This document shows, one piece after another, positions 1 through 64,000 of a DNA stretch of 64,000 bases. The stretch lies in the NCBI GenBank assembly GCA_947561715.1, contig OX387205.1:3353001-3417000 (forward strand). Direction: 5' to 3'. Positions within the stretch are counted from its first letter, which is position 1; each line of letters begins with the position of its first letter. The translations under genes were made by a program, and so were the position numbers. Below the pieces are notes generated by a model that was not told the origin of the DNA, did no database searches, and worked only from the letters and a program-made list of their open reading frames with translations. This DNA comes from Ascidia mentula (lineage: Eukaryota > Chordata > Ascidiacea > Phlebobranchia > Ascidiidae).

Positions 1-1309
1 ATACTTCGTAAATCATAAAAAAAAAACTGATAAATACAAATGCTCTTTCTAGGTCATTTTCTATTTGATTTTTCCATAAGTGGCGTAGACTTTTATGTTG
101 TCAAAAGCTGTCAAGTCGACCCGTAGTTCATATTGTCTATACTTGGTAATCTTGTGTAGGTTTTCAAGTCCTATATGAAGTTGGAGATAGTGATGGTTAA
201 ATTACAAGTATTTGGGCACGTTTAATACCACAAACAGGAAAAATTTAAACTAATTAGTTCAAAAGCGGTTTTAAAATGTTTCTGCAATAAGAAACAGAGA
301 ATTTGTTATAGACTTACAATAACCGAAATACTATTCGAATATCATCATAGGCACCCACCTATCCAGTAGTTACTATTAAAGTCCCCAAAACCATGTTTGT
401 AAGACCTCCAGTTCTTTCTGAAACTTGTTGAGCCGTTTACACGCCTTTGTATCAACTAAAATAGACAAGCAAGAACTTATTTTTACTCATCTATATTTAA
501 ATCTGCAACTATTTCTTACAATCCAACCACCCCCGTCAGTAGATTGGTCACAAAAGACTTGAAGTGACGATGTTATATCGCTTGGAAAAGGGTGTATAGT
601 GTAAACACCGCTTATACGTTTGTTCTGCAGAAAGCCCCTACAGTCTTTTGACGTTGTAAGCATGTTGGTTATGTCTATAAATGAATAAAACACAACACTA
701 ATCATGTGAATATAATACCAATGAATTATCACATTCTTTAGTCGTTTCGTTTATTTTGGTAAAATTACTTTTTTCATGGTCTACATGAGTGATGTTATGT
801 TTGCTTTGTTGTGATATCTGTATTAAACATTTAAATTTACATGCTTTAATAAATATGTATGTGCTCTTATCAGGTAACACGATTTACATAATGATAACTT
901 CGTGTGCTCATGTTACTAACTTACTTTCGAGTCGTGATAATTTATTTTCCAATGCTTCCAAACGTGAAGAAATTTGGTGGGATGCCATCCAGTCAAGGAA
1001 AACTTGGTTGTCCGGTTCCCCTTTTGGTCCGGGTTGTCCAATAGAACCTTTGGGGCCTATTAATCCTCTATTACCTTTGGGTCCAACGGGTCCTATCGAT
1101 CCTTTAGCACCTGATTGACTTTCAAACCCTTTTGGACCAATAGAACCTTTGGTTCCTGGAGAACCTTTTGGTCCAGCTGGGCCTCGTTTTCCAGGACGAC
1201 CAACTCCGCCATAAAATTCAGACGGAACTGAACAGGTTAGTTGGGCCGTTCGTGCCCCCTGACCAAATATCTCGCCAACACACAGTAGAAGCAAAAGAAA
1301 GCTAAACAT
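1..1309 (-). CDS. Ficolin-like secreted protein (collagen + fibrinogen domain), 3' end outside window
   Basis: Exon 1 (1309-925) starts at the Met that opens a clear signal peptide (MFSFLLLLLCVGEIFG). It continues with roughly 17 Gly-X-Y collagen triplets and a short coiled-coil-like stretch (SRLEALENKLSRLESK). It ends at a GTAAGT donor in phase 1. Exon 2 (674-520) encodes the fibrinogen-domain start: DCRGFL, SGVYTI, FCD, and DGGGWI at the donor. Exon 3 (455-359) gives IQRRVNGS and KHGFGDFNSNYWIG, and exon 4 (from 170 downward) gives ENLHKIT and YELRVDL. Phases agree through these exons. This order is that of ficolins, soluble pattern-recognition lectins that in chordates can start the lectin complement pathway; that role here is inferred. 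An earlier in-frame Met (1366) lies before a likely 5'UTR splice acceptor. After about 38 codons exon 4 meets a stop with no obvious donor, so the end is unresolved. The gene runs off the left edge. Confidence 0.85.
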
Positions 1310-4300
1310 TTGAGAAGGCTGTAAAAATATGTGGTTATAATCTAGTACCTTGTTGGAATAACCCAATTACAACAGTCTCAAAAACATTGATTTTCCTTCA
1401 CAATGTCACATTTGCTAAAAAGGCAACGCACGTAATGCATTGCACCTCAACTGCCTTTATTATATTGCACCGTTTTTGGTTCGTTGCACTCTGTAACTTC
1501 GGTAGTGTATGTTTGCATGAATACGTAGGCCTTTAATGTTTAGGAAGAATGGAAGCAAACAACATTGTTTTGTTTTGTTTATTCAAATCAATTGTAGTCT
1601 TCTGCCTACGCCCCGGGAGAAAATTCAAACTTTTTCACCCCATGGTTTTTACAGTAACATTGGTGGCATTGAACGCAAGCAATAAACTGCAATCCGAGGA
1701 ACTTGTTAACATTGCAAAGAAAAATTCAGCCCTGTTCCGCTCTGCTGATCAACCACTTCACCAGACGACTCTGCAAGTCAGCACTAAACTAGTTTTGCAA
1801 TTCCACTGAGCTTTCAGCTTGAGCCCAAAAGTTTGACTTTATTTGACGGAAGCGTGAACCTGTCAATCCCATGCAAAATATAAAGAATATCAACCGCCAA
1901 GACTCAATCGTCATAACCTAAATACTATAAAAAGGCCTCTGATCATCATTACATTTTTTATTGCAAAGAACATGTTTTGAACCTAATCTGCATCACTAAG
2001 GAATTGTGCATAGAAAGGTGTAGGTGCTAACATAAAATCAAAAACCAAAAATGTACAAACAGAATGAACGCATTTGTTGGAATAGTTAAGTTGTATTTTC
2101 AATGTTCAAAATAAAACACTCAAGAGATGGCAGTAGAGCATCACTACCGTACTGAATTACGGTGGTTGACGGTTGAAAATGGGACGCTAGATAGGAAATT
2201 GGGCAGAAGCATCTTTACAGGTACAAAATATATCTTTGTAACTCAGACACTATGTGTGTTTGCTAATTGCAATTGGTAATGCAACGATCTTAAAATTACC
2301 AAGCTAAAATATTGCTACGTCATCACCATCAAGGCAACGGCTGAGTTGTGCAATATGTCCTAAGCATGTGTGTAAGCAATTTCTGTTTCCCATGTGAACT
2401 GCCAAGTGCTAGTTCAAGTTATAGCATAAATTATATTCTCTGCTCTGGACTGGACTGCCTGTGTTGCAGTCTATCGTTTGGTCATTCTAGTCTACTACTA
2501 TCGCTTGATAAGTGCACGGTTTTCCTGCCTTAATCCACCGTAAGGACCGGGGTAGGGCATTCTATTCTATACTCTATCGGTTGCCATGTAAACTGCTTAC
2601 GTGAAAGGGATTGAAATTAACATTGCCTGCCTTGTGCCTTCGTATTGGCACTTGGTAAGAATAATATCGTATGTACAAATTGGAAGATTGATTATTTCGA
2701 AAACAGAAGACAGGAGATTGCCAAATTCCAGCCCCAAGGCTCATGCCTTTTAAAGGACCGTAAAAATGAGGTTCAACTAGGAACTCTATGCCTAAACTAA
2801 ACGCTACCTATGCGGCATAAGTTGCAATATCCAAAAAAAAACAATCTTGATACTCCTCCACGATGTATACGAATGGAAGGCATTGTTTCATCGTTTGCAG
2901 AGAGATATTTACAATTTGGAAATAGTAAAATATTGTATAAAGCAAATCATTACATCTTTTGTAAATTGGTGAAGTTAAGTTTCGATAACTAAACAAAATA
3001 TACCGAGAGCATAAGGATATCACGAACATAATTTCCACCTATATGATTTACAGTGTACTGACATTTTATACACTACATGGTTTTCGGTATAACCCTCAGG
3101 TATGTTTACTGTATTAGACCACACCTTACCAGTCTGCGTTTCTTTTTAAAAGTTAACGTCATATGAACAACAAAACGTCGGTCACGACACGCGGAAGTTT
3201 GTGATAAGAGTAATGGGAAAACCTGCGTCACTTCCTACGGCACCCAGCAATCTCATGTTGTGGTTATGTGAAGACACGAAAGTTTTCTTTAAGACGCTAA
3301 ACACCGGCATCGCATTTCTTAAAAATGCAGGGGGTAAAGAATACACTTTTTTCAGAGAAGTTCATGTACAATACCGCAACTCATTGGGATAAAATAAGGT
3401 TTTCGGACCTTGCTTGATCGACGCTAAGTTTAGCCGGGCAAATGACGTCATATACTTGTTCCAAACTGTTAGCAATTGAAGTGTATTTGTGGGGCGCTCA
3501 AAACCAATGTCGTATGCTGGGATAAGGATGTTCAAATTTTGCTCATAATTGAAATCGGAAAAACCAATGATTTAACCAACGTGACTCAACTTGGTTTGGG
3601 CAGCTCTCAGTCAGATAAACTTTTTTCATACGATTAAAAGGTTTAGCATGACAATTCCAATCACAAAAACATCTTCAAGCTTTTTTCTTGCTGCATGTGC
3701 GTTGTGTCATAGGAGATCGTCAACATTGCATATTAACACAATTAATTAACCATTGATGACGAAATCCTATTTGACTAATTCATTTCACAAAAGGCCACAC
3801 GTGAGTTCTAACTTTTGTATTTCTGACCTGATTTCAATTCAAACCTGATACAAAGGTACTTAATCATTTGTTAGATTAAGAATATGCGATTCTATTGGTT
3901 GAGTATATCGAATCGAAACAGCAAGTTAAGTGATCATAATGTAAACTGATTCACAAGCAAAGCATAGTTGAATTAGACGTAGAGTTAGACTAAGTCAAAG
4001 ACTGGGACAGAGACAGAGACTGACTGAATTAGTCAAGGAAGCATGCACATACATACACTACGATAAAAGACACTACAACGAAAAAGTCAGTTCGAAATTA
4101 CCACGACAAAAGCAAGCACAAAAGCTGGTCAGCAGAATACAGATCGCGTGCAAGCACAAGGGTTGATCATCGAAATGACCACAAGTCAATCAAACAAAAC
4201 AACAATGCGTGAGAATAGCGTGCGAGATTTGAAAAAGCACAATTCTACCATAAATCAGGAAATGAGGTCACCAACGAATGCGCATCCCTATTTACCACAT

Positions 4301-4400
4301 TACAATCCGAATTTGAGAGGTCCCGAACTTTAATGACGTAATTTGGCTATTCGTGATCAATGTCCATGTTACGCATACGTAACACCTTTCAACCAACAAA
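1310..4400. other. Intergenic stretch; contains duplicated spacer blocks
   Basis: I see no convincing gene here. Two blocks (about 2070-2240 and 2850-3030) are diverged copies of the spacers at 8250-8650 and 15700-16100 that lie just 3' of receptor copies B and C. In this copy about 600 bases of unrelated sequence separate the two blocks. From about 3030 to 4390 the sequence has no counterpart beside copies B and C. The small plus-strand ORFs at 1549-1809 and 4148-4333 have no recognisable domains. Confidence 0.6.
2070..3030. repeat. Diverged copy of the receptor 3'-flank spacer (unit A)
   Basis: The sequence around 2070-2240 (stretches such as gaattacggtggt) and around 2850-3030 (aagcaaatcattacatc) matches 8250-8650 and 15700-16100 in the same order. 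Unit A is the most diverged and carries an insertion between its two parts. The match ends near 3030, before the position where tail exons lie in units B and C. Confidence 0.75.
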
Positions 4401-6765
4401 TCAATAACTTGACCCACTTGATTGATTGGGTGCAGCGAAACACGCAACTTTTTTCCATTTCAACACAACAAGACATAATATTACAATGATCACAGCCAAA
4501 CACGAGCCAAGCACTATGCTAGGTACATTTAGTGACGTGTTTGCTTCTGTGGCAGCTGACACTGGAGTCTTTGATTCAGCTTTTGTTTCGTAAACCATAA
4601 TAGAGAAATTGTTTACAGTGTAGAAGGGATATCCTGAGTGAACGGTGATCACATATGGACCAAGATCAGATGCTGAAACCTGAAAAACATGCTGGTGTTG
4701 GGCTTTTGTTCCAAAAATCATTGATATGTTATGCTTACATTGGTGAAGTACAAAACTACTTTGTTACTGGTCGACTTCGAAGTATAATGAACATTTTTTA
4801 TTTCCTTTCCTGAAAATTAAACATAGTATGATAGTATAAAGTACTTTTTATCTGACAGAAGATATTTAATACACAATGCGGTATCCGGTTTGGCACATCG
4901 CGGTTTCTTTAAGTTTGTCAATTCTGCATTTCAGCCATGAGCAGGTTTTAAGTGGGTAAAGTTCTTACTAAGTTGTTTTCGTTTTTATATAAGAAAGTCA
5001 AGTCTAAATCTGTTGGATAAACAATTAAATATTAAGTAAACGGCAGACAGGTCCACTAATTTGATTTATTAGGTCTCATCATTACAGGTTGATGCCTGGT
5101 GACGGTCTTGCCAGCTACAGAGCCCAGCCAAATCTCTTTGATAGCGATTAGGTATAGTGACAAGTCGTTACAAGGTACATGATTGCCACTATACATTTTA
5201 ATCTGATAACTTGGTTAATTTCAATTATCAACATGTATACCGTCTTTATGAGCAATTATCGGCTGAGGTCCAGATATTGGAGGGTTTGACTTAAATTCAA
5301 CTTCCGCAATCCCGTAAGTGTTCAGAGTAAGTGTTCGGTTTATTGTCATGTTTGGTTCTATCTGTGGAGGAACTGCAATAAACAAAATTCCTTCAGTAAA
5401 AACTCGAGGTACTATTGCAAATAAATGGTCGTATCAACAATTTACATAGTATGTTGAGTTTGACCGCTCTGCTCGCCGATTCACCGAAGGTTTTCGAGCT
5501 TTAATGACATGTCAAATTCACGTCATGATGTGTTGGCGTAAAAACCACGTTGACCGACTTCATCTGTAAGTAACAAAGCGGTAGTCATATGCGCAGCTGT
5601 TTCATTTAAATTGCATTTTTTAGATTAGTTTACATGCATATGAACTTACTTTTTCACCTCCCCACGTTTGATTGATAAGGGTGATATTGACGTAATGCAT
5701 TTGGCTGTTAAACACATCACAAAACAATAATGCACTGGTGTTGGTGTAAAACGTCACTCGAGAATTAGAAAAGTTTATATCGAGAAGGCGGCCTGAAAAT
5801 GATAGGAATAGAATCAACTTCTATCAGCTGGTGGCAATTGTTCAACAAACCTCGATAACATCCCACATTGTCGCCACTCCAATTAGCTGTTGCGCCACAA
5901 GTGATTGTAGTTTGTCTTCCAATTATTTGAGATCCCTTTGTAATCACGGTACGATTACACTGCACGGTCGCAACTGTTCCATAAACCCATTTTTCCGGTA
6001 GATTGGGCGAAATTATTTTTAAATGTGTAACTTCAGGACAATCTTAGATTTGAAAAAAAAAGCGAAACAACTTTAGGTTTATGAGTTTTAAACATTACCC
6101 ACATGTATTAGGTAGCCTACTTTGTAATGATATTCTAGGAGATTGTAGTGCATCTGATTGATCACAGCGAATTGCAGGATCAGGTATATAAAGAAACATT
6201 CCATCAAAAAAGTCTGGTCGAAGAATTGTTACATTCAAAACTATCTGAGAGGGATTTCGTTGTGCGTTAAACTCAGCCAAAGATGAGTTGTATGAATGAT
6301 CAGTATTAGGAAAGGAGTATCCAATGTCAAAAGCATTGTTGGCCCTGATATCATTAAGTAGAACAATGTTCAGCTTTTTAGTAAAGTTAAATGTAATTTC
6401 TATGGACGGAATTCCTTTTGCCCACACAAACATATCACCAGTTGTTTTTCCATTTGAATTTATGGTTACATTCCAACATCGTCCTCAAAAACAAGAGGCG
6501 TATAAACATAAACAATTGCAACGCACGCAAGTTAAATTGTCACAAAATTCTACAGTAATCAGCCTTGGCAGCTTAGTGTCACCGATATATCTTTAAAAAT
6601 ATTGATCACGCTTGTAAAGATATCTTCAGTATCTTGCTATTCAAATGGAATCAATATTAACGCACTTGCCTTTAATTAAAACTTACCCGCACTTGCGAAC
6701 TGATTCATTTGCATAATCAACAACAACAACAAACTTCCCAGCGACAGTTGCAACAATCCAGCCAT
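4401..6765 (-). pseudogene. CCP/Ig receptor copy A, damaged paralog
   Basis: Exons are homologous to copies B and C: e1 6765-6687 (signal peptide, M-A-G-L-L-Q start), e2 6483-6103 (Ig-like), e3 6042-5851 (CCP, four Cys and Trp), e4 5792-5650 and e5 5563-5446 (Ig halves), e6 5372-5241, e7 4809-4739, e8 from 4679 (end of third Ig domain, then a membrane helix around SIVLGSCLAVIIVILCLVVL). All splice sites and phases are kept. Exon 5 has an in-frame TAA at 5503-5501, where B and C have a sense codon. The two cytoplasmic-tail exons present downstream of B and C are not found. If expressed it would give a short secreted protein; if exon 8 is read through it ends ...SSGSSY. It could instead be a polymorphic null allele, or exon 5 could be skipped in some transcripts. 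Confidence 0.75.
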
Positions 6766-6779
6766 AGTTCGTTATTCTG

Positions 6780-6990
6780 TCTCTACACTCACAGAGTGGG
6801 TTTACAAAGCCTCGTTTCAAACAAAAATGTGGTTTGGCAGCACACCTGTACGTTTTAATTACACACATTTACAACAAATAACAGGAAAGTGATTAAACAG
6901 TTTGTTCAGGTTATGAAAAAACAAAAATCTTGTTATGTAAGAAGCCGAATGGCATATTGTACCGTCAAAACTAGGAACTGTTTTTCTAAT
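6780..6990. promoter_or_regulatory. 5' flank of receptor copy A (also duplicated at about 14030 and 18890)
   Basis: The stretch directly upstream of copy A is alignable to 14030-14300 and to the flank of copy C at 18890-19200. Shared strings include 'gtggtttggcagcacacct' and 'acgttttaattacac' (A versus 14030). It is the likely promoter region by position; no core promoter motif is obvious. Confidence 0.5.
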
Positions 6991-7019
6991 GTTTGGAATG
7001 CCCACTGGTACTTAGAAAC

Positions 7020-7510
7020 TGTCAATTCGAAACTATGTCTGATTATAAATTACTTCCGCGTGAATATCAGGTTTCGTTCAGTGTCGTTAGCCTGTTTAAG
7101 TACGTTTCAAAAGATGTTGCGCTCATAAATTTATTGGAAAAATTACAAAAAGACACAATGAACAAACTAAGCTTTACCTTATTACATATCTAACAGGCAC
7201 TTGAGTTAAGACTCGACTTCTTTTATATTTCAAAACAACATTTACCAGCAATTTTTCGCACTCCTGTAGGTTCTCCGATTTTTTCAGTTCTAGCCAACAT
7301 CACCATGCAACGTACAGCTTTTACTTCACAACACCATCACGACTTTGGTTCCGCTTTGTAGGTGACACGGTCGTCATCATGGCTAAAGAGGAAGTGGGAC
7401 GGTTTTTGGATGGCATTCTTAGACGTAAATGTCACAAACGTTCGTTTTTGGTGCTTGGTGTTTATATTCCTCGACAATTTCTGCTTTGTCTAAACGAAAA
7501 ATGACAAAAA
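7020..7510 (+). mobile_element. Penelope-like retroelement, reverse-transcriptase relic (copy 1)
   Basis: Conceptual translation in more than one frame shows typical Penelope-like RT blocks: LLPREYQVSF..VVSLFK, then WFRFVGDT (the RxVDDT catalytic block, here with Gly for the first Asp). The element is broken and has no full-length ORF. The same relic, with the same flanks, lies at 14490-14960, so it was carried along in the receptor duplication. Confidence 0.7.
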
Positions 7511-8654
7511 AAATGATTTACCACTGCGCTACACGCGTTTTAATAAAGAACTCCTATCTAAACTAATGCACTTTTGGCCAATCTTTACCTGCAGCATTGT
7601 GACGTCAGACTTATTCTCGACGCGAAGTGGGAAAGATTGGAAACAATAGCCATAGCCAGTAAAGTACTGGCTTACCCAACAGTTGGTACGTTTGTTCTTA
7701 TTTGTGTTAACTTGTACAGTACCTGGACTGGGCAACATTAGTTGCGAGTCATATGTATCTACAATGTACACGAATAATGCAGATATAATTGTTAATTTTG
7801 TGGAAAGCGTAACTTTATCGCATCATGTTTACCACTGTTATGCTGTGACATTACAACTTGTATGTGAATGTATAATGTTTTCACAGAAAAACCGCTGCAC
7901 TTGATACATTGCATCGCCAACACAAACATTCGTTGAGTATATTCAAGAGTGAACGTCTCGGGTAGCAATTGGGTGGCGCTTTATCAAAGGTCAACTGGGA
8001 GGAAAAGCGCAGGACCAGGCAACGCACATGAGGTTGTAACAGGCAGAGAAAGCATAAGTTCACTCGTAATTTTGTTATTCAAGATAAATGTGATAAAAAT
8101 AAACTGGTGCGTGGTCGCGTTTACTCATGCTATTTTTTTAAACACTTAAATGAAACATTTTTTGTCTCCCAAAAAACAAAATGGTTTAAGGAAAAGGGCT
8201 GTTTCGAAAACTATATAAACAGAAAGAACGTATCTTTGACATACCTTTTGGGCGTTCGTTGAAATAATTAAGTTATATTTGCAATGCCGAACAAAAAAGC
8301 TATGCACACGAGATGGCGGTAAAGCATTAGTACCTTATCGAATTACGGTGGTGTTGGCGATTTTACAATAGGACGCGAAACTGGCAGATGTATCTTTACA
8401 GCTACAAAATAAATGCATGTTTTTGATGTTTGCATTGCAATTGATATTGGAAGAAAATCATGTTACTCCTCCAATGTATATGTGATTTGTGCGCATCGAA
8501 GGCATGCCATTATGTCATGCCTTAAGATATTTACAGGTTGGAAACATTAAAAGATTGTGTAAAGCAAATCATCACATCGTTTGTGGTGAAGTTTTTCGGT
8601 TTCGATAAGTTAACAATATATCCTAAGAGATCACAATGATATCACAAAAACACT
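7510..8654. repeat. Spacer duplicated at 14960-16100
   Basis: This block between the Penelope-like relic and the 3' end of receptor B is repeated with few changes at 14960-16100, offset by about 7.45 kb. The paired small ORFs inside it (near 7683 and 15138) share sequence only because the DNA is duplicated. They have no recognisable domain and I do not call them genes. Confidence 0.75.
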
Positions 8655-11600
8655 CTAAAATGTCTCATAAACTGAATCGGCAGAATTAATTTGTTGGTTC
8701 ACACCGACGTTAATGTAGTTATCGGCAGTTTTCTGCGGATTACGACTATGCTTTTTTGCTGCAGTATTTCCTGGATTGCGTTGAGTTACTCTGCAACAAA
8801 AACAAATAAATTTGTAATGTTTTGCTTTGCCGAATTAACGTAAAATGCTATATCCTAATATTTATGCAATACTAGCTTAAATAATCCAAAAAGGGGTCCT
8901 TACTGAGGCTGCTTTTGGAAATTCCTTGTGTCTTCTACTGGTCTGTTGGTCGCTGACGGAGTCACAACATTTCCTATGAAACAGTAACCAATCAGAAATA
9001 ACAAGCAGATATTGGTTTTTAGCGGGCCAAAAAGGCATAGTTTATTTCTTTCCAATTAAACATAGACAGCGACATTCAAACATCATAACTTTTCGCCAGC
9101 TTTGTTTCCTATCAACCAAAAACTTATTTTTAGCTTGACCCACCTGATTCGTTAGAAGCAGCGAAACACCCAACTTTTTTCATTTTCATTATGACAAGAC
9201 ATAATATTACAATGATCACGGCCAAACACGAGGCAAGCACGATGTTCGTAACGTTTGTGGATGTGGTTGCTTCTACAGTAGCCGATACTGGAGTCTTGGT
9301 TTTAGCTTTTGTTTCGTAAACCATAATAGAGAAATTGTTTACAGTATAGAAGGGATACCCTGAGTGAACTGTGATCATATATGAACCAAGATCAGATGCT
9401 GAAACCTGAAAAACATATTGGTGTTGAGCTTTGATTCCACAAATCATTGATATGTTATGCTTACATTGGTGAAGTACAAAACTACTTTGTTAGTGATCGA
9501 CTTTGAAGTATAATGAACATTTTTGATTTCCTTTCCTGTAAATTAACAATTGTACGATTGCATAAAGTACTTTTTATCTAACAGTAAAAATATAATACAC
9601 AAAGTAGTATTAGGTATGGTTGAACACGGTTTTATTTCTTTTTGCCAGTTACGCGGTTCAGCGAAGAACAGTTTTTTTTGTGGGTAAAAGTTCTTACTAT
9701 GTTGTGTTCTTTTTTCGAAGCCAAAACTAAGATTCCAGAAAATTAAGCAGAAGTTTTTAACACAAACTGTGTTCATCATTAGGGCTATATTGCTGAATGA
9801 ATGAGATTGACCACACAGGCTGTGCCCACCCACATGAAAATGGATGCAAAGACGAGCGAAACTCAAATGTTAAATGACCATAGCTCTCCTGTGACACGGG
9901 GCAAGGCTGTGACAGGTGATTTGCAATTTATCAGACTGTAGTACACAGCTTCCTATCCCAATTAGTCAGCTCTAAGTTTTTTGCACGTTTTTATCTTCCT
10001 TTCGGCATTTTATATAGGCAAGTTGTGTGTGTTTGTTTTTTAGCATTTTGCTTGTATTACGCCACTGTGTAATAGCTTGTGAAGTGTATCGTTTAAGTTT
10101 GTTTTGGAATGGATGTGGCAGGGTTTTCATATTCTTTTACTGTTTCGTTTCAATAGGCTGATAAGTTTGTTTTGCAAGACTTATTTGAAGGTAGATAATT
10201 TCTGACGTAAAGATATTTGTTCGGATACCAGGCTCAGGGTTATTACAAAGAAAGTCGTTACATACGGGTTACTATACATTTGTATTAGAAAACTTTCCAT
10301 GCATGAGCAACATTTAATTCTTGACCATAGTCTCACCGTCTTTATTAGCAGTTATTGACAAAGATTTTTTATTGGGAAGATTTGACTCAAATTCAACTTC
10401 CGCAATCCCATGAGTGCTCAGAGTAAGTGTTCGGTTTATTGTCATGTTTGGTTCTATCTGTGGAGGAACTGCAATAAACAAAATATCTTCAATACAAGCT
10501 CGAGGTACTATATTAGAACTGCAAATAAATGGACGTATCAATAAATTACATAGTATGTTGAGTTTGACTGTTCTGCTCGCCGATTCGCGGAAGTTTTTCG
10601 AGCTCTGGAAACACGTCACACTCACGTCATGATGTGTTGGCGTCAAAACCACGTTAACCCACTTCATCTGATAATAGCACATAGATAGTCACACAACACT
10701 TTTTATTTAACTACAGTATAACATGTTGCTGAATTAACGCCCAAGAAAGTGTACACACCTTTTCACCTCCCCACGTTTGATTGTTAAAGGTTATATTGAT
10801 GTAACGCATTTGACTGTTGTATGTATCACAATATAATAACACCTGAGTATTGGTGTAAAATGTTTTGCTCGAAACATTTATGTTCAAGTCCAATAGATAA
10901 CCTGCAAATGGAGCATGTAAAACAGTGTTTTCCAACCAGTGTTACGCGACGGCATTCCAGGTGATACGCGAGCACCTTTACGTAATTTGCGGATATAGTT
11001 CGAATTTAAACAATTGTAAGTGATCTGAAAATGTTCTTTACTTCATTCCCTAGGTTATTTTGTAACACTCAACTAGGAGGTACGTGCCGAAATTGTTTTA
11101 CCTTTGAAGTGGTACGTAACAAAAAGTTTGGGAATAACCTTTATAACAATGAATATCGACATCATCCCATTCAGCTGTTGCACCGCATGTGATGTTAGTT
11201 TGGCGTCCAATTATTTGAGATTGCTTTTCTAGCACAGTGTTGTCACACTGTATAGTTGCAGTTGCTCCGTAAACCAATTTTTTGTTCGGACTTGGCGAAA
11301 CCATATTTAGACGTAGAGGTTGAGGACATTCTTTTATCGCACATAAAAAAAATATTTAAGCGTTGACTCGTTCGATATAAACTACATTAAAGTAAACTGT
11401 ACCAACAAACGAGATTGGGCGCGTATTTCTTAATTTGTTTGCTTCATTGCAATCCCATCCATTTCCAGTAACATAAAAAAATTTTCCATCGAACTGGTGT
11501 GGTCGAAAGATTGTAACATACAGGACTAATTGCGAAGCATTTCGTTTTAAAGCCAGTTCGGACAAAGATGGGTCAGATGAATAAAGGTATATAGCCCAAC

Positions 11601-11899
11601 TGTAACTTCCAATGTATAGCCCCTCGCTCGAATGCACTTCAAACAGATATCTGAAATCTGGACTTTTTAATGTAAAATTGAATATTACTTGAATAGATGG
11701 AACGCCATACGCCCATACAAACATGCCGCCCGAAAACCTTCCATTAAAATGCATTGTAACATTCCAACAATCCCCTTAACAAAAACAAATGTGAACAACG
11801 GTAGGGTTCTAAAAGACGACATCAATTACCTGCACTTGCACCCTGAAAAATCCCTGCAACCAACAAAAATACTACTACGCATATGCAGATATTTTTCAT
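8655..11899 (-). CDS. CCP/Ig single-pass receptor B with tyrosine-motif tail (521 aa, 10 exons)
   Basis: Exons: 11899-11831 or -11830 (signal peptide), 11774-11403, 11330-11139, 10901-10759, 10667-10550, 10468-10337, 9535-9465, 9405-9144, 8973-8904, 8790-8655. Every junction is GT-AG and phases sum to 522 codons including the stop. Order: signal peptide; Ig-like N-terminal domain (CWNVT, FVWAYG, LVLYVTIFRPHQFDG); one CCP/sushi module (ECP..IQC..ITC..W..HC); an Ig C2-like domain (LLYCD...TPTHHDVSVTC); a cysteine-poor Ig-like domain (VSASDLGSYMITVHSG); a membrane helix (NIVLASCLAVIIVILCLVIM) with a KMKK stop-transfer; and a tail ending DNYINV...SVYETF. The tail tyrosines suggest SH2-type signalling (inferred). 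The layout recalls Ciona complement-receptor-like proteins, but I cannot confirm orthology. Confidence 0.85.
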
Positions 11900-14030
11900 G
11901 TCCTTTTTACCTTTGCGCATGTAAAAAATGGATTCAATCTCTCAGGACTGACTTTTTATGTCCAGTGCACCTACGTTTATGGCGCCCACGAGTTATTCAC
12001 TACCTGCAGTCTGCCAAACGTATGCAGTGCTAATTTTTTCAACAAACTTCTACCAAGTGCTCCTACAATCAGTTACTAATGTTTAAAACCCAATGGAGGT
12101 TATCAGTTGGATAGATAAATTATTTTAGTAAGATAACATTGTATTTAAAGAGTGCATAATAAATGAAACATGCATCAGCATTTGTAGCAGCAGTGTATTA
12201 AATGCTGCAAATCCAGGTATGAAAACAGTAGTATGAGACAGTAGTAAATAAATAGCCACTATTTGTTACATGACTTTTCATGATGTGGTTACGTCCTGCT
12301 TGTAAAAAGTGCAATGTTGTTGTATATGTTGATTATTTATGTGCAAAGGTATAAAACAACGACGTGGGCTACGCGTTGGCACAAATATACCTAAATAGAA
12401 AATGACGAATAGGTTCGTGATGTAACATGCTGTGATGTCGGAACAGGTGTTTGCCTGCCTACAGATAGTTACAGATTTTGACAAGTTCATAACGGTATGT
12501 AATTTCACGTTCTTACCAAAGTTTATACTACTTCCAAAATGTCTTCATAATGCTACACCGATATGTGTTAAGATCATTCAACAAAGAGGGTACCCTCTGT
12601 CTCCTTTCGACTCCTGCCGCGTAAATGCAATTAAAAGTACACATTCCAAAAGGTTGAACAGCTAGACACAATCTCACATTGATCTCGAGCACAAACAGAA
12701 ACGAGCAAATAATGGATTTGTACCACAATATCCGTATACATGGTATACCAATACCACCTAACTTACAAATATTTCGTTTTTTTATGAATGTGATTTCATT
12801 TTATCGTTCAACAAAGAGTAGACACCCGCTATCCTTTCTTCTGTTACCAATATGGATTGCTTAGATATTTGTTATGTGTGAAACAGTGATGGTATATGGT
12901 TTATTTCCGCCATGACGCGTGCAGCGCTTATTCGATTAGTTTATTTGTTCCACTACCCATTTTATTGACTAATTATGGGAACCGCGACAATTGCTAGCGT
13001 ATTTACAAAAACCAGGGCAATGCAAAATATATGACCGAGGGCCCCTCAACACGGAAGGCAGAAATATTTCATGCAATCGCCAGACGGTTGTGTGATTGCG
13101 CATCAGTGTATCTCGACCGTATTATACACCGCAAAGCTGTATGTGCTCTCGTGGCTCAGTCGGTAGAACGTCGGGCCTGGTTACCGCTGGGCCGTGAGTT
13201 CAATCAACACTGCTGCAAAGGATATATTATTTTAAAAGATGATTTGTGTTGATTGGTTTTTATTATCTTTGCATTGATGTATGAATTCGCATAAGTGTCC
13301 AGAGATTTTTCTTTTGCGTTCCCACTTAAGAGGAAACGGGCCTTAGATTCAGCTTGGTGACAATGCCTAGGCTGCGATTCCATTGTGTCTTGTTATTGAT
13401 GTGTAATAGCTAAGCCTAAGATTACAAAAATGTAAGGTTTTAAAAGTGGGACGATTTTGCCGAAACAACTCGTCATTACAAATTTTTTTTACCACTACTG
13501 GTTATATCTACATTATTACAAAAACTAACAAAGAGCTTCTTGACCTTGTTTCAATAAGATGACAATACATTAATTGAAATTTCCATTTCAAACTCAATAC
13601 AATAAACGTAATGTTCCCTTGCAACATTATAATGCAGCTCCACATTGAGACATGTCATCATTGAAACAGACAAAAAATTGTTTGCTGCATGATTTTCATG
13701 AGAGTCAAGTGTTGAAATTAGTATTGGCCAATCTTTGAGAATGATTGATTAAAGACATTCCTTCTGAGAAATGATGCCGAATCACATCACAAATCAGGTG
13801 TTCATTGTAGTAAATCTATTTACGTCAGGCCAACATTATTAAACAGAACTCTTCAGGTAACAATACTTTTGGTACGTCAAACGCAGGTCAAAATGCTATT
13901 AACCTGAAGGATACAATATCGAAGCATCGAATCCCGGTATGGTAAAAAAAATCTATATATGCATTGGGGCTTGGGCAACCTGAGCATGGTTCCTGTCTAG
14001 GGTATCCTCGATTTTAATCCCGGTATTGGA
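11900..14030. other. Intergenic stretch upstream of receptor B
   Basis: No gene is supported here. It holds the tRNA-like sequence at 13145-13213 and, at its right edge (about 13925-14035), two short segments ending in B-box-like strings (cgaatcccggtat and taatcccggtattgg) that look like SINE debris. A similar string lies near 54330. Confidence 0.5.
13145..13213 (+). repeat. tRNA-like sequence (pseudogene or SINE head)
   Basis: It has an A-box-like segment (gtggctcagtcggtagaac) and a B-box-like segment (gagttcaatc). It aligns with 27319-27391, including the unusual central hairpin around cctggtta. The T-stem is broken here and the 3' side does not close the acceptor stem, so a working tRNA is unlikely. 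Confidence 0.55.
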
Positions 14031-14490
14031 TTTACAAAGCCTCGTTATAACACAAAGGTGGTTTGGCAGCACACCTATACGTTTTAATTACACAGACTGA
14101 CAACAAATCGTAATAGAAAAATAATCAAACAGTTTTAAACAGCATTGCTCAGGCTATTAAAAAAAGTCTTTTTAAATGTTAGCGCAAATGGTTGTTCTTT
14201 GCGATAATTGTATTGAATAATGAGTTACACGTCGTCATTCATCCAAAAGCCGGTACAAAAGCAATGTTGCCGAAAGTATCACAATTAGGTGCTAAAAAAG
14301 CCCACATATGTACTGAAACTTTGCATCTGTGTCTTATTCGAATTTAACATACAGGAAATATGTGTATAAGCTGCAGACAGATGGCCACTGTTTCGACCTA
14401 AAAGGCTTTGTATTAAACCCAATGGCGCATTGTATTGTCAAACTAGAAACAGTTTTTCTACTGTTTAGAATGCCCACTGGTCTTACGAAG
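14030..14490. repeat. Orphan copy of a receptor 5' flank
   Basis: The block from about 14030 matches the 5' flanks of copy A (6797-6990) and copy C (18890-19200), and it is followed by the same Penelope-like relic as copy A. No receptor exon 1 is attached on its left; instead the homology starts right at SINE-like debris. It marks a rearrangement breakpoint or a deleted gene. Confidence 0.6.
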
Positions 14491-14960
14491 CCGTCAATTC
14501 GATGTCTGATTACAAATTACTTCCTCGTGAATACCAGGTTTCGTTCGATGTCGTAAGCCTGTTTAAGTCCGTTTCAAAAGATGCTGCGCTTATAACTAGA
14601 CAAATTACAGAAAGACACAATGAACACACTAAGCTTTACCTTATTACATATCTAACAGGCACTCGACTGCTTTTGTATATCAAAACAACATTTACCAGCA
14701 ATTTTTCGCACTCCTGTAGGTTCTCCGATTTTTCAGTTCTAGCCAACATCACCATGCAACGTACAGCTTTTACTTCACAACACCATCACGACTTTGGTTC
14801 CGCTTTGTAGGTGACACGGTCGTCATCATGGCTAAAGAGGAAGTGGGACGGTTTTTGGATGACATTCTTAGACGTAAACGTCACGAACGTAAATTTTCGT
14901 TATTGGTGCTTGGTGTTTATATTCCTCGACAATTTCTGCTTTGTCTAAACGAAAAATGCT
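14490..14960 (+). mobile_element. Penelope-like retroelement, reverse-transcriptase relic (copy 2)
   Basis: Duplicate of the relic at 7020-7510. It encodes LLPREYQVSFDVVSLFKSVS, the typical 'DVVSLF' block of Penelope-like reverse transcriptases, and later the WFRFVGDT block in another frame. It is broken. Its flanks on both sides match those of copy 1. Confidence 0.7.
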
Positions 14961-16100
14961 CAAAAAAATGATTTACCACTGCGCTACACGCGTTTTAATA
15001 AAGAACTCCTATCTAAACTAATGCACTTTTAGCCAATCTTTACCTGCAGCATTGTGACGTCAGACTTATTCTCGACGCGAATTGGGAAAGATTGGAAACA
15101 ATAGCCACAGCTAGTAAAGTACTGGCTTACCCAACAATTGGTGCGTTTGTTTTTATTTGTGTTAACTTGTACAGTACCTGGACTGGGCAACATTAGTTGC
15201 GAGTCATATGTATCTACAATGAACACGAATAATGCAGATATAATTGTTAATTTTGTGGAAAGCGTAACTTTATCGCAGTATGTTTACGCTGTGACACAAC
15301 AACTTTTTTATGTGAATGTATATTGTTTTCACAGAAAAACCGCTACACTTGATACATTGCATCGCCAACACAAACATTCGTGGAGCACATTCAAGAGTGG
15401 ATCGTTTCAGATAGCAATTAGGTGGCGCTTTTTCAAAGTCAGGTTGGAGGAGAGGCGCAGGACCAGGCAACGCACAAGAGGTTGTAACAGGTAGAGAAAG
15501 CATAAGTTCACTCGTAATTTTGTTATTCAAGATAAATGTGATAAAAATAAACTGGTGCTTGGTCGCGTTTACTCATGCTATAATTATAAACACTTCAATG
15601 AAAAATTGTTTTGTTCCTAAAAACCTAAATGGTTCAAGGAAAAGGGATATTAAAAAACAATATGAAAAGATTGAAGGTATCTTTGATATACCTTTTGTGC
15701 CTTCGTTGAAATAATTAAGTTATATTTTTAATGTTTTTAATAAAAGCTATACACACGAGGTGGCGGTAGAGCATTGCTACCTTATCGAATTACGGTGGTG
15801 TTGGCGATTTTACGATAGGACGCGGAATTGGCAGATGTAACTTTACACCAAAAAAATAAATCTTGGTTTTTGATGTTTGCATTGCAATTGATATTGGAAG
15901 AAAATAGTTACTCCTCAAATGTATATTTGATGTGTGCGCATCGAAGGCATGCCAATAAGTCACGCAAAAAGATATTTACAAGTTGGAAACAGTAAAGATT
16001 GTGTAAAGCAAATCATCACATCGTTTGTAAAGTGGTGAAGCTAGGTTTCGATAAGTTAACAATATAACCTGAGAGATCACAATGATATCACAAAAACGTT

Positions 16101-18877
16101 CTAAAATGTCTCATAAACTGAATCGGCAGAATTAATTTGTTGGTTCACACCGACGTTAATATAGTTATCAGCAGTTTTCTGTGGATTACGGCTATACTCG
16201 TTTACTGCAGAGCTTCCTGGAGTGCGTTGAGTTGCTCTGCAACAAAACAAATGAATTTGTGATGTTTTGCTTTGCCGAATTAACGCAAAATGCTATATGC
16301 TAATATTTATGCAATGCTAGGTTAAATAATCCAATAAAAAATTCTTACTGAGGCTGCTTTTGGAAATTGCTTGTGTCTTCAACTGGTCTGTTGGTCGCTG
16401 TCGGAGCCACAACAGTTCCTTTGAAACAGTAAAGTTACTAACCAATCAGAATTAACAAGCAGATGTTGGTTATTGGCGGGCCATAGAGGTTTGGTAACCA
16501 TTTCATTTCTTTCCAATTAAATATAGACAGCGACATTAAAACAACACGACATGTCGCCAGCTTTGTTTCCTATCAACCAAAAACTTATTTTTAGCTTGAC
16601 TCACCTGATTGGGTGAAAGCAGCGAAACACCAAACTTTTTTCATTTTCATCATGACAAGACATGATATTATAATGATCACAGCCAAACACGAGGCAAGCA
16701 CGATGTTCGGAACGTTTATGGCTGTGTTTGCTGCTGTAGTAACCGACATTGGAGTCTTTGATTCGGCTTTTATTTCGTAAACCATAATGGAGAAATTGTT
16801 TACAGTGTAGAAGGGATACCCTGAGTGAACGGTGATCATATATGAACCAAGATCAGATGCTGAAACCTGAAAAACATACTGGTGTTGGGCTTTTGTTCCA
16901 CAAATCATTGATATGTTATGCTTACATTGGTGAAGTACAAAACTGCTTTGTTAGTGATCGACCTTGACGTATAATGAACATTTTTGATTTCCTTTCCTGT
17001 TAAAAAACAACTGTGTGATTGTATAAGTAGTTTTTTTTTATGATACTGAAAAAATATAATACACAAAGTGGTATTCGGTATGGTTGACGGTTTTATTTTA
17101 TTTTACCAGTTACGCGGTTCAGCGAAGAACAGATTCGATGTTGGTAAAGTTCTTACTGAGTTTAAAAGACAAGCGAAAGTCAAACAGTAAATGACCATAG
17201 TTCTCCAGTTACACGAGGCAATGCGACGTTTCACAAAGAAAGTCGTTACAATGAGCATACCGGTTACAATACATTTAAATTAGTAACTTTCAATGCATGA
17301 GCAACATTTAATTCTTGATCATAGTCTCACCGTCTTTATAAGCAATTATCGGCTGATGTCCAGATATTGGTGGATTTGACTTAAATTCAGCTTCCACTAT
17401 CCCATGAGTGTTCAAAGAAATTGTTCGATTTATTGTTATGTTTGGTTCTATCTGAGGAGGAACTGCAATAAACAAAATATCTTCAATACAAGCTCGAGGT
17501 ACTATTAGAACTTCAAATAAATGGAAGTATCAACAAATTACATAGTATGTTGAGTTTGACCGTTCTGCTCGCCGATTCACCGAAGTTTTTCGAGGTCTGG
17601 TAACACGTCACACTCTCGTCATGATATGTTGGTGTGAAAACCACGTTAGCCCACTTCATCTGTATGTAACAAAGCAGTAGTCATATGTGGTACTTGTTTC
17701 GTTTCAGTTGCATCATTTTGAGATGAGTTTACATACATATGAACTTACTTTTTCACCTCCCCACGTTTGATTGATAAGGGTTATTTTGACGTAATGCATT
17801 TGACTATTAAACATATCACAAAACAATAATACACTGGTGTTGGTGTAAAATGTCACTATAGAATCAGCAATGTTTATATCGAGAAGCCGACCTAAAAATG
17901 AAAAAACAGTAACAACTTTGCTGAAAACCTTGCTTATTACTCAGCTCGTGGAAAGTGCTCAACAAACCTCGATAACATCCCACATTGTCACCACTCCATT
18001 TGGCTGTTGCACCACAAGTAATTGTAGTTTGTCTTCCAATTATTTGAGATTCCTTTGTAATTATGGTATTGTCACATTGCACGGTCGCAACTGTTCCATA
18101 AACCCATTTTTCCGGTAGATTAGGAGAAATTATTTTTAAATGTGGAACTTTGGGACAATCTTTGATTTGGAAAAAATCGAGGCAACTTAAGGTTTAGGAG
18201 TTTTAAACATTACCCACATGTATTAAGTAACCTACTGTGAAATGATATTCTAGGAGATTGTAGTGTCATGTCTGATTGATAACAGTCCCATCCATAATCA
18301 TATATATTAACAAACATTCCATCAAATAAGTCGGGACGAAGAATTGTTAAATTCAAAACTAACTGGGAGGAGTTTCGTTGTACATTTAACTCAACCAAAG
18401 ATGAGTTGTGTGAATAAAAACGGTAAGGATAGGAGTATCCAATATATAACGAATTGTTGGCCCAGATTTCAAGATATAGATCATTGTGCAGCTGTGTCGA
18501 AAAGTTAAATGTAATTTCAATGGACGGAATTCCTTTTGCCCACACAAACATATCATCAGTTGTTTTTCCATTTGAATGTATGGTTGCATTCCAACATCGT
18601 CCTCAAAAACAAGAAGCGTGTAAACATAAACAATTGCAACGCATGCAAGTTAAATTATCACAAAAGTACAGATGAATCAGCCAACGCTGCTTGGTGTTGA
18701 TCAAAAAATCAATTTCGCACACAACGATACAACGAACGTCAGTTTTTGTCTTATTCAGGTGCAATCAGTAGTAACGCACTGCTGATTAATTATAAACTTA
18801 CCCGCACTTGCCAGTTGATTTGTTTGCAAAATCAACAACACCAAACTTCCCAGTAAAAGTTGTAACAAACTAGCCAT
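16101..18877 (-). CDS. CCP/Ig single-pass receptor C with tyrosine-motif tail (527 aa, 10 exons)
   Basis: Exons: 18877-18802, 18601-18218, 18159-17968, 17891-17749, 17659-17542, 17462-17331, 16996-16926, 16866-16605, 16418-16349, 16236-16101. Together they give 528 codons with all phases consistent. Start MASLLQLLLGSLVLLIL is a signal peptide. Then come an Ig-like domain (CWNAT, FVWAKGIPSIEITFNF), a CCP module (YCP..VQC..ITC..W..GC), an Ig C2-like domain split over exons 4-5, a cysteine-poor Ig-like domain (exons 6-8), a membrane helix (NIVLASCLAVIIIISCLVMM), and a tail with EYSRN, DNYINV and SVYETF. Exon 2's donor is GTGGGT, chosen because it restores the frame to the CCP exon. The ectodomain is closest to copy A, while the tail and 3' flank match copy B. 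Function is inferred as cell-surface recognition, perhaps of complement or non-self. Confidence 0.88.
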
Positions 18878-19548
18878 AGTTCCTGATGGTCTTTGCACTC
18901 ACAGAGTGTAATCGCAATGTCTCATTGCATTGCATATGTGGCATGACACCTACGTTTCAAATACACCCACTTAGATCAAATCGTGATAGAAAAATGTCAA
19001 ACTGCTCATGAACATTATAATAGACAATGCTCAAGGTATGAAAAAACCACAAACCATGTTATAGTGTATCAGTGTTTTTGTCGAAAAATAATCTTTGCAT
19101 TAATTGCATTAAATAGTGAGTTGCGTGTCGTCATTCATCTTAAAGTAGGCGGGAAAGTAGTGTTAAATGTGGTAACTAATTATACCCCATAATTTAATGA
19201 AAACTTGACACCAGTGTCTGTTTGAAGACCTGCGTATGCGACAAGGCGTTATTAACGAAGAAAACGCTGTTTGTGAAACAGATTTAGGCAAACCATAAGC
19301 CATATACACTAAATAGTGTACGCTCTAAGCGCATTGTTGTTGATCAAACTACAAACCCACGTATTAAACAGCTGCGCACCCGTTAATAACAAACATCATT
19401 GCAACTATGCTACTGATCATACCCACTCATTTTGTAATACGTATGCACCGATGTACTGTTATTTAAGAACTTTTCTGCAGGCTTTATTGCATAATTGTCC
19501 TGTACTATTTACATACATTTTTTACGGGAGGAAAAATTTATACTGGGG
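18878..19548. other. 5' flank of receptor C and intergenic sequence
   Basis: The first 300 bases are the third copy of the receptor 5' flank (compare 6797-6990 and 14030-14300). The rest up to 19548 shows no gene. Confidence 0.5.
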
Positions 19549-20330
19549 TTAATATCCGTTGCAAGTTTTACCCCTCATACGACAAACCATGTTACAATGC
19601 TGTAGAGGACATTGCAGTAAAAATCCATCTACCTGGTTGTGATAAACACATATAACTGAAACGTGTTTGAAGTACACCAATGCAAGGTTAATGCTGACAA
19701 ATCCAATAAGATTATTTTTTAATGTAAAGAAGTGGAGGAGATGTGATATAAAGTGAACCACATGTAAATGATTCCAGAAGTGGTTGCTGATCTCACTTTT
19801 GGATCTAGTTGCTGGGCGGTGCTCTTTCATACGCACAAATAGGTTGCGTGTGGGCTCTCCAATGTACGTGGTTAGTTTGTAGAGGCAAAGGAAACGAAGG
19901 AAAAGTTTAGGCAAGCCAAAAATACGCAACTTACAACCACACCTCTCCATAGACACGCGTGTTATTCAGAGTCAACACTGTATAATGTTTCAGTTTCTCT
20001 TTTAGTGCTTTTGGGTTTCGATGCCCTGGGTGTTTACCAGGCCAATACACAGAGGGAAAAAGGTCTGCTTTTTATCGTTAAGCATGAATTCATGTGCATA
20101 TATTTTAAGTGGTTCAATAAGCATCCGCCATTTTCTTCGTCCGAGACTGTCGTTCCTCCAAAATTCACCTCATGTCCTGTATCTGCTACATGTTGAGACA
20201 ACGCTGCACCCGCGGTCTTCTTGCACTTGGCCACATCACATTGGTGTTCCTTTGGCTTTGTTCGTAGGACGAGACCGTCTCGCCAATGGAAACGCCTTCG
20301 CAGTCAGCACAGGGTATGAAGCATAACACA
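19549..20330 (-). mobile_element. Penelope-like retroelement relics, GIY-YIG endonuclease parts
   Basis: Two adjoining minus-strand pieces carry endonuclease signatures of Penelope-like elements. The piece at about 19990-20330 shows CADCEGVSIGET and AGAALSQHVADTGHEVNF..TTV.DEE, and the piece at about 19560-19956 shows TYIGEPTRNL..R..EH. They do not form one frame and look like two different old insertions side by side. Both are broken. Confidence 0.75.
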
Positions 20331-20401
20331 CCTTAGCTGTAAAGTGACACATATGCTGAATAGAAATGTAATGACTTGTTCAGTTTCACGTTTTTGTTGT
20401 T

Positions 20402-22669
20402 TTAAGCCCTGCTGCCATTGCGAATGAGGCCGTTGTTGGAAAAACCACCGGGAAGCGATCCAAATGCGAAATAGGCAGCGGTTTGCTCATTTGGTGATAA
20501 GTATGTGAGTTTCGGTGCCTTGCCTGTGCCGCTTCTTAGCCGTCGTAGTCGTGAAATGGTCTTAGAAACGTCACTATCCTTGTTTTTTTGCGCAAAATTA
20601 CTGTTCAAAAAATCGTCGATGTTGTCGTTCGTGATTTCCAAATAAAACAGGAAGAATCCGACGTCGCCGAATTTTGCCGCCGATATCAGGTTTTTCCGTA
20701 GACCTTGTAAAATCGCATGCGTGTTTTCCTCCACGGCTTTCTGTAGAGTTGTAAAGTTTTCCACTTCCTTGTTCTTTCCACTATTTTCGCACAACCACAG
20801 AAGAAAGTCGGTTCCGCTTTGGGAGTCGTTCATGTGAGGACGAAATCGCCACATGAGGGCAACAAACAACAAGCAGAGCATAGACAGGAAAGCGACCTGG
20901 GCACAGGCGATTACCCACGGGGTTCTAAATGAGAAATATATGCATTGGTATTTGCTCTGACAAACAAAAACGGGGTCGGTATTTCCTAGAATCACTCCGA
21001 AAATGTACAACAGGATTGCTCCGGAAGCAACTAACAAGGAGGCAGAATTTCTGACGAAGTAGGCGTTCCTGATGTTAAAGTGGTTTTTGGGCTTTGCTTT
21101 GTTCGGGAGATTATTTGTTTTTTTAACGTACAGTTTTTGCAATTTTTCTGCAAGTTCAGAAACTGTTAAAATCTGCCGTAGTGCTAGAAGCTGTTTGTAT
21201 GCATCAACTATGCGAATATTGTCTATGAAGCTTTTTTTCGTTACCGTTATTCCATCTTTTCCGTTTTCAGACAGTTTCCTGAGCTGGTCTTGTGGTTTCA
21301 TTTCCCGAACCGATTCAAGACGATAAAGAGTCGACGGGTTGTCTAAATCTAACATCAACTTTGACACCATGGCCCTGTGTTTTTCACCACAGTTTTCGAA
21401 GTTTATAAATTGGTCACCGGTTTGTGCAAATGGATTAAAAAAGTCACATTTTTCTTTTGTTGCCGTGCGACGCGTTTCCACATAAGCCTTGATTTCAACG
21501 TTTTCACGCCAGTCTTCTGCTTCCCAGAGTTTACTTTCCAGAAACAATCGTCTTGTTTTGTTCAACATCTCTCGTTCCTTTTGGTTACGAAGAATCTGTA
21601 ACAGGGCAAGCGCATCGCTTTGTATGCTCAATAAGACCTGAAAGTTGTTGAAACCGAAACGATCCAACAAGCTTTCTTTGAGTTTGCGTGTGCTCTCAAT
21701 TTGACGAAGAGTGAGTAACTGAGCGAGTGTTTCAATTCGATCGTCTAATGTCCTCAAATCATCATTACTTTTGTCAATTAATTTTTCACTGCACCACGTT
21801 GACGAATCAGCAAATATACGACGCAGTATTGTGTCTGTGGGTAAACGGATCATCCTTTGAACGCTGGACTCGACTTGAGATTCGTGACGACATACTTGCG
21901 TCATAAGTGTTTCTAACGTTGGTGACGTATCTTCTTCGCAGAAATCTAGCATTTGTAACCTCTCATCTGTGGGTTCAACAACCAAAGATTCTTTGATTAT
22001 TTCTTCTTTGATTTCTATGTTCATTCCGTAGCAAATAGGGCTTGCAAAGCTGTATTTTGTAAGTAGGTCAAGGTATGGAAAAGCATCAAAATATCGAACA
22101 GCGTCATTGTGCACTTGATCGAGCATTTTTTTATATTCCGCCGGCCAACGGTCTTCGGTTTCTGGCGAATCAAAAAACGTCTTCGTGATGTGTCTGCTCG
22201 CCGTTCTGAGATGGCGCTCGTAATCGGCCGAATCTGGCGCATCAGCTGTGGTAACCAACCTGATAAGCATATCCGTCGAACTATCGAACTCAGAAACCAC
22301 GTTAAACAGCTTCCTGAATCGCGAAACTTCGTTTGTAACTTGAGGGATGTACTCCCAGAAGTTGATTGCCACAAACATGACACAAGATACCAGCATTGAG
22401 ATCCACCAAAAGTTAAGAAGGAAAAAGTCTGCTTCCTCTGTGCATTTTTCGTTCACGAACATCATCTGTGGTTCACTAAACGAATCAGTAACATTGCCGT
22501 TGAGAGGAAGACACCTCAATGCGTCGTTATCAGATTTAAAGACTAAAAATAAACTTAAACCAGCCACAGCAGTCACAACGAAACCTTGAGCCGTTTCCCA
22601 CCATGGCTTCAGATCATTTACAGCTAACAGGTCAGCCTGGGGGTGGACCTCGCCAAGCGACATAACCAA
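20402..22669 (-). CDS. LRRC8/pannexin-like four-span channel protein without LRRs (755 aa, intronless)
   Basis: A single open frame encodes 755 residues. The N-terminus has LKPWWE followed by a first span (about 28-45) and CLPL, as in LRRC8 proteins. A second span (about 82-104) ends in NFWEYIP, the counterpart of the LRRC8 NFWFKFP turn. A loop of about 435 mostly charged, helical residues follows, then spans 3 (about 540-562) and 4 (about 581-604, before MWRF). Each predicted extracellular loop has two cysteines (RC..EKC and VCQSKYQC), as in pannexins and innexins. LRRC8 subunits form volume-regulated anion channels, but this protein ends with about 150 residues and no leucine-rich repeats. 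A channel role is therefore an inference from topology and short motifs. Starts at 22669 and 22663 (MSLGE) are both possible. Lack of introns may mean an old retrocopy. Confidence 0.7.
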   Translation of the reverse strand: MVMSLGEVHPQADLLAVNDLKPWWETAQGFVVTAVAGLSLFLVFKSDNDALRCLPLNGNVTDSFSEPQMMFVNEKCTEEADFFLLNFWWISMLVSCVMFVAINFWEYIPQVTNEVSRFRKLFNVVSEFDSSTDMLIRLVTTADAPDSADYERHLRTASRHITKTFFDSPETEDRWPAEYKKMLDQVHNDAVRYFDAFPYLDLLTKYSFASPICYGMNIEIKEEIIKESLVVEPTDERLQMLDFCEEDTSPTLETLMTQVCRHESQVESSVQRMIRLPTDTILRRIFADSSTWCSEKLIDKSNDDLRTLDDRIETLAQLLTLRQIESTRKLKESLLDRFGFNNFQVLLSIQSDALALLQILRNQKEREMLNKTRRLFLESKLWEAEDWRENVEIKAYVETRRTATKEKCDFFNPFAQTGDQFINFENCGEKHRAMVSKLMLDLDNPSTLYRLESVREMKPQDQLRKLSENGKDGITVTKKSFIDNIRIVDAYKQLLALRQILTVSELAEKLQKLYVKKTNNLPNKAKPKNHFNIRNAYFVRNSASLLVASGAILLYIFGVILGNTDPVFVCQSKYQCIYFSFRTPWVIACAQVAFLSMLCLLFVALMWRFRPHMNDSQSGTDFLLWLCENSGKNKEVENFTTLQKAVEENTHAILQGLRKNLISAAKFGDVGFFLFYLEITNDNIDDFLNSNFAQKNKDSDVSKTISRLRRLRSGTGKAPKLTYLSPNEQTAAYFAFGSLPGGFSNNGLIRNGSRA

Positions 22670-23785
22670 TAAAAAATACGTTTTAATCGACTCTGCAAAT
22701 TGAAAGTTGTTTATATTAGATTCCTCGTTTCAATCAAAAAGCTAAATAATTAAATAAATCTATGAACATTATGCATATATTTTTGTATACCTGACAGTGA
22801 ACATGCTGGTTAAAATGTGTAACTCATTATTGCAAAATGTATGTCTTTGCCAGAGAATTTCTAATTGAAGTTGTTTATGGGCATTCAGAATAATAATTAT
22901 CTGAACACATGGTTACTTGATTTTGTGTCAATACTTAATTGGGGGACAAGAATATTATGAACAACAACACGATTCATGACATAAGCGGATGTCGACGTCA
23001 TCAACATGGCGTAAAAACGTGCTGTCAATATTAGTAAAACAAGTTACGATGGATACTGTCATGAATACAAAAACCTGTATTGGAAATATTTCATCTACAT
23101 GAACAAAAAGCAAGATATTAACAAGGTGGTTTAATAGTTCTTCCCTTAATAAACAATTAATTATTGAATCTTTGGTCTGTTTATTGTGCATTGATGAAAA
23201 GCATGAATATTCTGTTAAAACTATCTGATTGAGCAGAAGCATTTTGAATTTTTAACTCAAATAAAATGAATTCTTTGTTGCAATTTTGTACAAGCAGGTA
23301 TTGACAGAAAGATAAATTGTTACCGCTTATAACTTTTATGCACTATAACTGCCAAAATTTTCTATGCATAACATCCTGCTACACTTTATAGGATCTCGGC
23401 ACCATCTGATTCTATTTTCTTTAGGTATCGTTAAGTGGCGAAATCTTTCCTTCAAACCAACGGTAACTGACTGATATGATCAATTTATACCCAGGTACCT
23501 CGTGCTTATACGCCCATGCTTCCGTTTTCGTGTATCGTAAAATGAAAAAATTGTATTATCATTTAACGTGCCACGCGTAGCAACGAATTACGTGATCCTC
23601 TGTGACACATAAGATTGAAACCAGTGACACCAAACGCCATATAAGTAAAATTTGCATCCCATGCGAAAACACCAAACATGAGTGTAATTTATCATCTAAG
23701 GATGATAAGGCATCCTTTCCTATGGTCCCAATTCGGCCGCAGGTATATATAGACTGTTGAAAGCACCTATTTTTGTCAATTAGGG
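22670..23785. other. Intergenic stretch, no gene seen
   Basis: AT-rich sequence upstream of the LRRC8-like gene. I see only short ORFs without domains; it probably holds that gene's promoter. Confidence 0.4.
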
Positions 23786-24147
23786 CAGTATTTTTCAACC
23801 TTTTTGAGCCACGGAACACTTTTTTTATTAACATAATCTTGCGGAACACCAAATTGTTGGAAGTATTGGCATTATACTTAACCAGCAACAGACTAGCGCA
23901 ATTACAATCTTATTATTACAAAACGAGTCTCATTGTTACACAACACTAATGAAGCAATTCGTAATGGAACATTCAAACTGATGATAATGGATGATTACTT
24001 TCATAAAGCTTTTTACGCCCGTTGTGATAAACAAGTGATTTCCAAACCGTGTTCCACGGAACATCAAACTAATAAATTTCTTGCGGAACACCTAACGATC
24101 TTTCACGGAACACTGGTGTTCCACGGAACACCGGTTGAAAATCACTG
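23786..24147. mobile_element. hAT-type miniature transposon (MITE) with 8-bp target duplication
   Basis: The left end cagtatttttcaacc and the right end (reverse complement cagtgattttcaacc) are terminal inverted repeats of the CAGNG..CAACC hAT type. Exact 8-bp direct repeats aattaggg flank the element (23778-23785 and 24148-24155), the target-site length of hAT transposases. It is 362 bp, has no transposase ORF, and contains several ggaacac repeats. It is a non-autonomous element. Confidence 0.85.
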
Positions 24148-24348
24148 AATTAGGGCATGATTACACCACGAAACCGTTTGAAACAAAACAGAGCGGGCCA
24201 ATTAGGCTTTGAGCTTATCTGCCCCATTATTCGTTTGGTATGTGACAACCTGGATCAACCAGGGCTTTATTGTCAGTTATAGAAAATTCGTATAAGTAGC
24301 ACAGCATGTTTATGCACCTCACCAAGTAAAGTTCTCATTTCCGTCGAC

Positions 24349-24567
24349 CTAGTGTTTCTGAACTTGAAACTTATCTTCATTTATCCGCGTTGCATGCTTA
24401 GGCCTATATTTTGGTGGACCACAGACCCCCTGCGCATTTAACAAAAAAAAATTTGTAAAAAAGCTCAAGGTGGTCCAAAAAATTTGCCGCAACATTTCGC
24501 AGAGGCTCTGAGTTAAACTACAGTAAAAGTTCGTCGCGAATTGGAAAAGGTCTGGAACCACTGGATT
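24349..24567. mobile_element. Possible second hAT-like miniature element
   Basis: The left side (tagtgtttctgaac) and the right side (reverse complement cagtggttccagacc) are similar to hAT ends, and the interior has the gtggaccacagaccccctgcg string common in such elements. I find no matching target duplication, so the ends are uncertain. It lies directly upstream of XRCC6. Confidence 0.45.
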
Positions 24568-24686
24568 AAACAACATGTTGCGGGAAAGTCCCCATTGGGA
24601 AATTTTTTTATTTCGATTGCATTTTTCTTGAGCTTAACACCGTTCGTTCCATTTCTTGCATATCTTGCACACCTTCTACAATAAAC

Positions 24687-27600
24687 ATGATCTATTCAGA
24701 TGACGAATTGGACACTGAAGAGACGGAAACCCGCGATCCCTTTACAATTAGCGGAAGAGATAGTGTAATATTTGCTGTCGATTGCTGCAAAGGCAAGTAT
24801 GAATTACTGCATATTTGTGGAAAATATGACTGTAAAAGGAATCAGGACAAAGCTTAAAGTAGGGGTGTGCAGACCAGCCCATCCATACATCTGTTTATAA
24901 GATAAATGTTTAATTTTATTTTAGTATTTGAATCCACATTGGCGCCTGACACATAACCCTCATTGTTTTATTGGTGCCCATGCCATTTCATGTTTTACAT
25001 TAGTTTTTCATGTGTGTAGTAACTTTATATGCAAAATAAAAGTGATTTTCATTTACTCTGTCCCCTGTTACATTTATTGTAGTACCGAACCAGATTGGAA
25101 AGTTTGTGATTTGCACAGAAGATATTTTGTTGAGTAACTAGAGAACATTTTTCAAATGGTACTGAACCTACAACCCGATCATTTTATTTATAGCAGTTTT
25201 AATTTATAGAAATGTTTGAAAGGAATGATGATGAAGATGATGAAGGTACTCCGTTTACAAGGGTCGTCACTGCAATACATGACATGTTTTTAAACAAAAT
25301 AATTACAAGTGACAAGGACCTGCATGTATGTGTCTTAATGTTACTGTCTTTTAAATGCTTCTTTATGCAAATTTACGTATCAAAAAAATATAACTTTAAC
25401 ACTTCACTGTGTGTAAAATTTTCTTTAATTTTTAGGGCATAATATTTTTTGGAACAGAGAAAAGCAGGAACCCCAGTGATTTGTCTCGTGTGGTGGTTTG
25501 GCAAAACTTTGATGTTCCCTGTGTTGCAAGCATAATGCAGTTGCGTGAAGCACAAAATATGACAGGGAAATCATTTGAAGAAGAGTATGGATTCAAAACA
25601 GGTTACTATGATCGTCTACATTTTATAAGTACATTCATATATTGGTATGTAGCAAACTGGTGTAAAAACGTATGACGATCATTTTACTGTTTGAGCTAAA
25701 ATGTCTTTTTTGTTTCAGATCACCAAATAAGTGATGTTTTATGGGCATGTCTTAATATGTTCAGTGGCACAACATATAAATTAGCAACCAAGACTTTGCT
25801 AGTTTTTGCATGGAATGATGATCCTCACTCCGGTAATTTCCACAAATACAATTTGAAATGCATAAAATTTCTTAGAAAAGCTTAGAAAAAGTGACAGAAA
25901 GTAAATTTTAATCTGTTTAACACTGTAATTGACTGTCAGACACGAATTATATTATGTTACTTTAACATTCTTTTTTTGTTGTAAAAGTATGGTAAAGTGG
26001 TCATGCATTTCTGATAACTTTTTTCCAGGAAATCGAAATTCCATCAAGCGAGCTAAATCTAAAGCTGTTGATCTACTTGAGCATGATGTTGATGTGCAAG
26101 TCATTTCATTCAACAGCAATTTTAAACATGAAAAGTTCTACAAGGCAAGAACAATTTTATTATAAATTAATTTCTGCAATACACCATGTCAGTCTCAGTC
26201 TATAACTTTCTGTGATTACTGGTTCACTATTTTTGACTGTTTAAAATCTTTATTCGCACAAATCTGTCAAAAATAGTGCACCAGTAACTCCAAAAAAAAT
26301 AAAATTTAAACAGAATAATAAAAAAAACAATAAATTATGTTCAACTTTTTTCAGGATATTGTTTCTGACCCTGACAGCATTCCAGTAAATATAGACCCTC
26401 TGTCTTCAATCACTAATCTTTACAGCTACCTCATGCGAAAGTGCTCCAAACAACGCCCACTAAATAGGTAAAGGTGATCTAAGTGTTGTCAAGTGTAAGG
26501 CTTTTCTTTCTGCCAATATTTTTTGTTAATTTGGTTTGGCCAAATACATTCCTAAAACCTTCGAAACAAAAATGTCCCTAGGAATACAACTCACGATTTT
26601 GTAAATGTACAACATTACCAATAGTGCATTGAGAATGATTGTAGAAATAAATCAAAAAATCTCCCAAATTAACTTTACAGCAGCTATATTGTTTATCTTG
26701 AAAAGTCATTGATATCTTACTATCTTTTGAAGATATGTTTTTTTTTGGAAAGTGTAAATTATCTGGGTAAAATGGTGCAATTTTAAAATTATTTTACACA
26801 GAAAAAAGAATTTAAATGTAACTATTTCATGTTTTTAGAATACCTTTCCGGTTGGCTGAAGGTGTTGAAATGTCAGTTGGAGTTTACACTGTGGCGCGAA
26901 GAGCAACAAAGTCAGCCGCAGTTTGGCTGGACAGTGAAACAAACAAACAAGCCCACTTGCAAACAAACTATGTGGATACAAACACTGCTGAGATACTGAT
27001 GCCAAGCGACATCAAATATTTACAGGTTCGAAAATTTAAAAAATCTTATTATTATATCACAACATAGTGAAAAAATGTGTTGTGATTACCGGAAAACATG
27101 ATAAATTACTAATCTGTTCATTTTTCCACCATAATTTGTTTTCCTAATGTTTTATTTTCTATCATCTTCAGAGAATAAACACTAATGCTGGTAAAATGTC
27201 ACAAAATACATTGTATACATAGGCAGTATTATTACATGCCATGGCATTATAGGCAGGATTGCCCCACTGTGCAGGTCCTTGCTTGGCGATCACAACTAAC
27301 GTATTGTGAAACCACTGAGCTCCTGTAGCTCAGTTGGTAGAGCATTGGTCCTGGTTAACCCAGGGACGTGAGTTCAAACCTCACCGAGAGCTTAATTTTT
27401 CAAATCTTGCTCTGACTGGACTGTCAAGCCTGCAAACCTTATGATGTTGTATACAAAGGTGTATATTTTCAATTAAACAGCAAATATTTACATAATATAC
27501 ATGATGCCCATGTGTTCTATCTGGTTGCAACATGTATAAATAAATCTAGTCAATTTTCTCAAACAAAGTTGTTCACCACGATATGTGTGACAGACCTGGG

Positions 27601-29709
27601 CTGGCCGAGATTTCATTTTTGAAAAAGAGGAAGTGGAGAACATGAAAAAGATTGAGAAAGTTGGACTCACAGTTGTCGGCTTTCGATCTAGAGAAAAAGC
27701 AATAAAAATTTGGCACCACGTTCACCCAGCTCAATTTATTTATCCAGATGATGAAACAGTAAAAGGTAGCAAATTTTTTAAGTTTTGTTTTTCTTTGAAA
27801 TGTTTCCCAAAATTTTTACAAACGATGAAATTTTTTCTTTTGTTTTCTAGGAAGTGCAACACTGTTTGCTGCCTTACTTACCAAGTGTATTGAAATGGAC
27901 AAAGTCGCCATTTGCAAGTAATTTATGTTAATATCTGCCAGAACCTTAAGGGGGATTTTATTATGAACGGAATCCAGGTTTTATGGAATTTGAACACCTA
28001 ATAAACAATAACATCTGTAAAAGAAAGACAAAGTACAAATCACACACTGACAACAACAGGGCACTGGCAAACATGTTAAGGCGTAATTATGCCAGAGGCA
28101 CAATCAGTTGCAACCACTGGCTAAATGTTGCATTCCATCTCCACGCTATCAAAAACAGTAAATTACAATGTTTGGTTCACCCAAAAGTTTCTGCCAATTT
28201 TGCATTCTTAAAATTGTCAATAAAATACATCTTTATGTTCCTATTCTTTCAGCTTTGTGCCTCGGGCCAGCTCGGCTCCAAAAATGGTGGCCCTTCTGCC
28301 TCAAAAGGAGGAAATTGATGAAGAAACTTCTGAACAGATTAAACCACCAGGATTTTATGTAATATTTCTTCCATATGCTGATGACATTAGGTAACAATCA
28401 CAATTTAATTGAAAATGCAGAAATAAAAGTGGATGATCCAGCTTGGCTGCGAAGCCTGTGAACCATTAAGTAAAAATGTGTAACCTTTTATCTAAATTGT
28501 CAACAATTGCTGTTAGAAAAAGGGGAAAAATACATCCTAGTTTTTATATGGCTGTTGTACTCTGTAAGAAGACATAGCTTGTTTAATATTCAACTTTTTG
28601 TTTAATAAAGAAAAGTGCCGATTGACAAAACTCAGCCAAAGGCAACAGCAGAGCAGGTTGCAGCTGCTGAAGCAATGATTCGAAGACTTCGGTTTACATA
28701 CAACCCTGAAAACTTTGATAATCCAGCGCTGCAAACTCATTACAAGAACCTCGAAGCAATGGCTCTGGAAAAAGCTAAACCAGATCCTATCGAAGACCAC
28801 ACAAGTACGTACATTGCGTTCACAAAGGATTTTTTTTTCTGCCATGTTTAAACAGTTTTAAAAATGCCTTCTAAGAAAACTTTTCATTTCTATAATTAAC
28901 AGTTTTTATAATAATGAAATTTGTCAATACTAGAGACTTCTAGGTTTTGTTATTTGACATTTTGTTGAAACAAAATTGCCACATCCCAAACTATACATAT
29001 AAATAGAGTTTCTCCCAAGAACTTTTGATTGTTGATGTCAGAAATTATGTAGGATTTAGTTTAATTTTCCAACATTTGGTGTAAGGTGAACACTTAACAT
29101 TAAAACTATGTGTTCCAAAACATTCTGAAGATTAAAAGATCATATTTTTTTCCATTTCAGTTCCAGATTATGAAAGAATCACAAAAAAAGCTGGTCCACA
29201 GATTCAAGCTTTCAAAGAGCTTGTATTTGAACCTGGTTATGATCCTTTAAACAAACCAACCAAAAGAAAAACCACAGCATCTGGAGGCAGTGGATTAAAA
29301 AAACCTAAAGCTGATATAGGCAGTGTGAGTGTTACTGATTGAAACTAAGTTGTTTTTTGGAAATTATGGTTTATGTTCTGAAAAGAGAAAAACGCTTGCT
29401 GACAATGGACATGTTTTATTTATTTAACATGTTTCCGATTATGGCACAAGTTATTGCTAAACTGTCTAAATATGTAAAAACATGCAAATGTTGAGCATGT
29501 TTGTTTACAAAATTGTGAGTAAATCTGGTCATAAAGTCACTAAGGTTTATGTTGCTTTGCAGATAAATGTACAGCAGTGTGTGGCCAGCAACAGTCTGGG
29601 AAAATTCACTGTTCAGGTTCTAAAGGAAATATGCAAGGAAAATAATATTCAGTGCTCAGGGAAAAAGGCAGACATCATTTCTGCTATTAGTGACCATTTC
29701 CAATCTTGA
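24687..29709 (+). CDS. XRCC6: Ku70 / XRCC6, DNA double-strand-break repair (599 aa, 13 exons)
   Basis: Exons: 24687-24792, 25210-25325, 25436-25601, 25719-25832, 26029-26144, 26355-26467, 26839-27025, 27594-27765, 27851-27917, 28253-28390, 28611-28804, 29161-29324, 29563-29709. They total 1800 nt; human Ku70 has 609 aa. Order: von Willebrand-like domain (SGRDSVIFAVD, GIIFFGTEK, SDVLWACLNMFS, LLVFAWNDDPH), beta-barrel core (ISVG-type VEMSVGVYTVARR, LMPSDIKY, GLTVVGF, GSATLFAALLTKC, VALLPQKEE, GFYVIFLPYADD), the RLRFTYNPENFDNPALQ helix region, and a C-terminal SAP domain (LGKFTVQVLKEICKENNI). Ku70 pairs with Ku80 to hold DNA ends in non-homologous end joining. Introns 1 and 5 need GC donors (AAAG|GCAAGT and AAG|GCAAGA). 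The gene is convergent with USP37, with 0.93 kb between their stop codons. Confidence 0.97.
27319..27391 (+). repeat. tRNA-like sequence inside XRCC6 intron 7
   Basis: The 73-nt segment has a 4-bp D stem (gctc/gagc), a 5-bp T stem (gtgag/ctcac) with loop ttcaaac, and an acceptor stem with one mismatch. The anticodon arm does not fold in the normal 5-bp/7-nt way; instead it forms a longer hairpin around gtcctgg-ttaa-cc. It resembles 13145-13213, which shares the same odd centre. It is probably a tRNA-derived repeat rather than a working tRNA. Confidence 0.55.
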
Positions 29710-30642
29710 ACAAAGTTCCCTTTGCTGTGTTTCACTTTCAATTAGAATTATGTGCGCTTAATAAATTGTTTTTTTACTCACCAAGAGGTGTGCTTTCATT
29801 GTTAACTTACTGGTATGTTGGCAGAGATTGATTTATTAATTTTTTGCTACACAAACAGCATGATCCAAGACATGCACTCTGTAATATGTTTTAACTAGGC
29901 ATGGGAAATTCACTGCTCTTTTATCCATTTCAAAAGAGGAAATAAATAATCAACTTTTTAGTAACTTGATGCGGTCATATAAAATGTATGGGGCCAAAAA
30001 TATTACCTGCCCACATCTGTTTTGTGACATAGTGGTATGTTTAGCTGCAAAAAGGTCTCACTGGCTCTCTGCAAGCTAAAGGTTGTCGGCTTCAGAACAA
30101 GACAACATGCCAAGTGAATATCTAAATATCAATATTTCTCGGCATGCTAGTTAAAAAGCTAGTCCAGTGTTACAGTCACAAGCTGTACTGACGTGACCTT
30201 ACAGGATGAAACCTTGTGCAGTACTGTTTTCAGCTCTTAATTATCTCATACCAGTTATCACAACAAAACTTTCAACTGCTTACACTGCCAGAACAACAAC
30301 AGTTGGAAAATTACAAAAGACCAATTCATTGTATTTCAAGTACACAAAAACAAATTCCAATCTTATATGTGTTAATGTGGACTGGATATTTAAAACTTAT
30401 TAATACTGAAGAAGAGCAGAAACGTATTGCTGTGTAATTGATTCTACTCCGAATATATAAATTCAATCAATTAGATGACTTGTATAAATGAAGAAAATCC
30501 CTGCAAACAAATTAATTTGTATTAATGTCACTAAAAATCTGTATTGCAAAACTTGCTGTGTGGCAGAATAAACTTCGAAAAATAAAGTATGTACAAAATA
30601 ATGAGCTCAATTAATAAAATTCACAGCTAAAAGTATAATATC

Positions 30643-33600
30643 TTACTTGTGCAAGTAAAACAACAAGTAAGAGGTAGATTGTCGCCCTAACAAAACTTCA
30701 CTTTCTGTCACATTTTCAACATGGCTGTCATTGAAACATTGCCATTTGCGGGATGGGAATTCACTCATAACGTCGCTAACATAATGCCCTGAAATATTAC
30801 ATGGGTAAATTTAATCAAATTTGCAATTAATCCACATATTTAAAATACAAGTCTATAATTTTCAATATGACTCACCAACATTTGATGATCCACCTTTATG
30901 GCTAATGACGCTTACCAAGCGATAAGCATTTGCTTCCTTTAGGATTTCTTCCTCCAATTTTTCATCAACCTTTTAGTTAATAAATTAAAGTATATGGAAA
31001 TACATTATACGTTGGTTAAAATAGATCTCATTTTACCACAGTAGGAGAGTACTCCTCTGGTTTAGAGATGGGGTCTGTGCTTGATGATTTCTTCGTTTTT
31101 GCTGGGGAATTGTTGGCCAGTCCGTCATGGTGAATAATGCCATTTGTCTGCATTTAAGCCACAATTTACTGAATATATTTTCAACATGGGGACAACTCCA
31201 TATATGACGCATTAAAATGAGAAAAAGATTAAATGCTGCTAGTCCAGCAGTGTTGTGCAACACTATGTGAAACATACAATTTTACAAACAGTTGTTTTTC
31301 AAAAACATATCATAAATGCTCCGTCATGTACCTTGTACAGTTTTACCCGGAAAAATTACTAAAGATTTACATGCTGATGCCTGAAAAAAGGATGGTTCTG
31401 TGTGTAATAATGTGTAACAATGTAATTTTCTAGCATGTTGCAAGATTCTATTTTTTATGCTGTTGCTCTGTCGGAGAGCAGTGGTTTATCACCCAACTAA
31501 GATTGTTTTTAAAAAGAATTCAACTCTACTGAGTTCTTGTTTGTATACAGTTTTCCATTAAACATAGTTTTGTGTTTGGTAATCATTTGAAGACAAGATT
31601 TTCTGTACTAATTGTTACATTGTGAAAAACTGGCCTGAAAATTCGTAGTAAGAAATTCAAGCAAACCTGGCCAAAAACAGGGAAGACAACATCTTCATCA
31701 TCATGATCTGTATCTTCACCAGACAAAAAAGCATCCAGTTTTGTTGATCCAACTGTACTGAAGGACATTGTTGCTTCAGAGTCTGCAGACCCACTATCAC
31801 GAGTGGCATCTGACAACTTAATATCTTTTTTAGGTGATATCGATGGCACAATTTGAGGGTTTTCAACTGTAGCTGGTTTAGTATTTTGTGTTTTAACAGA
31901 AGTTTTTTGTATATTTTCTTTGTTTCTTGTTTCATTGCAGAGATCAGTGGTGATGTTTTCATTTGAATCAATGTTGGTTGTGTTGTTGTTGTTCGCTGTG
32001 ACATCACAACTTTGGAGAAAACTTGTGTCCTGATGGAATAAAGGTCTTTTACAAAACATAATCATTGTTTTGAATACAAAATATGCAAAATTATTTTCAT
32101 TATTTCCATGGAACTAACCAATATATGCTTAAGACATTGCACGCAAAAAATTACGTTTACATACGTCTCACAGAAAATTTACCTTTTCATTTCTGAGAGA
32201 CAATTCCATGGCAAGAAGCACCTAAAATAAAATGAACTATTTAACACAAAAATACACTTTTTTCTGCAAGAAACTACCACAGTCAGGCATATAATAATTT
32301 ACATTAATCAGGTGTTATACAGAAAGCAAAAAAATGCTGCAACGAAAAGCATTCACAATTATTTCATACCTGTTGCTCTTCGGACAAATTCCTCAATTTT
32401 TCACTGTCTACAATATCTTTAAACTGTTTCTAGAAAGCAAAGGTTTTACACATGAAGTGCACCAACACAGGAGCAAACTCACATACCTGCTGACTACTAA
32501 AAAATTCCATCTCACTCATCTCCAGTGCTTTAGTCAGTTCCTTGTCATTTTCAATTGGTAGTAAGTCAATAACTTCATCATTGTTAATAGGCTTCAGACT
32601 ATCTGGATTGTTGTTACATTCTGCAAAAAGTACTTTGTTTCATTTGGTCCGTAATGAGTTTAATAAGACTTAAAAAAACTCGACCTACCGTCAACTACTA
32701 CTGTCTTGCTGTTATTAGTGTTGAGATCGTCTGCCAAGGGTCTGCAGGAAAGCACAATTGAAGTCAAAAAGTTTGTTAAGATTCATAACAGATTTTCCAT
32801 AAAAATAATTATACATATCTATATACTAAATGCTGGGTATTTTTTTAATCTTGTTAAAAAATGCAAACAAGATTGAAATATCAACAAAAAAAAAGGCACA
32901 TCAAAAAAGCTATCTTACTTTTCAGGTTCATCATCACTCGTCAAAATCACAACTTCCATCTGAGCATTGGGCGATTTATTACTCGCAGGTTTATAAAAAT
33001 CATCATCCAGGGTTGCTACGTCAGTATTAACTGTAATGTCTCTGTTGCAAAACCTCTCAAAACTTATATAGGGAGGCAACACCACAGGCAATCGCAGCTT
33101 TTCACTATGGTATGAAGTCTGGTTGTAGGAGTATCTCTTCAGGTAAATCATCATTATTCTTGTAGATAAAAGAAGAATGTATGAGAATGCTGATACTCTT
33201 AGTGTTGCAAAAATTCAACAGCTTAAAAATTAACATTTTATTTAGTGAGAAGCGATTAATTTGCAACTAGACCAACATGAAGGACTGTTATCATTTCTAC
33301 GAATATATGACTGAACTTAAAATCTAATTCATGCAAACCCAATAAGCAGCCAATGGCTCAAAAAATAACACATGATGTTTAGTTACCTTGGTAGCTTTGC
33401 AATATTTCTTTTCACTGTGGCCTGATTTGATTTACATTTTTCACAACTATGCTCAATACTTTCCTCTGCAAATGACGAATTGATCAACTTTTGAAGATGC
33501 AAAGTTCCACCATTTTCACTTTGCCTAAAAATGTACTTTTTGAAAAACAAGGCAGTAGGACATCTAAGTTTTATAACTTGAGCATTACAATTGGTAAGTT

Positions 33601-36600
33601 TCCCTGTGTATAAATATACATACATGGAAATATTTTATTGAATTTGGTTTGAATATCTTGTCTTGAATTGCATTTCAGAATATTAAAATGTTCTTCTTTG
33701 GTGACAGATCAGTTTAGGTGAATTTTTTAAAATAAATTTATGCAATCAAAATGTTTGGTAATGAAATATATTGTTTATCTTGAATATTTACAAAGTCTTA
33801 AATTATGTTCATAAGGTTATTTGTTTTTACTCTGATTAACGTGTTTTTTTTTGCTGACTCATTTAAAGATCAAATTAAAGTATTACCTTTGCTGCAGTTC
33901 AACAGGTAGGTCATACCATTCATCCTTGGCTTTTGTCACCGATTTACATCTGAAATAAACACATGCAACTGCAGTTTACTCTCAATCAAAAGTTAAAGGA
34001 ATAAACCATACAAAATAATTGCCCTACTTGTTGCAGGTGATTTGTTGGGCCACTGTAAATGAGAAATTTTTGCTAACTGGGCATTCTGCATTAGGTTTAA
34101 CTGCACTTGTCGAAACATCAACATTGTTATTGTTTGACTCGGACAGGAGCGCTTTATTAGCCTTGGTGATGTCTTCTTGTAAGGTATCAAGACACAGTCT
34201 TAAAAATTCATGTGCGTCCTGCAAATAGAAATGTTTAAAAAAATTTGTTCCGTTTTACAATATCTTTTGCTGGAAACATGTTCTGATTGCATGTTACAAT
34301 GGCAACAAAACAACACTAATGAAATAAACCAGAAACAATTGAATGTTTTTTGCACAAATGAAACAACAATATATTGCCGCAATTCTTTTGTAACATTTTT
34401 GTATTTTAAATTCATTTCTTTTCTATAAAAAACAAAAGCAACATAATGTATTAAAATCCCAAAACAGCGATCTGTAGACAGCTCAGATCGATTTACGTAT
34501 CAATAATAATGTATTAAAATCCCAAAACAGCGATCTGTAGACAGCTTGATTTACTAATCACATTGCAAAAACAACATATTTACATGCTGCAAGAAACCGT
34601 AAAACTGCTTTGCACTGGCGCTGATTGCAAGTTTCACTTTTTTCAACAAAATTCTCTTCTCCGAATCACTGGTGGTCAATCTATGTTTCATCAAGTGGAC
34701 CATAGCTCTGTGAAAGGATTTTATTCAACTGAATGCTTTCGCAAAAAAACAAAACAATTAAAGATTTACTTACCTGAGAAGGCTGTCGTTATGTAAAACC
34801 TGCTCAAACTTTTTTCCAAGGGAATAGAGATCATACTGAAATGGTAGGAGCCCAAATAGTGATTGCAGAGTAGAGTTCATATAACAGGTGTTGCCAAGAT
34901 TTTGGAAGCTTCATCCAGAAAAACAAAACATAACAAATATTATTTTGCATCAGAATTATGGACAAGAAGCAAAATTATCAAAATAAGCAGTAAAAATGAA
35001 AATAAATACATCCATAAAATAGAGAAAAGTGAAAAAAAAATTTTTGGACTAGGGATACATCAAAAAAATCTTTGCTTTATGCTTTCCTAACAGGAAAGTT
35101 ACATATCATGCATAGCTTGCTAAAAAGCTCTAGTTATGGAGTGGATAATACACATTATTTGTGCATATACTGTGTACAAGGTCAGATTAGTATTTGCCTT
35201 TCCATATCATAACAGCCATGCAAACTTAACCATTAAACACTCCCAACTTACAGTGTAATAATAACACAAACCAGCAATCACAAATACAAGCAAAAACACA
35301 GCAAAACGTTACGCAACTAACCCTTCAACAGATGAAAAAGTAAAGTTGGCAGTGTCAGCCAACGGTTGAAACACAAAGTTTTCTTTATTGTTGTCATTGT
35401 TGTTGTCATCAAACACATCCCTGAAACACGAAAACAAGGGTTTAAATTGTGTAAATTTTTTTGCTTGTTAGTAAGAATGCATTTATTCCTACTTACGCTT
35501 TCGCAGAAGCAATATCAGTTGATAGAGGTGAAAACAAAACACTTTCTTTATTTTTCTCTGACCAATTTCTGAAAACCAATAACAGCCATACCATATAATG
35601 TATATATATATTACATATATATAGAAAAAGACAACTTTTGTCAGTGCATGAAATAGTTTTGTAAAACAATCTTACTCAAATCTTTGTTGCTGACTGGCAG
35701 ACTTTTTAGGTGTGGTTTCCTGCAATAATGATCTTCTAGCATTTCCATAGTTCTGAACAGAAGTTATAAAAAATTAGATTGAATCCTAAAAATCTTGCTA
35801 CTGATCTGGTTGTCACATGTCAGTCTCCAAAACTGTTTTGAAGACCATTATATATAAATAAGCATGGTGCTAATAACATGAATTTTGTTGGCTGCATACA
35901 TGGCTACAGTCCAGATGGAGTTCGGTGCCCAACAGATGATAATGATTGTACAGTCACCACAAAGTAGAAATTTTTGCCTGGCTTTGGCCGGCAAGATTAC
36001 ATATAGTCACACAAAGCTGCACTAACAAAACCTTACAGGTTGAATAGTGGTCGTCTGTATGCAGTTCACAACTGTTTAAAGAATTCCAATTTGGTAGTTA
36101 CCTGTATTTTTGAGGGTGTTTGTATTTTTCTTTTTGGAGAAGGAGTGGCATGGACAATTCTCACTTTGCTTAACTCAGAAGCAAAGTTTGATGTTAATGA
36201 GTTTGAGCCATAAAATGACCTCTTTGATATTCCTGCATGCATAAAACACTGACATTAGATTGGTTAATGCAGTGGTTCTCAAACTTTTTTGCACGGGACA
36301 CAGTTAGAAAGATTCATGGGACCAATCATAAAATTAACAGGACGACTTGTTTCAATTTTTTTTAATTTTCAGTTGCAGAAGGCCGAATTAACTTGTTATT
36401 TGCCTACATTTTCCCCAAAGATTATGTGTGTTTAAACTGTTACACATCACTCTTTGATACACAAAACTATGCACCAGGGCATCATGAAGCACCACTTTAG
36501 TTGAGACAATGCAAGAAAGCATTGTCATATCTATGCTGATTCTGTGACTAATGAGATGGTGATAATAGACGCAAAAAAAAAGTTTACATTACCAGAAGAT

Positions 36601-38809
36601 TTTGTGCCAGATGGCGGAGAGGTGTTTTCCTTTTCTTCTATATTTTCCGACTCAATCTTGGCATGGCGGACTTCAGCTTGAGCACGCCTGGAAAGGAATA
36701 AAAAAAATATCTTACCATATGTTTTGGACAAAATACATGTAATAATCTTATATATACCCAACAGTGGGTCTATCAGCACAAATTTTTCTATGTTCCGACA
36801 TAAAAATATATGTTTTGCAGATCACCAAACAAATAAGCCTACACATAGGTTCATTCATGTACAGGTTACCTGAAGTCATCAAATTTCCTGTGTGACCTCT
36901 TATGATCCTTAGTTGGTGTTGTGGTGGATGTAGCCTTTAAATCTGAATCTATATAATTAAAACACATTGGCTTGTATATTTAATTTCGAAAATGTAACCA
37001 CTTTACCTGTGGTGGTTGCATTGTGTGGATCTGGGTTGTGTTTAGTTTCAAACAGCCTTCTTCTATTTGTTGGTGATTTTAATGTTGGTAATGGTGCATC
37101 ATGGTTAACTCCTAAATTAAACATGCTTTAGACTATAACAAGAGAAACATTACTTCATTTTCTGACGATAAAGCCTTACAAAATTATGTTTAAAATAAAA
37201 ATAAGCTTCCTCAAATACCCATGTGTGAAGGGCAGTTTTTCTTCGACAAACTATCATGAGGACTTGCAGATTTTCTTTTGCTCAGACTTGAAATTCTAAC
37301 AGGAGTATTTTTTTTTTCTGGAGTTACATTCATACTGGAAGATTTATCCGACTTTGTTTGTCTCTTATCAGTTAAACCTTAAAAATAACATAATAAGAAT
37401 TTCTATAATTTTTATTGATTAATCTATCTATGGTCTAAATTGTAAAGAAAATGTCAAGAATGGCTACAGGTATTAGCCTGTGCAGGACCAGCGGATCTGT
37501 CTTTGTACGTATCAGTATAAATGTATACTATATATATAATAATTGTAAAATTTCAGAAAAAAACATTGACATTTGGTGTCAATTTGCAAGCACACAGTCA
37601 AAATAAAAATAAAATTTACCATTATTTTGATTTTTGTGTACAACAGGGTTTTTATTCCCCTTTTGATTATTGCCAACACCACAAATGCCTGTTTGCTTGA
37701 CTTTACATGTAACCCCTGTATGTACAGAACATGTTTTGTTATATAACAACAATACTAAACATAGTTGTTGTCATTAATGTCGGAGGATGTACAAGGATTA
37801 AATGAGTATATTTAGTAGTAACAAAAATAGGTAATTTTAAATCAACCTGTGTAACAATTAAGTCACTATTGTATATTTACTATGATGTGACATTTCTTGT
37901 ACATTAAACTACATACAGTCAAGAAATATAAGCATATTTTTGACATTATCACAATATTAGTATGCAGATATTAAACAATACCTGTAGCTGGAGACAAGTT
38001 GTTTCGCTTAAAGGGTCCATCATTATATTGTGGCGATGTAAGTTTTCCATAAGGTGAGTTAGTTTGACCCGATTTGGAATTTTGTAATTTGACTGGTGAA
38101 TGTGTTTCTTTTTGCATTTTGCCATCTAAACAAAATAATTTATAAGTATCGTAAGTCCACAAACAATTTTCTACAACATGCAAGGAGACAGTTTTGTCAC
38201 TGAACAACAAGTTTTTTAATAAAGACGAACTCACTGTAACAACATATATACCCATAATTTTTTGCAGGAATGTTCCAACAAGTGTTGCTTGATTGCTTGA
38301 TAAATCCTTTATGTTAAAAGTTGAGCGCTTTTTGTGTGAAGTTATGATCACTCTTCCACTTTCAGCTTGCACCTGGAATTTGTCCATTTCGTCTGCAATC
38401 TAAAAGTTCATGAAGAACACATATTTATGTAAATTGGAATTATTTTTGGGAACTAACATTAATTTATTCTTTCAAGCACAATGTAAGTATTGATAATAAA
38501 CATTGCAAAACTTCATCCTTTTATTGCGAAAAACATATGCTGACAAACTTTATACGCATATTACTATGGAAAAAGAAATTGATCACAATTGTGCTATTTT
38601 CTCATTCATTTACTTACTGGAACATCTATTCGCTTTCCATAGCTAAACTCCACTGTCATAACATGCTCCCCTTTCACCAGTGTATTTGATGAGAAGCTGA
38701 CATGGGCCTGCTTCCATGCTCTTTCACACTTCCAACCTGCTTCACCCGATTTTAGAATTCGAAACTGCACATTTTTCGCCCGTAATGATGTCATCCACTT
38801 TTTGCTCAT
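30643..38809 (-). CDS. USP37: USP37-type ubiquitin carboxyl-terminal hydrolase (about 26 exons)
   Basis: Exon 1 (38809-38618) and exon 2 (38399-38252) encode a PH-like N-terminus. A low-complexity middle (about 38125-35320) includes FYGSNS, as in vertebrate USP37. The catalytic core starts at 34912-34774 with GFQNLGNTCYMNSTLQSL (active Cys codon 34886-34884). It continues with AISASAKQFYGFLQ (34720-34577), DAHEFLRLCLDTLQ (34218-34024), zinc-finger CxxC pairs CNKC and CEKC, and LKRYSYN (33158-32922). Two ubiquitin-interacting motifs follow (ELTKALEMSEMEF, 32500s; LLAMELSLRNE, 32200s), as in the USP26/29/37 clade. The last exons give RLVSVISHKGGSS and GHYVSDV (catalytic His codon 30786-30784), then CFNDSHV and stop 30645-30643. 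The catalytic residues are present, so it is likely active. USP37 trims ubiquitin from cyclin A and replication proteins. Exon limits other than those quoted are approximate. Confidence 0.93.
34444..34546. repeat. Two identical 40-bp direct repeats, 63-bp period, in a USP37 intron
   Basis: Positions 34444-34483 and 34507-34546 are the same 40 bases (starting taatgtattaaaatccc, ending gtagacagct). The spacer between them is diverged. This looks like a recent local tandem duplication in the intron between the 34577 and 34218 exons. Confidence 0.85.
36262..36310. mobile_element. hAT-like terminal sequence, partial
   Basis: The string gcagtggttctcaaactttttt matches the common end of hAT non-autonomous elements. 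A matching right end was not found, so this is a fragment in a USP37 intron. Confidence 0.4.
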
Positions 38810-38930
38810 TTAACTTGGTGAAAATCCCGTGGGGTTATATACATAAACTGATGTTGTCAGTCACCAAGGTCGTAATCGTAAACAAGTGAGTTTACAAACA
38901 CGCTTTGGTTGGTTTACACGGTGCGTAATC

Positions 38931-38945
38931 TTTTGGCGGGGAAAA
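38931..38945. promoter_or_regulatory. E2F-like site between USP37 and TSPAN15
   Basis: The sequence ttttggcggggaaaa, 122 bases upstream of the USP37 start codon, is one base longer than the E2F consensus TTTGGCGGGAAA. In vertebrates USP37 is a cell-cycle gene controlled by E2F. The site is a motif match only. Confidence 0.45.
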
Positions 38946-39283
38946 GTTGCACACAAAAAGACCGAAATTCTTATTCATGCGTGATATTTAACAAGATGTA
39001 GTCTAAATTCTATAAAAGACAACTGTTATTATTACTAATTGATTGACAACGGCCATTTCCAGTAATGAAATATTTCTTTGTTCAACTACTTCTGTTTTTA
39101 TGTTACTTCCGTAATCCCAGGTATGTGGGATTTCTGCACTATGATTTCTGTGCTTTAATTTATTTTATGCATGAGTAGGTTTAAAGAAAAGTGTAAACAT
39201 ATAATGTGAGTTTCGGTTCCTGGTCTGGATCTGGAAGTTATGACAGGTTTTTGTTGTTTGTCCTGGAAACTAGAATTTACAGC

Positions 39284-41684
<2,401 letters not shown>

Positions 41685-42558
41685 TCAAAGCATTCCTAAA
41701 CTAAAAAGACTATCACGTGTCATCTGCACAACGGTTTTTTTTATTTGTTGAAAAGCACTGTTGTGATGTATTATAAGTGTGTTGTTGGATGTTGTTTTTG
41801 CACTTGGTTTGCCTATGTTTCAGAAAAACTATCTGCTTTCCGGTTTGTGCGTGAATAACGAAATAAATACGACTGTCTGCAGATTTTTGATACGATTACG
41901 CTTGCCTGTCAACTAAAGTTTGCGTGTTGTAACCATGCAACACATTATTTACATAAATAAGCTAATTACCAAGAGAGAGTGCGTGCGTACGAGCGTGAGA
42001 TTTCAAGGTGTTTCTAAGAAAGAAGTGATAGTGAAATAAGTGTATGTTGTCTGGCAGGATGGCTGTGGAAGTTCTACCGGAAAGCTTCTGACATCCTGCT
42101 AGATAAGAAACTTCGTGTCACTTAAAATATCGCAACGTACAACTTTTGTCAGGCAGTGCTTGCGTTTCTTATACAAGAGTATTGGTAGCCCTGCTTTCCC
42201 CATTGCGTACAATTAAAAGTAGCTTAATGTTTAGTCATTTCCGCTCAGATAATTAACAGCGCCGATTGTGGATAAAATTCGTGGAAACCATGAGTGATCC
42301 GTGCCTTGGCTTAGCAGTATTCAGGATTATCGCTAAAGCACCTGATGATCACGCGTTGAAAGCAAATATCGCATCACAAGGGTTCCCGTGACTAGATGGC
42401 ACCACGCAAACATTATTCCAGGTGTTTATTTATGGCGGGACGTTCTGCTGGAACGAATTGGAGCTTCGCAGGCAATTGACACGAAACGTGGAAGGTTTTC
42501 TTTTCGTAAAAGATTGTGTTGATAATTTCTAACCTCGTTACTTCATGAAGGCTACACT
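41685..42558. other. Intergenic region between TSPAN15 and arylsulfatase
   Basis: It contains an AATAAA-type poly(A) signal for TSPAN15 (gaaataaatacg near 41868) and presumably the arylsulfatase promoter. No gene is seen. Confidence 0.5.
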
Positions 42559-44124
42559 ATGCAATTTTTAAATGTGTTGGCAATACTGATTGCCGTTGCT
42601 TTGAGCAACTTGAACGTATGCAGTGGAAAACCAAATATAGTTCTAGTGCTGGCTGATGACTACGGCTACAACGATATTGGCTACCATGCTGTTGAACATC
42701 ATTCTGAAATGCAAACACCTCATCTTGATGAACTTGCCATGTCTGGTGTTAGGTTGGAAAATTACTATGTGCAGCCTATTTGTTCACCTTCAAGAAGTCA
42801 ATTAATGAGTGGCAGGTACCAAATACATACAGGCCTCCAACATTATGTGATAACACCACTGCAGAAAAATGGTCTGCCTTTGGACAATATCATATTACCA
42901 GAGCAATTGCAGAAGTGTGGTTATGATACTCACATGGTTGGAAAGTGGCATCTTGGATTTTATGAAAAGCAATATCTACCATGGAATCGAGGTTTCAACT
43001 CCTACTTTGGGTATTTGACTGGAGGAGAGGATTATTACACCAGGTGGCGCTGCCAAGAACCCAAGTACTGTGGTTATGACATGGACTCGGCCGCTGGACC
43101 AACCAACAAAACTTATGGGGAATATTCTGCAAACCTTTTTGCAAGAAAAGCAAATGAAGCTATCGACAACAGGGATAAAACAAAACCTATGTTTTTGTAT
43201 GTTGCTTTACAGTCTGTTCATTCACCAATGCAAGTGCCAGACTCTTACTTGAAGCCATTCCAACATATCAAGGACAGCAACAGGAGGATCTATGGTGGCA
43301 TGGTTGCAGCTATGGATGAAGCAGTCAAAAACATCACAGATCACTTAAAATCTGCAGGAATATGGAACGAAACTATTTTTATATTTTCTGCCGATAATGG
43401 TGGCCAGACTTTATCTGGAGGCAATAATTGGCCACTAAGAGGAAGAAAGTTGACCTTGTGGGAAGGTGGAGTCAAAGCTGTTGGATTTGTCCACAGTGAG
43501 ATGTTTAAACTTCCAAATCCAAACTACATCACCAACAAAGAAATGATCCATGTTTCAGATTGGTTTCCAACTATTATGTCTGCAAGCACCTGTTCCTATG
43601 TCAATAATACCCAGCCATTAGATGGATTTGATCAATGGGATACAATATCCAAGAATGCAAAATCGAAGCGTACTGAAATTTTGCACAATATTGATCCACT
43701 ATATACTCCCATGTACACTGGAACAAAATTTAAGGGAAACACTGTGAAAATGGGGTTTGATACAGCTGTTCATGCTGGGATACGATCTGGTGACTGGAAG
43801 TTACTTACTGGTGAGCAAGGAGATGACCGATGGATTAAACCCCCAGAGTGGAGTCAAAATGACACTTGGATATCAGCCTTAGAGGATCCAGAACTCCCTG
43901 GGGTACAATTGCATGGAAGTGGCAAACTAGTCCAGTTGTTCAACATTGTTAATGACCCATATGAGCAAGTTGAAGTATCTGATGACTATCCTGAGATAGT
44001 TGAAGGCCTGTTGGCAAAATTAGCTGCATATAATGCCACCGCTGTTCCAGTTAGATTTCCACCAGAAGATCCAAAAGCTAATCCAAAACTTCACGGTGAT
44101 TTCTGGGGACCATGGGTCGGATGA
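42559..44124 (+). CDS. Arylsulfatase, B/I/J group (521 aa, intronless)
   Basis: One open frame starts with a signal peptide (MQFLNVLAILIAVALSNLNVCSG). Metal-binding LADDYGYNDIG follows, then the formylglycine motif CSPSR within the sulfatase signature (CSPSRSQLMSGRYQIHTGLQ), GKWHLGFY, and SADNGGQTLSGG. RTEILHNIDPLY and the end region YNATAVPVRFPPEDP..GPW resemble ARSI/ARSJ more than ARSB as I remember them. Sulfatases of this group cleave sulfate esters in the lysosome or outside the cell; ARSB acts on dermatan and chondroitin sulfate. All catalytic residues I can check are present, so it is likely active. Vertebrate ARSB has introns; a single exon here suggests retroposition or intron loss. 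A poly(A) signal (aaataaa) lies near 44424. Confidence 0.93.
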   Translation: MQFLNVLAILIAVALSNLNVCSGKPNIVLVLADDYGYNDIGYHAVEHHSEMQTPHLDELAMSGVRLENYYVQPICSPSRSQLMSGRYQIHTGLQHYVITPLQKNGLPLDNIILPEQLQKCGYDTHMVGKWHLGFYEKQYLPWNRGFNSYFGYLTGGEDYYTRWRCQEPKYCGYDMDSAAGPTNKTYGEYSANLFARKANEAIDNRDKTKPMFLYVALQSVHSPMQVPDSYLKPFQHIKDSNRRIYGGMVAAMDEAVKNITDHLKSAGIWNETIFIFSADNGGQTLSGGNNWPLRGRKLTLWEGGVKAVGFVHSEMFKLPNPNYITNKEMIHVSDWFPTIMSASTCSYVNNTQPLDGFDQWDTISKNAKSKRTEILHNIDPLYTPMYTGTKFKGNTVKMGFDTAVHAGIRSGDWKLLTGEQGDDRWIKPPEWSQNDTWISALEDPELPGVQLHGSGKLVQLFNIVNDPYEQVEVSDDYPEIVEGLLAKLAAYNATAVPVRFPPEDPKANPKLHGDFWGPWVG

Positions 44125-44734
44125 TTTTGGATCACCAAACATGATTTTTGTCATTCCAAATACACAATGCTTACTGATATGTTCCAGTATGCTGGGAAAG
44201 TTGATTTGAAGTGATTATTCTATGCATATAAAACCAAATTTTAAAACTGGTTTTGTTTTCTTTGTGTGTGCCAAAAAATGTGTTCATAATTTACTATAAT
44301 ATCCATTTGATGCATCATTTTTCATTTTGTAACAAGTTATAATTTTGCAATAAGAAAGTAATTTGTATTATTGCATAAACGTATGCATTTATGTATGAAG
44401 AAGTTCCTTCACCTGTCATTGTTCAAATAAATATTATCAATATATTAACTGGGTTTTTACTTTCCATGCGACAAAATATACAGAGTTATATCCACAAGAC
44501 CACAAGTGTACCATTTTGCAAGCCCTTTTGCGATTGAAATTCATGTGCATCCAAGCAAAGCCCTGACCATTCATCTTGGCTCATTCATTGATTTTCCGCT
44601 CATGTATAGGGATCACCATTGCATTTTTTTGGTTAGTTTTACTAACTAAGATAAGATACAATGATAAATCGTGAAACACACTTTAAGATGAAATGCAAGA
44701 ATTTCACAATCACCAACAAACTTAGTATAATAAG
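44125..44734. other. Arylsulfatase 3' flank
   Basis: It holds the 3'UTR and poly(A) region of the arylsulfatase. Nothing else was recognised. Confidence 0.4.
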
Positions 44735-45125
44735 GTTAGGGTTCGAATTAGAAGTTCGCAATTCGCAAATTGCGAACCGTTTTGGGGGTTGTTGCGACAC
44801 GTTTTTGAGATTATTGCGATGCAACACGCAGCAGATTATAAGGCGCCGCATCCTCCTTTATCTATTTATTCGTACACGCAACAAGCGCTGATGCAAACAA
44901 CGTTGTTAACGTTTCTTGACAATATCAACGAATATTTTCCTCGTATTTTGTCAAGCCTCTATTGCGCAAGTCAATGAAACGATGGCGATGTATGACCAAA
45001 CAAATACTGGGTTAACAGCAGGTTTTCAGTATAATGCACAGTCGCGTACGAGGCAAAATTTAAGTGTTGCAATTACGGTTGTAACGTTTTTGCGATACGT
45101 TTTTTACCGCTAATTCGAACCGTGA
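44735..45125. mobile_element. Inverted-repeat miniature element with internal palindrome
   Basis: The left boundary (ggttcgaattag, near 44740) and the right boundary (ctaattcgaacc, near 45110) are inverted copies about 390 bases apart. Inside the left end, 44754-44777 is a perfect hairpin with 10-bp arms (gttcgcaatt/aattgcgaac) and a 4-base loop. No transposase ORF and no clear target duplication were found, so the family is unknown. Confidence 0.5.
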
Positions 45126-47452
45126 AGGTGGTATTGTTACGTCACTGGCGCCGAGTCGAATGTCGAGTAAAGTAAATGCATGTGTGCGTTGAGTAAATCC
45201 TGTTTTCTCACACGAACTGTTGAGTCCATGTTGCGGCGTAAATTACTTCCTCTGTTTTGTGTTGCCTGTGTTTCATGTTGGTGATTTGCCAGATTCTACA
45301 ACAACGCATCGCGAAACACGTGCGAACTCTATGACCAACCGTTATCACTTTGTACAGTGCTTTATAGCTTTGTCTAATGACGGTCGCACATTTTCTGGCA
45401 CGACAGATTTTTCCGCACATTCAGCCAAATCAATTGAACGGTTTTGAGATAAACTTAAATAAAAAACAGTATGTACATCACGAATATCAATAATACTAGA
45501 AAAGATAGAATTTTAGTTACGAAAAGAACATTGCTACAGATATTCGCTAAACCTGTTTACTGCTGCAATTTTGCAAAGGAAAATTCACTCAACGAATGCC
45601 ATTGTCATGTAATTAGTGAAATAATAATTAGTGTTTAAGTAGTTCAACAATCTGCCTATGAAGGTCACACGTTCTAGTAGACTGAAAAAAGTTCCAAAGG
45701 TTTATGTGGCCTTCCTGCTTGCATGAAACAACGCTGCAGGCAGTAATGGTAACCGAGATACAAACAAGAAGTTGCTGAACGGAAAAGACTATTTGTCACG
45801 GAATTCACGCACGCAAAATCGGAAAATTTTTTTTATAACCGCACCAGTAAATTTCACGCATATGTTCTGTTTGTCGCCCGGTTAGCCTTGATTCTTGATA
45901 GTTTTTGCTTGTAGGATGAATTGGGCAAAGGAAGGAATGCGATTGCGTTTTACTCCGTTAAAGTTGGGTTGTTTCGAAAACGGTTTAAAAATTTTGAACT
46001 TGCAGCCAAGAAGTGGCAACTTTTCTCAAGGCAAATTACCTTTTTTTTCCTCTGGATACACCGCAACCATATTTTTACCATACCCAGCCAACAATAAATT
46101 AATCCGGATAGAAGATAATGCTTATATTCAAGGTAATTTTTTATATTGTAGGTTCTTTACCACACAAGGACAGCGCCGCCTGGAATGGTAATCAACACAT
46201 TAGATATTTGGAATCTCTCCATTTTGGTGTGTAGTTTGGGAAGTACACAAACTATTTTTTTTTTTACACAACCGCATGTACTGAGCACTGTGGCTCTTAA
46301 AGTATTATACAATTAAATAAAGCAGTTGTATTTCAAGTGAAACAAACAAATTTCGAAATGTTATTGCCGTGTATTCGTTTTAGAAATCCATTTAATTACT
46401 CTACACTCCAAAACTTTACATGGCCTTGAAAAAAATCGGTGTCTGTTTTTGGTGATGTCTTTCCACTCAAGATTAAAACATTCCCCATTATCCAATAGAA
46501 GACAAAAGGACGATAGTATTTCTATGCTCTCAGAGTCGTTAGCGCGTCGGAACTGCGCACGGGTTATTATAGGTGCCATCTTGAAAAATGCGGACGTTCA
46601 GTCACTTTCTCCCATTTTCCACCCGCCGCGATTTAACACTAACTTGTCTGGCAAAAATTTCTGGCCATGCAATTTTATTAAACATAATCAACATATTGCA
46701 CCTGCGAAGGATCAGGGCAGAGGAAATAATGACAAACTTTTGGATGTAGAAATTTAATTTCCGGCGCAAAAAAGTACACTTTGATGAAACCCGTCACTGT
46801 ACAAATAACACCCTGAAATATCAGTTACATTTTAAAACGTCAAAATTGGACGGCTCGTATGATATTCAAATTGGCGTTTTAAGAGCAGGCCACCCTCATC
46901 AGTTACAATAAAGTGCCTTAAGTAAGCTGCTTGCAGTACAGTAATTATTCGTTACGTATGTTTGCAGGATTGATATTGGTTTTCACGTTTAGCTACAACT
47001 ACACGTGTGAGCCACGTATTACACATCCGGGCTTAGCTCTTTATTGCCATATTTCTGATGCAACTTTCGCATGCCGATGCAACAAAAAAGTGACAGCGTT
47101 GCTCCTGCGGAACCCACGTAAAATGCAGATTGAAGTTGTCCGGTGGCGTCGACACATTTTCCTGCAAAAACAACGACACCCATATGACATGAACCTCGCT
47201 ATATAAGTCAACGGGCCATGTTTGATTCTTTACTACACTGTACAGGCAATATCCTTCTTGGTTGCACGATGAACTTTGTTTCTTCAATTTTAACACTTTT
47301 TATCGGGTGGGTAATTTCTATTATGTTTTGTATTTGTCGATCTGAAATAATATTCGCTGTAAAGAAAATTTTACAAAACGTTTGATGGCGCGTTTGTTGA
47401 TAAAATTATCTATTTTTTTACATCCCCCGTCAAAAAAATTGAAACAACGAAC
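45126..47452. other. Long intergenic stretch, no supported gene
   Basis: I looked for the missing last exon of the SLC16 gene on the minus strand and for other genes. Candidate ORFs (for example 45895-46191 plus and 46361-46579 minus) have no recognisable domains, although some could be unrecognised exons. Confidence 0.35.
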
Positions 47453-50400
47453 CTGTCAGAATAGTAGTCATCATGCCCAATGAATGGATGATGATATTTC
47501 CATAACCAAAGACTGAGGCGTAGCGCTTGACACCGAAGAAATCGACGATAAAAACCGAATAAATGCCGTCCATCCCTCCGCCACATATGCCCAGTATCGT
47601 GCATCCGATCAGTAATGCATAATAACTCCGTAGAAACGACAAGAACAGAAAAGCTAGGGCCATTGCGAAACATGCTGCACCCTATAGACACAAAAATAAC
47701 TGATTCATAAAACATTAAAGTTTTCATAGTCAATGAACTATAGTTTAAATTAAAACACAACCTTTTTCATTTGTTTGTGGCATAAACTTTGGCGTCAAGC
47801 ACACAGTTTTTGTTCCAGATTTTCTTATACTATTTTTTAACAAGGCCTTTTTACCCAGAAGTGTAAAATCTATTTAAATTTTTTTTGCAGCTTCGAATCC
47901 TTGGTATCAATTTTCGTTGGGGATTTGTGCAGGAAATCGTAGACTTACCGTTAAAGCAATTTTGTTGCTTGTTGACATTCTGTCAAGGGTGGTACCATAA
48001 ACAATACGAGATATGACCTCGCCAACCATCACAGCTGAGATTAGAGATGAACTTTGCATTGCACTTAAATTTGCAGCTAAAAACATTTTTATGATTTTTA
48101 ATACGGTTTTTGTCCTAAATGTTAATTCGTGTCTCACCATCAAGACCAAAAGGTACGAGATAGGTCATTGCTGAATAGTAAGCCATACCAAATGTCACCC
48201 AGCCGAAGGTGTACGCATAGAAGAGGGGGTCAAGGAAAATATCCAGTTGGACTTTTGCGCAGAAGGTTATTATTCTATCTTTAAAGCTCATCGCCCTTTC
48301 TTTACAATCCGCCTGGAACTCAACGTTATCTTCGGTGTGTCGGGATACTTCACTTAGCTTGTTGGTTTCCCTGCAAACAATAGTTTTGCTTTTGTTTTCT
48401 GTCATACATATTTTGCTCAACACTTTATAAGCAGGACTTAATGCAGTTGTTGAACAGTTACGTACGTAATGTTAAAAAAGGTTGTAAACTCTGAAAAATA
48501 TAAATGCTTTAGTACAAAAACGGCTGTGAAAACTGCCTTGTCAACAAAAGAACGTAACAATATGGTTAGAAACCTGCTTTGGCCAATACTTGTTTACATA
48601 CCAAAACATCAAATAATTATAAAAAAAATTTAAAAATATATTACAAAGTGTCCTCTAACGATTACGTCTCTATACTGTGCTTGCGACCATCCTTTTTGTC
48701 GTTGTTGTTAAGATCATTTTCTTTGTCGACACACAATGTTGCTTTTTCACACTCTTCAAGGAACTGTTGGTCGAAGTCTTCGCGCAAAATAATCGGTCGC
48801 ATGAGGGCGCCAACGACCGCCATTTGGAGAAAAAAACCAGCAATGACCTGAAACGAATTGTGAAATATTGTTTAGTTTAGGCTGTGATGCATACAGTAAT
48901 AATATATATTAAATTTATTGCAAAAGTAATTATGCCCAAACTTGAATAGAACATATTAGCCTTGAGTGATTAAAGGCACTCCAGGGTACAGTGGTACTTC
49001 GGTTGGGCAACACCAACATAGATTGTATGGGAATAACTTATTGTCCCATTTTACAAGGACCCCTACCGCTTTACAACAATCAATGTCTTTTAAGGTTAAT
49101 GAACTGTGGGTTTGTTTGCTGCTACGCGCCATGTCTAGTCATCGTATAGCCTTCTTTATTGGACGTCATTGCAGTGGAAACGCAAGGCCAGCCTTTGTGT
49201 TTGCACATCATGAGCATATTTACTGAGTTATTATGTTTACGGAGTAACACCCACGCAGTTAGTTTCGTCAAAATGCCCAACCCAATGGTTGCCATGGAAT
49301 CACGGTGCAGCACATATTAAACTTCATGAGAAAAACTTCGATGTATGCGCTTCTACGTCTAGTAACACCACTTTTTACTGTATTTTTATTGCGCTGAAGC
49401 TTTAGGACAGTTCATGACACAAAAATCACATATTCAAATTGTATCAAGGTAAGTTTTCAAAAAATGTTCGTTCGTTTTATAAGTTAGGCTACATTCCAGG
49501 TAACACATATGTCAACCTACCTGCAAAGCGCCCCTCCAACCGTAAGTTTCTATTAGCCATTGGTAAACTGGACAATACACAAGTGCACCAAAAGTCAGAC
49601 CAGCACACATAAACTGTGTTGCTTTGTTCAGCTGTTTTTTGAAGTATCGCGTAACGATGGTGAACGAGCAAATTATGGTAATCGCCATGCAGGCACCTAA
49701 AAACATGTTTATCAGAAGGCAAAACTCTAACACTAGAAACTGACTAATGAATATACACAAACCTGGAATTAGACCAGATAAGATTTGAACAAACCAAAGG
49801 GGTGCAGCGAAGGACGAACAGAAGATGGAAAGGCACGAAACGACAGAAGCAAACATGCACAAAGGTCTGAAGCCGAATTTTCGAATGAGCAAATGAACAA
49901 ACACGCCTGTTCGTAAATAGTTCATGTAATTTCATAGTTTATAATTGAAGGGTAACTGCTAAAAATGCAGCATTGTTGGTCGGTAACAATACTCTCAATT
50001 TGTGTAGGATATTAAAGAAAACGAAGTTAAGTCTGTACTATTATCAATGTAATTGCATTTCCACTTTTTTCGATTCCTAATCAAACCGAAAACAGTATTA
50101 ACAACATAAACAATAGAGCAGATTTGGATTTCTTTGGTATAAGTATGTCAGATACTGAAAAAAAATTATGTTGCAATGCTTTAACGCAACCAAAGCTTTA
50201 CATCTTACAACCAAAGCTTTACATTTATAATTTTACGTTGCCATAACAGCGCATCCAACAGCGACAGCAGAAAACGTAAATGCAGTTGCTTACATGCTAC
50301 ACCATAGGAGATCTGGTACAACCCATTTAGCCAGGCAACGTCGGCGAAATCTGTGCTGTAGTGCAATTTCAGTGGCACGTAAAACACGGAGAAGCATCTG

Positions 50401-50531
50401 GTTGCAGCCGCAAAGTTGCCAAGTGTGATAATTCCTGCCACAACCAAGACCCAGCCCCAACCTCCATCTGGTTGCTGTTGAATATCTTGGACCTTGCTCA
50501 TACGGCGCAGTTTCCTGCTTTCACGGACCAT
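47453..50531 (-). CDS. SLC16-type monocarboxylate transporter, 3' end not found
   Basis: Exons: 50531-50294, 49906-49763, 49696-49521, 48847-48666, 48370-48138, 48076-47949, 47681-47453, all in phase. The N-terminus has DGGWGWVLVVAG, the hallmark of the SLC16 (MCT) family within the major facilitator superfamily, and the span 4-6 region gives YGWRGALQVIAGF..MRPI. A hydrophilic loop with DKENDLNNNDKKDG lies between spans 6 and 7, and DPLFYAYTFGW starts the second half. Exon 7 ends at a phase-1 donor (ACAG|GTTCG) after GYGNIIIHSLGMMTTILTG, where about two more spans are expected. I could not identify the following exon; an open stretch after an acceptor near 47340 is too weak to accept. Substrate cannot be told; the family carries lactate, pyruvate and related acids. 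Confidence 0.88.
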
Positions 50532-51865
50532 CCTTGTTTACCTTAGGTAGTACCTGTGTTGGGCTAGAATGCTTACGTCCGGTTTACGTAACTAATAGGT
50601 TTAAAACACTCTTTCTTTGCAATGCATTGACTATGCATTCCTAACCAAATAATATATTGTCCTGCCAAAGTCTGACTAAACTGCTTAGTTTAAACATACA
50701 ACCAACATGTTTTATTTGACTTTATGACTAACTCTGTGAAAAGATGGGGTCGCCATGATGCGTTTGCACAGCAGTGTATTTCCTATGTTACCAAACCAAA
50801 CAACCAACAAAAGTTAAAACCTAATTATTCAGGCTCGTATTTGCTGTATGGATTATTAAATGCTTGTAAGCTATTCTTCTGCTGCCAATCCAGAAAGGAA
50901 ATCAAAATATCTCAACCCTAGACCTGTACTTTCTTACGCATACCACACTATTGCAAGCACTCCTAATGCAAACGTGACCCAGTTACTTTATATACATCTC
51001 GCACGTCGTATCATCCAATGCTGGACGATCAAACAAAAGGCGTATATCCTGTCAGCACCGGCTGGGACCGGCTGATTTAATCGATAGAACGCCGTATGTA
51101 CCTTGTGCCGCGAAACAAAGCGACTTATTGCGAAACAAACGTACACAAAGGCTATGCGCGCGTCTGCACTAGGCATCTGCTGGCGATAACAAAGGCCTGC
51201 GGTTTAAGTCGCAAATGGTAAACTTCTTCAAACGATAAATGTTTGACAGAAGCCAGACTGCGCACACCATCGGCTAACAAACTATTGGAGTTTAGTGTAT
51301 TGCAGAGACTAGAAGTTAAATTTAAACAACGCACTCAAGGAACGAGTCAACAATACATGGCGAGAGACGACCTTATGAAACTGCTGTGTGTGCAAATGCG
51401 CACGTTTCGTCATTGAAGAGCTTGATTGCGGTGGCCTTTCAACAGCAGTGAGGATATACCGTTACATGCAATGCATATGTGTACTTGCGCACACGAATGA
51501 TGATCAATTATTTCGCATTTTTACAAATACTTCCATTTAGTGTTAGGAATGTATGTAAAACGTTAAGTTCTAAACATTAAGAAGTTTTATTGACATAAAT
51601 AAAGGCAAAACTGCTTTTCCAGATAACTACAAAATATAAAATTCTGTCGCAGTTTGCTTTGAAATTGTACTTCTGTTAGATATTGCCATATTTGGAAATA
51701 CGGCACTGCAGTGCTGTTAAAAATATACAAGCTGCGTGGAAAAGATACAGATAGCGTACACAAAATTTATGGTAAAAAAGCTTTGCCTAATACAATTTGA
51801 TGAATATAGGGTAACAGGTAATATAAAAAACTGAATATAGTTTTTGACCATAACATAATGAATTA
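50532..51865. other. Intergenic stretch upstream of SLC16 gene
   Basis: It probably holds the SLC16 promoter. The ORFs at 50724-51334 have no recognisable domain. No RNA gene was seen. Confidence 0.4.
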
Positions 51866-52440
51866 CCAAACTGTACGTTCTTCCAGTGAAAAAAATAAAT
51901 AAATATACAAATTTTGTTTGAATATTTTTTTTTCTGACGTTTCGTCTATACGAACGACTAGGCTTCTTCAAAGAATAAAACAAACACAGAGTCGAAACCT
52001 TTACTTAACGAAAAAGCAATAAAAGGGCGCAACTGTTATAAACACAGGGGGGAAGTACACCAATCACTCGGACCATTCCACCAAACTACGGGAAACAACA
52101 TTTATAAATTGTTACGTCGATTCAAAACATTGGGCAGAGAATCAAAACGAAGGTAAAAGCAAAAAAGCACTTTCACCGTGATTTTGGCCATAACGTTTTA
52201 TAGCTCCTGTTTCCTGCAGTTTGGTGATTGTTGCCTTCAATGCATTTGCGTCCCGCTGAATTTGTGACAGTTGCGCCCTTTTGTATTGATATATGTCAAG
52301 TAATACTTCTAGCCTTTGGTTTCGTAATATCGCCACTGTGTTTTTTGTATATAGGCGAAACGTCAAAAAAATACAATCTGTTTAAACAAAAGGTATATAC
52401 AATCGTTGTTTTTCACTGGAAGAACAGTTGATAGTAATTG
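51866..52440. mobile_element. Short Penelope-like element remnant with inverted ends
   Basis: About 51875-51960 and 52345-52435 are inverted copies: both contain ttccagtgaaaaa and, further in, a tgacgtttcg segment (reading outward). The gacgaaacgtc context next to gaagaagcct is characteristic of Penelope-like element termini, which carry hammerhead-type sequences. The interior has no reverse transcriptase, so this is an internally deleted, broken copy. Confidence 0.5.
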
Positions 52441-52453
52441 TGGTAATATCAGT

Positions 52454-55400
52454 TCAATTTCGTTTTGCTTTCCGTGGCGCTGCAAATTTGCCTCGGATGA
52501 CGTAAGACTTGAAATAGAAGTTGAGAAATAGAACAAGCAGGGTTACGGAATAAAGGAAACTGATGGTAGTTAGGTGTGGGTTGAAGTCACATCCCGTTAC
52601 AATGCTGTTGGCGCAGTGAAAAAAAAGGATCACGAATTGAACCTGTAAGTGAAGACGCAATGTTATACAAAATCCATTACAATCGCCAGCTGTGAGAACA
52701 AAAATTAAGGAGCGACCTTTGAGACTGACCCATTGCAAATACATACTCTGTTTGAAATATGATGTTTTACATCAAATACAAATTATTAAATGTGCCGTAT
52801 CAGTCTTATGTCTACGAACAGAATTCTCTTGGTTTGGCACTCTTAAAGAAGACTGACTTTTGTGTTTTACCGTCTTGCACTTGTTTTTTTTTGTATTCGG
52901 ATTGTGTTTATTTACACCTGATAAAGCGAGAGGTACTCGCGAAAGATAGTGTACATTTTTCAATGCAAATGTCAGTCTTTTTAAAGAGTGCCAAACCAAC
53001 AGAATTTAATTCACATCAAATGCACAAACCCAACTTAGGTGTGCGGCAATCTTTTGACAATTAGGAGAATGTACAGAGCCCAAGAGCCATAATAACCATT
53101 GAGTAGCAGACAGTAGCACACACTTTGTCCACGGTATGGTTCGTTTCCCAATTGTTTAGTAACTAGTTGGGTATTCAACGGATCTATGTTAACTGAAAAG
53201 TACCACAAAGTGGAAAATTCTGCGCCTGCTAGTTTAAAAGTTCGTTCAGTGCTAAATTCATCAGCTGTACTGATGAGACCTCATTGCCTGGGGTACATAA
53301 ATGGAGTTCTTGCGCCACCTGTCGGTGACAAGTTTTAGCGCGAGTAAATATGTTTAACAAATAATTGCACTTACAAGTTGTATGACTGTGATGTACTTCT
53401 TCCACCAAAGATACTTCTGCATGTGAGGACCGACCGAAGACAGACCGTAGTAAGTGTACATCACCACGTGGACAAACGAATTAATTCCGCCAAATACATA
53501 CACTACAAGAAAAAGTGTGTTTAGCCGTGAAAACTTGGTCTTAAAAATCCCAATTATCGTTTGCGAGCTATTTATGGGTGCACCGAAATAAAATCTTGTA
53601 CATATGTTTACACTAGGTAGTAAGAAAACTGCAGTTATTCAAAAATGTTAGTTGAAATACACAAGGGGCGAAAGTAAAATCCCACACTTGGCTTTGAGCT
53701 CCTTGATTTTTTCAGATTTGTTTTTCAAAATTTAGCTCATAGTAAAAATCGATGCACTTGTGCAACCGTAAAATTGCATTCGAAAACAGAGCTCTATTAA
53801 AGAAACAAGTCCATTTACAACAGGTTGAAAGCTTACAGTGTCCGCCGGCAGAGCAGTTAACAAACATCCACCACAGGTAAAGCATACTGGTGTGGTGGTA
53901 GACGTGGAGAAAAGTGATTTGACTGTATTTCTTCCTCAACGAGAACATGATTGTCTCCGCCAGTTCAATGTACTTTGAAGCGTAGTATACCCAACACACG
54001 CTTGCCATCTGCACAGAAATAGGAGTGTTACATACAAATTAATGGAATCAGCACATCTTGTTTTACGGCAATTCCAGCGCTCGACCCATATACAAAAAAG
54101 GAAAAATTTCATCTGGATTCGTGTCTAGGATATTCTGAGCTCAAATCCCGGTGTGGTTAAAAAAAGGAATTTATTCAAGTAATTTAGGTTGACATTTGCT
54201 TGTGCCAAAAAATACTTTTAACAATAACTAGAAGAAAGTGCACGTTTTCCGTTAGTGGTCGCTGCTGTCCAGCAATGCCAACGTAATATCAGACATTCAC
54301 GGGCAAGTGAATGGCAACATAGCGATATATGAGGGTTCGAATCCCGGATATTACAACGAAAATTGATGGCCGGTATAAGATCGTTACACTCAGCACCAAG
54401 GCTAATACGAATTTGCAAGGATTGCTGCAGTAAGTGGCGTTTCACGTTTACTAAGTGCTTATTTTAATTTGCATATATTGTTCGTGAACCTCACTGTAGA
54501 GTTATTTGTCTGTTTTATCAAGGGCATATTTTGACCAGGGCTAAAAGACCCGACTTCTTATCACCTTGTTCAGTAAATATCAAATTTCAGTGGTCTCTTG
54601 CCGGATAAAATGTGTAATTGATAAAATGTGTAAAACAGTTATACGTTACAGAGTTAGCATTGCATCGAGTCTCGTGTTATAAAGTGGAATCGTGGTAACA
54701 GGCAGCGTAAAGTGGAGGAAGCAATTTATACGCTGTAATATGGACTGTCACACAACAACTCGTATGTGAAAACAGGGTTTGCTCAGCGCACACATGCATT
54801 AAACATTGTATACACTGTCAACCGTTGCTTTTGTAATGATGACGTGGTAATATGCTCTAATTTACATCGGATAATTATAACCTGTAATGTGTTGCGTTGG
54901 TAGGAAAGTGTAAAAGTGCCTTACTGTCCGGGAATTGTATGAAAGTACTCTTAAAACTTTTATTTTTAAATAATAAGGCGGTATAGTGACACACTTGTGA
55001 ACAAAAAAGGCCAACACACCTTCGTCACCAAAAATAAAAAAATGTCGCCAAAATTTTGACATGATTTGTGAACAGGCACGTCGCGTTCGTAAGGTAGTAG
55101 ATTCCAGAACTAAAAGTTACAAAGTCTGAAACCGTACTCACCCGATATGTAAGCGGCGAAAAACCAAAGTCGACTGGTGTGCAGACAGGGGAATAACCGG
55201 CCATGTATGCCGTGGCGAAAAACTGCAAAAATAAGTTGAGCTTGATAAAAATATGCTTAGGAACAGCACGAAATAATCTTTCAGTACAATGCGTTATTGC
55301 TCGAAAATATTTGTGCTGGTTCAAGTACAACTTGGAAGCCTAGAGACCTAATGATCTGTGATCGCCAAGTAAGGACTTGCGCAGTGGGACGATCCTGCCT

Positions 55401-56520
55401 ATCATACTAAATTTTTGTGTCGGGGACAGGACAGCGAGATTTCCGGATTAAAGGGATGAGAATGCATGGAAATAAATCGATTCGTAAAAGTTTAATGACG
55501 GATGTTTGGAAACCGGATTATCGAGGCCTGACTACCAACTTAATACAATAAATTGTCTGGCTTACAAATGCATCTTCGAAACCAGAGGTTTCAGCCACTG
55601 GGCCGAACACCGGTACCGGACTGTTGGTTATTTGCAACCAGTCAGTGTAGAAAGAACATAATCTTATTTCAGGTTGCAACATTTTGTCCACTTTATCCAG
55701 TCACCAATAACTATCATGTGTTACGTCTACACAAGGTGTCATGCATCCGGTAGAGTTCATTTGCCACACCTTGAAGGTCGGTTTGCGGACATAGTGCTTA
55801 TGTTTTAAACTATTCCCTAGCGAAAAAATGCTAGTCCATAAACAACACCAAAACTACACTTTACCTCATATGTCATGTAACTTGATAAAACGACCATGAC
55901 AGTGTTGTAGGCCACAAGCAAAGGCCGAATGTTGTAGGCTGGTATTTTAGTTGTAATCCTCTGTGCATTCCAGCTGAAGTACACGTATGGTATTGCGGCT
56001 ATGGTGGGATACCAAAAACTTCGAACCAAAGGCCACCCCGCTGTCCTTGGGTCTACAATTGATCATTAATTATTAATAGTAGTATAACATGCAAATGCCA
56101 TATACCAAGCACGTTTGCAAACGGCGTCTGCGAAACCTTCTGTGATTTCAACTGTGCATTCCTGGATTTAATTTAAAACATAGTTTCACATTTAAACTGC
56201 TTTGCATGACAGTTCTGCGTTGTCGCTGTGTGTTGTTACTCTCCAGGTTTTATTTTTAAACAATCTATATTTGTAGTGGTTCCATGGAAACCTAATGTTT
56301 AGCATTTGACTCCTGCATCAGAACCATTCACTTAGACCAAACAGAGGCGCTGTGGAGCCTATCGACATGTCGCACTTGAAACTAAAAATGATTCCATTTG
56401 ATCCATTTGTGAAAAAATTAATGAACACTGGCAGTAATTGTCACTCTGTACTTTAGTATTACCTGAAATTGTGGTTAAAGTTCGGTAAACATCTGCAATA
56501 TTCATCGATAAAGTTTCCAT
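52454..56520 (-). CDS. ELOVL1/7-type very-long-chain fatty-acid elongase (271 aa, 6 exons)
   Basis: Exons: 56520-56463, 56052-55865, 55222-55142, 54008-53837, 53502-53375, 52642-52454. They give 272 codons with all phases consistent. Elongases condense malonyl-CoA with acyl-CoA in the ER membrane. Family blocks: [38 protein letters not shown], the histidine box HVYHH (in exon 4), [16 protein letters not shown] and [11 protein letters not shown]. The C-terminus KAKRN fits a KxKxx ER-retrieval signal. MASVCW, VFHHT-like HVYHHTSM and VQFVIL point to the ELOVL1/7 branch rather than ELOVL4. The start [13 protein letters not shown] was chosen as the first in-frame Met. Its head-to-head neighbour from 59511 is a paralog. 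Confidence 0.93.
52821..53007. mobile_element. Inverted-repeat element in ELOVL intron 5 with hammerhead-like core
   Basis: Arms 52821-52857 and 52971-53007 are inverted copies with a few mismatches (left ggtttggcactct, right agagtgccaaacc). The 187-bp unit can fold on itself. Between the arms, 52913-52953 folds as tacac/gtgta around ctgataa, a gcgag/ctcgc hairpin and gaaa, resembling a hammerhead ribozyme with A in place of the core G8. No target duplication was identified. Confidence 0.55.
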
Positions 56521-57200
56521 TTTCTACTCCTTACACAACAGCTACGTACAAGCAACTGTAACAAGCTGTAACAGCAGTAAATTTGTATTTTTCACTTAGC
56601 GCCATCATATCTACAGCATTTTCTCGTTTCCTTCCGATGAAAAATGACCCAATCCCCGATCGCTATTTCCTGCAGTAGAAACTGTTAGCTCGGGGCCTCA
56701 CTTTTCTATCCTAATCGATAACGTAGGCCAAACGCCCCAAAACTATTATCAAGCTTAAAATCAGATGACCTTTTTTTGTAAAAGCATTTTAGGATTAAGC
56801 GTACGGTCCAGCTGAATACTAAGAATGTACGAGCCCCGTCTGCACGTTTTTGCTATGCGCAATTTCCTGATGCACACAAAAACCATGCTGCTGTCCCAAA
56901 ACAGTCGGCATCAACGCAACTATTTCCGCTTGTTGCTACACACAACGGTTATTATGAACCTTTTGTCACTTATGTTTACGGTGAAATTTAGTTGAAGAAA
57001 TTCGGTAGGTAACGTGACAATGTGCCCTCGAAATAATGCATTATTAAAACATGCTGCTTTAACCAGAAATGACCCGGTATCTCGTTCCTTGTTGACGCGC
57101 AGTTTTAATTCTTTGTGCTCCCCTCCTCGTTTTTTTAGCTTTTGTCGTGCTTTTTTACCTTTTTACGCGTTACTATTTATCGCCGTGTTGACGTTTTTCT
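56521..57200. other. Region upstream of the minus-strand ELOVL gene
   Basis: Probable promoter of the minus-strand elongase. No other gene is seen. The ORF that starts at 57014 runs into Penelope-like terminal sequence and is not a host gene. Confidence 0.4.
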
Positions 57201-57201
57201 T

Positions 57202-57257
57202 CACTTGTCCTGATGAGGGTCTGTTGTATAACAACCGAAACGTCGTCCAAACAAGTG
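57202..57257 (+). ncRNA. Hammerhead-ribozyme-like motif of a Penelope-like element end
   Basis: Core strings ctgatga (57210-57216) and gaaac (57237-57241) are intact. A 7-bp outer stem pairs cacttgt (57202-57208) with acaagtg (57251-57257). A hairpin gttgt-ata-acaac sits between the two core strings as a stem II, with a bulge below it. The gaaacgtc context is that of Penelope-like termini. Activity is not shown. Confidence 0.5.
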
Positions 57258-58865
57258 ATGCTTTGCCAGAAGAGCTCTAAATTATTGAGTAATATGCCTT
57301 AGCAACAAACAGAAACAGAGGCAGCATCAGCAACAAACAGAAATGCCACATACCTAGCGGGATGCAGATTTCACCATTATGATCTAAAACGTAAGCACTA
57401 CCGTTCCTACGCCAATTGGATACGTGTTGTCGAACATCTAATTTCCTTTACGGTTACATAAGAATAAATTCAAATGTACGATTTTTTTGGCTGTGAGCGT
57501 TGTGCATAAGAGTTTGCACTTGGAACACTTCCCTTAGGATATGCAATAATCATAAATTGGTAACGCTACCGCACTTTTGGTCAAGCGATCTGCCAATTTA
57601 GACGCTTGATGTATTCTCCACTTTCAGCACTTAATGATATTTGACTCCTTGGAGTGTTGGAATAGCTCGTTTCGGCGCATTAAAGAATTAAAGGAAGGGC
57701 CTCTAGACGTCGCCGCGGGGCAATACTTTCCGCATGATCGCTTTTCTGCATGTGACAATCTGACTTTCACTCAAGCGTGAAACGCGTGAAACGCGTGATC
57801 CTTTCTCGCGCTCGTACGTGATTTCGAAACTGTAAAAGGGAGAATTACTTGGGAATGGCTTGCTCAGCGGTGCACGCTCCAGGAAAGGTATAGGCTATGG
57901 ACATTGTTGCTGAATGTCCCGCGAATAATATGTGAAGTTAGTTGCGCAAAAGTTCAAACTTTTTTTATGGCACAGGTTGTCGATGATAATTGTAAAGTTG
58001 TGGATTGCCGAATGAGTTTGCAGTTTTGAAATGTTTCGGAAATACTGACAGCAGCAAAAGCCCTTCAACAACATTTTTTGACAGTTAGAATGTTATGATA
58101 GAGGCGTAGGAAGTTTCGTTTTTAATAACGTTTTGAATAAAACGCTAAGTTTACTAAAAATCGAGCACTTTACTGTAACTTCTGGCCGTTTGCCAAAAGG
58201 GTTTGTATAATGCAGAGTTATTCTGTCATTTCTGCGTGTATCTGGCTTGTTGGTAACCAGCCGGAGACTGACTGTCCTTAACTGCTTGTTCCTTCCATAA
58301 TTTCCCATCGCAATTAATCATACCCTTGTCCCTTTGCATGTGTGCTGTATTCAATAGCTATACATAGAAAAGTTGTGCTGTAAGTTCAAGCTTGTGGCAT
58401 GGAGATATCGTGGAGAAACGCCGTAGCCTTGTACAAGACTGCTGTTGAAGACCGTGCAGGTTTGTATGTTGTTTTTGAACTTCCTGTCTTTGATGGCAGA
58501 ATGTGCCACAAAGTGTAGGTACTTGAGGGGATGTGCTGTGTGCGCTTATGTTGATAGTTGGGGTGTCTGATTCGTAGAATGCACTTTAAAAACATGATTA
58601 CGCATTGGAGCGTGTAACAGGTGGTAAATGTCGTTGTGGTAAAACAAGCAATAAACACTTGTGTGCCTCCGTATAACGAAAACAAAACAGTTTTTATGGG
58701 ATGTTTAAATTACGCTAAAAAACAGAATTTCGCTACCGTTGTTGGCCATAAAGACATTCGGTATATAAGTCTATGCGCTTAAGGCGTTCCACAAGCAACG
58801 ATAACATTCCACCGCAATCCGTGATGTGACGTATATGGTGCGCTGCAACAGTAGCCTAGAGCACG

Positions 58866-58925
58866 TGCCAATAGCAATAGGGCATGGAAACCCTATTGCG
58901 CATGGAAACCCGATTGCTATTGGCA
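58866..58925. repeat. Hairpin with 13-bp arms and internal direct repeats
   Basis: Arms tgccaatagcaat (58866-58878) and attgctattggca (58913-58925) are perfect inverted copies. The loop contains a direct repeat of gcatggaaaccc. It may be a tiny foldback element or a structure-prone site. Confidence 0.8.
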
Positions 58926-59198
58926 TTTTAAACATAGTTACACTTTCGCGTTTAGATACAACATGTCATTTTCAATGACTATTTCTTTGCGACCTTAAGA
59001 GCATTGATAAAGTTTGCGTTGTTAACTCCACCAAATTTTAATTCGTTAACTGCGCACAGCCTTTGATCGAGTTAGTCCTTGAACTGACAGTAAGTGTTGA
59101 ATGGAGCCTGCAAGTTTGCTGGTGATTAATGAACGTTTAATTTGCCTCGGCCTCGTGCAACAAAGAGAGGACGAACGATAGGAAGGACATTGCACAGC

Positions 59199-59257
59199 AT
59201 GATGCACAACAAGGTTTAACTCTGATGCACAATGATGCACAACAAGGTTTAACTCTG
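59199..59257. repeat. Short tandem duplication
   Basis: The string atgatgcacaacaaggttta plus the following aactctg occurs at 59199-59224 and again at 59231-59257, a period of about 33 bases. It looks like a simple local duplication. Confidence 0.8.
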
Positions 59258-59510
59258 CTTTGAAGCTAATGCTGCGCCCAAGGCAAGGCAATCCCATTCA
59301 AGCCGGTCTCGGTAGGCGCACTCAGAAATGTTTTTAAATGCTCGTACGGCGATATTAATTTCATAGAGCAAAGGCATTACTCACTCATTTATGTCAGCTC
59401 TTGAAAATTCATACGTAAGCAGCACTTTCGATTCTATTCTGTGTTAAATGGCTCTCAATGTAGCTTTGTAATTTGAATGAATTGATGTAATTACATATGT
59501 ACTTTTTCAG

Positions 59511-62500
59511 ATCCAAGAGTGGCACAATGGCCATTGGTTCACAGCCCCTGGAATCCAATAACGGCCGCCGCCTTATATCTTTATTTCTGCTGGAATGTGC
59601 GAAGGCTTACGGCCAAAATGCCAACGTACCAGATTCGTCCACTGCTTATTGCGTATAACGCCTTCATGGTGGCCCTATCTGTCTACATGACCTATGAGGT
59701 GGGCGGGTTGTTCGTAAACTCTTTTGTCTGCTTTAAATTGAACGAATGATGATACATGGCTATCAAAAGCGCCTTAAATACTGTGAAAGTGTTTTGATGA
59801 TTTCGTAGGAAAACCATGGGTTTGTTCGCAATCCCTTCTGGAACGTATTGCAATGGCAATGCCAAAAATATATAAATGTTTTTAGCTCTAAATGACAAAA
59901 CAAAGTGTAAATAATCTAGTTACAAGCGACATATTATATGGTACAATCTTTTAAATCCATATATAGCTGTTTACTAACTTTCAGATAAAAATGTGCTCAT
60001 TTAAATATATTTGTATTTCGTGGCACATCAAAAGGTTGAAACAAAATAACCTTTGTATGCTTCGCACAGCATCTAAACAGTTAAATCCCAAGTTGTTTTA
60101 AGCAATTAATACTGTTTGAAATGTACATTCATGTTGAATCTGGTAAACCGGCTTTACAAAATTACCAAACCATTACTAGCGCACAAAAGCACAGCGCAAT
60201 TTGGGCGGTAATCGTGACCTTAGCGCGCACTAACGAATTGAAGGAGAAAGGAATACTGGTGTCACGTGAGGCTACTGCTAGTGCGGTTGCGCATGACTGG
60301 TGCCGGCTCTTTCACGTACAATTGATGCTCATTCACGCTGAAATCTAATGGAATTTTATGCTTTAGTTCTTCGTTACGGCCTACTTATCAGACTACAATC
60401 TACTCTGCCAGCCCGTCGACTACAACACACATCCGTTGTCCCTCAGGGTAAGTATAACTTTACATTTCCTTCGCATAACATAAGCCACGCGGTTTCCGTT
60501 GCAGTTAAGTGACGATTTGTTTTCAAAAGCGCGGTCCGGTATGTGGTTAATCCCCTGGGGGAGTACGTTTTGTCTCCCAGTTTAATTACCCGTTCTTTGG
60601 CCTCAAATCCGTACTGTGTTCCCATGTTTTGTTGCATATTATGCTCTGATCATTATTTTCTTTCAATGATAGTGGTTTGAGCATATGCACATGGTCCCGT
60701 CGTATTGTAATCTTCATTCTACTCATCATAAAAATCAACTTTAGTATTCAATTTAAAGCTTTAAACCAGTTGATCTGAACAGATGGAATTGATTTTAAGG
60801 ACTTTAGCAGAGCCTGAAAATATGAGGACTGTTTAAAATACAATTCCTTGTAGAAAAAAAAACATCTTCCAGAAATTTCGCCCTGTCTGTTATAGACATA
60901 GTGGAACCCATGCGTTCGTATCTCCAACTAGCGTGTTTGCCCAAGCAGGCGTTGTTTCCACATGGTCGGTGCAGTGTGTTACTACCACAATGCAAACACT
61001 GTGCGTGTACCTCAAATTCCCTGAGGACATGGTGGCCCAGAACATTGTTTCAAACCTAATGAAACCCTTCTGCCAGTTGTTCCGTGAAATTAGCTTTACT
61101 GGGTCACTGTAAACTGGTTTAACTGTAGAATGTAAACTAACCAAGCGAAAATATCAACGAATATAGCCTTAAATAAATTGGTTTGTCAATTTTGCAGCGT
61201 CACACTGGATGTATCTTGCAAATTTGTGTTGTTTCTTTTGTAACAATTGGCCGGTTTGAACAGAACGATATAATTAGTTTAAATACAAACGTTGCAAAAC
61301 GCACTAAAAAGACAATAAAATATAAGATTTAAAGCCAGAAAACCGCAAGTTGAAAAACTACACGAGGTGTGTTTCGTAAAAAGGGCGGACCTTGATTTTT
61401 CCGTTTTTGTTGCGTCCATCTTCCCAGTTAGCAGATGCACTGTACATATTCCTTGGAACGACCGAGCGCCGTTTGCGGAACAGCAAAATTCGAGACGCTA
61501 TGTTCTCTGAATTAACTCATCAAACAACACGGTTGGTGTTGTGATGGACGTGCGCGCCTTAGGACGATGCTTTCCGCGTGTTTGCCTAGTGGTGCTTTAT
61601 GATTGGTACACAGTGGAAATGGGAACAAGCATGTATTTTAAAACAATAAAACGTTTTGGCCTCCTGAAGCATATGGCTCGCCTAAACAAGTAATAAAATG
61701 GTTTATTTTGGTTTCCATGGCACGGTCAATGTGGTTACTTTTGTTGTGGCTTCCTCTCCCAAAAAAATGATGGATTGTATGTTCACACACTATTTTAAGT
61801 TTGTAACAACCTCCAAGACGGCCGCTTCCAGTACCCACAAGAAAATAATATTTTTCTTATTTTTGTAGGATAGTCCCTTGTTACAAAACCTGTATTGAAC
61901 TTTTTATAACTGGGTTATAATCTTTGTTAAAAAAACAGGGTTGAAATCTTTGTTGCAGTTGACACAATATGTTTCGTCATGATTGGTGTTTGCTTTGCTG
62001 TTGTGTGGTCGTTCGTGGTTTATTTGTATTGGGACTTACTTTTATTTGTCTTGCCTTCGCATTAAAAATAGAAAACGGCCAAACAATATCGTAAGCTATT
62101 ATCAATTGTTTTCCTGGACCCTTTTTGTAATTCTTGGGCTTTCTGTTTCGTAACAGTTCATAACGCGAAATCCTTTAACCTAAAGAAGTTTAGGAGAAAG
62201 CGTTCGTTTCATATTCACCCAAACGCTGCAAAAATAAACTTTAGCGTCCGTTCAATCACCAGTCGATCAAGGTATGTCCACCGCCCACCACCAGGCTATC
62301 CAGTCCCAACAAGACGCACCCTTTGTCCTTTGTTGCCTTATTTACTTTATTACCTTTGTAGCAATTCATTATTCACCCATGGGTCTCCCGACACGGTGTC
62401 TAAGTTGCCTCGTTGGGAAACGAAGTAATTTATCGTTTTTAGTCCTTAGCGACATAGGAGGGTTACCATAAATGGTTTCGGGATTATCATTTAGTCCTAT

Positions 62501-62918
62501 GATTTATTGCGTTGTGTACCCTTCATATGGTGCAGCAAAAACGGAATACACTGCAACATATTCGGTTGTTATATTGCGATGTATCCTACGTATGTTTGTA
62601 TAACCTCCAGCGACATTTCACATGAGATTTTGCAATTTACATGCACGGAAAATCAAAGGCCATTTTACAAAGCCAAGAAAAATATTGCTCATAAACAAGA
62701 TGTGCTAGTTCCAAAAACTGTAGTGTAACAATCATATTTTGTGCAGATGGCAAGCGTGTGTTGGGTATACTACGCTTCCAAGTACATTGAACTGGCCGAG
62801 ACAGTCATGTTCTCGTTGAGGAAGAAATACAGTCAAATCACCTTTCTCCACGTCTACCACCACACCAGTATGCTTTTCACATGGTGGTTGGCCGCAAAGT
62901 ACTTGGCTGGTGGACAAT
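59511..62918 (+). CDS. Second ELOVL1/7-type elongase, incomplete in this window
   Basis: Three exons are clear: 59511-59698 (DPRVAQWPLVHSPW ... SVYMTYE), 60367-60447 (FFVTAYLSDYNLLCQPVDY) and 62747-62918 ([19 protein letters not shown] ... HVYHHTSM ... AGGQ). Their lengths (188, 81 and 172 nt) and phases equal exons 2-4 of the minus-strand elongase, so the gene structure is conserved. Exon 1 was not found upstream, and exons 5-6 were not found before the window ends, so they are expected beyond 64000. The HxxHH box is intact. The first 129 bases of the last exon differ from the paralog at only four positions, far fewer than elsewhere. The two genes are an inverted, head-to-head duplication. 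Confidence 0.88.
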
Positions 62919-64000
62919 GTGAGTAATTAAACCATACAAGATTGTTGGGGCCGTACGACTGACGCCGTTATATAGCAAGGTTAATATACCACAGTACGCA
63001 TACACCACATCCAGTGGTAATTTTAAAATCAAGTGTTTTTTGGGAAATAGGTAAGAATAACTTACCTCGTGTTCAAGCACTGCCAGGTTACAGAGCCAAC
63101 GCTTGCACTTATTAGGTATATCAGGAAGTAGTGCAGAGCTCTTTTAAAATGGTAGTGTTCCAGGCATATGACCACCTCGTAAGAATCAAATACGTTACCA
63201 TGTGTCACAAAATCGCTGTTACGCCTGGTGCGGAAAGCACTTAACGATTTGCACTTCTGTTTGCTCAAGCGTCGAGTACTGTCAATGCAAGTACTTACCT
63301 AAGTACTTCATTTTGCTGCGCTAGTATTTAATATGCTGTAGAGTACAGATATTATGAACTATCAAAATGTAGGTAAAAAACGAAGCATACATGATAGATT
63401 CCACCTTTGTCTCGTCAAAAGGAAGCACACAACGGCGAGTTATATAGTTTCCAACCATGAATTCGCCGGTTTCATACATTAGCCTAGTTATGTTACCATA
63501 GCAACCGATACAAGTGCCATTAAAGGTTGCAATGTGCTTTGATTTTCGCCAGAAAATTGGTCAACTGTAAGGATGTAAATCTATGAGGACCTAATCAAAC
63601 CCTGCAACAGGCCTGTAGGATTATGGTCTGTGGAATCAAAGTTTGAAACACTGATCCGTAGATTCTTGCCAGCGTCGCAAAACTGCAAATAACGGTGACG
63701 ATGCGCACTGGGTTTCATGCTGTGGCACTCCTTATTTCTCCAACCAATCCAGTCACTCATCAACCTACGAAACCTCATTTTCCTTTTTTAAGCCTAAAGT
63801 GCTGGGGGTCTACAACGCAGGGCACGCGTCGGTTTCACAATAACACGAGAGCTGGTTTTGTCAACACCATGTTTTCAAACTAATTGTTGTTTTAGATCCA
63901 ACAATGTTAATTCAAGCTTAGTTTTATACATGTTTTAAGACATTACCACTAAAAAATTTCCACGCAATTGTATGGCACGTGATAGCTAGTGCACAACAAA
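62919..64000 (+). other. Probable intron of the second ELOVL gene
   Basis: The stretch follows a GTGAGT donor at 62919. I see no exon matching the paralog's exon 5 ([13 protein letters not shown]), so the intron appears to run past the window edge. Confidence 0.5.

What the first reader, a model, noticed from the sequence alone, without database searches (positions are those of the whole stretch)
4401..18877. Tandem cluster of CCP/Ig transmembrane receptors beside a ficolin-like gene
Seen: three paralogous minus-strand genes with signal peptide, Ig-like, CCP, Ig-like, Ig-like, one membrane span, two of them intact, next to a collagen-fibrinogen (ficolin-like) gene. Known: CCP modules bind complement proteins; ficolins can start the lectin pathway; tunicates have variable complement-receptor-like proteins used in blood and self/non-self biology. 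Inference: this may be a locus for complement-linked or allorecognition sensing, with a soluble lectin and membrane receptors together.
Basis: partly seen in the sequence, partly recalled or inferred. Interest (0 to 1): 0.75.

Follow-up and report, generated by a model that had tools for sequence, protein, structure and literature searches.

The report
Fester-co-receptor-like genes in solitary ascidian
A solitary sea squirt carries a large family of cell-surface receptors built like the 'fester co-receptors' that take part in telling self from non-self in colonial sea squirts, which hints that this recognition machinery may be older than colonial life.

Summary
The window comes from Ascidia mentula, a solitary phlebobranch ascidian. 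Genes B and C are intact 10-exon genes; A is a broken copy. Three more intact copies lie just left of the window, and relatives sit in four further clusters, about 25 loci in all. All 9 tails read have a C-terminal Y-E-x-x motif; 8 of 9 also have Y-x-[N/D]. This is the published build of Botryllus fester co-receptors (FcoR), not of a complement receptor such as vCRL1. B is a mosaic (old 5' half, homogenised 3' half), like fester/uncle fester. Against a full match: no fester-type partner was found, the first domain is not proven to be IgV, no Botryllus sequence could be compared, and recent chr7 duplicates show no diversifying selection. The ficolin neighbour is real but probably incidental.

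The parts
16101..18877 (-). Gene C, intact, 10 exons, 521 aa: 18877-18802, 18601-18236, 18159-17968, 17891-17749, 17659-17542, 17462-17331, 16996-16926, 16866-16605, 16418-16349, 16236-16101
   Evidence: open frame, GT-AG introns, phases 1-1-1-0-1-1-0-1-2
18236..18601 (-). C exon 2: V-like ligand domain, one exon, Cys 28 and 132
   Evidence: AF2 model of this exon pLDDT 66 with V-set-like strand order; no Pfam/PDB sequence match
17968..18159 (-). C exon 3: CCP/sushi module, four Cys
   Evidence: Pfam Sushi E 0.0021, below cut-off; four Cys conserved in 6 of 6 copies
16605..17891 (-). C exons 4-8: two Ig domains (exons 4+5; 6+7+8) and membrane span
   Evidence: profile of this part matches CD22 E 2e-5 in PDB sequences; hydropathy peak 3.0 at residues 413-448
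16101..16418 (-). C exons 9-10: cytoplasmic tail with NYINV and C-terminal SVYETF
8655..11920 (-). Gene B, intact, 10 exons, 528 aa; tail NYINV and SVYETF; mosaic of an old 5' half and a 3' half homogenised with C
   Evidence: dS V 1.62, CCP 0.71, exon 4 0.86 against 0.07-0.38 in exons 5-10; Fisher p 9e-17 on rounded counts
10815..10863 (-). Approximate mosaic breakpoint in exon 4 of B: DNA similar to C begins here and runs 3'
8655..8973 (-). B exons 9-10: cytoplasmic tail
4401..6765 (-). Gene A, broken copy: exons 1-8 only, in-frame stop in exon 5, no match to the tail exons
5501..5503 (-). In-frame TAA in exon 5 of A
1..1366 (-). Ficolin-like neighbour (signal peptide + collagen frame 1366-908; first fibrinogen-C frame 750-487; further frames run left out of the window). 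Neighbour, not part of the receptor family
   Evidence: Pfam Collagen 1.7e-9, Fibrinogen_C 5.8e-7; downstream frames read by eye

Best explanation
[quoted passage not shown] Shown: signal peptide, V-like domain, one sushi module, two Ig domains, one membrane span, and (in most tails read) a Y-x-[N/D] motif followed by a C-terminal Y-E-x-x motif; six genes here and about 25 loci in five clusters; segmental similarity (gene conversion or recombination) that keeps the 3' (signalling) half of B and C alike while their 5' (ligand) halves differ. Inferred: the V-like and sushi domains bind a ligand on another cell or microbe. The tail tyrosines are then phosphorylated by a Src/Syk-type kinase, and Y-[I/V]-N recruits a Grb2-type SH2 adaptor (a LAT-like docking site carried by the receptor itself). 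Copies that lost this motif (D, keeping only TVYESL) or that carry an ITIM-type motif (chr4 member, SVYLNL) would tune or inhibit. The site of action is most likely hemocytes, in self/non-self or immune sensing.
For: Species identity. Gene models. Six copies in 264 kb (next-best exon-profile match E 0.04). Genome-wide relatives: with the exon series read in six genes on five fetched stretches from the other four clusters. Tail motifs. Ig fold of domains 3-4. FcoR description (520-610 aa; signal sequence, variable-type Ig, sushi, two C2 Ig, TM, long tail with ITIM, hemITAM or core Y-x-x-[ILV]; several clusters; [quoted passage not shown] Mosaic B; fester/uncle fester share only exons 6-11.
Against: No Botryllus FcoR sequence was available, so common descent with FcoR is untested. 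No fester-type partner (Ig, sushi, three membrane spans) was recognised beside any copy. The first domain has no sequence match to Ig. The sizes (498, 515, 516, 521, 528 aa) lie partly below 520-610. Relatives in other clusters differ: a possible CUB-like stretch upstream in one (L054, E 0.024, below cut-off), a half sushi in the chr1/chr4 members read, part of Ig3 missing in L055, and only E 0.27 for the V profile in the chr9-distal stretch L051. Recent chr7 duplicates show pN/pS 0.48 in the V exon, no sign of diversifying selection. No expression or polymorphism data.
Confidence: 0.6

Rival explanations
1. The architecture is convergent: an ascidian-specific family of Ig/CCP receptors made by exon shuffling of phase-1 modules, unrelated by descent to FcoR, with a general immune or adhesion role.
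For: Most exon borders, including those around the V-like and CCP exons, are phase 1, which eases shuffling; other clusters vary in their modules (half sushi in L054/L055, CUB-like stretch E 0.024 in L054); no FF partner was recognised and no DnaJ gene lies within 250 kb of a cluster.
Against: The full order V-like, sushi, Ig, Ig, TM, tyrosine tail, the approximate size and the shared-3'/divergent-5' pattern all coincide with the FcoR/fester description.
Confidence: 0.27
2. A complement receptor or regulator of the vCRL1 type working with the neighbouring ficolin.
For: One CCP module and a ficolin-like gene next door.
Against: Only one CCP, three other ectodomain modules, tyrosine-motif tail; the ficolin lies among unrelated genes.
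Confidence: 0.05
3. Cell-adhesion molecules of the IgLON/nectin kind in which tail tyrosines serve endocytosis or scaffolding rather than immune recognition.
For: Best PDB-sequence matches include OBCAM and neurotrimin besides CD22.
Against: Tandem expansion, a broken copy, segmental conversion and 27-66% identity of V exons within one cluster are unusual for adhesion genes (my judgement).
Confidence: 0.08

Closest known systems
Fester co-receptors (FcoR), Botryllus schlosseri (PMC12065747)
   Same: Type I, signal sequence, V-type Ig (V-like here), sushi, two Ig, one TM, long tail with core Y-x-x-[ILV] in most members, multigene, several chromosomal clusters, one of the Botryllus clusters without partner genes
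   Different: Solitary phlebobranch host; no recognised fester-family partner; Y-x-N plus Y-E-x-x pair; 498-528 aa; sequence relation untested
Fester / uncle fester (FF1/FF3)
   Same: N-terminal Ig-like plus sushi; related genes share the 3' half while 5' halves differ
   Different: FF have three membrane spans, a short tail and no known signalling domains; here one span, two further Ig domains and a tyrosine tail
Ciona vCRL1
   Same: Ascidian membrane protein with CCP
   Different: Described as complement-receptor-like with CCP domains (passages); here a single CCP within an Ig receptor; sequences not compared
Mammalian CD22 and other ITIM/Grb2-recruiting Ig receptors (signalling recalled)
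   Same: Ig domains match in sequence profile; tyrosine motifs in the tail
   Different: CCP module and V-like domain without the canonical Cys pair; no canonical ITAM spacing

Membership tests
Fester co-receptor (FcoR) | Signal sequence and single membrane span, type I | tested here: met
   (one span in 6 of 6; hydrophobic N-terminus above the scan threshold in 5 of 6, not D); no dedicated signal-peptide program was run
Fester co-receptor (FcoR) | N-terminal variable-type Ig domain | tested here: inconclusive
   no Pfam/PDB profile match; AF2 model pLDDT 66 with V-set-like strand order; fold search not available
Fester co-receptor (FcoR) | One sushi domain after it | tested here: met
   weak Pfam matches E 0.001-0.0021, below cut-off; four Cys in 6 of 6. 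Only a half sushi in the chr1/chr4 members read
Fester co-receptor (FcoR) | Two C2-type Ig domains | tested here: met
   two Ig domains: profile match to CD22, OBCAM, neurotrimin; the Ig set (C2 or other) is not resolved; single-protein Pfam matches below cut-off
Fester co-receptor (FcoR) | Long tail with ITIM, hemITAM or core Y-x-x-[ILV] | tested here: met
   core motif in 7 of 9 tails read (B, C, D, E, L053, L054, L055; not F, not L051 gene 1):
Fester co-receptor (FcoR) | 520-610 aa | tested here: inconclusive
   498, 515, 516, 521, 528 aa in five intact genes: 2 of 5 within the range
Fester co-receptor (FcoR) | Paired with an adjacent fester-family gene (except one FcoR-only cluster) | tested here: not met
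   no further V or CCP relative in 264 kb, and no V+CCP-only locus among the genome matches; FF genes are said to share little homology and could be missed, and one FcoR-only cluster exists in Botryllus
Fester co-receptor (FcoR) | Sequence homology to Botryllus FcoR; location in the fuhc locus; role in allorecognition | not testable with these tools
   no Botryllus sequence held; a HECT gene 42 kb from the chr1 cluster only, no DnaJ within 250 kb of any cluster
vCRL1-like complement receptor | CCP domains in the plural (passage; exact number recalled only) | tested here: not met
   one CCP per gene
Canonical ITAM receptor | Two Yxx[IL] spaced by 6-12 residues (recalled) | tested here: not met
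   in C YINV and YETF are 12 residues apart, but the second is not YxxI/L and the first ends in V

The most novel reading that the evidence does not exclude
The receptor family that executes histocompatibility in colonial botryllids predates coloniality. In a solitary ascidian it persists as a five-cluster, roughly 25-locus repertoire of innate receptors whose tails carry their own LAT-type Grb2 docking site in place of the missing LAT adaptor, with member-to-member switching between Y-x-N, ITIM-like and motif-less tails.
Probability: 0.35. Interest if true: 0.85.

Novelty: new variant of a known kind. Interest (0 to 1): 0.6.

Why it matters
Botryllus allorecognition is a leading model for missing-self immunity. 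In the literature searches I ran (open-licence PMC only; the five papers listed were not opened) I saw FcoR receptors described only for botryllids. A family of the same build in a solitary phlebobranch would show what such receptors did before there were colonies to fuse. It would also make the question directly testable, by comparing ligand halves, tails and expression across ascidians.

Tried and rejected
Complement-receptor reading: rejected on architecture (one CCP). Canonical ITAM: the second motif does not fit. Positive selection on the V exon: A versus C gives dN/dS 1.39 (49 nonsynonymous, 11 synonymous), different from the rest of the gene (67, 50; Fisher p 0.0014), but dN > dS alone is not significant (p 0.22), A is a broken copy, the other 14 V pairs are 0.29-0.77, and seven chr7 duplicates give 0.48; so it is not claimed. 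Fuhc-locus synteny: a HECT gene lies about 42 kb from the chr1 cluster, but by my own rough estimate (not a call) this has about a 10% chance of happening at random; no DnaJ gene lies within 250 kb of any cluster; not claimed. Fold search of the V model: not accepted. Typing error: (alignment A5) began its first row with five residues that are not in the gene; it was remade as A6 and A5 was not used. The exon-2 donor of gene E was first set wrongly and corrected.
Full report
SPECIES. The window is G000:C73:3353001-3417000 of a 195.8 Mb genome. The eight chromosome-scale contig lengths that I read (27.92, 19.88, 22.72, 22.34, 21.17, 19.87, 19.66 and 15.45 Mb) and a 19,461-base contig fit chromosomes 1, 2, 4-9 and the mitochondrion of Ascidia mentula, kaAscMent1.1 (27.92, 19.88, 22.72, 22.35, 21.17, 19.87, 19.66, 15.45 Mb; 19.46 kb) in PMC11109543 (passages seen). 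Besides C73 I read 18 of the other 78 contigs for length; chromosome 3 was not among them. Total bases and contig number differ slightly from the paper (195.8 Mb in 79 contigs against 197.0 Mb in 95 scaffolds). Ascidia mentula is a solitary phlebobranch. The window lies on chromosome 9.

GENES. Each intact gene has 10 exons on the minus strand: signal peptide; V-like domain (one exon); CCP (one exon); Ig domain in two exons; Ig domain plus membrane span in three exons (one intron only 56-59 bases); two tail exons. Phases are 1-1-1-0-1-1-0-1-2. C (521 aa) and B (528 aa) are intact. A has a stop in exon 5 and no match to the tail exons. Fetching 100 kb on each side and searching with A-C found three more copies, all left of the window and all minus strand: D (-11483 to -13923), E (-35359 to -37970) and F (-39634 to -41826, window coordinates). 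All three are open (498, 515, 516 aa). Exon HMMs built from the six copies and run over 6,935 frames of the 264 kb found these six; the next-best matches have E 0.04 or worse.

DOMAINS. The CCP keeps four Cys in 6 of 6 copies; Ig2 keeps a Cys pair in 6 of 6; Ig3 has no conserved pair. Pfam sees only weak Sushi, Ig_3, V-set and I-set matches below cut-off. CCP modules are common in this genome (150 scored matches listed, none in the window), so the CCP alone says little. A profile of Ig2-Ig3 from seven members matches CD22 (E 2e-5), OBCAM (2e-4) and neurotrimin (6e-3) among PDB sequences. The V-like exon has no match (nine members). Its AlphaFold2 model from three window sequences has mean pLDDT 66, with strands in V-set order and a short helix before the F strand (strand naming is mine). 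Its two Cys are not at the canonical Ig places (my reading). So 'IgV' is likely but unproven.

TAILS. Motifs read in 9 tails: B and C NYINV + SVYETF; E NYINV + SVYEVW; F LYVNQ + TFYESF; D no first motif, TVYESL; chr9-distal L051 gene 1 DYIDM + LYEYS; chr7 L053 AYCNV + NAYETF; chr1 L054 VYLNP + HYEII; chr4 L055 SVYLNL + HYEII. Thus Y-x-[N/D] is present in 8 of 9 and Y-E-x-x at or near the C-terminus in 9 of 9; Y-x-x-[ILV] in at least one motif is present in 7 of 9. These are paralogues, not independent cases. Not counted: gene A (no tail), L051 gene 2 (stretch ends before it) and L052 (none found). SVYLNL fits the ITIM consensus and Y-x-N the Grb2 SH2 preference (both recalled).

FAMILY SIZE. 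Searching the genome with protein C gave 89 exon matches, and with a chr7 member 123, at E <= 10. Grouped by place, by eye, loci with two or more exon matches are: chr9 6, chr7 9 (one rearranged, one without a V match), chr9-distal 2, chr1 4, chr4 4; that is 25. There are also five single-exon fragments at these clusters, and four weak matches elsewhere (C2 15.35 Mb; C67 1.32, 1.34 and 1.95 Mb; E 0.002-0.76) that I did not count. Many chr1 and chr4 matches are weak on their own (mostly E 1e-6 to 0.03), but one locus each was read and has the exon series. The chr1 and chr4 members read have only a half sushi (two Cys), and L055 lacks part of Ig3. In the chr9-distal stretch L051, CCP and Ig exons match clearly but the exon before the CCP matches the V profile only at E 0.27.

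MOSAICISM. Between B and C, dS is 1.62 (V), 0.71 (CCP) and 0.86 (exon 4), then 0.07-0.38 from exon 5 to the tail; synonymous differences 5' against 3' differ with Fisher p 9e-17 on counts rounded. B and E share exon 6 (dS 0.14), with 98% bootstrap in its tree; other nodes of the five small trees are mostly weakly supported. This is the pattern described for fester and uncle fester, whose exons 6-11 are shared while the 5' ends are unrelated (PMC12065747, section read).

COMPARISON. PMC12065747 (abstract, passages, section 8 part 1 and section 11 read) describes FcoR as 520-610 aa type I proteins with signal sequence, V-type Ig, sushi, two C2 Ig, TM and a long tail with ITIM, hemITAM or core Y-x-x-[ILV]. 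There are 53 loci so far, in three chromosomal haplotypes, one of them with FcoR only. It also says that LAT and SLP-76 homologues are not found in ascidian genomes and that residues upstream of the core motif resemble LAT and SLP-76 sites, and that other botryllids express the same candidate proteins. In its text 'solitary', 'Ciona' and 'Styela' do not occur. My full-text searches showed no report of such genes outside botryllids in their listings; the five papers listed were not opened, and the library holds only open-licence PMC papers.

SELECTION AND SYNTENY. Evidence for diversifying selection is weak. A/C V exon dN/dS is 1.39, the other 14 V pairs are 0.29-0.77, and seven chr7 duplicates give pN/pS 0.48 (V, one member cut at 323 of 375 bases), 0.70 (CCP) and 0.54 (Ig3c+TM) over 21 pairs. 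A HECT gene lies about 42 kb from the chr1 cluster (Botryllus has a HECT ligase beside each fester gene), but no DnaJ gene lies within 250 kb of any cluster.

VERDICT. The best reading is an FcoR-like signalling receptor family in a solitary ascidian. Membership in FcoR proper is not claimed, because sequence homology is untested, the partner gene was not found and the V fold is unproven.

Noticed in passing
left of window, -29716 to -27962 (L038:284-2038:-): 585-aa frame with NACHT (E 1.3e-15) and NOD2 winged-helix domains, an NLR-type gene between family members E and D
   Followed up: partly
left of window, -5248 to -4880 (L040:4752-5120:-): Guanylate-binding-protein-like frame (Pfam GBP E 7e-4, just below cut-off), so the cluster sits among other immune-type genes
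   Followed up: no
-45015 to -44473, -43342 to -42941, -2821 to -2009 (L036, L040, + strand): Three frames with matches to DUF2807 'head GIN' adhesin-like repeats (E 0.033, 2.9e-4 and 4.8e-13; only the last above cut-off), a domain named for bacterial adhesins, inside and beside the cluster; possible old horizontal transfer
   Followed up: no
window 20402-22729 (-): 775-aa single frame beside gene C with only a weak LRRC8/pannexin-like match (E 0.01); identity unknown
   Followed up: partly
G000:C67:13.008-13.016 Mb: Run of CCP modules, many with the same score, spaced about 277 bases: looks like a recent tandem expansion of a sushi exon
   Followed up: no
G000:C1:2847184-2848677: HECT ubiquitin-ligase exons about 42 kb from the chr1 receptor cluster, reminiscent of the HECT ligase beside fester in Botryllus
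   Followed up: partly
window 6936-9698 and 14409-17157: Intergenic DNA duplicated together with the gene 3' ends (88% identity), which outlines a duplication unit of about 7.4 kb
   Followed up: partly
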